Source of the DNA: Lamellibrachia satsuma | Taxonomy: Eukaryota; Annelida; Polychaeta; Sabellida; Siboglinidae | Assembly (NCBI GenBank): GCA_033239005.1 | Contig: BSQZ01000005.1 | Location: 6,123,501 to 6,187,500, forward strand | Direction of reading: 5' to 3' | Length of the DNA: 64,000 bases | Shown here: in pieces, positions 1-64,000 of the stretch | Layout of the letters: each line of letters opens with the position of its first letter | Numbering within the stretch: the first letter of the stretch is position 1 | Translations under genes and position numbers: made by a program | The notes under the pieces: generated by a model | The model's database searches: none | Told to the model about the DNA's origin: nothing | Seen by the model: the letters and a program-made list of their open reading frames with translations, nothing else

Positions 1-945
1 CAAACGTACATACGTACGTATGTTTGTTTGTTCCATCGTATTTCCGTCAGTTTCGCACGTATGGGACTGCCATTTTGTAGGTGTGCCCGGGGGTTCATTG
101 GGAAGGTTCATGCATTAAAATAAATTCGAAATTCCTCCTGGGGTGGGATCTTACGACGGAACTTATGTGGACGTTTGACGTAGATTACGTAACTCGGAAC
201 AACAGGATCTACATCAAACATCCTTCGCACGGTACGAAAGCTTCGTGAAACCGTATTTTTAGGGCATGATGTTATCATTGCCATTGGCTTGTCCTCCCAA
301 AACTTGACTGGGTAGTGCAAGGAATCATGACATAATAAAACAGTGATTGTTTATGTTCTCACCGAGAAGATACTGGATCCTGTTGACGTCGACTTTGTCC
401 AGTTGTTGTTTCGTCTTTACGAAAGCATACTGTCCTTCCTCACAACCTGAGTTTTTCTTCTTTCGCAACCATTCCTATCAAAGCAATCGGTAGCACAGTA
501 GCAGCGCACCATCCACATTAAGCACACAGATACCGAGGTATCAATGTGTGTGGCAGTAGCTAATGCGAAAATCTGCGTTTTCATGGTACCACAAATGCAT
601 CAACTAACACATTGGCCACCACGAATACCTATTGTAGATTTATCCTCATGAAACGGTAATGCCTGACAGAAACTAGCTTAAAAAACAAAAGTAGGCCTAA
701 CAAATGCTCTGCTAACTCATGACAACGGGAAATTATGTTTAAGTGAATATTTAGGGGAGGCATTGGGCCATGGTAACCATTACCTTAATTGTTTTCGTAT
801 ACGTAACCTGTTGCGCCACTACCTGGCAGTATGGTAAACTAATGGGTGACTGAGATTTGCCCTCCCCCTTTGCGAGAGCCTAGATACGCCACTGGTTCCA
901 CGAGGAATCCTGAATTTGGGTGAAACAACTAATAATTAATCTATG
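1..945. other. No gene recognised at left edge
   Basis: No exon, RNA gene or transposon domain is recognisable here. Short open frames occur on both strands but have no family resemblance. The remaining 3' exons of the alkaline phosphatase to the right would be expected in or beyond this stretch, yet none of their conserved motifs could be read here. Confidence 0.5.
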
Positions 946-2475
946 CGCACATAAATATGCAATTTGATTAATTGTGCTATGGTTGCTGTATATTACTTTT
1001 GAGTAATCAGTTATGGTAAATTAGCAGTCTGATTAACCGTGTCATGATTAAATGCAGTATTACGTTACGTGTGTTTTATTGTGATGGTTTAATCTATGCG
1101 TTTTGGTGATGTTAATCGATATATTAAACCATCACAATAAAACATCGTAACATAAATATGTAATTTGATTAATTGTGCTGTGGTTGCTGTATATTACTTT
1201 TAAGTCATCAGTTATCGTAAATTAGCAGTCTGATTAACCGTGTCATGATTAAATGCAGTATTACGTTACGTGTGTTTTATTGTGATGGTTTAATCTATGG
1301 GTTTTGGTGATGTTAACCGGTACATTAAACCATCACAATAAAACATCTTTACATAAATATGCAATATGATTAATTGTGCTATGGTTGCTGTATATTACTT
1401 TTGAGTCATCAGTTATCATAAATTAGCAGTCTGATTAACCGTGTCATGATTAAATGCAGTATTACGTTACGTGTGTTTTATTGTGATGGTTTAATCTATG
1501 CGTTTTGGTGATGTTAATCGATATATTAAACCATCACAATAAAACATCGTAACATAAATATGCAATTTGATTAATTGTGCTATGGTTGCTGTATATTACT
1601 TTTAAGTCATCAGTTATCGTAAATTAGCAGTCTGATTAACCGTGTCATGATTAAATGCAGTATTACGTTACGTGTGTTTTATTGTGATGGTTTAATCTAT
1701 GGGTTTTGGTGATGTTAACCGGTACATTAAACCATCACAATAAAACATCTTTACATAAATATGTAATATGATTAATTGTGCTATGGTTGTTGTATATTAC
1801 TTTTGAGTCATCAGTTATCGTAAATTAGCAGTCTGATTAACCGTGTCATGATCAAATGCAGTATTACGTTACGTGTGTTTTATTGTGATGGTTTAATCTA
1901 TGGGTTTTGGTGATGTTAACCGGTACATTAAACCATCACAATAAAACATCGTTACATAAATATGCAATTTGATTAATTGTGCTATGGTTGCTGTATATTA
2001 CTTTTGAGTCATCAGTTATCGTAAATTAGCAGTCTGATTAACCGTGTCATGATTAAATGCAGTATTACGTTACGTGTGTTTTATTGTGATGGTTTAATCT
2101 ATGGGTTTTGGTGATGTTAACCGGTACATTAAAACCATCACAATAAAACATCGTTACATAAATATGCAATTTGATTAATTGTGCTATGGTTGCTGTATAT
2201 TACTTTTGAGTCATCAGTTATCGTAAATTAGCAGTCTGATTAACCGTGTCATGATTAAATGCAGTATTACGTTACGTGTGTTTTATTGTGATGGTTTAAT
2301 CTATGGGTTTTGGTGATGTTAACCGGTACATTAAACCATCACAATAAAACATCGTTACATAAATATGCAATTTGATTAATTGTGCTATGGTTGCTGTATA
2401 TTACTTTTGAGTCATCAGTTATCGTAAATTAGCAGTCTGATTAACGGTGTCATGATTAAATGCAGTATTACGTTA
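946..2475. repeat. 201-bp satellite array, about 7.6 copies, each with a hairpin
   Basis: The phrase GTGTTTTATTGTGATGG recurs at 1071, 1272, 1473, 1674, 1875, 2076 and 2278, giving a period of 201 bp (one unit has an extra A). Each unit contains an inverted repeat of about 22 bp (ATTGTGATGGTTTAAT and its complement ATTAAACCATCACAAT) around a loop of about 30 bp. Units alternate between slightly different versions (ATCGATATATTAAACC versus CCGGTACATTAAACC), which suggests an older two-unit expansion. The array begins part-way through a unit near 946 and decays near 2475. Confidence 0.93.
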
Positions 2476-2917
2476 AGTGTGCTTTATTTTATGAATGACG
2501 ACGTTAAATTCCAGCTCACCTTAATTAGGTTACGTCCGTCATTGCGCTTTCCACCATTGATGCTTTGGGGAAGAAATTCTCGTCTTCCGCCTCCCATAAC
2601 AACCTGAGAATAATTAATTTTCTCAAACATGTTATATGTCAAAACGTAAAAAGTGTTTTATTCTGTACTGGTCGTATGAACAACAACACAACCATTATAT
2701 ACTGATATAGTAAAATAAAAAAATTCTGGCCGGTTTGGTACTTTTATTGCCGTCAGAATGGTATATTTGCAGCCTTCTTTCACCGCCATCTGGTATTTTA
2801 CTAAACCGCCTCTGCAGATGGCAGCACCTATCGACGTGTGTACTATCGTATTAAGTCTCCAGCAACTGGTTGACTGCAAACTTATTATCAACCATAATTA
2901 GCAGTTATCGGGAGCCT

Positions 2918-2921
<4 letters not shown>

Positions 2922-2982
<61 letters not shown>

Positions 2983-3013
2983 GAACTTGGAACTTGGTGG
3001 TGCTCTTAAGAGT

Positions 3014-3075
<62 letters not shown>

Positions 3076-3110
3076 GAACTTGGAACTTGGTGGTGCTCTT
3101 AAGAGTATAT
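2922..3110. repeat. Two CT-dinucleotide runs inside a duplicated block
   Basis: Pure (CT)n runs lie at about 2922-2978 and 3019-3070. Each is followed by the same 40-bp sequence starting AAGTGAACTTGGAACTTGG, so the run plus its flank has been tandemly duplicated. The block is in the intron downstream of the last visible alkaline phosphatase exon. The Ser-Leu and Arg-Glu repeat frames that cross it are artefacts of the dinucleotide. Confidence 0.9.
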
Positions 3111-3180
3111 TGTGCAAGCAAAATAGTATTTATGACAGCTCGTTCGAATGGCAATCCGTTGCAGTTCTATTACTACTCAC

Positions 3181-3356
3181 CCGAATGTCGGCATTTTCGT
3201 CAATTAGCTGACTTGCAATGTCCTTGCATTTGTGGCCCTCGATGACGTAATCCGGTACCACTGCATCGGCTCTCCTCTCGCTCACGTGTGCGTATGTGTT
3301 GGCGGGCGTTGCGTGCGTCACGCGAGTCGTTGTCACAACACCCGTCCACTTTTTCG
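3181..3356 (-). CDS. Alkaline phosphatase, exon 4 (VVTTTRVTHATPANTYAH)
   Basis: This minus-strand exon lies between an AG acceptor (3358-3357) and a clean GTGAGT donor (3180-3175). It completes the split codon left by exon 3 and ends in phase 0. The peptide holds VVTTTRVTHATPANTYAH, matching the metal-site block of animal alkaline phosphatases, where the His and Thr of RVTHATP are Mg/Zn ligands. It then has CKDIASQLI and ends in ADIR, just before the expected Met-Gly-Gly-Gly segment. That next segment is not visible downstream, so its exon lies past the satellite or the window edge. Alkaline phosphatases are secreted or GPI-anchored metalloenzymes that hydrolyse phosphomonoesters. Confidence 0.88.
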
Positions 3357-3491
3357 CTGTCGCCACAATGGGGTGACATTATAGTAAAATTTTAATTGGT
3401 GATTCATTCTCCTTCGATTTTGAAATATAATTCTTCCGTTATTTAAACCAACATAAATAGGGCTTACTAATACACGCCTTCAAGCACGTAC

Positions 3492-3663
3492 CTCGGATAG
3501 ACTTTCTCAAAATGGAGTCGACCTCGTTTCCGGCGACTTTGCTGCAGTCTCCGCGGAGGACGTTCTCATTCATTCCGACGACACCGAAGTTGGTCTTGAT
3601 GCCGCATAAGTAGGCGACAGCGGTACTGCTGCTGTCTGATACCATTCTGTCCACGCTGTACGT
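3492..3663 (-). CDS. Alkaline phosphatase, exon 3 (catalytic serine block)
   Basis: The exon starts after GCCAG (acceptor at 3665-3664) and ends before GTACGT (donor from 3491). It begins in phase 0 and leaves one base, fitting exon 4. The peptide reads VDRMVSDSSSTAVAYLCGIK and then GDCSKVAGNEVDSILRKSIR. In animal alkaline phosphatases this is the segment with the phosphorylated catalytic serine (usually PDSA). Here the serine is kept, but the preceding Pro is Ser and the following Ala is Ser. These changes are tolerable but unusual. The conserved Cys of RGDC, which forms a disulphide in the family, is present. Confidence 0.88.
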
Positions 3664-4119
3664 CTGGCCAAACAATAATAACTTAGTTTCTTTCTACACT
3701 ACTAGACCCGTAGAGCCGGTGCTTAATCCAGGTTTCATAGACACATGTGGATGAGAATTGAACCCCCGCACACGGTGCCTATTTTTCTCAGGTTAACTCC
3801 ATTATTATTTTACTTATGCAACTGAGTGAAATCGGACGAAGTGGCGTGAAAAACATTGTCCAGACTTTGAACGGAAACAATCGTTTTTTAACTCGATATT
3901 CGCGTAATACATACATTTTCCCGATGCGCTATTTCCAGAATCACATACAATGGGCACCAGGTGATATTTGGTTACAATTATGTCATCGTCGAAATTGTCA
4001 GGTTTCATATTTGGTTGACAGCGTGTGGACGTGCAAGTTACCTTGGCGTCAGACGACATTCTAACGACGTATGCGCATTTATATGCTTAACTGTTAACGG
4101 TTTCAACGAGAGAGCCTAC

Positions 4120-4361
4120 CTTCGAAAGCGCGACGTTGGGGAATGTTTCCCACGCCAGCGCCGTGTCTTCAATCTTCTGTCCCCTCGACTGGGCCATGTA
4201 GAAGCGAGCAGCCGTGACAGTAGACGGTCCCATCCCGTCTCCCAGGAATATGATGACGTTCTTCGCGACATTCACATTTGCTTTCCATGCAAGGGCGTCT
4301 TTGAGATCTCACAGAGCTCTCGCATTCCAATCAGTCCGTCCGTTGCTTGTAGCCGTCGAAG
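4120..4361 (-). CDS. Alkaline phosphatase, exon 2, with in-frame TGA
   Basis: This holds the N-terminal core: DLKDALAWKANVNVAKN, then FLGDGMG, whose Asp is a zinc/magnesium ligand in the family. It ends FPNVALSK with a GTAGGC donor at 4119. Upstream in the same frame comes TDWNARAL, then a TGA stop (4311-4309), then DLKDAL. Residue spacing to the family's Trp-containing helix is exact, with the stop at one position of that helix. The exon therefore appears to extend to an AG acceptor at 4363-4362 and to carry a nonsense change. The alternative is that the exon starts at 4307 (AG at 4309-4308), which avoids the stop but removes the conserved Trp helix. Either this allele is inactive, the base is a sequencing error, or the short form is used. 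Confidence 0.82.
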
Positions 4362-4590
4362 CTGTTCGCGTGTGGGTGTCGGTGCGATTTTGAAAAAGAA
4401 ACAGTGGACCTTTAGCTCTATCCTCATAGGCTTGACAGTATCGCCATCGGTGCGAGGTCATTGCTGAACAGTTTTCTACCTGTCCTTGTCTCCGCCTCGG
4501 TGCATTCGGCGATACCAATATGTCAGTTTAACGACATAGACGAAGACACAACATGAATCAGTAAATACACATTCGCTTTTGTAATTACAT

Positions 4591-4790
4591 ATGCATAGCT
4601 TCCCTCCCACCCCTCCAACTCCCCCTCCCCACCCCTCCCACCCTCCCTCCACCCCCTCTCCCCCCACGTCTCTGCTTACCATCTTCCTTTCATTCATCAC
4701 TTCCTGCTCTCTCCATCCTCAATCTCCCTTGATAATGCCTCCCTCCTTCCTCCCTCCCTCAATCATTCGCCGCCTCCCCCCTTCCATGTA
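4591..4790. repeat. C/T-rich low-complexity tract
   Basis: Strongly polypyrimidine on the plus strand (runs such as CCCCTCCCCACCCCTCCC), purine on the other. Open frames rich in Pro/Ser and in Gly/Glu arise only from composition. Mirror-symmetric purine tracts of this kind can adopt triplex DNA; that is general knowledge, not something shown here. Confidence 0.8.
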
Positions 4791-4978
4791 ACTTGCAATG
4801 CTTTCCACTTTTGATTGATGTGACGTAACGTTTAACGGCGTATGGGGCCTACAGTGCAATTTGGATACAGGTAAAGCAGTTGGATAGACGTTGTTAGTGT
4901 ACACTTCCTCGAGTATGTACCTCGAACTTTTACGTATACGTATATGTACAAGCTGTAGATAAACATACCAGTTAACGT

Positions 4979-5066
4979 GGGATTCTCAATACGTCAATGG
5001 CTTCCTTGTCCAATTGTCAGTTCACTGGTTTGTTTGTTTACTTTTTGCATGACAATCTTGTTAACT
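4979..5066 (+). mobile_element. LINE 3' tail fragment
   Basis: The segment ATTCTCAATACGTCAATGGCTTCCTTG ends in GACAATCTTGTTAA. The same tail occurs at 37520-37620 and 47345-47440 on the plus strand, and reversed at 20850-20900 and about 37175-37200. At 37450 and 20960 it directly follows the end of a CR1-like reverse-transcriptase frame, so this is a 5'-truncated retrotransposon end. Confidence 0.6.
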
Positions 5067-5069
5067 CTT

Positions 5070-6112
5070 ATTAACGTTGGTGGGGTAATATTATGAGTGT
5101 ACTCTTAGGTGATTCCGATTATACTACGATGATCGGCTATATATGATATGGGCGGGTCGTCGCACATAGACTAGAACAGGTTTTGGACTAATGATGTTTC
5201 ATTTAGCGTCAATGATAACTGGAGCGGAGTGACGCACTTGTGTAAGTGTGAGCAACAGTGTTGGACGCCCTAGACATGTGGGTGTGGCATACTGCGAGTC
5301 AACTGGGTCGACAACAGTAGAAATGTTGTGTCCGCCAACAGGTTGATGTTTCTGAAGCAGACCTGGGCTAATAGGAATATGTAATAGAAAAAAATAATGA
5401 TTACAGGTAATAATAATATATGGAACATGACAGGAGGTAATAGTGATAGAAATCAATGTAATAGTAATTTAGCTATTAAATGTTCTACTACAATTGAATA
5501 TTTCAATAACATATCAAAATGCAATTCATTAGGCTGTTGGGCATAAACATCGACCTATGTAATTGTCATATTCTTCGCATACCGACATCAAAGGAGTCTA
5601 AAATTTGGAGTAATACTGGCTTCTTCTGTGTCAGCTCCAATAGCCCATACAGACAATCAAGGTTGTACAGCTCACACAGCAATCAGCGATCATTTAAAGC
5701 CAGTTCCCCCAGCCAACTATCACTTTCATACAAGCCTATGGAAACAGACCCTACACGCTGGCCATTCATTCACTGATGATCTCTTAATGGATTTAGAGTT
5801 CCAGCACTAAAACGACTGCTTATAATATCAAGTAAGAAGTTATTTAATAATGAGTTATTGTTACAAACTACTCTACTACTGAGCGAACACAACATACGTG
5901 TACAGGCGCCTATATACCCCAAAATGCTTAATCGAAAGACTACTTTCGATGAAAAATGCAACGGTAATCGTAACTGCTTAAAATGTAATAGTAATACATT
6001 ACATTGCCTTCAGCATGTCATAGTAATAGAAAGGAAAATAACTAATAGCAATATATTACATTGTAATGTAATTAACCACATGCCTGGTCTAATGACAAAG
6101 GACTGCTAGCAC
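5070..6112. other. No gene recognised
   Basis: AT-rich sequence with several short open frames and no recognisable domain. It separates the LINE tail from the LINE/THAP-derived element remnant to the right. Confidence 0.4.
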
Positions 6113-6318
6113 AGCTGGAGCGAGAAGGCGATGCCACGGTCTAGTTTTAACATCAATCGAAGGCGAAGTCGAGGGAAGAACAAGCCAGGACGAAGACAAA
6201 CCGCCTGGATTGACAACGTGAGACAGTGGACAACCGGAGGCCTGCATATTGACGAGACATCACTAATGACAAGGAAGTGCTACGAGACTGGGACTTTCCA
6301 TTGTTTAGAGGTGAACGT
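6113..6318 (+). pseudogene. LINE reverse-transcriptase C-terminal fragment
   Basis: The plus strand reads SRGKNKPGRRQTAWIDNVRQ and continues WTTGGLHI, a pattern typical of the last part of many LINE polyproteins (basic GRxxxxWIDNVxxW). The frame then shifts: DKEVLRDWDFP is readable one frame over, around 6269-6303. Only the tail is left, with no RT motifs. The same DKEVLRDW segment precedes the THAP remnant at 53650, so the two pieces travelled together. Confidence 0.55.
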
Positions 6319-6705
6319 CAGAATGGTTTATTGTGACGTATTCGATTGTAGTGCAAACAGTAGTAAAAATATAGTAACATGTAGTTGGTTTAAGTTCGCT
6401 ACGGAGCCAACTTTGTTTTAAAAAGCAAACTTCAAACCGACGAAGCACAGCCGGCTTTGCTCGCTTCAAGAAAACGTGTTTCGACTGCGACCCGGACCAG
6501 AGAAAGTGGCAGCCCTGGGTTATCCTGGTGCTACGATCTCTTTGAAAGAGGATGATGTCCCAACATTATTCCCAGTAGTGGAAGCTATGTTGATGCCACC
6601 AATCCGCAGAACACAGGCAGCGAAACGAGCGTCGACGACCACGATCGAAGCGAGCAGCAGCGCGAATACAGGTGATGTCGGTTCAATGTGAATTCGGCCC
6701 GGTGA
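6319..6705 (+). pseudogene. THAP zinc-finger remnant, copy 1
   Basis: Beginning MVYCDVFDCSANSSKN, the frame gives the first Cys pair of a THAP (C2CH) DNA-binding domain and a decayed FxxF core (SWFKFATEP). It hits a stop at 6418-6420. It continues after the stop as KANFKPTKHSRLCS and, one frame over, ENVF...DVPTLFPV. That matches the domain's PxxxSRxCSxxF and (A)VPTLF end. The histidine after the last Cys is lost. THAP domains are common in P-element-like and Kolobok transposases and in host genes derived from them. The second copy at 53700 is also broken, so this is a dead transposon or domesticated-gene fragment. Element 1 has inserted just downstream. Confidence 0.6.
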
Positions 6706-7136
6706 ATTCGGAGAGATAATTCTTTGGAGAGTTCGGCCAGCAACTCTGGTAATTTCGACCTCAGAGCACAACGGGCTTAATGATCTCGGCCCAAACGATT
6801 GTGTACCGAGCACATGAAGCTTAATATGTGTCTTACTCTGAATAAAGAATAATATTTATTCTGTCATTTGTTAACTGAAAAGCTCGGCAGCTCTATGTAG
6901 TGGTGTTCACGGTTCGGTCCGAAAGTAAATAAGATCGAAGTCAAAGGCTACTGGCGTCGCTAAACTGCTCCGAAAGATCCTAATTCAAATATGATTCTGC
7001 GGCGTTACTTATCAGCGGTTCCTAATCGTTACATTATTCTTTTTATTCTGAAAAATTGAAATCGCCATCATTCGCCATAGTAACGCGAGTGAAACTAAAC
7101 TGAAGCATTGCAAAGAAGTCAATGAATGAATGTAAA

Positions 7137-7142
7137 CCCATA
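7137..7142. repeat. Target-site duplication, left copy (CCCATA)
   Basis: CCCATA directly precedes the AGTAGTAGG terminus of element 1. The same six bases follow its other terminus. The related uninterrupted sequence at 55259 has a single CCCATG, as expected for a target duplicated on insertion. Confidence 0.85.
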
Positions 7143-7196
7143 AGTAGTAGGTAAGTGGTTTATGATACGCAAGAGCGGTGGTTACTAAAAATAGAC

Positions 7197-7502
7197 ACTG
7201 GGAAAAACCCACATATCGCTGACGTAGCGGTTAATTTTTAATTAAATTTTTAATTTAAGTTTTAATTTAATTTTCAATTAAATTTTTAATTTAAGTTTTA
7301 ATTAAATTTTAATTAAATTTTTAATTACATTTTTTATTTAATTTTAATTTTATTTTTAATTTAATAAAAAAAAAATATTTTAGCTTTAACTATAACTTCA
7401 ATTTCAATTTTAAATTCAATGAAAACCCAGGGGAAAAACCCACCTGTCGCTAACGTGACGGTTAGTTGGGGAAAATCCACATATCGCTGACGTGGCGGTT
7501 AT
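7197..7502 (+). repeat. Element 1 subterminal modules and AT-rich tract
   Basis: Three copies of a motif of about 35 bp (GGGAAAAACCCACATATCGC, then TGACGT(A/G)GCGG) start at 7197, 7431 and 7468. An AT-only tract of TTAATTTAA-like units lies between the first and second. The right arm carries the mirror image (18540-18860), and element 2 carries the same module three times at each end. Repeated subterminal motifs are often transposase-binding sites, but no binding evidence exists here. Confidence 0.85.
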
Positions 7503-8174
7503 TGAGTACGGTATCAATGAATGAGAGAGCTAATCAATCAGGGTTCAGTACGTTATCGGTGAATGGTATAAAGAGCTGCGATTCGTCGGTTATAGTTTCA
7601 TAAAAGTTATGCGCATGAGTTTCATAAAAATCGTGGATGATTAATGAGGTAAGGAGTCTGAATGGCTCGTGTGTCCATCTGAGGGGAGGTGGGTATATGC
7701 TCGCGTTTCGGGCTACATATCATGTTAAGAATGCGGTCGTGTTGTATTCCGTAATATGACACCGCTGTGCCGCGTTCCCGAAAGAACGCATTAAGGCGAT
7801 ACTAACAGCTGACTAGTGGATTTTGGTACTCGGGAAATGCGCGTTTTAAATAACCTGGCGATATGTAGTCATATTAGCGCTGTAGATAAAGCGCTAGTTC
7901 GCCCACTGGATGTATGCAAGTCTGAACAAGTTGGACGATAAACCCGTCATTTGCATAATGCTGTGCAGTAATTTATTCGATGCCAGCAATCATGAAATTC
8001 GGGTTTCATTATTGTAATTTTTTTTGTCGTTTCTCTAAGAAGAGTAGACCATGTGACTTCCTGTCTGGATAATAAAGACAGCTGGGTATGCATCAACGAG
8101 TTGACCTGTATGCGTACAGATAACATATTTAGGGTATTGGTTATCGTATGAATCATACATAGCACGAGTAATGA

Positions 8175-8845
8175 GAAAGAGTACCGATTTGTCTAAGAAA
8201 ATACCGCTTTTATGTGTATTTTGTCACACTTAGTTACGTATTTAATGCTTTTAAGCTAAGTGATTACCACATTTATCTGCATGTTAACGCTTTTAAGCTA
8301 AGTAAATATTGCTTTTATTTGTATGTTAACACATTTTAGCTACGTAATTGCCACGCTTGGCTGTGTGTTGACGCTTTTAGCATATTAAGTATCACGTTTA
8401 ATTGTGTGCTAACGTATTTAGCTAAGTATGTACCACATTTAGCTCTATGTTAATTTTTTTTAGCAAAGAAAATATCACTTTTAGTTGTACGTTAACGCTT
8501 TTAGGCTAAGTAAATACCAAACACAGCTACATGTTAACGAGTTTAGATAGGTAATTACCGCATTTAGCTATAGGTTAAAGCTTTTAAGCTAAGAAATTAC
8601 CACATTTAGCTGTATGTTAACGCTTGTAAGCTAAGTAATTACCACATTTAGCTGTATGTTAACGCTTTTTAGCTAAGAAATTACCACATTTAGCTGTATG
8701 TTAATGCGTTTTAACTAAGTAATTACCACATTTAGCTATATGTTAACGCTTTTTAACTAAGTAATTACCCTATTTAGTTGCATGTTAACGCATTGAAACT
8801 ATTATTTACCACATTCACCTGTATGCTAAGGTACTCGGGAAATAC
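8175..8845 (+). repeat. 42-bp minisatellite in element 1, left arm
   Basis: About 16 degenerate copies of a 42-bp unit, for example CGCTTTTTAGCTAAG followed by (A/T)AATTACCACATTTAGC. The copies diverge towards the outer end. The reverse complement lies at about 17360-17960. Two 130-bp direct repeats (about 7828-7955 and 8832-8961) bracket it. Confidence 0.85.
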
Positions 8846-11149
8846 GCGTGATAAATAACAAGGTTTTCTATAGTGATATTAGTGGTGTAGTTAGAGCGTT
8901 GGTTCGCGCACTGGACGTATGCAAGTCTGAACAAGTTTAACGATAAGCCTGTCATTTGCACTTAAATCTATCCACGCTAGGTTCTGTGAAGAAAAGAACA
9001 AACTCTGCGTATGACTATAATATATTTGTTATAACTAACCAAACACTACAAGATGTACATAACAATTAATTATGAACATAATCGTCAGCATAATTAGTTA
9101 TATAAACAAACAACACTACAAATATTACTTAATATGATTATGAATTATTATTGTAATATCACGCCTTTCGGAGCGGGCTACAGAAGAAAGGTTTGCACTT
9201 AAAACACTGGGCGAGGTAAGTACAAACACATAGACCAACGAGTGGACTGTGGACTCCGGTTGCCTTAGCAACGAACGGGGTGCGGCTAGCGCTGGTATGA
9301 TCGATGTGACAACCTGCATAGTTGTAAGAACTGCTTGTGGCATGTATAGATTATGTTTGTTTTGGTACACTTGCATGGTATAACCAAGCTTAATTAATTG
9401 TGGTACACTTTAATTTGCTAACTGTATGTACGAGCGTCATAACATCATGACGTTAGCCCTGTGATAGTTCTGTCTTTTTTAAACTGTATGACATTTCTCA
9501 ACCATTTTCTAAATCATGTGTCATTTTTGCTGTACCATTTTTATTGAATGTATAAAAGATGGCCGCACCGGGTATCTGGTCATATGATACCGTTTTATGG
9601 TGGCGTATCGAAATTAAACCGTTCACCTTGTATCTTATCAACTAGAAATATAAAAGCAGTCACCCAAACAATAAATGTCGACAAGTCCGGAATTTAACCG
9701 ACATCCTGTTAAAACTGACACTTTTAAAATTTTCTTACGAAGTTATGGCATGTTTGGTTTAAAAAAATCAAGCAGTTATGTGAATATTTGTTGGAAAATA
9801 AACTCATTGGTATATTTAAAGAGACAGTATGCATGTTTCATTGGGTCGCAATGCTGTACTATAAATCAATGATAACATAGTGTTCTCTTCCAATTGACAC
9901 TTGACTGTTTAAAATTGTATTAGTACTATTTTTTTATTATCTATCAAAATATTAATTATTACGGATAAATGTAGACACGTTATAGAGTCATTATTATTTG
10001 TTTGTCTAAGCAATGCCTTGAAATAGGTTACTGCACAAGACAATGTACGCAGCATATGTTACTATTAGTATTATATTACATACCCTCTGGGTGTAAGCAT
10101 CACACTTGTCGCTGTCTTCACTACCACCTTACTGGTTTTAGGCTCATAAGGCAAACACGGTTATTTTATGTTGTCATACTGTTTTACCGAGAATAACCAT
10201 ATCGGTCAGCTGTTCAACATGTCCTAATCCAAGTTATGTGTGCCATGACTCATTGTATAGCTATCTTCGTCAGTACATCATTTTCCAATCACATACTATT
10301 CCCAAAGTACGTTGTTCTTCTTTGTCTTAGGACAGTTGTGATATATTGTTATCTATTGTTTTAGAATATGCATTTAATATAAATTATTGGAAATGTGTAA
10401 GCACTATACGGAGCTGTAGTTTGTCATCTGCACTACTTCGTTCTTTGATTTGCTGCGTCATTGAAGCAATGATGCTATGACAGCATATGTTTAACATCAC
10501 TAATCTACAATATAAACATATGAAAGGTTTTTTCTTAGATATTTTTCCTACTGCACACTTTGAGCAATCTAAAAAAAATCTCAACAACACTATTGTTGAA
10601 TTATCCTGGGTGTATGTATGCGTATTGCATATGTTGTGTATTATATTCTACTTCAAAAGTGCTACCCCTACAGCTGCCTTGACCTGGTATCGCATTTTGT
10701 TTCTGTATATTTCATACACAAACATCCGTGAACTTGGGATCCATGCATAATATAAATATAGCGGGGTATATCAGCTTCATCCATATTTTTTATTCCAATA
10801 CCCCCAACTGAAAACTGGCGAAATGCTTTAATAACATTAAAAAATGGATGGTGAAAAAACTACATACACATTAGAGTCTTCTAAATAGGCCACCCATGTG
10901 ACCAAGATAAACTGGTCTGATTACAGAGGCTGGTGAGATGTACAAATGTGTAGATCTGACAAAAACACGGGGTTTAAGGGGTGGCTGTTTTTAACGGGTG
11001 CTTTTTTGTAACTGGTTCTACTGTATCTATGGAATAAACCTTTTAGCTAGGGTTTAACTGGATGCTATAAGATACAACTACACACACCATTCTTGAAACC
11101 TAAATATTAGTTTACCACATGTTGCATTTGTCTTTTTGCATGCTCTTCG

Positions 11150-11530
11150 TTGATTGCATTAAATAGACACGTCCTTATGAGACAATGAAATATGTTTTAC
11201 TAGATTTGGAGCACCATTTGTAAAAAATAATTAAATGCAATTGCTATCTCTTTCTTTTCTGAAAGTGGTTTGTTATTCTTCGTAAAAATGTCGGGATAAA
11301 TTGGTGTGTTGAAATGTTTGTTAATTACGCACTTTAATATTTTCCAGGTATCTTTAACATTGATTTTGTGTAGTGCTGTTTTTAGTGACTCTTAATATAA
11401 CTGTTAATTTGCTTTTATAAGTTTTGTATATATGCACAGATTCAGAATATCTAGGTATAACAATTGCTTTATACAGCCTCTTTTTCTTGACACCAGCACG
11501 TTTTAAACTTTGGTGAACCAAGTTGTCTTG
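11150..11530 (-). pseudogene. LINE ORF2 fossil, left arm of element 1
   Basis: This is the mirror copy of the fossil at 14625-15000. It keeps about 20 bp (ACTTATAAAAGCAAATTAAC on the minus strand) that the right-arm copy has lost. It reads YKTYKSKLTVILR, resembling the linker between endonuclease and RT in LINE polyproteins. Frameshifts and stops are present. Confidence 0.55.
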
Positions 11531-12679
11531 TCAGTGCTACGGTACTCTAGGATGTGATCTCAGGCTAGTGGAATAGTTACTGCAGGCCTTTTTAGACACC
11601 TGGGTAACACGACTGTGAACTACTATTGTTAAGCGAGCACTTAATTCAGAGTTAATTGCGAATTTGTCAAAGAGATTAAATTATGCTATAATGTTCTTGA
11701 CTGGATGTATGAAAGAAAAAGAACAAAGAATGCGCAACGACTGCAATGACATCAGCAACTATTTTAGTATTCGTGTTTCATTGGTAGTTTCGTGAATGGA
11801 AACATTGTTGCAAGCTTTTAAAATGTGTATACGTTCCCGCCGGTAGACACACACGATGCAACAGTTGACATTTTCTTTAACTGCCAGACATTTCGCAGTA
11901 ATTTTCTTTAACTGCGTGACCTGTTATTTTCGTTTGTTGTGACATTTTTGTGTATTTTTATTTACCAGTCTTAACTAATGCGGTTTTTTCACATATATAA
12001 CGCTGTTTTCTAAGTGTGTAACACATTCACTATGTAGTAACGCGTTTAGCTATTCTTCCAATGGCATACACAGTGCAGTCACCACAGCATGTACCATCCG
12101 TTGGCCTTTTTTTTTCATTACTGGTCACCACTTCCACCATTTACCTCCGTCTGACTCTCCCTAAGAGCAACTCCATACATTGCCCCTACATTCACCTGTG
12201 TCCGTAATTTGGTTAGTTAACGACATTTGATACATTGTTACTAAGTACATGACTAGCTGGTATAGAAAAAAAAACGTTAATGCTCATTAGTTTCAAAATA
12301 TCCAGTTATGCATTTAGGGTTACTCCGACAGCGAGATAAAAACTCCGGACGAGAGTGCAGTCGGCAACAAATCGCTTTCGTAATGGGAAGTAAAAATCTA
12401 GCTGTAGGAAAAACACATGCCTTGCAGTAGACACGGTTCCCCATGACACAATAGCCGTCACTGTCTGGTGCAGGCTCCAACGTCCAACACACAGAAGTAG
12501 AAGTGTCAATCTGCCATCAAAATCACACCTGCATGTCAATTTAAACATGTGTCAACTTAGGCACCTAAACTTTAAATTATTTCTGGTGAAATGAAGAAGG
12601 AAGCACTGTTGAATAAGCACAACCAACACACTCTGTGTTGCCCCTCCCTTGTTTTTCTATTGACTAACCCGAGTTGATA

Positions 12680-13481
12680 CAAGATGCATTCCATAGAGGC
12701 AATATGTCTATGTTATTGCAACAGCCTACCTGACACTTGATGTGGTCATTGTCACCTCACTAACCATTACAGGCCAATACTAACTGCGTACGTAACGCTT
12801 TTTACCAAGTATGCAATGCATTCAGCTATATAGTAACGCGTTTAGCTATGTATGTCCGCCTGTCTGTTCGCTATCTTCACTTCCGTCCACTAACATATTC
12901 GTGTACACTCCTGTATAGTCACCCCCATGCACCAGAATATTCATTAATTACTGGTCAGTGCACCCCATCCACAATTGCCCTTTGTAGTCTCTTCAAACAT
13001 TTTATTTACTGCTAATCTCTTCTTTCATTCATCCCCTCCCACTACCCCCTACATTGACCGCCTTTCGTCTACCCCTACAAGAATATCCATCCATTACTGG
13101 CCACCTGCATCTCCATCCACATCCGTCCGTTGACTCTTCATCCATCAATGTTCTCCACCCCCACTCTTCACATCCATCTGACTGCACGAAGTGGCGAAAA
13201 AACGAATTGGCAAAACAACCATTTTCTTGAACTGTGCAACATTTTTTGTGTCGTTTTTGTAACTACGTATGCGTTTTTGTCACATATGTAGCACTGTTTG
13301 CCAAGGATGTAACACATTCACTATGCAACGCGTTTAGCTGTTCTTCCCGTGGCATACACGGTCACCTTAATTAGGTCAAATCTCAACTTAATTAAGGCAA
13401 ATGATTGTATTGTATATAACACTTGGTATTACTCATTATCTACTCTGTCTACATACTTGATTTTATTACTCTACATACTGA
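12680..13481. other. Element 1 central spacer
   Basis: Unpaired DNA between the arms. Around 13190-13370 it contains a degenerate direct copy of left-arm sequence at about 11870-12075 (both end ...CACATTCACTATG...ACGCGTTTAGCT...TTCTTCC, then a GGCATACAC block). It also has another short copy near 12785-12850. The middle is pyrimidine-rich, with repeated CCATCC/CCCCT words. No gene is apparent. Confidence 0.7.
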
Positions 13482-16400
13482 TATCAACTCGGGTTAGTCA
13501 ATAGAAAAACAAGGGAGGGGCAACACAGAGTGTGTTGGTTGTGCTTATTCAACAGTGCTTCCTTCTTCATTTCACCAGAAATAATTTAAAGTTGAGATGC
13601 CTAAGTTGACACATGTTTAAATTGACATGCAGGTGTGATTTTGATGGCAGATTGACACTTCTACTTCTGTGTGTTGGACGTTGGAGCCTGCACCAGACAG
13701 TGACAGCTATTGCGTCATGGGGAACCGTGTCTACTGCAAGGCATGTGTTTTTCCTACAGCTAGATTTTTACTTCCCATTACGAAAGCGATTTGTTGCCGA
13801 CTGCACTCTCGTCCGGAGTTTTTATCTCGCTGTCGGAGTAACCCTAAATGCATAACTGGATATTTTGAAACTAATGAGCATTAACGTTTTTTTCTATACC
13901 AGCTATCATGTACTTAGTAACAATGTATCAAATGTCGTTAACTAACCAAATTACGAACACAGGTGAATGTAGGGGCAATGTATGGAGTTGCTCTTAGGGA
14001 GAGTCAGACGGAGGTAAATGGCGGAAGTGGTGACCAGTAATGGAAAAAAAGGCCAACGGATGGTACATGCTGTGGTGATTGCGCTGTGTATGCCATTGGA
14101 AGAATAGCTAAACGCGTTACTACATAGTGAATGTGTTACACACTTAGAAAACAGCGTTATATATGTGAAAAAACCGCATTAGTTAAGACTGGTAAATAAA
14201 AATACACAAAAATGTCACAACAAACGAAAATAACAGGTCACGCAGTTAAAGAAAATTACTGCGAAATGTCTGGCAGTTAAAGAAAATGTCAACTGTCGCA
14301 TCGTGTGTGTCTACTGGCGGGAACGTATACACATTTTAAAAGCTTGCAACAATGTTTCCATTCACGAAACTACCAATGAAACACGAATACTAAAATAGTT
14401 GCTGATGTCATTGCAGTCGTTGCGCATTCTTTGTTCTTTTTCTTTCATACACCCAGTCAAGAAAATTATAACATAATTTAATCTTTTTGACAAATTCGCA
14501 ATTAACTCTGAATTAAGTGCTCGCTTAACAATAGTAGTTCACAGTCGTGTTAACCAGGTGTCTAAAAAGGCCTGCAGTAACTATTCCACTATCCTGAGAT
14601 CACATCCTAGAGTACCGTAGCACTGACAAGACTTGGTTCACCAAAGTTTAAAACGTGCTGGTGTCAAGAAAAAGAGGCTGTATAAAGCAATTGTTATACC
14701 TAGATATTCTGAATCTGTGCATATATACAAAACAGTTATATTAAGAGTCACTAAAAACAGCACTACAGAAAATCAATGTTAAAGACACCTGGAAAATATT
14801 AAAGTGCGTAATTAACAAACATTTCAAAACACCAATTTATCCCGACATTTTTACGAAGAATAACAAACCACTTTCAGAAAAGAAAGAGATAGCAATTGCA
14901 TTTAATTATTTTTTAACAAATGGTGTTCCAAATCTAGTAAAACATATTTCATTGTCTCATAAGGACGTGTCTATTTAATGCAATCAACGAAGAGCATGCA
15001 AAAAGACAAATGCAACATGTGGTAAACTAATATTTAGGTTCCAAGAATGGTGTGTGTAGTTGTATCTTATAGCATCCAGTTAAACCCTAGCTAAAAGGTT
15101 TATTCCATAGATACAGTAGAACCAGTTACAAAAAAGCACCCGTTAAAAACAGCCACCCCTTAAACCCCGTGTTTTTGTCAGATCTACACATTTGTACATC
15201 TCACCAGCCTCTGTAATCAGACCAGTTTATCTTGGTCACATGGGTTGCCTATTTAGAAGACTCTAATGTGTATGTAGTTTTTTCACCATCCATTTTTGTA
15301 ATGTTATTAAAGCATTTCGCCAGTTTTCAGTTAGGGGTATTGGAATAAAAATAAAAAATATATCATGGTTACATATATCATAATACAATTAAAATAAATA
15401 TGATATCAACTGGATGAAGCTGATATACCCTGCTATATTTATATTATGCATGGATCCCAAGTTCACGGATGTTTGTGTATGAAATATACAGAAACAAAAT
15501 GCGATACCAGGTCAAGGCAGCTGTAGGGGTAGCACTTTTGAAGTAGAATATAATACACAACATATGCAATACGCATACATACACCCAGGATAACAACAAT
15601 AGTGTTGTTGAGATTTTTTTTAGATTGGTCAAAGTGTGCAGTAGGAAAAATATCTAAGGAAAAACCTTTCATATGTTTATATTGTAGATTAGTGATGTTA
15701 AACATATGCTGTCATAGCATCATTGCTTCAATGACGCAGCAACTCAAAGAACGAAGTAGTGCAGATGACAAACTACAGCTCCGTATAGTGCTTACACATT
15801 TCCAATAATTTATATTAAATGCATATTCTAAAACAATAGATAACAATATATCACAACTGTCCTAAGACAAAGAAGAACAACGTACTTTGGGAATAGTATG
15901 TGATTGGAAAATGATGTACTGACAAAGATAGCTATACAATGAGTCATGGCACACATAACTTGGATTAGGACATGTTGAACAGCTGACCGATATGGTTATT
16001 CTCGGTAAAAGAGTATGACAACATAAAATAACCGTGTTTGCCTTATGAGCCTAAAACCAGCAAGGTGGTAGGGAAGACAGCGACAAGTGTGATGCATACA
16101 CCCAGAAGGTATGTAATATAATACTAATAGTAACATATGCTGCGTACATTGTCTTGTGCAGTAACCTATTTCAAGGCATTGCTTAGACAAACAAATAATA
16201 ATGACTCTATAATGTGTCTACATATATCCGTAATAATTAATATTTTGATAGATAATAAAAAAAATAGTACTAAAACAATTTTAAACAGTCAAGTGTCAAT
16301 TGGAAAAGTACACTATGTTATCATTGATTTATAGTACAGCATTGCGACCCAATGAAACATGCATACTGTCTCTTTAAATATACCAATGAGTTTATTTTCC

Positions 16401-18915
16401 AACAAATATTCACATAACTGCTTGATTTTTTTAAACCAAACATGCCATAACTTTGTAAGAAAATTTAAAATGTGTCAGTTTTAACAGGATGTCGGTTAAA
16501 TTCCGGACTTGTCGACATTTATTGTTTGGGTGACTGCTTTTATATTTCTAGTTGATAAGATACAAGGTGAACGGTTTAATTTCGATACGCCACCATAAAA
16601 CGGTATCATATGACCAGATACCCGGTGCGGCCATCTTTTAAACATTCAATAAAAATGGTACAGCAAAAATGACACATGATTTAGAAAATGGTTGAGAAAT
16701 GTCATACAGTTTAAAAAAAGACAGAACTATCACAGGGCTAACGTCATGATGTTATGACGCTCGTACATACAGTTAGCAAATTAAAGTGTACCACAATTAA
16801 TTAAGCTTGGTTATACCATGCAAGTGTACCAAAACAAACATAAACTATACATGCCACATGCAGTTCTTACAACTATGCAGGTTGTCACATCGACCATACC
16901 AGCGCTAGCCGCACCCCGTTCGTTGCTAAGGCAACCGGAGTCCACAGTCCACTCGTTGGTCTATGTGTTTGTACTTACCTCGCCCAGTGTTTTAAGTGCA
17001 AACCTTTCTTCTGTAGCCCGCTCCGAAAGGCGTGGTATTACAATAATAATTCATAATCATATTAAGTAATACTTGTAGTGTTGTTTGTTTATATAACTAA
17101 TTATGCTGACGATTATGTTCATAATTAATTGTTATGTACATCTTATAGTGTTTGGTTAGTTATAACAAATATATTATAGTCATACGCAGAGTTTGTTCTT
17201 TTCTTCACAGAACCTAGCGTGGATAGATTTAAGTGCAAATGACCGGCTTATCGTTAAACTTGTTCAGACTTGCATACGTCCAGTGCGCGAACCAAAGCTC
17301 TAACTACACCACTAATATCACTACAGAAAACCGTGTTATTTATCACGCGTATTTCCCGAGTACCTTAGCATACAGGTGAATGTGGTAAATAATAGTTTCA
17401 ATGCGTTAACATGCAACTAAATAGGGTAATTACTTAGTTAAAAAGCGTTAACATACAGCTAAATGTGGTAATTACTTAGCTAAAAAGCGTTAACATACAG
17501 CTAAATGTGGTAATTACTTAGCTTACAAGCGTTAACATACAGCTAAATGTGGTAATTTCTTAGCTTAAAAGCGTTAACCTATAGCTAAATGCGGTAATTA
17601 CTTAACTAAACTCGTTAACATGTAGCTGTGTTTGGTACTTACTTAGCCTAAAAGCGTTAACGTACAACTAAAAGTGATATTTTCTTTGCTAAAAAAGTTA
17701 ACATAGAGCTAAATGTGGTACATACTTAGCTAAATACGTTAGCACACAATTAAACGTGATACTTAATACGCTAAAAGCGTCAACACACAGCCAAGCGTGG
17801 CATTTACGTAGCTAAAATGTGTTAACATACAAATAAAAGCAATATTTACTTAGCTTAATAGCGTTAACATGCAGATAAACGTGGTAATCACTTAGCTTAA
17901 AAGCATTAAATACGTAACTAAGTGTGACAAAATACATATAAAAGCGGTATTTTCTTAGACAAATCGGTACTCTTTCTCATTACTCGTGCTATGTATGATT
18001 CATACGATAACCAATACCCTAAATATGTTATCTGTACGCATACAGGTCAACTCGTTGATGCATACCCAGCTGTCTTTATTATCCAGACAGGAAGTCACAT
18101 GGTCTACTCTTCTTAGAGAAACGACAAAAAAATTACAATAATGAAACCCGAATTTCATGATTGCTGGCATCGAATAAATTACTGCACAGCATTATGCAAA
18201 TGACGGGTTTATTATTATTTAAAACGCGCATTTCCCGAGTACCAAAATCCACTAGTCAGCTGTTAGTATCGCCTTAATGCGTTCTTTCGGGAACGCGGCA
18301 CAGCGGTGTCATATTACGGAATACAACACGACCGCATTCTTAACATGATGTGTAGCCCGAAACGCGAGCATATACCCACCTCCCCCCAGATGGACACACG
18401 AGCCATTCAGACTCCTTACCTCATTAATCATCCACGATTTTTATGAAACTATAACCGACGAATCGCAGCTCTTTATACCATTCACCGATAACGTACTGAA
18501 CCCTGATTGATTAGCTCTCTCATTCATTGATACCGTACTCAATAACCGCCACGTCAGCGATATGTGGATTTTCCCCAACTAACCGTCACGTTAGCGACAT
18601 ATGGGTTTTTCCCCTGGGTTTTCATTGAATTTAAAAGTGAAATTGAAGTTAAAGTTAAAGCTAAAATAATTTTTTTTTTATTAAATTAAAAATAAAATTA
18701 AAATTAAATAAAAAATTTAATTAAAAATTAAATTAAAAATTACATTAAAAATTAAATTAAAACTGAAATTAAAAATTTAATTACAAATTAAATTAAAACT
18801 TAAATTAAAAATTTAATTAAAAATTAACCGCTACGTCAGCGATATGTGGGTTTTTCCCAGTGTCTATTTTTAGTAACCACCGCTCTTGCGTATCATAAAC
18901 CTCTTACCTACTACT
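13482..18915 (-). repeat. Element 1, right arm
   Basis: Reverse complement of the left arm, slightly shorter. It lacks the outer 130-bp unit found at 7828-7955 and keeps the inner one at about 17225-17350. The same subterminal modules, AT-rich tract and 42-bp array are present in mirror order. Substitutions are scattered through all codon positions of every frame, which is not the pattern of selected coding sequence. Confidence 0.88.
14625..15000 (+). pseudogene. LINE ORF2 fossil, right arm of element 1
   Basis: The plus strand gives KRAGVKKKRLYK, then (after frameshifts) DTWKILKCVINK and EKKEIAIAFNYFFTN. This order is characteristic of the region just upstream of the RT domain in LINE ORF2 proteins (basic linker, TWK...I, IA..FN.FF). 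No endonuclease or RT catalytic motif remains. Because the mirror copy exists, the fossil was in the ancestral arm before the inverted duplication formed. Confidence 0.6.
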
Positions 18916-18921
18916 CCCATA
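18916..18921. repeat. Target-site duplication, right copy (CCCATA)
   Basis: Directly follows the CCTACTACT terminus of element 1 and matches the left copy. It continues into TCATCATTGACGTCAC, the counterpart of TCATCAGTGATGTCAC at 55265. Confidence 0.85.
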
Positions 18922-19370
18922 TCATCATTGACGTCACAAAGCCACGTGGTCGCCCATCTCATTAATTTCGAATGTTACGCGCGCTTTGTGAGTTAGACGC
19001 ATTAAACATCTAATTTTATTTGGAATGTAGTACATACAATATTATCTTTTGTGTATACAATGTAAAAGCTAGTGCCTTGTTATTATTCCCTTTAAACGTT
19101 TTGTCTGACAGCTAACAAAAATGCCGTTTCATCTCATACATTTGTCTTGTCGTTGATATTATTTTAGCTGTGCACACTTAGTCGTAATATGTCGGTTTAG
19201 TTGGATTGAGTGCGCGTTTAATATTCAAACATCTAAATTAGCACACATTTATTCTATAGTATGTCTCATTTCACAGGGTAACACTCTAAGCCCGCATCAA
19301 GCATAAACAATATAAAATGTCTTAGTTGCTGCCATTTCAAAAAGGGTAACGTGGACATAAACACATAATT
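18922..19370. mobile_element. Downstream half of the THAP-type element interrupted by element 1
   Basis: Sequence from 18922 (TCATCATTGACGTCAC...CATCTCATTAATTTCGAA) matches 55265-55340. GGAATGTAGTACATAC...CTAGTGCCTTGTT matches about 56258-56330. With 6905-7136 (matching about 55020-55258) this rebuilds one older repeat split by the insertion. The copy at 55-56 kb carries an extra stretch of about 0.9 kb between the two matches. Confidence 0.7.
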
Positions 19371-19378
19371 CGTCTGAA

Positions 19379-19615
19379 GCACACCAGTTTTAACTCATTT
19401 TAATTATGTTACACACCAGTTTTAACTCATTTTAATTATGTTACACACCAGTTTTAGCTCATTTTAATTATGGTACACACCAGTTTTAGCTCATTTTAAT
19501 TATGTTACACACCAGTTTTAGCTCATTTTAATTCTATAAGACACCAGTTTTAGCTCATTTTAATTCTGTAACACACCAGTTTTTAGCTCATTTTAAGTCG
19601 TTTTAGCTCATTTTA
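19379..19615. repeat. 32-bp tandem repeat
   Basis: About seven copies of a unit built on ACACCAGTTTTAGCTCATTT and TAATTATGTT, starting at 19381, 19413, 19445 and so on. The last copies lose the ACACCAG part and keep only TTTTAGCTCATTT. Confidence 0.9.
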
Positions 19616-19849
19616 ATGTGTTTTACTTATATATGTACAACTGTAGCGCATTTCAACAGGTTTTATCACCCTCATACTTGGCGCGTTTAATGTTTACTAA
19701 TAATAAATAAATAAAATAATTCCATATATAGCAGTTCATCAACTTTCTGTAAAGCCTTTCCACGCCGTATTATGAATGTCCTGCGATGGTTGCACCGACA
19801 TGCGCCAAGTGTTACTACTTATAGTTAAATAGCCTGGTGAAATCATTAC

Positions 19850-19910
19850 CGTATGTTGACCAAACTGCGACCACCAACAGGAGAAACGCTTTAGTCGTTA
19901 ACACATCCAT
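19850..19910 (-). CDS. Candidate signal-peptide exon (alkaline phosphatase exon 1?)
   Basis: Minus strand: ATG at 19910-19908 opens a 20-codon reading (MDVLTTKAFLLLVVAVWS...) with a Lys followed by a Phe-Leu-Leu-Leu-Val-Val hydrophobic core, a good secretory signal. A GTAATG donor follows at 19849, leaving one base. The alkaline phosphatase exon 2 proposed at 4361 needs exactly that phase and would otherwise lack a signal peptide. The join is inferred: intron 1 would be 15.5 kb and contain element 1. Another secreted gene's first exon is the alternative. Upstream (20040-20100) is CpG-containing with an inverted CCAAT word (ATTGG), consistent with a promoter. Confidence 0.4.
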
Positions 19911-20118
19911 AGCGCCCGATGATTGCTTCCCCTCTACGACTTTCATCAGTGTGCCGTCTCGCAGCTCCGCCGGACAGGTCTATCGCGTACGCCGTCAGAC
20001 TGCGGAAATACAGAAGGGCGTTGTTTTTATCGGAGTAGCCCAATCAATCAGACGCGACCGTAGTGCGATTATTTGATTTACTCCGCCAGCCAGACATTGG
20101 CCCGATATTTGTGTGCGC

Positions 20119-20190
20119 GTGCGTGCGTGTGCGTGTGCATGTATATGCGCACGCACGCACGTACGCACGCATGCACGTACCAACATGCAT
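20119..20190. repeat. Alternating purine-pyrimidine tract (GTGCG/GCAC)
   Basis: GTGCGCGTGCGTGCGTGTGC is followed, after a short ATGTATATGCGC, by its rough complement GCACGCACGCACGTACGC. The tract is thus both Z-DNA-prone and able to fold back on itself. Confidence 0.8.
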
Positions 20191-20214
20191 ACATACATAT
20201 GTCGTTGATGTATA

Positions 20215-20785
20215 ATGCCAGGTGTAGGGAAGACCGGGGTTAGTTGTTACAATTTTCAGTTAAAGTCACGTTTTGTGAAAAGTATGTTAGATGCATTATT
20301 TATGTCAACGTATACATTCAATTTACTATTCGTATTAATAAAATGTGCCAGACCAATGATATTCCATGTTAGCTGGATATGTGAATTTTGTATGGTAAAG
20401 TTTTCTTATAATCGTGCAAAACCTTAACTTGGCCACTAGTGGGAAAATCAACTATAGGATGAACCCTACAATGTAGACCCAGTCACACCGAGTCGTGGAA
20501 TGTCCGCTGACCCATTTGTACAACCACGGAAAATCGTTTATATTCGTCTAATCGCGCGACTCGCAAAAAAGGCGTTTTGTAATAGTAACATAATCCTCGT
20601 CCTGGTTTCATGTACAGTTATTTAATACACAGGTAATCCATCATACCAATACAATAATATGATATAATGAGCAATTGTCACCACTCATAATCATCACCCT
20701 TCTAAAAATGTATAACTTTCAAATGAGAAAGAATAAAAATATGTGGTTTTGCTTGAATGATTGTGAACATAATAAGTAGATAACA
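20215..20785. other. No gene recognised
   Basis: A 70-codon open frame (20215-20427) has no recognisable features. The rest is AT-rich. Nothing else is supportable. Confidence 0.4.
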
Positions 20786-20789
20786 CCAG

Positions 20790-21605
20790 ATATCCCATTG
20801 TTGTTATTTGTATTGTTTACCTGTGAGAATTATTTCAAAACTGAAAACATCATTTTAACGAGACAAGATTTAACAAGATTGTGGACAAGGAAGCCATTGG
20901 CTTATTTTAATCTATGTGTAATCCGCCCTCCTGCGATATGTGTCAACCTTGTTTTTAAACATATTCACGCTGCTATCAGTTACACAATATGTAGATAATT
21001 TGTTCCATTCATTGATTGTCCTCTGTGAGAACGAGTACTTTCTGATATCCAATATACACTGATCATTTACTAATGTTACCTCATGTCCTCTAGTTCACAT
21101 CTTAAAAACTAACATCAATTTGATCTCCTCTTAACCTCATTGTCTCTAGCTTTGTTAAACCACATTCTTTCAGTCGTTCTTCATAACTAAGATCTCTCAG
21201 TTCTGAGATGTTTCAGTTGCTTTCCTCTGTATTCTTTCAACCGTATCTATATCCTTCTTACGACATGGTCTCCAAGCTTGTATACAGAACCATTTTCTTG
21301 TATGTTATATTTCTCCCAATCAACCAAACCATTTTATTACCCTTTGAAGCTGCAATACCACACTGCTCTGAAATTTTCATATCAGCGCTTATTGTAACTC
21401 ATAAGTCCTTTTCTTTTACAGTAGTACCTAAAGCAGTATCTCCCATTTTGTAGTTTACATCCAAGTTCCCATGTCCTGTACGTATGCATTTACATTTCCC
21501 AAAATTTAACAACATTTGTAATTTCTCAGACCATTTAACTAATTTGTCTAGATCGTTTTGTAAATGTTGTACAAGTACTGCTTTTACATGTATTTCATTG
21601 CACTT
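20790..21605 (-). pseudogene. CR1-like LINE, ORF2 C-terminal part and 3' tail
   Basis: Minus strand from 21600 downwards: LVKWS, then FGKCKCIRTGHGNLDVNYKM, KDLGVTIS, then GNKMV.LIGRNITYK and, after frameshifts, REHEVTLVND-like sequence. It ends INEWNKLS, VNMFKNKVD and a stop near 20940. This is the standard end of CR1/Jockey-clade ORF2: post-RT region, then the final NxWNxLP and FKxxLD motifs. The shared tail ATAAGCCAATGGCTTCCTTG follows. It is 5'-truncated and broken, and abuts the outer edge of element 2. Confidence 0.75.
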
Positions 21606-21742
21606 AGCCGGGAAAGGTTAATTAAAGACCATATGGTGGACCTCCTTTTAAATTAAAATTAAAATTAAAAATTTAAATTTAAATTAACCGATTTAAATTT
21701 AAATTTCAAATTACAATTTTTATTTAAAAATAAATGAAAACC

Positions 21743-21853
21743 CAGGGGAAAAACCCACATATCGCTGACGTGGCAATTAATTGGGGAAACACACATATCG
21801 CTAACGTGACGGTTAGTTTGGGAAAATCCACATATTGCTGACGTGGCGGTTAT
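21743..21853 (+). repeat. Element 2 subterminal modules
   Basis: Three tandem copies of GGGGAAAAACCCACATATCGC with TGACGTGGC or a close variant, starting at about 21745, 21783 and 21820. The mirror set is at about 30598-30705. In element 1 the first copy is separated from the other two by the AT-rich tract; here the AT-rich tract lies outside all three. Confidence 0.85.
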
Positions 21854-21950
21854 TGAGTACGGTATCAATGAATGAGGGAGCTAATCAATCAGGGTTCAGT
21901 ACGATATCGGTGAATGGTATATAGAGCTGTGATTCGTCGGTTATAGATTT

Positions 21951-23150
21951 GAAAATAATGACACAATATTGTCCACAAACGTTAGACAGAGGACTCTAAA
22001 GTCTCTTGCCATACCGACGTATAGCTGACGTAAGCTATAAACGTGTCAGGACATGCAGCTGACGTAAGCCGCACACAGAACAATACCAAATAAGGACATG
22101 CAGCTGACGTAACCCGCACCAGACGCGTCACGGAAAGTGCATCATCAGCATAGTTTCGTTATATGTCAATATTTTAAAATAATGCGCTCTTAAATTTTAT
22201 CAATAAGTATTACAGTTTACCCATCATTCCTACAATTTACCCATAATTCCCCTATTAAATAAGAGTACAAGGAAATTTTATTAAATATTTGAAAATAATG
22301 ACACAATATTGTCCACAAACGTTAGACAGAGGACTCTAAAGTATGTTGCCATACCGACGTACAGCTGACGTAAGATGCAGCTGACGTAAGCCGCACTCAG
22401 AACAATACCAAATAAGGACATGCAGCTTACGTAAGCCGCACCAGACGCGTCGCGGAAAGTGCACTATCAGCATATTGTCGTTATATGTCAATATTTGAAA
22501 ATAATGCGCTCTTACACTTTATCCATAAGTCCTACAGTTTACCTATAATTCCTACAATTTACCCATAATTCCTCTATTGAATAAGAGTACAAGCAAATGT
22601 TATTAAATATTTGAAAATAATGACACAATATTGTCCACAAACGTTAGACAGAGGACTCTAAAGTCTCCTGACATACCGACGTACAGCTGACGTAAGATGC
22701 AGCTGACGTAAGCCGCACACAGAACAATACCAAATAAGGACATGCAGCTGACGTAAGCCGCATCAGACGCGTCGCGGAAAGCGCGCCATCAGCATAGTTT
22801 CGTTATATGTCAATATTTTTAAATAATGCGCTCTTACACTTTACCCATAACTCCTACAGTTTACCCATAATTCCTACAATTTACCCATAAGTCCTACACT
22901 TTACCCATACCTCCTACAGTTTACCCATAATTCCTACAATTTACCCATAAGTCCTACAATTTACCCATACCTCCTACAGTTTACCCATTACTCCTACAGT
23001 TTACATATAACTCTTACAGTTTACCTATAACTCCTAAATTTTACCCATAACTCCTACAGTTTATCCGTAACTCCTACAGATTAGCCGTAACTCCTACAGT
23101 GACGCGACACCCTCCTATCGAATAAGAGTACGAGCAAATTGTATTAAATA
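21951..23150 (+). repeat. Tandem modules rich in GCTGACGTAAG, with 20-bp sub-array
   Basis: Three large units begin at 21951, 22291 and 22613 with GAAAATAATGACACAATATT. Each has two or three GCTGACGTAAG sites, then a TATATGTCAATATTT block, then repeats of a 20-bp word (ACAGTTTACCCATAACTCCT). The 20-bp word is expanded to about 13 copies at 22850-23100. TGACGTAA resembles a CREB/ATF site; functional meaning is not shown. Confidence 0.85.
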
Positions 23151-23609
23151 TTTAAAAATAATGACATAGGATAGCATAGTAAAGCATTATAATATAATTA
23201 AATATGGGTACATTATTTTTAAATATTGACATATAACGAAAATATAAAAAAGTAGAATAGATCAAGGACAAAAATATCACTGTTCGTTCTACGGTGGCGT
23301 TAAAGTCTGGCAGCAGGCATCGCTTGAGACGCACACGCAAACGCACACGCACACACACACGATGCTTGCTTATATAACACTGTTGTTTCAATAACGCACA
23401 CATATGTAGTGTAGTGTGTTTGTTCCTTCACCTAGCTATAAAAAGAACTGGACTTTAGTTTCATACGGATCGTGTTACTCACAGACCCCTTATATTCTGA
23501 TTGACCAGGCAAGGCAAACTATTACCAACATTAAACCTGTCTGGACTTCCGCGCTGTGTGCAGTGACACTCTGCTTTAATAAAATATGCATGATTATATG
23601 ATACTGTCC

Positions 23610-25795
23610 TCTGTTTCTCCTACCTCCAACCACATCCTGGCTCCTGATACATTGCGTCCATCATACAGTCCTCTGTCTCTCCTACCTCCAGCCACATCCT
23701 GGCTCTTTACACATTGCCTCCACCATTACCTACAGCCACATCCTGGCGTCTGATACATTGCCTCCGCCATACAGTTCTCTGTCTCTCCTACCTCCAGCCA
23801 CATCCCTGCTCCGTACACACTGCCTCCGCCATACATTCCTCTGTATCTACTACTTCCAACCACATTCTGGCGCATTACACATTGCCTCCACCATAGAGTC
23901 CTCTGTCTCTCCAACCTCCAGCCACATCCTGGCTCCCGATACATTGCGTCCACCATACTATCATCTTTCTCTCCTACATAGAGCCACATCATTGCTCCTG
24001 ATACATTGCCCCCGCCATTCAGTCTTCTGTCTCTCCTACATCTAGCCACATCCTGGCTACTTACACACTGCCTCCATCATACAGTCCACTGTCTTTCCTA
24101 CCTCCAGCCACATCCCTGCTCCTTACACACTGCCTCCACCATACAGTCACCCGTCTCTACTACCTCCAACCAAATCCTGGCTCTTTACACATTGCCTGCA
24201 CCATATATTCTTCTGTCTCTCCTACCTCCAGCCACATCCTGGCTCGTGATACATTGTGTCCACCTTACAATCCTCTGTCTCTCCTACCTCCAGCCACATC
24301 CTGGCTACTTACACACTGCCTCCACCATACAGTCCTATGTCTTTCCTACCTCTAGCCACATCCCTGCTCCTTACACACTGCCTCCGCCATACAGTCCTCT
24401 GTCTCTCCTACCTCCAGCCACATCCTGGCTCCTGATACATTGCGTCCATCATACAGTCCTCTGTCTTTCCTACCTCCAGCCACACCCTTGCTCCTTACAC
24501 ATTACCTCCACCATACTGTCCTCTGCTACTCCTACCTCCAGCCACATCCTGGCTCCTGATACATTGCGTCCACCAAACTGTCCTCTGTCTTCTCTACCTC
24601 CAGCCACATCCTGACTCCTTACACACTGCCTCCGCCACACAGTCCTCTTTCTCTCCTACACCCAGCCACATCACTGCTCCGTACACACACACTGCCTCCG
24701 CCATACATTCCTCTGTCTCTACTACCTCCAGCCACATTCTGGCGCATTACACATTGCCTCCACCATAGAGTACTCTGTCTCTCCTACCTCCAGCCACATG
24801 CTGGCTCTCGATACATTGCGTCCACCATACTATCCTCTGTCTTTTCTACCTCCAGCCACATCCTGACTCCTTACACACTGCCTCCGCCACACAGTCCTCT
24901 TTCTCTCCTACACCCAGCCACATCCTGGCTCCTGATACATTGCGTCCATCATACAGTCCTCTGTCTTTCCCACCTCCAACCACATCCTGGCTCCTGATAC
25001 ATTGCGTCCATCATACAGGCCTCTGTCTTTCTTACCTCCAGCCACACCCTTGCTCCTTACACATTGCCTCCACCATACTGTCCTCTGTTGCTCCTACCTC
25101 CAGCCACAACCTGGCCCCTGATACATGGCGTCCATCATACAGTCTTCTGTCTCTCCTATCTCCAACCAAATCCTGGCTCCTTACACACTGCCTGCACCAT
25201 ACAGTCCTCTGTCTCTCCTACCTCCAGCCACATCCTGGCTCGTGATACATTGCGTCCGCCATACAGTCCTCCATCTCTCCTACCTCCAGCCACATCCTGG
25301 CTACTTACACACTGCCTCCACCATACAGTCCACTGTCTTTCCTAACTCCAGTCACATCCTGGCTCTTTACACACTGCCTCCGCCATACAGTCCTCTGTCT
25401 CTCCTACCTCCAGCCACATCACCCCTCCTGATACATTGCGTCTTTCATACAGTCCTCTGTCTCTCCTACCTACAGCCACATCACCCCTCCTGATGCATTG
25501 TCCCCGCCATACACACTGCCTCCACCATACAGTCCACTGTCTTTCCTAACTCCAGCCACATCCTGGCTCCTTACACACTGCCTCCACCACACAGTCCTCT
25601 GTCTCCCCTACCTCCAGCCACATCCTGGTTCTTTAAGCACTGCCTCCGCCGCATTGTGGCTCTTGATACATTGCGTCCACCATAATGTCATCTGTCTCTC
25701 CTACCTCCAACCATATCCTGACTCCTGATACGTTGCGTCCACCATACTATACTGTCCTCTGTCTCTCCTACCTCCAGCCACATCCTGGTTCCTGT
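23610..25795 (+). repeat. 62-bp minisatellite, about 35 copies (left arm)
   Basis: The unit is CTCCTACCTCCAGCCACATC, then CTGGCTCCTGATACATTGCG and TCCACCATACAGTCCTCTGT. Two main versions differ in the middle (GATACATTGCGTCC versus TACACACTGCCTCC). Because 62 is not a multiple of three and few copies contain stops, open frames of up to about 200 codons arise in all frames; they rotate through the same peptides and are not evidence of a gene. Confidence 0.92.
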
Positions 25796-26135
25796 ACATA
25801 AATGTATACTGAGATGATGAGAACCGGCATGACAGCTTCGAGACAGTGTCATAAAATAAATAAATGTACAGTCTGTATCTCCAGCACACAGCTGTAAGAG
25901 ATAGTCACTACAACTCCAGTACACAATTAGAATACACAGTAACTGCTGGAATACATGGCCAGTGCACTCTCAATACAAATCTAGAATATAGAAACACACT
26001 CTGTACACAGCTAAAATACAAAATATTCACAGTATCTCCAGTACATAGTTATAATGCATTGTCACTACAACTCCAGTACACGATTAGAATACACAGTTAC
26101 TGCTCAACCAGGACACAGTTCGAATACATGGTCGC

Positions 26136-26744
26136 TGCTGCATCTCCAGCACACAGCTGTAAGATATAGTCATTACAACTCTCAACTGTCTCACCATCTC
26201 ATACACTGTCACCCCTCTACATATGGACAAGCTCCATAAAGTAGTAGTGAGTCGAGTGTAGCCATTACCTTCTGGTTCCCACACCTCACCACCCCAACCA
26301 TAGAGTAATGATACAGTCACCAGGGGGCTCAGGGGCGCGCGCGGGGGTGGTAATGCACCTTTTTCCGCGTAATACACCGTTTTCCTGTAATCGCAATATA
26401 TGCTGAAATGCTGAGAAAAAGCAAGGCAGGCTGGAGACAGTGTCATAAAATAAATAAATGTATGCTGAGATGGTGAGAAACAGCAAAGCAGGATGGAGAC
26501 ATTATCATAAAATAAGTAAATGTATGCTGAGATGGTGTCATTTTGTTAGTTTGTTCGTCAGAAGTTGTATGACGTTGTGTGAAGTTGTGCGAAGTTGTGC
26601 GAAGTTGTGTGAAGTTGTGCGAAGTTGTGTGAAGTTGTGTAATGTTGTGCAAAGTTGTGTGAAGTTGTGCGGAATTGTGTGATTTTCTAGCTATGTACTG
26701 AGGTTGTAGTGGCTATGTATTCCAGTTATGTACTGAGGGTGCAG
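26136..26744. other. Element 2 centre
   Basis: Unpaired segment. It includes a GC-rich patch (GGGGCGCGCGCGGGGG around 26330), three tandem copies of a unit with ATGCTGAGATGGTGAGAAAC and GACAGTGTCATAAAATAAAT (26395-26540), related to 25800-25860, and an array of about 10-bp GAAGTTGTGT units (26575-26690). Confidence 0.7.
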
Positions 26745-27354
26745 CGACCATGTATTCGAGCTGTGTCCTGGGTGAGCAGTAACTGTATATTCTAATCGTG
26801 TACTGGAGTTGCAGTGACAATGCATTATAGCTATGTACTGGAGATACTGTAAATATTTTGTATTTTAGCTGTGTACAGAGTGTGTAGTGACTATATATTC
26901 TAGATGTGTACTGAGGGTGCATTGGCCATGTATTCTAGCAGTAACTGTGTACTCTAATTTTGTACTGGAGTAGCAATGACTATATCTTACAGTTGTGTGC
27001 TGGAGATACAGCAGCGACCATGTATTCGAGCTGTGTCCTGGTTGAGCAGTAACTGTGTATTCTAATCGTGTACTGGAGTTGTAGTGACAATGCATTATAG
27101 CTATGTACTGGAGATACTGTGAATATTTTGTATTTTAGCTGTGTACAGAGTGTGTAGTGATTATATATTCTAGATGTGTACTGAGTGTGCACTGGCCATG
27201 TATTCCAGCAGTAACTGTGTATTTAATTGTGTACTGGAGTTGTAGTGACTATATCTTACAGCTGTGTACTGGAGATACAGACTGTACATTTATTTATTTT
27301 ATGACACTGTCTCGAAGCTGTCTTGCCGTTTCTCATCGTCTCAGTATACATTTA

Positions 27355-29080
27355 TGTACAGGAGCCAGGATGTGGCTAGGTAGAAGAGACAGAGGACAGT
27401 ATAGTATGGTGGACGCAACGTATCAGGAGTCAGGATGTGGTTGGAGGTAGGAGAGACAGATGACATTATGGTGGACGCAATGTATCAGGAGGGGTGATGT
27501 GGCTGTAGGTAGGAGAGACAGAGGACTGTATGAAGGACGCAATGTATCAGGAGCCAGGATGTGGCTGGAGGTAGGAGACACAGAGGACTGTGTGGCGGAG
27601 GCAGTGTGTAAGGAGTCAGGATGTGGCTGGAGGTAGGAAAGACAGAGGATAGTATGGTGGACGCAATGTATCGGGAGCCAGGATGTGGCTGGAGGTAGGA
27701 GAAACAGAGGACGCTATGGTGGAGGCAATGTGTAATGCGCCAGATTGTGGCTGGAGGTAGTAGAGACAGAGGAATGTATGGCGGAGGCAGTGTGTAAGTA
27801 GCCAGGATGTGGCTAGAGGTAGGAGAGGCAGAGGACAGTATGGTGGAGGCAATGTATCACGAGCCAGGATGTGGCTGGAGGTAGGAGAGACAGAGGACTG
27901 TATGGCGGAGGCAGTGTGTAAGTAGCCAGGATGTGGCTGGAGGTAGGAGCAACAGAGGACAGTGTGGTGGAGGTAATGTGTAAGGAGCAAGGGTGTGGCT
28001 GGAGGTAGGAAAGACAGAGGATTGTATGACGGACGCAATGTATCAGGAGCCAGGATGTGGCTGGAGGTAGACGAGACAGAGGACTGTATGAAGGACGCAA
28101 TGTATCAGGAGCCAGGATGTGGCTGGAGGTAGGAGAGACAGTGGACTTTATGGTGGAGGCAGTGTGTGAGTAGCCAGGATGTGGCTGGAGGTAGGAGAGA
28201 CAGAGGATTGTATGGTGGAGGCAGTGTGTAAGGAGCAGGGATGTGGCTGGAGGTAGGAAAGACAGTGGACTGTATGGTGGAGGCAGTGTGTAAGTAGCCA
28301 GGATGTGGCTAGAGGTAGGAGAGGCAGAGGACAGTATGGTGGAGGCAATGTATCACGAGCCAGGATGTGGCTGGAGGTAGGAGAGACAGAGGACTGTATG
28401 GTGCAAGCAATGTCTGAAGAGCCAGGATTTAGTTGGAGGTAGTAGAGACGGAAGACTGTATGGTGGAGGCAGTGTGTAAGGAGCAGGGATGTGGCTGGAA
28501 GTAGGAAAGACAGTTGACTGTATGGTGGAGGCAGTGTGTAAGTAGCCAGGATGTAGCTAGAGGTAGGAGAGACAGAGGACAGTATGGTGGAGGCAGTGTG
28601 TAAGGAGCCAAGATGTGGTTGGAGGTAGGAGAGACAGAAGACTGAATGGCGGGGGCAATGTATCAGGAGCAATGATGTGGCTCTATGTAGGAGAGACAGA
28701 GGATAGTATGGTGGACGCAATGTATCGGAAGCCAGGATGTGGCTGGAGCTAGGAGAGACAGAGGACTATATGGTGGAGGCAATGTGTAATGCGCCAGAAT
28801 GTGGTTGGAAGTAGTAGATACAGAGGAATGTATGGCAGAGGCAGTGTGTACGGAGCAGGGATGTGGTTGGAGGTAGGAGAGACAGAGGACTGTATGGCGG
28901 AGGTAGTATGTAAGTAGCCAGGATGTGGCTGGCGGTAGGAGAGACGGAGGACTGTATGGCGGAGGCAGTATGTAAGTAGCCAGGATGTGGCTGGAGGTAG
29001 GAGAGACAGAGAACTGTATGGCGGAGGCAATGTATCAGGCGCCAGGATGTGGCTGTAGGTAATGGTGGAGGCAATGTGTA
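27355..29080 (-). repeat. 62-bp minisatellite, about 28 copies (right arm)
   Basis: Mirror of the array at 23610-25795, reading GGAGGTAGGAGAGACAGAGG on the plus strand. The order of unit variants is only partly the same as on the left, so the arms have expanded and contracted independently since pairing. Confidence 0.9.
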
Positions 29081-29295
29081 AAGAGTGTCACTGCACACAT
29101 CGAGGAAGTCCAGACAGGTTTAATGTTGGTAATAGTTTGCCTCGCCTGGTCAATCAGAATATAAGGGGTCTGTGAGTAACACGATCCGTATGAAACTAAA
29201 GTCCAGTTCTTTTTATAGCTAGGTGAAGGAACAAACACACTACACTACATATGTGTGCTTTATTGAAACAACAGTGTTATATAAGCAAGCATCAT

Positions 29296-29334
<39 letters not shown>

Positions 29335-29390
29335 GCGTGTGCGTGTGCGTGTGCGTGTGCGTGTGCGTGTGCGTTTGCGTGTGCGTCTCA
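29296..29390. repeat. GT/GCGT microsatellite
   Basis: (GT)n passing into (GTGTGC)n and GTTTGCGTGTGCGTC. The left arm holds only a short version at the mirror position, marking expansion on one arm after the palindrome formed. Confidence 0.92.
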
Positions 29391-29594
29391 AGCGATGCCT
29401 GCTGCCGGACTTTAACGCCACCGTAGAACGAACAGTGACATTTTTGTTCCTTGACCTATTCTACTATTTTATATTTTAGTTATATGTCAATATTTTTAAA
29501 TAATGTACCCATATTTAATTATATTACAATGCTTTACTATGCTATCCTATGTCATTATTTTTAAATATTTAATACAATTTACTTGTACTCTTAT

Positions 29595-30500
29595 TTGATA
29601 GGAGGGTGTCGCGTCATGGTTATACTGTAGGAGTTACGGCTAAACTGTAGGAGTTATATGTAAACTGTAGGAGTTATGGGTAAACTTTAGGAGTTATGGG
29701 TAAACTTTAGGAGTTATGGGTAAACTGTAAGAGTTATATGTAAACTGTAGGAGTAATGGGTAAACTGTAGGAGGTATGGGTAAATTGTAGGAATTATGGG
29801 TAAACTGTAGGAGGTATGGGTAAAGTGTAAGAGCGCATTATTTAAAAATATTGACATATAACGAAACTATGCTGATGGTGCACTTTCCGCGACGAGTCTG
29901 GTGCGGCTTACGTCAGCGGCATGTCCTTATTTGGTATTGTTCTGTGTGCGGCTTACGTCAGCTGCATCTTACGTCAGCTATGCGTCGGTATGGCAAGAGA
30001 CTTTAGAGTCCTCTGCCTAACGTTTGTGGACAATATTGTGTCATTTTTTTAAAATATTTAATAACATTTGCTTTTACTCTTATTCAATAGGGGAATTATG
30101 GGTAAATTATAGGAATTATAGATAAACTGTAGGAGTTATGGGTAAAGTGTAAGAGCGCATTATTTTCAAATATTGACATATAACGACAATATGCTGATAG
30201 TGCACTTTCCGCGATTATAGGAATTATAGATAAACTGTAGGAGTTATGGGTAAAGTGTAAGAGCGCATTATTTTCAAATATTGACATATAACGACAATAT
30301 GCTGATAGTGCACTTTCCGCGACGCGTCTGGTGCGGCTTACGTCAGCTGCATGCCCTTATTTGGTATTGTTCTGTGTGCGGCTTACGTCAGCTGCATGTC
30401 CTGAAACGTTTATAGCTTACGTCAGCTGTACGTTGGAATGGCAAGAGACTTTAGGGTCCTCTGTCTAACGTTTGTGGACACTATTGTGTCATTATTTTCA
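29595..30500 (-). repeat. Right-arm copy of the GCTGACGTAAG/20-bp repeat modules
   Basis: Mirror of 21951-23100: GGAGTTATGGGTAAACTGTA units at 29620-29840, then CTTACGTCAGC sites at about 29908-29975 and 30335-30425. It differs from the left arm in number of 20-bp units and in an internal duplication at 30115-30290. Confidence 0.85.
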
Positions 30501-30859
30501 AATCTATAACCGACGAATCACAGCTCTATATACCATTCACCGATAACGTACTGAACCCTGATTGATTAGCTCTCTCATTCGTTGATACCGTACTCAGTAA
30601 CCGCCACGTCAGCAATATGTGGATTTTCCCCAACTATCCGTCACGTTAGCGATATGTGGGTTTTCCCAATTAATCGCCACGTCAGCGATATGTGGGTTTT
30701 TTCCATGGGTTTTCAGTGATTTTTAAATTAAAATTGTAATTTGAAATTAAAATTAAAAAAAATAAAAATAAAAATAAAAATAAAAATTAAAATTAAAATC
30801 GACCCACAATTGGGGGTATGAAAACGACACTATAACTACTCATGCTTAATATGTTTTTT

Positions 30860-31335
30860 AAATCACTAAGACTAAGTGGACAGGCGAGGGATCGCCAGTA
30901 GATAAATATACTTTGATTTTCAGAAAGATTATGACAAAGTGACACATCAAAGATTACATGACCTGGGCATGGTATCGGGGATGGCATAATTGACTGGATA
31001 GAACAATGGCTGGCTGACAAAAGACAGCCATTGACATTGTTCTATCCAGATGGGGAGGTTTCAAACTGGAAATCAGTTTTGAGTGGCGTACCACAAGGAT
31101 CAGTATTAGGATCTTTATTATTCTTAATATATATCAATGACTTAGTCTACAATATAACAAGCAACGTACTGAAATGTGCGGATGACACAAAAGTGGTTAG
31201 TCTTTAGAAAGGTTAACGTCACTGATGGTTATAAACAACATTTACAAAACGATCTAGACAAATTAGTTAAATGGTCGGAAAATTGGCAGATTAAAAAATG
31301 TACCAAGAGCTCGACTAATGTTAACACATATTCAC
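30860..31335 (+). pseudogene. CR1-like LINE reverse-transcriptase fragment
   Basis: Plus strand with frameshifts: YFDFQKDYDKV-like start near 30912, then SVLSGVPQGSVLGSLLFLIYI, NDLVYNI, a decayed (A)DDTK catalytic box near 31180, and LVKWSENWQ near 31265. This is the palm of a non-LTR RT, with the first Asp region and the GVPQGS motif kept. It breaks off after SENWQIKKC. It points away from element 2, in the opposite sense to the LINE at 20790-21605, and the two overlap in family position only at LVKWS. Confidence 0.72.
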
Positions 31336-31339
31336 AAAA

Positions 31340-31737
31340 ATTACTACAGTTTTTTAAAATGTTAATATTAGTGTACAATTTATTTCTCTAATATGTATGT
31401 ACAAGAATAATGTAAACTTTGTATTTGTTGCCACTGAACTACAAAATGTAAAATTTCTGTATTATTATTTATGTTAAACTTATGTGTTATTATTGAATAG
31501 TTTGCAGTATTTAATAAGGGTTCATGTTTAATATAAATATAATTTTGTTTGTTCAAAGCCACGTATGGCTATTCAGAAGAATGTCCATAATGTACTTTCC
31601 ATTCAAATGATGATATTGTTAATTCCATACGCTAAAATTCACTGCATCAATTTTTTTTTACCATAGCAACTACAAATTCTTAGTGAAACATGAGTGACTG
31701 ATTCTCAGTTTCCTCCCTGTTCGCTCCCATATGCCAG
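31340..31737. other. No gene recognised
   Basis: AT-rich DNA between the LINE fragment and the first kinesin block. Upstream kinesin motor exons (P-loop and switch I) were looked for and not seen. Confidence 0.4.
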
Positions 31738-31889
31738 ATGACGGGAAGGAATGGGACACAACAGAGATGTTCACTGACTTTGAGACTCTGACTTTCTAGT
31801 TCCACTTCACTGGCCTCGCTTGTCGGAGCGACTGAAGTGCAGTGGAGCGACAGGTAACCGTGCCAAGGAGGGCATCTCTATCAGCTGTG
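31738..31889 (+). pseudogene. KIF21 pseudogene block 1 (switch II region)
   Basis: Reads FETLTF, stop, FHFTGLA, then after a lost base [20 protein letters not shown] and SC. The LAGSER motif of switch II is damaged by the frameshift: the DLAGSE Asp is gone and its Gly is lost at the break. The block ends at a plausible GTCAGT donor at 31890, leaving one base, as in the family. Confidence 0.82.
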
Positions 31890-31953
31890 GTCAGTTGATA
31901 TAACACGCTAGTTTCGGACATGCTTGATTCAGAATTGGAAGTGTTTATTTCAC

Positions 31954-32070
<117 letters not shown>

Positions 32071-32249
32071 TAACACAGTCACAGCTAGCATTCAAAACAC
32101 AATTTTTAGAAGAAAAAAATCGAATATATGTGATATGTAAAACAAGCATGACATTAATTAATTCATTGTAATTGAAAAAACTTTATTGTTGGCTTTTATG
32201 CATTCACCAACTTCTAACTGTTGTTAAGCTTATTTCAATGGGTCAGGGA

Positions 32250-32384
32250 GATTGCTACTAAACTAAACTTGTTCACTAACATGGCAGCCACTTTGACTGG
32301 GGGTAAGGCCAAGAAGGGATGTCACGTTTCCTACAGAGACACCAAGCTCACCCATCTCTTACATGACTCGCTCAGAGGAAACAG
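32250..32384 (+). pseudogene. KIF21 pseudogene block 2
   Basis: GGKAKKGCHVSYRDTKLTHL, then LHDSLRGNS, matching the family's [21 protein letters not shown] helix with Arg and Gln replaced by His. The beginning is degenerate (NMAATLTGG for NVISALG). The base after the exon is C in place of G, turning a GTGAGT donor into CTGAGT. Confidence 0.82.
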
Positions 32385-33555
32385 CTGAGTCCCACAGTGG
32401 AGAACACACAACCTGGGAGCTAGCATTAACATGGGAAGAGGTGTATGTATATTGCTCAGTGCCACACAGTGTCTTTCACTCATTCTCAGCAAAATTCAAT
32501 TTATTCAGAATACATCATAATAATATACAAAAACTTCTATTGCACTGAAATCTTCTGAAACCCAAGCTCAGAGGCATGTCAAACAAAGGGCTAGGCAATC
32601 TTCAAATTTATATACAATGTTAAAGTTGTCAACATATGTAATGAATGAATATATGCTAGTAGCTAAGGAGCTAAGCATGGTTGAAGGGATCAGTCTTCAG
32701 ATGTTTCCTACTGACCTAACACTAACAGAGTGAATTCCAAAGAGTTGGTGCAGCAACCGAGAAATCCCTGGTTACAATTTTTTTTAAACTCTGGGAACAA
32801 AAAGTAGTACAGAACTTTGATGATTGAAGCTGTCTGGGATTTCTTGCAAAACAGTGGGCAATAAATGTAAATATGGATTGTGAGAAGAAGCAGCCATGTA
32901 CACCCTCATGACTGTAATTATTAAATGGTATAGAAATTTGAACAATTTATATTTAATGTCACTTGAAAATCTCAGTTCAATTGTTCATTCATTGTGTGTT
33001 AGCAATATTCATTGCATATCAAGAATATTCATTAGTGTGCTATTGATGCCCGTAAACCAGCCACCACCAGATTCATGGTCTGGGTGGTTCCCATTAATTC
33101 TAATAGGGTCATCTCGTGTGATCTGGTCAGGAATTCACATTACAGTGTAAATGGTTATTTAGGGTCTTGTGCTATAAACATATAAAGTTTAGCCAATCAG
33201 GATCCAATGATAAACAAGCTTCCATCATGCTAAAGATTCCAATAATAACAAAATTGATATATAGGGGTGGGTCAATGTGGGTGGGTCAGTGGTCCATTTG
33301 GATTATCACACAAAAATTGGAAAGGCAAATTTTAAAGTTTTTTTTTGGTTTAAATTTTGCAATAATCAGCTTTCCATTCTCCGCATTGGCAATGCATATA
33401 GAGTGCTTGCAATTTATTTTGTGTTTTAATATTGGTGGAGGGGACAATTCTGTCCAACAGTTTGTTAGATTATTGGAATTGTTTTATACTTACGAAGCCC
33501 TGTAGTGCGGAAATCTGTGTCCCCGCTGCAGTCACAAACTTTTGACATTTCATGC

Positions 33556-33750
33556 CGGACTGGGATGATTGCGTGCGTATCTCCATCTGAACATGACTTC
33601 ATGGAAACGCTCAACACGCTGAAGTACGCGAACCATCCAACAAACATAAAGAGCAAAGTGCACATCAACCAGGACAAAACGAGCAGACAGATTACAGCAC
33701 CGAGAGCAGAGATCCTCGACTTTCAGCAGGAGCTCATCCTTTACAAGATG
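33556..33750 (+). pseudogene. KIF21 pseudogene block 3 (end of motor, neck)
   Basis: Open for 65 codons: [60 protein letters not shown]. It ends at an ATG followed by a GTCAGT donor. The family ANRA(K/R)NIK is altered to ANHPTNIK. The bases before it read TTTCATGC, not an AG acceptor. Confidence 0.87.
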
Positions 33751-33805
33751 GTCAGTCTCTTCACGGCACACTCGCACAGTTGCTGGAGTATAAATCAGAC
33801 TTGGG

Positions 33806-34080
33806 TTCAAATGGAAATGCAAATGCATTTGAAAATGCTGCATTTGCATTGTATTTTTTAATCCAAGATATTTGCATTTGCTTTTTTTAATCAAAATCAC
33901 TTGCATTAGGATTTGGATCAAAACACTTGTATTTGCATTTGAATCAAAACATTTGCACTTGCATTTGATTAAGAAGCATTTGCATTTTATTAAAAAACAC
34001 TTGTAATTGCATTCGCATTTGATTTTTAAAAAACATTTGCATTTATATTTGATTTATAAACATTTGCATCAAAATATGAC
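33806..34080 (+). repeat. ATTTGCAT-rich minisatellite, array A
   Basis: Irregular repeats of (A)CATTTGCATTTG and TTAATCAAAACAC of about 20-40 bp. A second array of the same words is at 35170-35465. ATTTGCAT is the POU-factor octamer, so the arrays contain many nominal octamer sites by composition. Both lie in one intron of the KIF21 pseudogene. Confidence 0.8.
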
Positions 34081-34089
34081 ATTAAATCC

Positions 34090-35165
34090 ATTGTTGAAGC
34101 AGCAAATTTTTTTTCTAATCTTGTCTTTGACTTCACTTCATTTTAGAGTAAGTCTTAAACGCTATTATGTAACCTGTGAATCAAGTTTAACACCATCACA
34201 AACAATTTGTGCTCGCTATCGACTCTGTGGACAAACTCTATTGAGCAGTGCATGAAAGGCTGGAAGCCATGGATGTTTGTGCATATGTGACAAAACCGGT
34301 GTATGCACACTGTGACAATTAAATACCAGACAATTAGATACAATACAACTGTACACTGGATAGACACCAGGAAAAGTAATGCAACCTATTATTTGTAAAA
34401 CAGACTAACAGACAGTAAAGCACAAGTCTTCCTTACTAAGCAAATATGTCAGACCATTCACGCCTTATCTACCAGTGAACATTCAAATGACCAGGTTTAT
34501 TTACACAGATTGGGCAATTAATGGCACATGCCTACTAAATACGGTTTGTGTGAGTGAAGAAGCCTGCCAATATTTTATCAAATAACAAGTGCAATTAAAG
34601 TAGTTGACTGTTGAGTGAACCAAAGACTCACCAAACTAACTGTATAGGGGCTTACTAGCACTCAACTCTCATACCTTGGGAGGGGGCTAGAGATGTTTGT
34701 AGGAAAGAAAGTTACCGAAAAAAAAGTAACAGACAAAAAGTAGCAGGAAAAAAATCAACCAATTTAGCCGGTGAATATGCGGCTATACTTGTCCCACATG
34801 ATCATTTTGGAGGCAATATTAGCCATATATGCTTAATATGGTACCAAGCAAACAGTTTAGTAATTATACATGGTCTCTAAAGCTGGCATTATTTTTTTTC
34901 AAAGACTTCATCCGTCTGTGAAAATCAACCCATCACCAGACACTCCGTCTAAGGCAGGTAGTGAGCAGTCTGACCAGCCTCTGCTGACTGGATTTGCTAC
35001 CTCCCTAATGTACACTAAGTGCAATGGACACATCTTGTGATGCTGTGATGAGACACTGACGAGCAGTGCTGTCCCATAACATAGTAGTAGTTGCCTAGTT
35101 GGCCAAACATGGTTGGTGTTCAATAATTTGATGTAAACCGACTTGTACTTTGTTGCCCCTTTCAC
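34090..35165. other. No gene recognised between octamer arrays
   Basis: Short open frames only. One (around 34200-34255) reads CARYRLCGQTLLSSA, which faintly resembles PRLCGQTLFSADSQ at about 50815-50865. This may be a shared dispersed repeat, but no family was recognised. Confidence 0.35.
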
Positions 35166-35169
35166 TTAC

Positions 35170-35465
35170 AGAAAACGAATGCAAACACTACAAATGCATT
35201 TGCATGCAAGCATGTAAGGGAGCATTTCCATTAGAATAATTTCAAGCAATTGCATGTTTTCAAAACACTAGCAATTTGCATTTGAGTAATTTCAAACACT
35301 TGCATTTGAATAATTCCAAACATTTGCATTTAAGACACTTGCATATGAATAATATGAAAACACTTGCATTTGCATGCAATCATGTCTCGGTGCATTTGTA
35401 TTTGCATTAGAGTAATTTCAAACATTATGCATTTAAATGCGCTGACTTGCATTTGAACCAAAGCC
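35170..35465 (+). repeat. ATTTGCAT-rich minisatellite, array B
   Basis: Repeats of AATTTCAAACACTTGCATTTG and related words. Same core as array A, but with TTTCAAACA in place of TTAATCAAAACA. About 1.1 kb of non-repetitive sequence separates the arrays. Confidence 0.8.
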
Positions 35466-36424
35466 TGGTGTAAATCTTGATTTCTTGTTCTTTCTCTGGG
35501 TTCCCTTTATAAAGGGGTGAGGTCGAGGTGGTTCTTGTATTGCTGCACTGCTTTCATAATTATTATTTTCCACAGCTCCTACTGGCAACCTTCTGTCTTC
35601 ACTTTTCATTGTCCTCCACCTTTTTTATATCCTTCTCAACGCAGTCTTGTATCTTGTTTCACCCCTCTGCTCTTTTTGGTAGTGTTGACTTAACAAAACT
35701 AAATAAAGTGGACATTTACACTAATGTTTCATTTAAAGATAATTTTAACCATTCTATTATTCTCAAGTGACATTGTGCTAAGATAGTTTTGTAATATGAT
35801 ATTTTCGTATAGCTCTGAATGGAACATTAGGATGATCTCAAAACAATGCTGTAAGAGACTGCACAAAACCACTATATTTTTTTCACTGGTCATCCAAGTG
35901 CTGACTTTTCATAAAGGTACTGCCTTCGAGCACATATGGTCAAGGTAGTGTTATGACAGCTGAAGAGTCATTTCGGAATATGAAGTTTCCATTACAAAGT
36001 TTATATGGGCCAGGACATTTCAGGGGTATCCACAAGTCAATGTAATACAAAGTTTCATGTATTAGGCGAGAAGGTCTGAGGGAATCTGAGGGGATCTGAG
36101 GGGGTTAGAGGGTAAATGATGTTTGTTTTGTGTAATGTCTCAGATCAATTAGAGATCACCACTTACTTATCTTTTCAGCCACCTTCATTTATAGTAGAAA
36201 CCTTTTACTCTTAGAAATTACTTCAATCTAATCTGTGTTTACATTTTTACAAAAATATGATTCCATTTAGTCAAATATCTGTTTTAATGCAAGAACAAAT
36301 GTGAATATCGTTCATGTGGAATTATGATTGTGGGATATGGTGGCTCTGTGGGGAATATCGGACTGTCAGTAAAGGGGAACATGGCTTAATTCCACCTTCT
36401 GCCGCTTTGAAACTTGGGCAATTT

Positions 36425-36730
36425 CATTTAACCCACTCCACTCTTGTCTCGTGAGTAAACTCTGTGTACTCCATATATCGTCAGTAAAAGCTGTGGACTC
36501 CATCTCTTGTGAGTAAATGCTATGGACTCCATATCTCGTGAGTAAAAGCTGTGGACTCCACCTGTCATGATTAAATGCTGTGTACTCCATCTCTCGTCAG
36601 TAAAAGCTGTGGACTCTATCTCTTGTTAGTAAATCCTGTGTACTCCTACTCTCAAGAAAATTGCATCTCTCGTGTGTAAATTATGTGGACTCCATCTGTT
36701 GTGAGTAAATGCTGTGGACTCCACCTCTAA
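36425..36730 (+). repeat. About 32-bp minisatellite (GTGAGTAAATGCTGTGGACT)
   Basis: Nine or ten degenerate copies of a unit made of CTCGTGAGTAAAAGCTGTG and GACTCCATCT. The unit contains a consensus 5' splice site (GTGAGT). The array ends about 130 bp upstream of the last KIF21 pseudogene block. Confidence 0.85.
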
Positions 36731-36864
36731 CGATCAACTGCAGAAAAGTCCATGATGCAGTTTAGTAAATTCTGCTAACTACCTCACAGGAGGATACAAA
36801 TAAATGAAGGAATGCTGTGCTAGAGGTGAGCGAGTAGATAATGTTGATGTTGTGTTGATGGGGC

Positions 36865-37048
36865 AGGTATATGGTGGATGTGGATGGTGTGGAGAGGTTC
36901 AACAACATGTTCCATGAGAACGCGATGTTACACACATAGAACAACAACCTGCGTATACACGTGAAAGCGCTACAACAAACAGTCGACGCCAACACGGCCA
37001 AGAACATCGCCTTTCTGGCCGAGCACAACACAGCAATGATTGCCAGTG
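36865..37048 (+). pseudogene. KIF21 pseudogene block 4 (coiled-coil start)
   Basis: RYMVDVDGVERFNNMFHENA, MLHT, stop (36937-36939), NNNLRIHVKALQQTVDANTA, KNIAFLAEHNTAMIAS, ending at GTGAGG. This matches the family segment after the neck. The stop replaces a Glu or Gln. Confidence 0.85.
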
Positions 37049-37139
37049 GTGAGGGTAGGAACAAACTCTAGCACTTTATATCAGTTTGAAGTTAGGTAAA
37101 AGCACTTTTATTGACTAAATGCAAATGTGTATGAAGATT

Positions 37140-37260
37140 GCCTTCCAAATCAATACGTTCCAAATGGCTAGTGGATTAGGAAGCCATTGGCTTATTGAGA
37201 GTCCAACAATGTGTCATCTGTGTGTAATCCACCATTATCATACAGTTTTCCTATCTGAGC
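37140..37260 (-). mobile_element. LINE 3' tail, reversed
   Basis: GAAGCCATTGGCTTATTGAG and GTGTGTAATCC on the plus strand are the complement of the tail found after the CR1-like frame at 20850-20930. Only the tail is left. Confidence 0.6.
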
Positions 37261-37439
37261 CGGCTAGAGGATATGAACCTGTCAAATAACAGTTACGTGG
37301 GTGTAATACTAATAATGTCGCTGGTACATCAAATATCACCTGGTTCTGTGTTGGCTACGAACGGTGTGTGTTGTTTTCTAGGGCATAATAAAGATAACTA
37401 CAACGCTATAGTTCTCTACTTCCAAAATGCCGCCAACTG

Positions 37440-37625
37440 CCAAATGATTGTGTTAATGCTAGTAGTGTGAATATGTTTAAAAATAGAATTGACAGATATT
37501 TGATAAGGGCGGGCTACACAGATGAGTAAATTGTTGGACTCTCGATAAGCCAATGGCTTCATTGCCCACTTGCCATCTGGAACTTGTTGTTTGGGATGGC
37601 AATCTTGTTAAAGGTACTGTATTTG
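37440..37625 (+). mobile_element. CR1-like LINE end and 3' tail
   Basis: Plus strand: VNMFKNRIDRYLIRAGYTDE then stop near 37527. This is the last FKxxLDxxL motif of ORF2, followed by CTCGATAAGCCAATGGCTTC and ATGGCAATCTTGTTAAA. Together with 37140-37260 it makes a head-to-head pair of tails around about 180 bp. Confidence 0.7.
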
Positions 37626-37897
37626 TTGCTCATGTAATAATATAATGTTCTTCGTACTAGAATAAACATTTGTAAATGATGCTGCCCGCCAAAATGCGTT
37701 TAATAAGCCAAATACATATGTTTGCATTTTTACGGTTTCGTTACGAAAAGTTGCGAATAGTATTTATGGCGCGAAACCACAGGGGCGGAGCTAGGCGAAG
37801 CTTGCTTTGCCGAAAGTTAATGAGATGCGTCACGTGATCGCGGGATCGAGGCGCGCGCACCGGCGACTTGCTCATACTTTGTTGACATTTGGGCAAC

Positions 37898-38092
37898 ATG
37901 GCTGACAGTGACAGGCGGGTTGTGCGTGCACCGTTGCGTTCCGCGACGAAGAGGAGGAAAAAGGAGTTGGATAGAGCGAGATTGGCAACACGAGTGACAC
38001 TGAAAAACCAAAAGGGACGTTGGGATCGCCTAAAGACTGTCTTAAAAATGAAAGACAGTGACGTGGCAGAAATTCTATTCGACACGTTATTA
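37898..38092 (+). CDS. Putative first exon of an unidentified gene
   Basis: ATG at 37898 follows a GC-rich, CpG-containing segment with a CACGTG E-box (37830), typical of a promoter. The 65 codons are strongly basic (KRRKKELDRARLATRV) and then give WDRLKTVLKMKDSDVAEILF before a GTACAT donor at 38093. The pattern of a basic helix, a Trp segment and an SD..A..L helix resembles N-termini of uncharacterised invertebrate and fish proteins I have seen, but I cannot name the family. The other exons proposed for this gene are at 41490-41580 and 42036-42291; that link rests only on strand and position. Confidence 0.45.
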
Positions 38093-38099
38093 GTACATT

Positions 38100-40280
38100 A
38101 TTTTTCTTTTTATTACTATCCTAGGCCTAGCGCGAGTATCGGCATCGGATCGATACCCGGAGCCCCGGCCCTGTGCTATGACTATGTCGCATGTGGTGCC
38201 TTCACACAGTTCAGGTTTAATACCAGTTAAGTTGTTTCCAGAATGTGGGTTTATGTGTAATTCGTTCATGAACGTGTGTATGTGAGAAGAATGAAAAAAT
38301 ATATCAACGTTTTAATTGCAAGTATCGGTACTAACGTTACGACCCGACCGACGCAACTCGACAGGTTACAACAATATAAATTAAATAAAAAAATGGTTTG
38401 CTTAACAGGGTGTTTCTTACTGGGAAAAGTTGCTGCATGTGTTTGCTTGGGTATCATAGTCATGGCTATTAGAAAATAGGGGTGTGCTAGGTGTACGAAT
38501 GGCAAGGGGAGTAATCAGTAAAAAAAGTATTAAAACAAATAATTGAACATTGAAATACTTCAGGAAAGTTTAATTTTGTTAATTACAAATAAATTAGTTT
38601 TCACAGTATATATTGAAAAGTACACAGATGTACTCATAAATTCTGAGTACATCGAGTATGAGTACGAGTACCTGACACATAATTTATGAGTATTTAAAAA
38701 AAATTACTCGAATACCGAGTACTTCCGCCCCAGGTCTGGTCGAGGACACCATTTCATTTGTTGTAGCCGTGCGCAAGAACACACCCACATAAAATATAGT
38801 GCCTGCATGTTGCATATGTGGCATATTGATAATCTCCATGGCATAGGCTTAGTGTAGCAAAAACTCATCCATGTGCTTAGACTAGTTATTGTTGTTGCTC
38901 TCCACTTTTTCCCTGTACTCCGGGTGAGGCTGGCACCGATACTGGTTGATGATTTATTTTCCCCCTCCTTTATAACTACTTCCATTTTACTACCGTGTCC
39001 ACCAATTGTCTCCCCTCTATCCCTCGCCCTCATTCTTCATTCCCCTCCCACTAAATCTCTCTTCACGCAGTCCTCCAATCTCAGTCTTCTTCTTCTCCAC
39101 TTTTCAGATTCACATTTTGTTATACAAAATGCCTGATGAATAATGTACACTAAGTAGTTGTCAGGCACCAAGGCTTTGCACAGTTTATCTTGATGGTTAT
39201 TCTATGTCTAATAGGTCAGCAAAACATTGGTACCCACTTCAATGAAATTACGTACATTTGTCATTGTCCAAGAAATGCAAAGCATTTAAATGTGGCCCTA
39301 CTTCATGCTCACGCTTGGATGGTGGGAAAGAATTGGCCCAATAAAATGTAGCAAATAGAAAAAGTTACATCATAATATGAACAAACACGTAAATGATCAT
39401 CTAAAAATGTGGAAAGAAGAACTGTTATGGAAGAATGGTTGTTTTAAGTTAAAATGCAATCATTGATGTAACAACACTGGAAGCTTCAGTGAGTCACTAC
39501 TGCCCCATCAGTGCACACAGATAAGCATCAGTCCGATCTGTTATCAGGTTCTATGGTGTTGTGTATTGCCCTTCCTCATTAACACATGCATTGTCTCATT
39601 GTTAAACATAATGCCTCCAAGTGGGTTGTAATAATGATTTGATTGTACTATGGACAACCCATTACACGCATGCACATTGCTACCATCCAATGTCAATTTC
39701 ATGGGCAAATCACTAAATGGAAAGTAGGCCACTGTATCATGGGGCATGAAATATGCAAATAAAATAGTTATTTAACGAAAGGTTAAGGTATGTTACAGAT
39801 ACAACTAAATATGTGTCTATGTTGATATACATGTAGGGAAAGTGTGTGGAAATAAAGCTACATGAAAAAAGTAATGAAAATAAAGTCAAAAATTTGCCTA
39901 AGAAAGTCACAGAGAAATATAGTAACAATATTATGTTATTCAAATACCATATATTAAATACAAAGGTACATTCTTGCACATTTTCACTGACACTTTAGCA
40001 CAATAAAGTTTGATGATAAAAAATTATTACATTTTGACACAATATTAAGTGATAATATATTTATTGATTAAATAAACGTATCACTGGAGCCATCAACCCA
40101 CTCTGGCTTAGACATGGGGTTTAGCTGGCTCAGACAGGGGATTTAGCTGGCTTAGACAAGTGGTTGAGTCAGCTTTGAAAGTGGCTTCTCAAGTGTCGCT
40201 AACAAAAAGTAAAGGTGACCAAACACTTTGTAATCGTGTTTATTTATTGTTTGTTTTGTTTTAGTATTTCAACTTGTATT
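38100..40280. other. No gene recognised
   Basis: AT-rich, with a C/T-rich patch at 38950-39100 that shares words with 35580-35680 (CTTCACGCAGTC / CTCAACGCAGTC). No exon is supportable. Most likely intron of the putative gene starting at 37898. Confidence 0.35.
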
Positions 40281-40284
40281 ATAA

Positions 40285-41466
40285 ATGCAAAGAACTAGAT
40301 ATATAAATGAACAGGCTTTTGCTGATGAAATAAATGATTTTTACAGACGTTTTGATACTCAGGACTCTGCCAGTAGACATGTTGGAAGAATCACATATTC
40401 TGTGCACAGCGATGTGTTTGTCAGTAATGCTGATAGGCTTGAAATTGATGTAGATGTTGTTACCAAAGTCTTCCAACATGTATGCAGTAGAAAAGCAACT
40501 GGTTCTGATGGCATTCCAGCTTTTTTATTGAAAACATTTGCTGAGGAGCTGGCACAGGCTTGGTGCCCCATATTCCAACTTTTGGTCGATAGCCACAGGG
40601 TACCAATGCTCTGGAAAACCTCATATATTACTCCTGTACCAAAGATAATTTGCCCAAAAGAAAACAATGATTACAAACCTGTTGCACTTACATCAATTGT
40701 CATGAAATGTTTGGAACGCTTAGTGGCTTGTAAACTGAGGTTAGACGTTCAGGACTATCTTGACCCATTCCAATATGCCTACAGGCATGGCAGAGGAACA
40801 GACGACGCTATCAACACTGTTGTCCATTTAATTTTGAAACACTTAGACAAGCCCAAGGCTTATGCTAGACTACTGTTTATAGACTTTGGCTAGGTGTTCA
40901 ACCTTATCCAACCTCATACCCTGCTCACTAAGCTGAAACAAATGAGTGTCAATCCATATATCATCAAGTGGTATCATTCTTTTCTAACAGACAGAGTGCA
41001 GTTTGTTAAAGTAAATCAGACTCTTTCCCAAACTGTGGTAACAAATACCGGTGCACCCCAATGTTGTGTCAGTTTGCCGATTTCTTACATTCTGTATATA
41101 AATGACTGTACCAGCAGCAGTACTAACAACTACATAATAACATTTTCTGATGACTCGGCTAGTCTGTTACATGCTGATTCTGACATGTACACTTCTGAAA
41201 TTGAAAGCTGTGTACATTGGTGTGACAACAACCACCTCAAACTCGATGTTAGTAAGACTCAAGAGATGATTTTTTATGCTAAATGTATTGTTGCCGATCA
41301 CTTGCCTATTGTTATCCATGGTGAAAAAATTGCCCAGATCGGTCAGTACAAATACCTAGGTGTCCATCTTGATAACAAACTTAGCTGGAATGTCCATGTT
41401 CACAGTGTGTGCTCCAAAGTCCACCAGCTGTGGAGTTGGCAACTGGATCATGCTTATGAAACATAA
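40285..41466 (+). pseudogene. Non-LTR retrotransposon reverse transcriptase (broken)
   Basis: Two abutting frames form one RT domain. First part: RKATGSDGIPAFLLKT, WKTSYITPVPK, NDYKPVALTSIVMKCLERLV, DPFQYAYRHGRGTDDAI, LLFIDFG; then a TAG (40891-40893). Second part: VFNLIQPHTLLTKL, NTGAPQCCVSLPISY, FSDDSASLLHAD, LKLDVSKTQEMIF, YKYLGVHLD. This fits the CR1/L2/Rex1 group. The stop falls in the first catalytic segment (family DFSSAFN). The PQG motif reads PQC, and the YADD-type box reads FSDD. No endonuclease is present upstream, so it is 5'-truncated and dead. It lies in the large intron between 38092 and 41490. Confidence 0.88.
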
Positions 41467-41489
41467 CAGTTAAAACTTATCTATTGCAG

Positions 41490-41580
41490 CTTCCCAGTGT
41501 GTCGGGCACGAAATTTCCTCGCAGCAATAGAAGAAGCACAAAGATTTGCCACTGAAGACAAACAGCAAAGGGCACACTGT
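41490..41580 (+). CDS. Putative internal exon
   Basis: An acceptor CTATTGCAG and a donor GTAAGC bound 91 bp, open in one frame only: FPVCRARNFLAAIEEAQRFA, TEDKQQRAHC. The RNFLAAI...N/Q pattern resembles a motif (RTQLAALDHN) in some uncharacterised animal proteins. It leaves in phase 0, whereas the long frame of the next candidate exon needs two bases, so the gene may be broken or the pairing wrong. Confidence 0.35.
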
Positions 41581-42035
41581 GTAAGCATAGCTTGTATACA
41601 TTGTTGTTAGACACAACAATAATGACATTCCATTACAGCACAAATAGCGATTATGTTTCTACTTAGCCCCTTGGGTTAGTTAGTATTTTGTAAAGAAGAC
41701 TACATAGTGATTAAAACAATGTTTCAGATGGCTGTTTACACAAAGAAAGAAACATCATTCACATATGTTAATATTTCCAATGGGAGGTTTATTGCGTTGC
41801 AATACACTACCAGTAATACAGTGCAAAATAAAAACAGCATGTGTATATCATGTTATGCATATGCATTCATATCCAGTATTTTCAATAACATTACATTTGT
41901 GTTAAATCATTAGCTATTTACGCTGAAACAGTACATAGCATGTAGAATGGAGAATGTCTTGCAAATGCCATCCTGCCTAACAAGAGTTATTAGTTGTTGT
42001 ATAACACATCATTAAGTTTGTTTGTTAATTTACAG

Positions 42036-42291
42036 TTACCACAAGGTATTCAACAAAAGAGGGAAACACTGGACAATTGTGACAGAGCGGCAACCGAAAC
42101 ATTATGAGTACATTGTCAGCCTGCAGGAGACAATCGTCTGTGCCTGCAGAGAGGATGAATTGCCCAAAGCCAGGAAGCGTGGCATCAAGCCTTACAATCC
42201 CAGAAACATTGCACCCAACATCGCAACAGTGCCTGCTCCACCAATATCTGTGCTAGTTGCCAGGCATCATACTCAATTTAGAAAGACTTAA
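42036..42291 (+). CDS. Putative C-terminal exon
   Basis: After TTTACAG at 42035 an 84-codon frame runs to TAA: YHKVFNKRGKHWTIVTERQP, KHYEYIVSLQETIVCACRED, ELPKARKRGIKPYNPRNIAP... Codon use and base composition are less AT-rich than the surroundings, which supports coding. The product is unknown. It could be the C-terminus of the gene starting at 37898. Confidence 0.42.
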
Positions 42292-42553
42292 CCGTGTAGT
42301 TGACAGTAGTTCCCAATGTAACGGAGAGAAACAAGGTAGGAACAGGTAACCAATGTGCCATTTAACCTGTGTATTTGTTGTGTAATATCAAACAATTCAA
42401 AAGTAAATTTTTTTCTGAAAGCAATGTGGTTTGAAAACTGTCATGTGTAACTTCATGTTTCTGGATAATTTTTCACAGTGTGCATTCATGTGTAACAAGT
42501 AATGACTTAACCTAATCTATGAACTTTGAACCCAGAGTATTGTCCATTTTCAC

Positions 42554-42756
42554 TGTCTAATTTGCCAAACACAACAGCTTGGTATAACTCGGCGGTTACC
42601 TATTCCCAGCTTGCCATGTCGCCACAGAACAAACTGGTTGTATGCATAATGCTGAATGGCATCATTGTCCCTTCGTGCTGGCACACCAAACACGTCAGCT
42701 CTATAACGTCCCACCATTGTCAATACTGTAGGGTCGAGTACCAGTAAATCCATTTC
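42554..42756 (-). CDS. P2X7 intracellular-domain protein, exon 3
   Basis: Minus strand: acceptor TATTTTCTACAG, then [50 protein letters not shown], ending at a GTGAAA donor (42553). AY..F..WR(H/F)G...IPSCC.W.IR is the core of the cytoplasmic ballast domain of P2X7 receptors (Pfam P2RX7_C). In many invertebrates this domain occurs in proteins without a channel. The Cys pair is present. The family's following (Y/F)PxxxGQYxGF segment should be in the next exon; I found no convincing copy. Confidence 0.82.
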
Positions 42757-43682
42757 CTGTAGAAAATATAAATAATTTTTTTTAGGCATTTTAACTGTAC
42801 TGTTTGCATAAAATGATTATGCATGTTACATACATACATATATACATAATAATTGTACTGCCACAAGATGCCATATATATTATATCATGAGAATATTATA
42901 TTCATTGTAGGTCTGATTTGTTGTAACAGTTGCACATAATGTTGATATGAAAGTAGAATATACGTCAAACACTCAACAGCATATTCTGTGCCAGAGATAT
43001 AATGCTACTAAACAGGGTCAGAGTCATTAAGAGTGTTCATTGTGATCAGTATAATTTGCTTGTTATAATTTGTATTATCATCTTGTCACTAGGTATGTGT
43101 ATAATTTACAATTCTTCGTTATCATTTTCATTACCAATCACATATAAAACCATGTTGCAGCAAGGAAAACTTTGTAGCAGACATGACTGCTTAACAAAAT
43201 GCAAATAAAGAAAGTGATGCTTGACAGTTGTTTGCTGATGTAACACAGTCTGGTTATCCCATACTGTTCTGTTGTTGCTTCATGGACAGCTGATTGTTTG
43301 TTCAGTAGTTCTTAATGAGATCAGTTGGTTAGAACCAATGATGTACATTCTGTAAGAACGTTGGTATAATAAGGTGTTTGTGTTTGTTCAAGCATTGTCC
43401 AGCATGAAAGGACAGGGAGCTACAATGATTGATTTAGATTTAGTGATACAAATGTTGAAGACAATCTGCTTAGTGCTGGTCCGTATTCATGTTGGTCCAC
43501 TGCTGTAAATGTGTAACCCTTATCCATTACTTGATCACCAATGAGTGAATGGCTTCGATGGCAAGCCTGTGGAGCATGTCCTCATAGACTTGTGTACAAA
43601 AAAAGTTGTGTTGGGAATTTAATTAAAAGTATGCTTCAAAGTAGGCTTCATAGGAAATTTTAGGCATTCAGCAGTGACTGAC

Positions 43683-43873
43683 TGTCAGTGTCTCCTGCTA
43701 TGTATACTCCACGGTGACACTGTCAGTGTCTCCTGCTATGTATACTCCACGGTGACACTGTCAGTGTCTCCTGCTATGTAGACTCCACGGTGACACTGTC
43801 AGTGTTTCCTGCTATGTAGACTCCATGGTGACACTGTCAGTGTCTCCTGCTATGTATACTCCACGGTGACACT
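43683..43873. repeat. 38-bp tandem repeat, 5 copies
   Basis: The unit is CTGTCAGTGTCTCCTGCTAT then GTATACTCCACGGTGACA. Nearly perfect; variants are TATACT/TAGACT and one CATGG for CACGG. It lies in an intron of the P2X7-ICD gene. Confidence 0.95.
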
Positions 43874-44189
43874 CATTGAGAGCAATGATTCTGGGGGGGG
43901 CAGGCATCAAAAACCTGGAGAAACCCTGGAGAATCTGCTATTTCCTCCTAAATGGTGACAACATAATTAAATAACCTGATGGCATGATGATCATAATTTT
44001 TTATCACGGGTTCATTATCATTACGTGAATTTTAAATCGATTATTTTCGTTATAATTATGTAATTAATACAATAATTATAATTTCTTTACCATTATTATG
44101 ACTCCAACCCTGCTATTAAACTGATTTGTAGTAAGAAATATGTAACTTCAGAAAATGATGTTCACTACAGTAGACAAGTAATTGGGGTG

Positions 44190-44350
44190 GCAGAAAGTGC
44201 GAGGTTGGTCTGAAAAATTGGTGGGAGGTTAAACCTAAAAAAAATGGTGGGAGGTGGTGGATTGGATAGGAGATTGACTCTAAAAAATGGTGGGAGGTGG
44301 GAGTTTGGGTAAAAGGTTGGACCCACAAACAGATGGGAGATGGGAAGTTG
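44190..44350. repeat. GGTGGGAGGT repeats
   Basis: Five or six irregular copies of AAAATGGTGGGAGGT with variable 20-35-bp spacers. It lies directly after (on the minus strand) the donor of the P2X7-ICD exon 2. Confidence 0.7.
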
Positions 44351-44412
44351 GCCCCAAAAACAGGTGGTTAGGAGATTGAGACCGCTGCCACACACCTTCT
44401 TGTATTACTTAC

Positions 44413-44629
44413 ACGTCGAAGGCCGAGACATTTATCAGGCTGCATGTTGCAGCATAGTCGTTCGACATTGCTGGTCATTTCTTGACAAAGACCAATTTGG
44501 AGCAACTGCACTTCCCACTGTTCTTGGTGTATTTTGCCTCATAATATTGAATAAGAGGCCTGGCTCCCTCTCGGCCATCTGCAGAAGCAGCCCTTTTGTC
44601 TCTGGCTCAGTCAAGGCACTGATGTCGGC
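44413..44629 (-). CDS. P2X7 intracellular-domain protein, exon 2 (frameshifted)
   Basis: A strong acceptor (CTCTTCTTCGTCATCCTTCCAG) is followed by ADISALTEPETKGLLLQMAE, REPGLLFNIM, then APNW. One frame over it continues CQEMTSNVERLCCNMQPDKC, LGLRR, ending at GTAAGT (44412). The LL..A...P.L.F.(I/L) helix and the C(Q/R)(E/D)M...E..CC zinc-binding run are hallmarks of the P2X7 intracellular domain. The exon is 217 bp, one base off a multiple of three, while its neighbours need phase 0 at both sides. It also lacks the usual first Cys residues after Trp. So a small deletion has shifted the frame at about 44490: either a broken gene or a sequence error. Confidence 0.8.
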
Positions 44630-44929
44630 CTGGAAGGATGACGAAGAAGAGGTGCCACCAAGTAAAATTGCTCTAAAAATGGTAAATGTACTGTTTTCCA
44701 TGATTTGTGAGTGGTATGTGAAAATCGGATGCTGGGGGCCTCGCGCAATGATTGTGATGTGTGGAATTTTTTATTTTACATTACATGTACTTCATTCTGG
44801 TGCTTTTCAAGGTGAAATGATGGTATGCAGGTACATCTGGAGTAAACTTATTTTTTGCGGTTTGCTACTACATTTTGTTGCTACTACATTTTGGCTTGAA
44901 AGCAGGTTGTAAAAATGCTGAAAAAGCAG

Positions 44930-45830
44930 TTCTACTGCCAAAGTGCTACACTTGGCATATCTGCATATTCTTTCATGTACATAAAACACAGGTATTGCTA
45001 CTGTTGCAAAGGGTTGCATGGATACTATATGCACTTATTATTGTTTATAATATTTTGCTCAGAACTTTAAATGTTGATCAATACATGAAATCATCACTGA
45101 TGATGTTGTATCTATATTATAATAAAAAATTGTTTTCATTGTTTGTAAACTATGCGACAACTATTCTACAGACTGTTTCCTGTATTTTTTTGCATAATTA
45201 TATTGAATAATAATATTGCTACCTATCTTGAATGACTGGAGCTGTACTTATATGCATTACATTATCAAATATGCATTTGTCATCTGTGTGACATACAGAT
45301 GTCATGTAGCGTTGTTAACATAACAAATTAATGTTATGCAGGGGTCCACATCATGTAAATGTACTCCATCTCCCTTAACCTTTGTACAGTACAGACAGCT
45401 TAATTTAAGTCAATGTAATCTGGCTACATCTATCGTGTAGATATTTATCAAAAAGGTGTCATGTAGATGACACAAAGTTCATAATTATGTATACCGGTAC
45501 ATATAGAATGCATTGTGCTAGATCCATGTCACAGTAATAATGTACAATTCATTCAACATAATGACACTTAACTTCATTTAATCATCTTTCTTTCATCTTA
45601 AAGCATCTTTCTCCCACCTTGTTAAATGCACTTGTAATGTCTTATGCTAATGAATTAAATCCTTATAATTATGGTTAATTAGGGTAATGAAGTAAAAAAT
45701 TCAATTGTACTGGGTACATATAATTTTCAATTATTACACTTTATAATTAATTTGATATAATTTTTGTCACTGCAGTTTATTGCATGCATAAAAATACCAC
45801 AAATGAGGCTAAACAATAATATTTATCAGC
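44930..45830. other. No gene recognised
   Basis: AT-rich intronic sequence of the P2X7-ICD gene, on the exon-2 side of inverted repeat 3. Short open frames only. Confidence 0.4.
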
Positions 45831-45832
45831 TG

Positions 45833-46600
45833 CGTTTACTTAACTGGCCTAAATTATTAGAGCTTTATGCCGACGGTTGTTACAGCATTTTTGTACCTGA
45901 ATGTCTTCCTTACATCATTCCGCATATGTTCCAGTAAAAAAAGTTAATTTATTCTTTAAAAATATTGTGTTTTAGGTCAGTTTTAATAAGTTTTACACAT
46001 CAAAACAGCGGAACCGATTGCAAGATAAACATGGCGCGTGTGCGATTTGCGCATTAGTCACGCCTCGGTGCCATCAGAACCGCGAAGGCGATGTTTGTGT
46101 GTATTGGGCATACGATTACACAACGTAAAAAAATTAAGAGAACAAAATTGAGAAAATAGGCTCCAAAAATGTTTCATACGAAGAAATTCTAGAAAAAAAT
46201 TAAAACATTCTCCACAGTTTTTATATTAAACGTAACATTTGTAAAGCACATACAGTCACTTCTAACGTAACATTTCATATTTATTTAATTAAATATTTGA
46301 TGTTGCAAATATTATTTGTATGAAAATTAATATAATTACATTTAAAAGAATGCATAGGTTAAATTATCTGGCGTTTGGTGAGCAAAGGTTAATGTTTTTG
46401 TAATTAAAACATACAGATGATATTGCATGTCATGCACATCTTTAAAGGGACAATTGTATGTCATTGTTAATATAATTAAATTTAAAAGAATGCAGGGGTT
46501 AAATTATCTGTTGTTTGGTGAACAAAAGTTTTTTTTAAATTATGCTGATATTGCATGTCTGCATGGTTTCCTTCTAATGGGGAGGGGTATTGTTGGGAGG
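45833..46600 (+). repeat. Inverted repeat 3, left arm
   Basis: Reverse complement of 48940-49594. The outer end reads CGTTTACTTAACTGGCCTAA. The middle has a GC-rich, CpG-containing stretch (CATGGCGCGTGTGCGATTTG to CCGCGAAGGCGATG, 46030-46100). Inwards, a TTTAAAAGAATGCA(T/G)(A/G)GGTTAA block is present twice (about 46340 and 46480). Confidence 0.85.
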
Positions 46601-47339
46601 GAGGGAGGGAGGTATTCTGTGTTGTCCGTTTTAACAGCAATATCCTGCGGAGAAATCGTGATGTAGTACCGCCTTGCCAGTGATTAATGGGAAGAAGAAG
46701 ATATAGCTCAGAAACAATTTTAATTGTTCATATTAAATAACATTAATTACTTTCTCATAACACATGTGAATTAAAAGCATCCTTTCATTGCGCATACATA
46801 CATTCAACAAAATATATAACATTAATTTACATATTAATAATTAATTAATCAACGTTCTACACTATTGTAACTGCTAGTGTGATTTTGACGTGTGTAATAA
46901 AAAAAACACAACAGTTTACAGTTATAAATTAGCTTTCTTAGAGGGATGGAGTCGTCATAGAGTATTCAGTATCCTTGCCACAATAATTACATAAAAACAG
47001 AAATGTATTATCATTATGGGACTACATAACTTTTCATTATCATTACAAGCCATCATTGTCAGTTTCATTATCATTACCATCAATGACCAGTTATATGTAA
47101 AGAACTCCATGAATCAACTATTGTAAAAGTTTCTTATATTTATTTGAATGAAAATGTCGCAAAGTAACAATGGTGTTTTAAAGCTGTTTGCTGGTGTAAC
47201 TCATACTGCTGCTTGGCAGGTTTATTGATACAGATGTTAAAGACAGTAAGCTTATCTCTGGTCTGGAACCCACATCAGTGAAGTGAGCACCAACGAATGA
47301 ATGGCGTCAATTAAAAGTCTGTCCCCATCAGGAGGCTAG

Positions 47340-47445
47340 TTTGAAATGGACAGTTAGGTGAGGACTCTTGATAAGCCCATGGTGTCCTTGTCTGCTTGCC
47401 ATCTGGGCCTTTGTCTTGGATGGCAATCTTGTTAAATATTGTTAC
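47340..47445 (+). mobile_element. LINE 3' tail fragment
   Basis: GGACTCTTGATAAGCCCATG to TTGGATGGCAATCTTGTTAA, the same tail as at 37520-37620, inside the loop of inverted repeat 3. Confidence 0.65.
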
Positions 47446-48447
47446 AAATGCAGTACGGACATAACTCCTCATGGACAAAACCCCTAACGATCATTATTAT
47501 TTTGACCTTGCAGTAATGCAACATAATTTGTCTGCATCTTGTTTATTTAAAATAATTAAGTCACGTACATGTTGACACTTCATATGTATTGAATAGGAAA
47601 AATACCAGTGATGTGGCTAATTGCTTATAAGATGATCTTTACACTTTTTATTTTACAAAATCAGTAGACCTAGCATCACATCACAATATACATTTATTTT
47701 GTCCGGAGATGGTAATGTAGGTATACAGACACACCTACTCCGGATATAATTCCGCTACCTAAATGGAAACTAGGATTAAAAAACATCCTCACATAATTAC
47801 AAAACAATACAACATGCGGTATATGTAATAACCTTTATTTGCATTGTAAAAATTAGTTACACATCTTTATTGTGGGAGGAGGGGTGAGTGCTTAGTACGA
47901 GTACACCACCTGTACCATGGCTAATCCGGCACAGGCTTTATACAATTTTCCTGTTGTTGTTCCGATTAACGCTTCGTATATATACCCCTATGTAGGCGCA
48001 TGCAGAAATAAGGTAAATTGCTATAGTAAATCCTTGTCCAAGCTTAAAAATAATAACACTATTTAGTAAGTATTTACATCGAGGCAGTTGCACAAAAGAA
48101 ATTGTGTGGCATTTGCACGTACTGCTGTGACTGGCGCATAACTGTCGAATACACATTGAATGCACAGGATTGTGTATCCGCTGGATGCCAGCTGTGAATG
48201 TGTTATCAGTCATTCGATCAAGAAATGTGTATTCAGACAAATCCAGTGATACTACAACTGCACATAGACACAGCATATACGTAAAAAGCAATACATATGT
48301 GGTTTGGTTACTCACCAGTTTAGAAATATAAAAAACTAAATATGTATTTGGTGTTCCCCAAAAATATGAATATGCATATAATTTAATTATTATTTTTAAA
48401 TTATTTAAATGAACATGTTAATGTAAAGAGAGTACATTAAATTGTAA

Positions 48448-48525
48448 ATTTATATAAATTGACTTAAATTTATATAAATTGACTTAAATTTATATAAATT
48501 GACTTAAATTTATATAAATTGATTT
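48448..48525. repeat. 20-bp tandem repeat, 4 copies
   Basis: Unit AAATTTATATAAATTGACTT; the last copy changes to GATTTT. Confidence 0.95.
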
Positions 48526-48939
48526 TTGTGTGAAACACAAGATGGCAGAGCTGGGATAAAAGTATTTAATGACAGTAGTTTTCACGTAACATATATACAC
48601 GACAAGTCAATTGGCAACAGTTGTGGTACAATATAATAATAATGCATGTATACACAGTGAAATATAAACTGTCCATAAAGTTAGCAACACTAGAATGTTT
48701 GCTAATTGTCTCATCGTGTGTTCTATAAAAATAAAACATGTATAGATGGCGACACAATTCTAGTTGTCTATACATTATTATGTATCAACATAGTAAACAT
48801 ATAAGGTGATATTGAAGATACCTAAATTTACTAATATGTCCTAGAACAACAGGTGGGATGTCACTGAAAACGCCAAAGCCTTGATGTGTACAGGAAGTCA
48901 AGGCTGTCATCCCACAAAAAATTAAGTACTCCTTCCCTC

Positions 48940-49594
48940 CCTCCTTAAAGATGCGCATGACATGGAATATCATCAGTATATATTTTAATTAAAAAACAAT
49001 AACCTTTGCTCATCAAACGACAGATAATTTAACCCATGCATTCTTTTAAATGTAATTATATTTACAATGACATGCAATGAGATGTCCCCTTGCAGACACA
49101 TAATTTTTATACAAATAATATTTGCAACATCAAATATTCCATTAAATAGAATATGAAATATTACGTTAGAGGTGATTGTATGTGCTCTACAAATGTTGCG
49201 TTTAATATGAAAACTGTGGAGAATGTTTTAATTTTTTTCTAGAATTTCTTCGTTTGAAAAATTTTTGGAGCCTATTTAAAAAAAAATCTCTTCATTTTTT
49301 ACGTTGCGTAATTGTATGCCCAGTGCACACAAACATCGCCTTCGCGGTTCTGATGGCACCGAGGCGTGACTAATGCGCAAATCGCACACGCGCCATGTTT
49401 ATCATGCAATTGGTTCCGCTGTTTTGATGTGTAAAACTGATTGAAAGTGGCCTAAAACACAATATTTTTAAAGAATATATGAACTTTTTTTACTGGAACA
49501 TATGCGGAATGATGTAAGGAACGCATTCAGGTACAAAAATGCTGTAAAAACCGTCGGCATAAAGCCGTAATAATTTAGGCCAGTTAAGTAAACG
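48940..49594 (-). repeat. Inverted repeat 3, right arm
   Basis: Mirror of the left arm, ending GGCCAGTTAAGTAAACG. It diverges by small indels (for example CCTATTTAAAAAAAAATCTC against the left's GAGAAAATAGG). Its outer edge is about 80 bp from the donor of the P2X7-ICD exon 1. Confidence 0.85.
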
Positions 49595-49675
49595 ATTACC
49601 CAAATCTCAAACGAAGGTAATTTCTCAGACACAGTGACAAACGGAATATTTACGACAATTTGTGCTATTACGTAC

Positions 49676-49717
49676 CTCCAACTCCGTTGACGAACCATCT
49701 GTTACTATGGAAGCCAT
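49676..49717 (-). CDS. P2X7 intracellular-domain protein, exon 1
   Basis: ATG at 49717-49715 in AACATGGCT gives 14 codons (MASIVTDGSSTELE), followed by a consensus GTACGT donor (49675), in phase 0. Exon 2 at 44629 begins in phase 0, so MASIVTDGSSTELE joins ADISAL. Upstream (49740-49860) is CpG-rich (GAGGAGGCGGAGCTTG; CGACGCTTACAAC), consistent with a promoter. The intron (44630-49675) contains inverted repeat 3. The start is supported by context rather than by similarity. Confidence 0.55.
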
Positions 49718-49719
49718 GT

Positions 49720-51060
49720 TGCTTATCAGTGACAGGCGCTGACATAATACAAGCTCCGCCTCCTCGGGTCGCGACCTTCTCGGAACTTACCGAAAGTTGT
49801 TCGGGAAGTGTACTGACCAGCGACGTCGAGTGTTGTAAGCGTCGATTTAAAAATTGCGTCTTCTTCATTTCGACACGTTTGGCCGGTCGGCATATGTTAC
49901 AGTATATATAGTTTACACTAAATAACACGATTTTAGAATAAAAAAATTGTTTTACGAACACCTACCGTACCTTTAAACCCTGTCGATCACCAGGGCGGCG
50001 TCGCGATTGTCGGTTTGAGTGTGGCTAGTGGCTACAGAACAGTTACAGTGCATCGTTTAAGTTATATGCTTGAACATAAAATGACATGTGTTGAATCAAT
50101 TGTCTACGTCCCTACGACTATAGGGCATTTGGGTTGTGGCCAATAATAGATGATGTTACATGTAATGTTCGGGAACTAACTTAACTTTAATTGACAGTAG
50201 ACCCATCGTCGGGTAAACCCTGGAAACGCCATTTGAAGTTTGGCGGCCGTGTCTAATTCCCAGAAAGACGTACAAATGATTACACCTACATTAACACATG
50301 GCATGTGAAAACTGAAAGTTCAACGTTTCAACAGGTTTATCTGGCAGGGGTAGTGTAGTAGAACTACCACCCCTGTTTAGCGAGGATGACTACAACCAAA
50401 AAGCGTTTTGTTGTGGACTAGGATCCTAGCCTCGATTATCCAGGCTCCGTGCTGTGGCGCCACCGTTTGTCGCATCCATCATTACCTGGATGCAATGTGT
50501 TTTCATTGTGACGGAAATTATGTGTGCACCCAGATTCTGAGTGCATACATAGCTAATTACGATGTCATCCAGGCATTTGGCTAATTCGTAAAATAAGAGT
50601 GAACTTTTATCAGTTTATATGATGCAATTCGAATTAACTTTAAACTTCGAATATATTGACACAACTGTCTGACTGAAAAGTTAAATCAGGCAAATAAAGT
50701 TTAGTGTAAAGTGTAATGTCTCCATAATGATGCTGATTAGCTGCTGGCGCTTCACGGGAACACCTACACAATATGGAGTGGTGACAGTGGATGAATGGGT
50801 AAAACCGATACCACGTCTCTGCGGCCAGACTCTCTTCTCGGCGGATTCACAAAGCCGAAAGAGAGTCTACTGGGATCCACGAGATATAGGTGGCGCCATC
50901 TGCCGATCAAAGGCTATATCAATTCATTTCAATATAATATTCCGGATTCAACAGAGCACGTCTTACATGCGATCTGAGTTCCATATGTTATTGCACAAAA
51001 TAAAAACAGACATTAAATACTACATAGTAATAAGCTGCAGTAAACAATTATTTACATTTG
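49720..51060. other. Probable promoter region, then no gene recognised
   Basis: 49740-49860 is the likely promoter of the minus-strand gene above. Beyond that are open frames without resemblance; one at 50815-50900 contains the LCGQTLFSA words noted at 34230. Confidence 0.35.
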
Positions 51061-51065
51061 CTTCT

Positions 51066-51071
51066 GTCACA

Positions 51072-51112
<41 letters not shown>
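51066..51112. repeat. (ACGC)n then (AC)n microsatellite
   Basis: About nine ACGC units passing into CACACACACA. A second tetranucleotide tract of the same kind lies at 51581-51636. Confidence 0.95.
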
Positions 51113-51115
<3 letters not shown>

Positions 51116-51578
51116 ACAACTTGTACAAATGTTTGCGAATTCTTGATGAAAATCTTGATGAAAAAACTAGTGACTTATACTAAAATTCTATAAATCTAGA
51201 TTAATACATATCTAGATTAGATCCCTCTGTTTATGTGGAAATTAAGGTTGGCAAGTGTGATTATTGTAGTCGTTGAAAATCAGATTACATGACCTGTGGC
51301 TATGCGCTCGTGCAGATTACGCATAAAGAAATTATTCATAAGCATGAAAATGGTAGAAATTTTTTTTACGTGATCGTCTTCTGTTAAATTCCCATACATT
51401 TCATAATTCTGATGTCTCGTCTGTTAACGGTGCATGGTGAAGTTTCAACAGTTTTGATAACAACCCTTTTTATAATAAGTACACATGCCCCACCACGTAA
51501 TTATGCTTTAATGTTCAGCATTAATGAACGATCTTCACATGGGATGTAGAAAACATACAATAATTAACAGCTGTTTTA

Positions 51579-51580
<2 letters not shown>

Positions 51581-51634
<54 letters not shown>

Positions 51635-51636
51635 CG
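51581..51636. repeat. (GCAC)n microsatellite
   Basis: About 14 GCAC/CGCA units, uninterrupted, ending in CACGTG. Confidence 0.95.
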
Positions 51637-51952
51637 TGTATCAAATTGTTTTTTTCACTGCTAGCGTCTGCACCGTTCATTGGATTCAATGTGCTCTTAT
51701 AACTGGCACGTACCATGCCCATGGATAGACTTTTAAGAGGATTTGGAATGGTACCTAGCTGTTGAAGTTTTCCATTAGACCAACTCGTTGAAGATGGATT
51801 AACTTGACTAAATTAATTAACTTAATGCTTGCGTCGCCGCTTTACGTTTTGAGTATCGAGCTCATACTCAAACTTATCGTAGTTGTCAATCAAAACTGTC
51901 AAATATTGCATATCCGGTTTGGCATTTATTTGTGGACACGTGATCGGAAATG

Positions 51953-52312
51953 CTATTCAACATGGCGGCCGAAGCGTGAATGGGCTGCGGTCAGATTGTG
52001 GATCCATTCGTCTTTCTTAAGCCAGTTGGAAATACGTCTGGGAAATGTAGCAGTATGAAAACCATTAACAGCACATTTAAACTGTCTCTCGGGAATACCG
52101 TCTGGAATTAAAGGTAGGCGCAAGGATAGTGGTAGGGCTGATCGAATACCTGTCCCTATTTGCGTCGCCAGACTTCCAGTTTGACCAATCGCTGCTGTGA
52201 TGTATGTTGATAATGTTTGCACAGTCGCCGATTTAGCAGGACAAATTCTAGGGTGTTTCCACTTCAAGATGTTATGCAAATTATGTTTACAATAAGAATA
52301 GTACTTTATCAA
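51953..52312 (-). CDS. Possible exon, product unknown
   Basis: A 119-codon frame with more balanced composition than its surroundings: KWKHPRICPAKSATVQTLST, LPLSLRLPLIPDGIPERQFK, NGFHTATFPRRISNWLKKDE, WIHNLTAAHSRFGRHVE. No family recognised. It ends over the plus-strand sequence CACGTGATCGG...CAACATGGCGGCCG, which looks like a promoter with a start codon on the other strand. Either reading may be chance. Confidence 0.25.
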   Translation of the reverse strand: MIKYYSYCKHNLHNILKWKHPRICPAKSATVQTLSTYITAAIGQTGSLATQIGTGIRSALPLSLRLPLIPDGIPERQFKCAVNGFHTATFPRRISNWLKKDEWIHNLTAAHSRFGRHVE

Positions 52313-52319
52313 TATAAAA

Positions 52320-53625
52320 GCATGCCCCAGTTATCTGTAATTAATTTGTGAACCCAGTGTAACGACGGGTTTAACGCTCATTTCGAGAGTTGTTGATGTG
52401 ATTGTGATGACAGGTTTACATCATTGGACCTATCTCACTCTCAGCCCAATGCTGGTGTGGTGTAATTACAATTACAATATATGTACAGACAGTAGTCAGT
52501 ATAATCCCATTGGCAGTAAATACATTTTCTATTTACACAGTCTCACAGCTACATCATTCATGAAATGAACCATGACCATGTCTATAAATCGGTTATACTC
52601 CAGTCTAACCCTAATGCAGACAATTTGTTATGATAACAGGTTATATATGGAGAGCAATGGCTCTGTGAGTTACACATTTTGCTTCCACTGACATGGACAC
52701 CAGGTAGAACAGACCTAATGTTCTAGTATCTCATCATACTAGAGACACATGATAGTGCTGGAGCACAGATGATCACTTTAGTAAGTCATGCCCAAATGAC
52801 CTCATGGACATCTCCTGGTCACGATGCGAACATCATATCCACTTGTCATGTGACAAAATCAGTAGTACTAAGGTGCAAACAAAGACAATCAACGTGACAG
52901 ATATGCAGTATTCATTCTAAACGATAATTTGAACAATCCCATCCTCTAGTAGATTCTGTCAGCATCAAGCTGTGGTGGATGCATCAGTAAATATTAAATT
53001 TTATATCACTAGCCAGCTTAACTGCATATGTGCTACCAAGAATGGAAGCCATGTTTTGGGTGTACCTAAGAGAAATCATAGTGCTTGAACAACTCAATTC
53101 AAGTTATTGATGGTTGGTGCAGCAACCAGAGCTGCTATACAACAAGGTCATCCCAGTGTGCTATGAGTTTGTTTGCTATAAGCGCATTTATGAATTCCAC
53201 AGTTGTGTTCATTTACTGTAAGAGTCTAAAGCAACTTTTTCAACTACTGTTTTGTTATTCAGTTGACAAAATTCATTATATTCATTTAATGTACATCTGC
53301 GCTGCCTTGTAGCATTCCAAGATGTATATTTTGAAGTATCACAGAACACAGGTTTGTGATATCCTAGATGTACTATCTGCTTATTACATACTGTTGAACA
53401 TTGCTGAACTTTTGTTGCGAGTCGTCTGTTTATTCAACTTAAAGGGGATAAAAACACTTATTGCATGAAATCATAGTATATTACATTTTGTTGTATATTT
53501 CCATTTCCACAACACCAAAAATTCATTAACATTCAATTAATTAATAATTCCAAATAACACTGTTCTAGTACTTCTACCAGCGTGCTTTGATTATGCATTA
53601 TAAATTTTTCCCGCAATTATCGACA
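52320..53625. other. No gene recognised
   Basis: Only short open frames; no repeat structure noticed. Confidence 0.35.
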
Positions 53626-53629
53626 AGCT

Positions 53630-54175
53630 TCGACATGACGTTACTGATGACAAGGAAGTGCTACGAGACTGGGATTTTCCATTCATTCTCTGTACTGTTG
53701 ACAGCGATAGTGGTTGTTTTGAAGCGAGCATAAGAATGGTTTATTGTGCGGCATTCAATTGTCATGCAAACAGTAGTAAGAATAGAGTAACATGTAGTTT
53801 AAGATCCCAACTTTGTTTTTAAAAAGCAAACTTCAAGCCAAGAAACCGGACCAGAAAAGGTAGCAGCCCTGGGTTATCATAGTGCTAAAATCTCTTTGAA
53901 AGAGGATGCTGTGCCAACATTATTCCCAGTAGTGGACGCAATGTTGATACCATCATTCCATAGGACACATGCGTCGACGACCACAGTCCACCCCTGATCG
54001 AATACAAGTGATGTTGGTCCCCAGTGACTTCGGACAGCATTCATTGGAGACTTCAGCCCGCAACTCTGTTGACTTCGGCCTCAGAGCACAACTGGCATAG
54101 TGATCTCAGCCCAAACAATTGTCTACTGAGTGCATGAAGCTGAATGTGTGGCTTACTGTGAATAAAGCATATATT
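53630..54175 (+). pseudogene. THAP zinc-finger remnant, copy 2
   Basis: Relative of 6265-6840: same LINE-derived lead-in (GACAAGGAAGTGCTACGAGA), then MVYCAAFNCHANSSKN (the first THAP Cys pair, here CAAFNC), an early stop, and a decayed GAKISLKEDAV(P)TLFPV-like end around 53880-53930. It lacks the block of about 50 bp with SRLCS. A 0.12-kb 3' part matches 6700-6830, including an AATAAAG signal (54160) shared with AATAAAG at 6840, so it may mark the element's transcript end. Confidence 0.6.
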
Positions 54176-54979
54176 CTCTCATTTGTTAATTGATTTGGTT
54201 CCATATTAACCTGAAATTGTTACTTTGTAACCGCTTTTATAGATTTTGATTCCTTTCGCATAAAATATAGCGCTATATTTTACCATTTTTAACATGCAGT
54301 CAGTGAGATGACAATTTGTTGCTTCCTTAAAATTTATATCACATTATATATTAATCAAAAACTATAGTATTATATACAATTGAACAACTTAAATAAATGA
54401 AATTACAACTATCATAATATCTTTTTCTATATTTAAGATTTTCATGGGGGAAATTCTCCCAAGATATTTGCTCAATTAAATCAAATACAGAGCAATGACA
54501 GTGACAAGTGATTATTGTATTCTGAATACAACGGAGCCACCTGCATATGATCTTTGACATATACAGTATTTTTCATCAGATAACTTTGAATGTGAAGAAT
54601 ATTTTATTCACATCAGCCACTGAAATCACCAAGCCAAAATAACATTCACCTCCCATTCACGCCATACATAAAGTTACCAGATTCATGCATGTGGCAGTTG
54701 GGCTGAATTCAGCATGGGCTGAAATCACCACCACCTATCAGTGCTACTCCTGCTATTGCGATGTTTACTTTCTGACGTAACCATGAAAATGACCACCTAG
54801 AGCTGCCAAACTCACACATTTACCAAACAAGTCATGTGGTCAAACATTACTCTTAATTCCATGTGACAGTGGCAAATTACAAAAACTAGCTATATCTTCT
54901 ACGCGTATCTCTGTGAAGCTACGCTTTTTTGTCAATTTTGATCTTTATATGGAAGTAAGAATGTTTTGACCGCATCACA

Positions 54980-56350
54980 TGTGTATGCGTATGGTAGATA
55001 TACAAGAAGTTTGGCGGCTATGTAGGGTTGTTTTAATGGTTAGGTCAGAACATAAATTAGATCAAAGTCAAACTATACTGGCATCGCTAAACTGCTCCAG
55101 AATTCAAAGATGATTCTGTGGTATCACTTGCCGCTAGTGATTCGAAATTGTGAAATTTTACTTTACATTCTGGAAAATTGACATCGCCACCACTTGCCAT
55201 AGTAACGCAACTGAAACCATACTGAAACATTGCATAGAAATCACCGACCGAATGTAGACCCATGTCATCAGTGATGTCACCAAATCATGTGATCACTTAT
55301 CTCATTAACTTCGAATTTTATACGCGCTTTGCTAGTTAGTAAATGACCTTAAACAGCTTCCAAGGAAGGTGTTCGCGTCTACGACAGCCATTCTTGGCCC
55401 AACTGATTTTTTTTACTGCTTGAATGTTTGAAGCATCTTAAGAATATCCATGCAAATATGTCTAATATCAACAAATATCACACTCAAATCAAATGCTTGA
55501 CATTAAAAGTAAAGCAATACAACAAATAAAAATAGAAGATGTAGCACTCAGCAATTCAATTGATTTTGAAAGTAATACATTGAATTTGAAACATTACTTC
55601 TTTTATAAAACAGTAATCATCCAGATTCAGTATTGCCTATTGGACAAAAAACAATATGAATTTACTAGACTGAGCACAGCTTAATCGTTCGTGGTTTGCC
55701 TGCCGTTTGAGTTTTCTTTCAGCAACCGGGAAACTGCTGCCGATAGCAGGGCCTACACGCCGATTATGTCTGATTCGGAGCCCGAATCAGACTCAATTTC
55801 GATCGCGCTTGGCCACTGCAAAGTGCGCACTTATTCTGACATAGACTGTAGCCAAAATTGGCTTCTTATGTCATACCACAATTACAATTATAAAGCATGC
55901 CAGCGGTAGGCGACAATACAGTAGCGTCATAGTTATTAACGGCAGGCACATCACTATAATGGATCTCCAACAAAGTAACAAAGGATGCTGACTTGGACTG
56001 TTCAGGGATAATCGCAGTAACGCTGTTTTTATTCACATCCGTCGAATCACGTCACTGTGTGTTAAAAGTCACCAAGACAATTCAAACAATTTTGTTACGA
56101 AAAAAATCTCATGTTGTAAAAAGAAAAACCCGCCTTTTATGTTTATTTTACCCGTCGTTGTAAGACATTTGCCCATCTTCAAGACGGGCTGACGGGTCTC
56201 CCCGCTAAGGGCCTGATTTTACTTATAAATAAATTTGTATGTTACGTTTTTCACCTGGCATGTAGTACATACTATATTAAACTTTGTGTTCACACCAAAA
56301 AAGCATTTTAGCTAATGCCTTGTTTTTAATTCCTTTAAACATGGATCTGT
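54980..56350 (+). mobile_element. Uninterrupted relative of element 1's target, with a 0.9-kb extra block
   Basis: About 55020-55340 matches 6905-7142 joined to 18922-18985 without element 1: ATGTAGACCCATGTCATCAG crosses the site. After about 0.9 kb unique to this copy (about 55345-56235), the match resumes at CATGTAGTACATACTAT (56258-56330). The extra block holds a short frame MSDSEPESDSISI and an imperfect GACGGG palindrome; nothing recognisable. Confidence 0.65.
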
Positions 56351-57305
56351 TGTGCAATGCACAAAACTCTGGTCGCAGGTTTTTTGTCTGGTGCAACAGT
56401 CGTCAAACTGATTAGAAAATTGAATCATGGCAGCGAGTGTTGCGTAATCTGCATAGGTCTCTGAAAAAAATTATTTCTATTAAATTTAGGCATGTCATAT
56501 CACTCACATGTTTTATAATATAATATCTAATGTGCATGTCTGGTTTAAAATGTTAGGATGGTCCTTGCAGCTGGGTCCACCTGGCACCTTTTCATGCAAC
56601 CAGTAAAGCAAACATGAAAAGTTCTAGTATACACACCTGTCTACTCTCAGTTTGAAATCTCTTACACAAATATGCGGGGCGCAACACATTCCCAAGTATC
56701 GGGGTCAACAGGTGTCAGCGACCTGTAGAAGCTCCTGGTCATTGTAGACAATTATGTAAGCTGATGTTGTCTCATTGACAGTTGACACATGTTCTTGAGT
56801 AATCAGTCTTATAGGTTGCATCTAAGATCCGTGACACTATTAACGTTCTACTTCTGGCACAGCAGACCAAGCAAAGCCAAATTTGGTGTTTTGCTGGGGT
56901 TCGTAGATCACCAGATCTTGTTGTTTTCATGTCAAAAAGTACAGTTCAGTTAGTTTTCACAAATATATATTGCACGCTCCAGTGACCTGTTGGAATCGCT
57001 CACACTAGTCAATTGTCAACATTTATTTACAAATTTATGTATTATTATTAATTAAAAAATTTATTTATTTTTCATAATGTGCAAGAACATAATAAATTCA
57101 ACATATTGACGCCAGTGTCACAAAGAAGCACACAACATTGACATCCAATTTTTAAAATCCTGTCTAAAACACTTCATATTTCACGTGTCTCAGTGGAAAT
57201 CCCAGTCATTTTCTTATAAACCTGTTGAGAAATTTCATGACGTTGTCACAAGTGTACGTGTAGCATGTGTGAATTACTGAATATCTCCGTAAGCATATAA
57301 GTTAC
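56351..57305. other. No gene recognised
   Basis: AT-rich stretch without repeats or exons that I can support. Confidence 0.35.
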
Positions 57306-57687
57306 TCATCTGCAGTCCCCCAGAACAAGGATGACGTCTGCCAAGGGTCGATCGGGCGCCTGAGGTGACTCAGAAACCTGACTCATGGGCTCAGGGCAAT
57401 AGGCATAGAAAGTTGCATGTAGACGTGGGGCTTCCTCTAGGTTTCCCTCCTTCTCCACCACTTCTCCAACTCGACAGTATGTGGTAAGTGGGCGGTCGAT
57501 GGCTAGGTCCTCTAACTTTGTGATGTTAATCTGGCCTTTTTAGTTGGTTGTTTTGGTGTTAGAGACTCTGTGAGTGTATGATTTGGTCAACAGTGCAAGA
57601 ATGTTCTTTTCAGTTCGTGTGTCAAAACGAAGGCTGACATCAGCAACCATTTGTATTGCTGTATATTGCATGTCAGAACTGATAGAG
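57306..57687 (-). CDS. C-terminal exon of an unidentified gene, with one in-frame stop
   Basis: Minus strand: acceptor TTTATTTTAAAG, then SISSDMQYTAIQMVADVSLR, FDTRTEKNILALLTKSYTHR, VSNTKTTN, a TAA (57542-57540), then KGQINITKLEDLAIDRPLTT, YCRVGEVVEKEGNLEEAPRL, HATFYAYCPEPMSQ..., ending LGDCR and TGA. It has no in-frame ATG near its start, and base composition is clearly coding-like. The ..I.(I/V)T.LEDL.(I/L)DRPLT.YC.VG(E/D)VVEK pattern is one I associate with uncharacterised invertebrate proteins; I cannot name it. The TAA either kills the gene or is an error. Upstream exons would lie to the right. Confidence 0.6.
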
Positions 57688-58147
57688 CTTTAAAATAAAC
57701 ACATGGTTGATGTTATCTATCCCAATATGATTATTATCTCAGTAAATATATACTGATTCAGCGGCTCAAACACAGAATAATGTAAAAACTACAAATTATC
57801 ATTAAACTTCTTACAAAATGGACACGTACCACAGAAAAAGTCGCAGACGCAAACAAGCATTTATTTACTTTTGTCGGTCCGTTTTACTCAACCTAATAAC
57901 TCATGTTGATACAAAATAATTCCTAAGTTAAAGTTCCTTCTGTAGTTCCATTATGTCCCTTGTCCTGTTTTAGAGTAACTTCATAAACAATCAAAACTTT
58001 ATAGCATACACTACGACACATTAACTTGGTACTTTTTACAAATGTGTTATTTAGTTTTGATAAAATCATCAGACAAACTATGCAACTGTTCCAGGACTGG
58101 ACAGAGCGGGCGGCCGCAGCCATTGCGGGCTCTGATAGGTTAAGCTA

Positions 58148-58495
58148 ATTACACATGTATATTCATTAAACAATTCACATACTACATATCTAAACATCAA
58201 TAAACCTTATTCATGATGGATTTAATTAGTAGAGGATGGATTTTTAAACCGAATGTGCATATTACTAAAACAGTTCACACACTACCGATTTAAAAATCAA
58301 TAAACCTGATTCATGGTGAACTAAAGCAATTGAGCAGTGGGTTTTAGACAGATGGAGCATATCATATAAACTTTTCACACACTACATATTTAAACATCAC
58401 TGAACCTGATTCATGGTGGACTTAATAAATTGAGCAAGGAGTTTAAGACCGACGGTGAATATTATTTAAACTATTCACACACTAGTGACACTACA
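58148..58495. repeat. 100-bp tandem repeat, about 3.5 copies
   Basis: TTCACA(C/T)ACTAC recurs at 58174, 58274, 58374 and 58474. Each unit continues ATTTAAACATCAATAAACCT and GATTCATG(G/A)TGGA. Exact spacing with considerable divergence suggests an old array. Confidence 0.9.
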
Positions 58496-58499
58496 TGAA

Positions 58500-59829
58500 C
58501 AAACTTTATTTGCAATGGGCTAAACATAGAGTTGAGAGGATGGCAATTAGTTATGTTCTACATATATTTAAAAACATTGGTTTATCATACTATGATTTGC
58601 AGGGCATTACTGAGTGTTCGTGAGAGATTTAGCAAAAGTAGCTGGCTGGTCCTTGACAGCTGGTCAATTATAGAAACTATTTTTCGGTAGACCCAACCAG
58701 TAGAATTGCCTCAGTCACTCAGTGCAGTTAAATGTCCAGTGACTCAAAGCCTTAGTGGGTGGACAGTACATTCATATATGCATTCACGACGTAGTCACTG
58801 GATACGTCAGCATGGTGCAGATTGCATGATGTTTCTTGGTTTTGAGATGTCAGTCGTTATACAGATGAGATACTGTGTGTCTGTGGCATGCTACAACCCT
58901 ATCATAGTTACTGCATTGTTGACATTAATATGTTCCCACAATGGTTTAGTTGAACATATAAAATAGGAAGAAATTTGTATTGTGCATGAAGTAAAACTTG
59001 TAGAATGCTGAAGCAGTTTTTATCCTGTTTTATCCTAGAGCAGTTTTATTTCAAAGTGGCAAATATTTTTCGATTTTTCTGTAAACACCTTTATATGTAG
59101 CGTTGGGGAAATCAGAACTGGTAAATTATATTGTTAATTTGTCAAAACCACAAATTAGCAAGTGATATGCAGCTACCATGCTATTTTGTTGCCAATAACT
59201 ATTAATATAATGTCAAATAAATGACGTTTTCTGGATGTTTAGTAGATATTAATTACATAGTCAGCATACTGGCCACCTCCTATTCCACTATCAGTACACA
59301 TTATTGAGGCACAAAGTGCCCATTTTCAGAGCCAGCTACTAATCTTCTACCAAGTGTCCATTATCACCTGCTGTGAAGGAACCAGATAAACAATACACAG
59401 GGATAATCACATGACCTTCTAAACATAGGAAATAGGATTAATTTTGTGTATAGCTCGAATTGAAAAGCTAGACTTGCTCTCCATGTGCAACCTAGGCTTG
59501 TCTAATAGGCCTACCTAAATCGACTGAATGTTCACTGGTATGGATTATGCGTCATATTACTAGTTTCATTACTCTAAAATTGTATTCTCTGTGACTCAGT
59601 GTGAGGAATATGCTTGATGATGTCTGATGTCATGAATAATCATTTGCAGTAAGTGGCTATTGATTACAAAGATGTGGTTTTAATTAGTCTTTGAAATTGA
59701 ATTGTCCGGTCATGGTTGAATATGTTGATTTCCGTCAACTAGCATTAAGTACACGGGCTAAAGATAACATTGATCGTATAGTGTACTCAGTTACACAAGT
59801 TATAATTAATTATTTTCTTTCTGTTGCAG
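58500..59829. other. No gene recognised
   Basis: Intergenic or first-intron sequence of the p190 gene. It ends in the pyrimidine tract TTTCTTTCTGTTGCAG that is the acceptor of the next exon. Confidence 0.4.
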
Positions 59830-60119
59830 TGACATAAGACGTCACCGTGCATACTTTGTTTGATGTTTACATGGAATTGAATGAGTTAGCAATGTGAGGC
59901 TGGTTACAAGAGCGGTTTCCCCAAACCTTTGCCAGACATTACATCTGGAGACAGACGATTAATTGACGAAAATGCATTCTTGTGCATCCCAAGTGACCGC
60001 CATTAAAGACGTCAGTTCGTGGAACTACCACAATGCGAAGGACTTACAGAGAGACATCGTGTCCTCTACTGGCAGTGATTGGCTGAGATGATCCTGGTCT
60101 TGTGGGGGTCATCGAGGTC
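59830..60119 (+). other. 5' untranslated part of the p190 RhoGAP exon
   Basis: Begins after the acceptor TTTCTTTCTGTTGCAG, so at least one non-coding exon lies upstream. The 290 bp contain several upstream ATGs that open short frames and stop before 60120. The reading frame of the protein is open from 60102, but without an ATG before 60120. Confidence 0.65.
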
Positions 60120-60537
60120 ATGGCGAAGAAACAAGAACAGCACCATCGCCGCACCTTCAATGTGAGTGTCGTTGGGCTGTGTGTCAGTGAGCATGAAAAA
60201 GGACCCATTGGGGTCGGCAAGTCGTGTCTGTGCAACCGATTCGTGCGCCCCCTGGCGGATGACTACTACACCGACCACATCTCGGTGCTGAGTCAGAGCG
60301 ACTTTGGTGGCCGCGTTGTCAACAACGACCATTTTCTCTATTGGGGCGACGTCACGAAGACGTCCGACGACGGAACCGACATGACGTTTCATGTCGTCGA
60401 ACAGACCGAGTTTATTGATGACTCGTCATTTCAGCCGTTCAAGTGTGGCAAGTCGACGGAGCTGTACTACAAACGGTGTGCAGACACAAAGTTGCAGTCG
60501 GCCGAGAAACTCATGTACATCTGTAAGAACCAGCTTG
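60120..60537 (+). CDS. ARHGAP35/ARHGAP5 orthologue: p190 RhoGAP, first coding exon (N-terminal GTPase domain)
   Basis: ATG at 60120 (GGTCATGGCG) gives [20 protein letters not shown]; then [17 protein letters not shown] (P-loop, residues about 26-42), [36 protein letters not shown] and [13 protein letters not shown]. It ends at a GTAAGT donor (60538), leaving one base. This is closely similar to the start of vertebrate p190A/p190B, large proteins with an N-terminal GTP-binding domain, FF domains, pseudo-GTPase domains and a C-terminal RhoGAP that turns Rho off at the membrane and cytoskeleton. In vertebrates most of the protein is in one huge exon; here an intron splits the GTPase domain at about residue 140. 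The remainder lies beyond the window. Confidence 0.95.
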
Positions 60538-63500
60538 GTAAGTGGCGCAGTGGCACCAGTCATAAAGAACTAATATTAACACTCATTTGAAAACAAAATT
60601 TAAATTTGCAATTTATATATTCACTGTAGTACTTACCCTGTTGTGACACGTAATGGACCACTAATTGTTACTAATGGGCAATCTAAAAATATTTATGTTT
60701 GCTAGTAAAGAAAACCAATGTCAATTAACATCAGACCATCAGAAACGTTGAATTACATTTACTCGTGGATGCCTGTGGACATTTTTGCGGAAAATAAACA
60801 ATGCTTTACTTTTACGGAACAATACACTGATGTGTATCGCTGTCACAAAACAATTACCCCATAAGAAAACAGTTTTGTTTAGTATCAAACATTGATGTCA
60901 TGAGATGGCCCCTAATTCGCAGGAAATCCCAGGCACCAAAATGTAAACATCTAAATATAGTGTTGACCTAAGTACTTGAAAGATCTCATGTAGTGGCCAG
61001 AATATCAAGTACACAGATTTGTCATGTTAATGTTCCCAACTTTTAGTAATTATTATACTTACTATTTCTGTTTATTTGGTCAAATTTGTTCTGCAGATAA
61101 GTTGGCAGAAACTGTACTTGGTGCCCCAGACAAGGCTACTTCTCCAATAGGACTTGTAGTCTCATTTTGATTTTTGTAAACGGCCCATTGTGTTCTGTTT
61201 AAAGAGCAATATATTGGTTGTATGATTTATGAGAATTCTGACACCTCTAGAGTGATTATTTTAATTAATGGACTTGGGATTCTGTTACATGAATTCATGA
61301 AGACAACATAATGCATGATCTCTTATCAGCTATACAATGCTGACAGGTCCCAGCAGTGCCTATAAAGTGACAATGCCTACTGCGAGTGTGACATCTGGCA
61401 AAAGCCATGATGACTAAGTGTTAAATTATTCAGCAACCAACAGGTGCTACAAAGTTCACTTGAATTGGTTCAGTAGCAGTCAATTATTATTATTAATAAA
61501 TGCACATCGGGTTGAACTTATCCAGCAGACAAGTTATTTTTAAAACTGCTTCCTCAACTGATTTAGCCTATCGCAAATCCGGTTCATTGGTGTCCAAATG
61601 TGTAGTGTGTGAATAGTTTATGTAACATCCGCAGTCGATTTAATCAAAAATTAAAATTTTTGTTCAAATCAACGAAAGAATTGACTTTAGTCGTTAGATC
61701 TGGTAAGAATCAAAATAGTGGATATCCAAAATGGTAAACACTGTGTGGGTCAATGCTGATCATGGACGTGACCTCCATCCTCTCAGCAATCACATGACAA
61801 AGTTACGAAATTTCACCAATGAAGAAAATCGTGACTTTTTAGCATTTCGATTTTCAATTCAGTAAATGCTAGAACAAGCATTAACTAATTTAATAGTTTG
61901 TCTGATGATTATTTCACAGAAACTACATATAGAAGTTATACAAACGAGCTAGCATGTTGTTGTGGATACTAGGTAGGTTTGTTTTTTTGAAAACTTAAGT
62001 TGAAATTAGTCTACCAAAAAAATTTAATTGATTAAGCACCTTTAATTGTCTGTAATAACTGGTAATGTTGTGCATTGTGGAGGTTCGAAAGAAAATTGAA
62101 TTAGAAATTAACTAGTTCCCCGATGGCAATGCACAAAAATCAGAGAGCTGTCGCTCATACTAAGGTAACAAACTACTTTTCATAATCAGTTGGTAATAAT
62201 GTGGTGATTGCTGAAACAAAAGTTGAGTTAGTCCCGTTACAGCTGCTTTTTTCCCATTATGACTACTAATCAGGCATTGGAACTGATCCCCTTATAACAT
62301 AAAAATACGTGATGTGTTTGTATTACAGTTTTTTTAAGACATAAGTACATTAATTGTACAGAGTACTCAATATAAGCTACTCCATACATTATGCACAACA
62401 TTATGCATTGAATGGAAGTCATGAAAGTCATGTATCACAAGTGAATGTCACTCTAATTTAAGTAAGTGTCCAGCTGCAAGCAGAAAACTCAGTACAGATC
62501 TTTCTCCCATCACATACGCCTATTTGAACTGAGCCAGATGCTGGTGGGAGATTCCAGCGTTCTGTGTGTGACATTCAGACAACATTTTTCATCTTTAAAA
62601 CTCTGCAGATCCAGGTTAAGTTATTGCTGACTGTTTATTTTTTATCATAGCATTGTTCTACATGTTATTTAATAGGTAGGGTAGGCAAAATATATTTTTC
62701 ATCAATAATGAATAAAAAAAATATATGGAGCGTTACGTGTGTGATGCAGAAAATAAAAATTCAGAATGGTACAGTAGTTATTGCCAAAAGTATGTGAAGT
62801 TATGGCAGTAATAGTATGTTGATAAGTTGCTTTATCATAATTAAGCATAAATGTATAGGTATACTATGCATATTCATATAGCTCTGATTGGTTGTTATTT
62901 TTTTCATAAAAATTATAAATATGGCATTATGTGTGTGACACATTTTCGTTATGTGTGTGACACATTTTCGTTATGTGTCTGATGCATGTGAAATAGACTT
63001 AGTAATGGACAGTTTTCTTAGCTGATAACATTTGACTGTTTACATAACAATATGACATTTTTAGTTCCTGTTATAATAACACAACATAATGAGGAAAGTT
63101 AGTTGTAATAAAACAAACAGTTATGTAACATATTTATTTACTATGTCCTGGGTAATATAAACAATAAGATCTGATCCATTTTATCTTATCTTTTATTGAC
63201 AAAAACCACAAACAAAAACAGAATAATTAATAGTAAAAAAAAACAGTATATCTAATCTAGATTGCTAAACCTCATTATAAAACTTATTATCAAACATGTA
63301 GTTTGCAAACAGTGTCCATTATACTGACCCATAGCTGTGTGCCAATCTGTCACCATTTCAAAGCTCATTAAATATAAACTCTGGAGCCTTTTTTATCATC
63401 TCTGCTCCAGAGAATGCTCTTTTTCAGGTATACTCCTGAAGTAAATTATAAATAAAATGTTTCTGTGTGATGAAGAAGTAGCTTACTAAATTATTTACAA

Positions 63501-64000
63501 TTAATAAATAAATTATTTTACAGACAATTTATCACAAGTCCTATTTTCTTCTAAACATTCAACATCTTGATTTGTTATGCAGTGCCAGTCGTTGTTAAGT
63601 ATTAAATAAAATGATCTAGCAATGTAAATCAACACAAGTAGCTAGGTTATATTGCTAACTCAAGCTGTATCGCTGTCAAATTCTGATCGCTAAATGGCCT
63701 CCATTTTACACGGAGGTCAATTTACAGGACACTGCAGGATCTGTTAGAAAATCATCTATTTTAAAAAAGCATGGACAGCTTACGACACATGTTTCCATAT
63801 TGTACTAATTGCATTAACTATTAATAATCACATATACATGCAGCACAATAATAAATGTATATTTTTATGCCCTGTGAATCAAACGAAGAGGAACAGTGAC
63901 ATCATCTTTAAAGAGAGACAAGGTTATGTTTCGCCTGGTGTGTCAATTATTATTAAAATACTGTTGTTTTGCTCCCTTGTCACATATTAGCAACTAAATT
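60538..64000. other. p190 RhoGAP intron, no further exon found
   Basis: At least 3.5 kb of AT-rich intron. The next exon should encode the (E/D)QDFEQ...DGF segment; I could not find it in any frame. A short tandem of TGTGTGACACATTTTCGTTA (three copies, 62926-62985) is the only repeat noticed. Confidence 0.55.

Follow-up and report, generated by a model that had tools for sequence, protein, structure and literature searches.

A palindromic element without detected genes in Lamellibrachia satsuma as a putative non-autonomous fold-back derivative of Polinton/Maverick transposons

Introduction

The window analysed here, a stretch of 64,000 nucleotides from the genome of the annelid Lamellibrachia satsuma (GenBank assembly GCA_033239005.1, contig BSQZ01000005.1, positions 6,123,501 to 6,187,500 of the forward strand), contains a large segment made almost wholly of two inverted arms. 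This segment, called E1, raises two questions: what kind of mobile element it is, and how the two arms of one copy came to be so alike. The original prediction, made from the sequence alone, described a real insertion without a gene, belonging to a family of giant hairpin transposons and matching no standard class. In this paper, the limits of E1, its relatives in the same genome, the origin of its arms and the likeness between them are considered in turn. All coordinates without another label refer to the window.

Structure and limits of E1

As seen in Table 1, E1 is flanked by two exact copies of CCCATA. Its termini, AGTAGTAGG and CCTACTACT, are exact and each abuts one of these copies. The arms, 5537 bp on the left and 5434 bp on the right, jointly form 93% of the element, in agreement with the size of about 5.5 kb first reported for them. 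In the arm alignment of 5611 columns, 5279 are identical, 81 are substituted and 251 contain a gap; the differences are scattered along the whole arm length and include 18 indels, six of which measure 13-82 bp.

Table 1. Coordinates in the window of E1, its parts, its target and the neighbouring element E2
Feature	Position	Strand	Remark
Whole palindromic element E1	7143..18915	.	11,773 bp
Left arm of E1	7143..12679	+	98.5% vs reverse complement of 13482-18915, aligned bases
Right arm of E1	13482..18915	-	alignment with left arm
Spacer of E1, single-copy	12680..13481	+	802 bp
Left target site duplication of E1, CCCATA	7137..7142	+	exact; relative with one CCCATG
Right target site duplication of E1, CCCATA	18916..18921	+	exact
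Element-free relative of E1 target	55018..55339	+	lone CCCATG at 55259-55264
34-bp subterminal motif, three copies, E1 left end	7200..7501	+	starts 7200, 7431, 7468
34-bp subterminal motif, three copies, E1 right end	18543..18858	-	starts 18543, 18580, 18825
42-bp tandem array, E1 left arm	8238..8829	+	tandem repeat
42-bp tandem array, E1 right arm	17365..17913	-	same array as in left arm
Polinton-derived end, E1 left arm	7143..7711	+	terminus, AT-rich tract, subterminal domain 7431-7711
Polinton-derived end, E1 right arm	18359..18915	-	palindrome of 7143-7711; inner limit approximate
Second, related palindromic element E2	21646..30840	.	about 9.2 kb; 62-bp arrays in each arm

The uninterrupted relative of the target lies within the same window. 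To the left of E1, 6893-7141 matches 55018-55263 at 75.7% identity, and to the right, 18916-18996 matches 55259-55339 at 79%. The wider repeat at 53637-55339 is akin to 6256-7141 joined to 18916-18996, and this copy contains about 0.8 kb more (54194-55017).

The view that E1 lacks a gene was also upheld. A six-frame Pfam scan of one arm and the spacer, with stop codons read as X, returned no family above the cut-off and a single sub-threshold match (E 0.092). When four single ORFs of E1 were scanned, only sub-threshold matches were obtained, the best at E 0.0021. Rfam and tRNA scans of the whole window gave no match.

A mobile family in the same genome

Relatives of E1 were sought in the genome from which the window comes (735 Mb, 279 contigs). 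A probe from the terminus gave at least 65 matches, and 40 of 309 candidates were scored. A probe from the interior (9161-9900) gave 970 first-look candidates, 40 of which were scored; these comprised nine convergent pairs (18 matches) and 22 partnerless matches. E1, C12 and C29 account for three of the nine pairs, and the ends of the other six were then examined.

Identical 6-bp duplications were found in all 17 two-ended copies tested, namely E1, ten terminus-probe loci with two inverted ends and six interior-probe loci. The ten terminus-probe duplications are all distinct from one another (CTCGTA, GACACT, GCGGTC, TACGAG, GCCGCG, TGTCTT, CATGCA, TACCAT, GATGTC and GACATA), and the six interior-probe pairs showed GCCGTG, AATGTC, ATCGCA, AGCGGG and TGTGTG, with AATGTC in C226. 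The end motif (AGT)2/(ACT)2 is present at both ends of E1 and at 35 of 36 ends in the terminus set, which were chosen for likeness to the terminus (C15L is short of one AGT). In the second set, chosen through the interior probe, it was seen at 10 of 11 ends, the left end of C14b reading AATAGT. No exact match to the E1 terminus was returned from viral_contigs, and none to the subterminal motif from either viral_contigs or genome_contigs.

Nine further copies of 10-14 kb with inverted arms were recovered. Four of these were fully read: C29 (11.1 kb, arms 4.74 kb), C12 (11.9 kb, arms 5.48 kb), C72 (12.9 kb, arms 6.45 kb) and C82 (10.0 kb, arms 4.93 kb). In the other five, C6, C14b, C177, C3 and C88 (12.5-14.1 kb), the arm probe lies inverted at both sides inside true ends, so that their inverted arms are shown by probe. 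Further forms include C22, of 1.25 kb; C87, which has a LINE-type insertion and arms of about 1.9 kb; and C19, in which one arm was read and proved to be a full C72-like arm reaching its centre. Together with the 17 duplications, the nine copies bear out the proposed family of giant hairpin transposons, and the duplications, termini and uninterrupted target relative confirm that E1 is a true insertion. Copies ending at other points or lacking a 6-bp duplication, the outcome that would have told against that proposal, were sought among the tested copies and none was found.

Several loci were recorded besides these. The middle of C87 carries reverse transcriptase and endonuclease ORFs within a palindromic copy. 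C226 (19711-46961) is a two-ended locus of about 27 kb with AGTAGT ends and other subterminal sequence; within it, the E1 arm probe matches in inverted orientation on either side. In C33, two ends stand 1.9 kb apart; since both share an identical outer flank, this pair is probably a local duplication.

Palindromes are common assembly faults, and a folded read or collapsed haplotypes must therefore be weighed as a source of E1. Against this stand the exact target duplication, the 81 substitutions and 18 indels between the arms, and the presence of several copies, differently flanked, on further contigs that are mostly several megabases long. Because the arms differ and the other copies have other flanks, an assembly fold at E1 is unlikely, and an artefact of either kind is scarcely credible.

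Assignment to Polinton/Maverick transposons

Four two-ended copies with the E1-type terminus have short terminal repeats of 142-578 bp: C25 (14.8 kb), C14 (16.0 kb), C56 (19.4 kb) and C15 (22.5 kb). Their ORFs are colinear on one side, with matches mostly at 85-97% protein identity. C25 encodes an rve integrase core (4.8e-13) together with a chromodomain, and its integrase matches structures of foamy-virus (PFV) integrase. A chromodomain was likewise found in C14 and in C15, where rve fragments fell below the cut-off. A fragment of C15 resembles DNA_pol_B_2 (E 1.7e-5; 24.3 bits, just below the 25.8 cut-off) and has 727 homologues, with PF03175 in many of the 120 listed. Nothing above the cut-off was found by Pfam scan in three ORFs of C56, and a comparison of a 453-aa Polinton ORF with solved structures was negative.

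In vertebrate Mavericks, the commonest ends are 5'-(AGT)2//(ACT)2-3' and duplications are of 6 bp, and intact copies have terminal inverted repeats of 46-1447 bp (PMC8097293). Judged from their sequences, C25, C14, C56 and C15 are Polintons, so E1, placed by its termini, its 6-bp duplication and these coding relatives, is best classed as a non-autonomous Polinton/Maverick derivative. It is taken for a derivative rather than an autonomous Polinton because no coding match was detected in E1, yet coding copies with the same terminus exist; protein-primed PolB and retroviral-type integrase, neither detected in E1 itself, were both seen in those copies, PolB as a fragment. The same features overturn the statement that E1 fits no standard class. 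E1 shares with Polintons/Mavericks the AGTAGT terminus, the 6-bp duplication and an integrase-side end of about 570 bp, but differs in having no gene found and in that the family arms, at about 5-6.5 kb, form nearly the whole element. The shared ends and duplication length suggest that E1 was mobilised by Polinton enzymes, and it looks like a parasite of these virus-like transposons.

Other classes were compared. IS3EU/GingerRoot elements also make 6-bp duplications, with termini TA..TA or TG..CA (PMC10045372), and E1, with termini AG..CT, was ruled out as one of them. A Foldback/MULE-type element of the classical kind, or a Galileo (P-type) element, would account for long gene-less arms with internal tandem repeats, since Tetris and Galileo likewise include gene-less copies with long inverted repeats of this kind (PMC4079207, PMC3573991). 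Tetris, which its authors group with Mutator, makes 8-10-bp duplications (PMC4079207), and Galileo, of the P superfamily, makes 7-bp ones, its longest terminal inverted repeats belonging to transposase-less copies (PMC3573991). By duplication length, E1 is excluded from both the Foldback/Mutator-like and the Galileo groups, which in the accounts cited also differ in transposase class and in inverted repeats of only up to about 1.7 kb. In addition, the AGTAGT ends, the 6 bp duplicated in 17 of 17 copies and the relatives that encode an integrase with rve and chromodomain as well as part of a B-type polymerase speak against such an identity, and no MULE or P transposase was seen within these termini. 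This alternative is very improbable.

The same Polinton end in both arms

Gene order indicates that C14R, C25R, C15R and C56L are one equivalent end, the integrase-side end. The outer part of the E1 arm resembles this end: 7431-7711 matches C14R 209-491 at 93% identity, and 7231-7708 matches the integrase-side end C56L at 81%. Under the threshold used for arm and Polinton ends (E<=1e-8, 70 bp or more), arms of E1, C72, C82 and C87 match C14R 209-491 at 92-94%, past the terminal repeat. C56L was matched to 887-901, by C72 and C82 at 91-92% and by E1 and C87 at 81%, the stretch in these two being longer and partly AT-rich. C25R matches E1 partly (116-242), and the match of C15R ends by 219; among the four integrase-side ends, the subterminal domain is thus full in C14R and C56L, partial in C25R and absent from C15R. 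At the same threshold, no matches were found past C14L 285, C56R 178, C25L 300 or C15L 275. Of the ten ends of C29, C12, C87, C72 and C82, nine have the integrase-side domain within the first 450 bp, C87R being the one without it. At the level of sequence similarity, these alignments establish that both arms of E1 bear the same integrase-side Polinton end.

E1 and C87 lose their similarity to C14R near 7708-7711, and C72, C82, C34, C19, C11 and C21 lose it at the equivalent place; in C26 it ends earlier. Because of this common stopping place, the arm can be divided into a Polinton end of about 570 bp and a remainder of some 5 kb, which is non-coding DNA of another kind. No Polinton containing the inner 5 kb was found in this analysis. 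One arm of the palindrome family, that of C34, bears an inner non-coding stretch from the other, non-integrase-side Polinton end, an outcome unforeseen by a simple model, and the arms are for this reason mosaic. The stretch, at 4707-5333 (inward, reverse strand), is 86-90% identical to C25L and C15L.

The centre of the palindrome

C72 and C82 are palindromic across the centre to within about 100 nt. The centre common to C72, C82 and C19 folds as a stem that opens into two hairpins; for the unpaired centre of this set, folded alone without the palindromic stem, the z-scores were -4.7, -3.0 and -4.8.

A homologue of the E1 spacer is present in both arms of C72 and in both arms of C82. The E1-type spacer is single in E1, C12 and C29, inverted with the same limits in C12 and beginning at position 80 in C29, where the left inner arm is further deleted. 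E1 can thus be described as a palindrome of the C72/C82 type minus the centre and one inner flank. Because C72 and C82 each carry its spacer twice, once per arm, a one-sided loss of the centre is indicated, and E1, C12 and C29 would derive from a palindrome that suffered this loss and was then mobile as such.

The palindrome might instead have come from two opposite Polinton-type insertions, or from a chromosomal inverted duplication, that later spread as a unit. Nested or inverted neighbours do exist (C21); however, the compared copies carry the same Polinton end in both arms, C72 and C82 are palindromic nearly to the centre, and one hairpin centre is common to three copies. Such an origin is quite unlikely.

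The common centre, with a stem into the arms and two adjacent hairpins, is much like a parvovirus hairpin end. It is conceivable, if unlikely, that a Polinton-type virus has these palindromes as satellite genomes, which replicate by hairpin turn-around with the centre as a maintained structure, a protein-primed ancestor having turned to hairpin replication and a large hairpin family persisting in an animal genome.

Likeness of the arms within copies

Divergence between the two arms of a copy is 1.53% in E1, 1.24% in C29, 1.99% in C12, 0.93% in C72, 0.26% in C82 and 2.23% in C87, in each of the six below every between-copy value. In the trio E1, C29 and C12, 70 of 78 informative sites support pairing of the arms within a copy. 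Eight conflict, three of these uniting two same-side arms (C12 turned to match E1), and no site among the 78 unites all arms of one side. With 10 arms and 2197 gap-free columns, C87 left out, a topology with arms grouped by side was rejected (delta lnL 96, AU p 2.8e-60). In the 10-arm tree, support for the C72 arm pair was 69%. When C87 was included (12 arms, 1210 columns), C82 was nested within C72 at 87%.

Without any change to the identity of the element, this likeness could stem from chromosomal gene conversion after insertion rather than from the replication cycle. Palindromic arms are good substrates for gene conversion, and the arm differences are clustered in four of the six copies, C29, C12, C72 and C82 (p<=0.005), which leaves room for post-insertion conversion or for alignment error in the tandem arrays. 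On the other hand, the differences are evenly spread in E1 (p 0.475) and C87 (p 0.314), and the single-arm branches of E1, C29 and C12 are longer than the branches uniting the arms of a copy. Conversion as the source of the likeness is possible but somewhat doubtful.

A fold-back origin

Taken as a whole, the best explanation is that E1 is a non-autonomous fold-back ("snapback") Polinton/Maverick derivative, and this explanation, the proposed fold-back origin included, is probably correct. A fragment of a Polinton-type genome would have kept one end and become fused to non-coding DNA of about 5 kb. During replication, this one-ended fragment may have turned back on itself at a hairpin. Once the folded strand was copied, the resulting duplex would have the same end on both sides, and with it two origins for protein-primed replication as well as two integrase sites. 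If polymerase, terminal protein and integrase were given in trans, the product could multiply and integrate with 6-bp duplications. While single-stranded, its arms would pair and one would template the other, so that new copies, as proposed here, begin with identical arms.

Comparable products are known from viruses. Snapback (defective interfering) genomes of AAV are self-complementary, keep one end only and are symmetric or asymmetric (PMC8235507); C72 and C82 look symmetric, and E1 asymmetric. In contrast to the AAV genomes described there, the E1 family is integrated with target duplications, has a putative PolB-type parent and is inherited as a family. E1 is not a member of the AAV snapback group, the likeness being in the proposed fold-back origin.

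Fold-back forms also arise in other transposon classes, and gene-less derivatives of this kind are already known for cut-and-paste transposons such as Tetris and Galileo (PMC4079207, PMC3573991). Among the matches listed from the open-access literature, none is a gene-less fold-back derivative of a Polinton. If the arms of such a set record one round of homogenisation for each copy, genome sequence alone would suffice to test the Polinton replication route, with panhandle or hairpin intermediates. The family also shows that palindromes of 10-14 kb persist in an animal genome; these are a possible source of long double-stranded RNA, which might affect how the parent element is silenced.

A second element and other features of the window

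A further palindrome, E2, adjoins E1 at a distance of 2.7 kb and was absent from the original prediction. It shares the integrase-side domain (21746-21950 against C14R 173-377, 89%), and its right terminus, ACTACT, lies at 30835-30840, with a subterminal variant common to C88 and C3. The left terminus and the target duplication of E2 were sought and not found. From these sequences, E2 is classed as a palindromic Polinton derivative. It lies between two pieces facing each other inverted (21520-21570 and 31235-31284, 96%), which are LINE-like by eye.

E2 contains 19 CRE-like TGACGT sites, where simulated sequence has a mean of 3.6; they lie at 22026-22749 and 29910-30679. One arm and the spacer of E1 contain 3 against 2.7 simulated, and enrichment was rejected as a family feature since E1 is unenriched.

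Elsewhere in the window, an inverted repeat at 45833-49594 has arms of about 500 bp at 92% and ends GTTTACTTAACTGG, with no target duplication seen. A 201-bp tandem repeat of 7.7 copies occupies 949-2488, and a LINE-like reverse transcriptase, split by a single stop codon, lies at 40285-41466. Finally, the ORF at 60087-60590 matches p190RhoGAP-type proteins.
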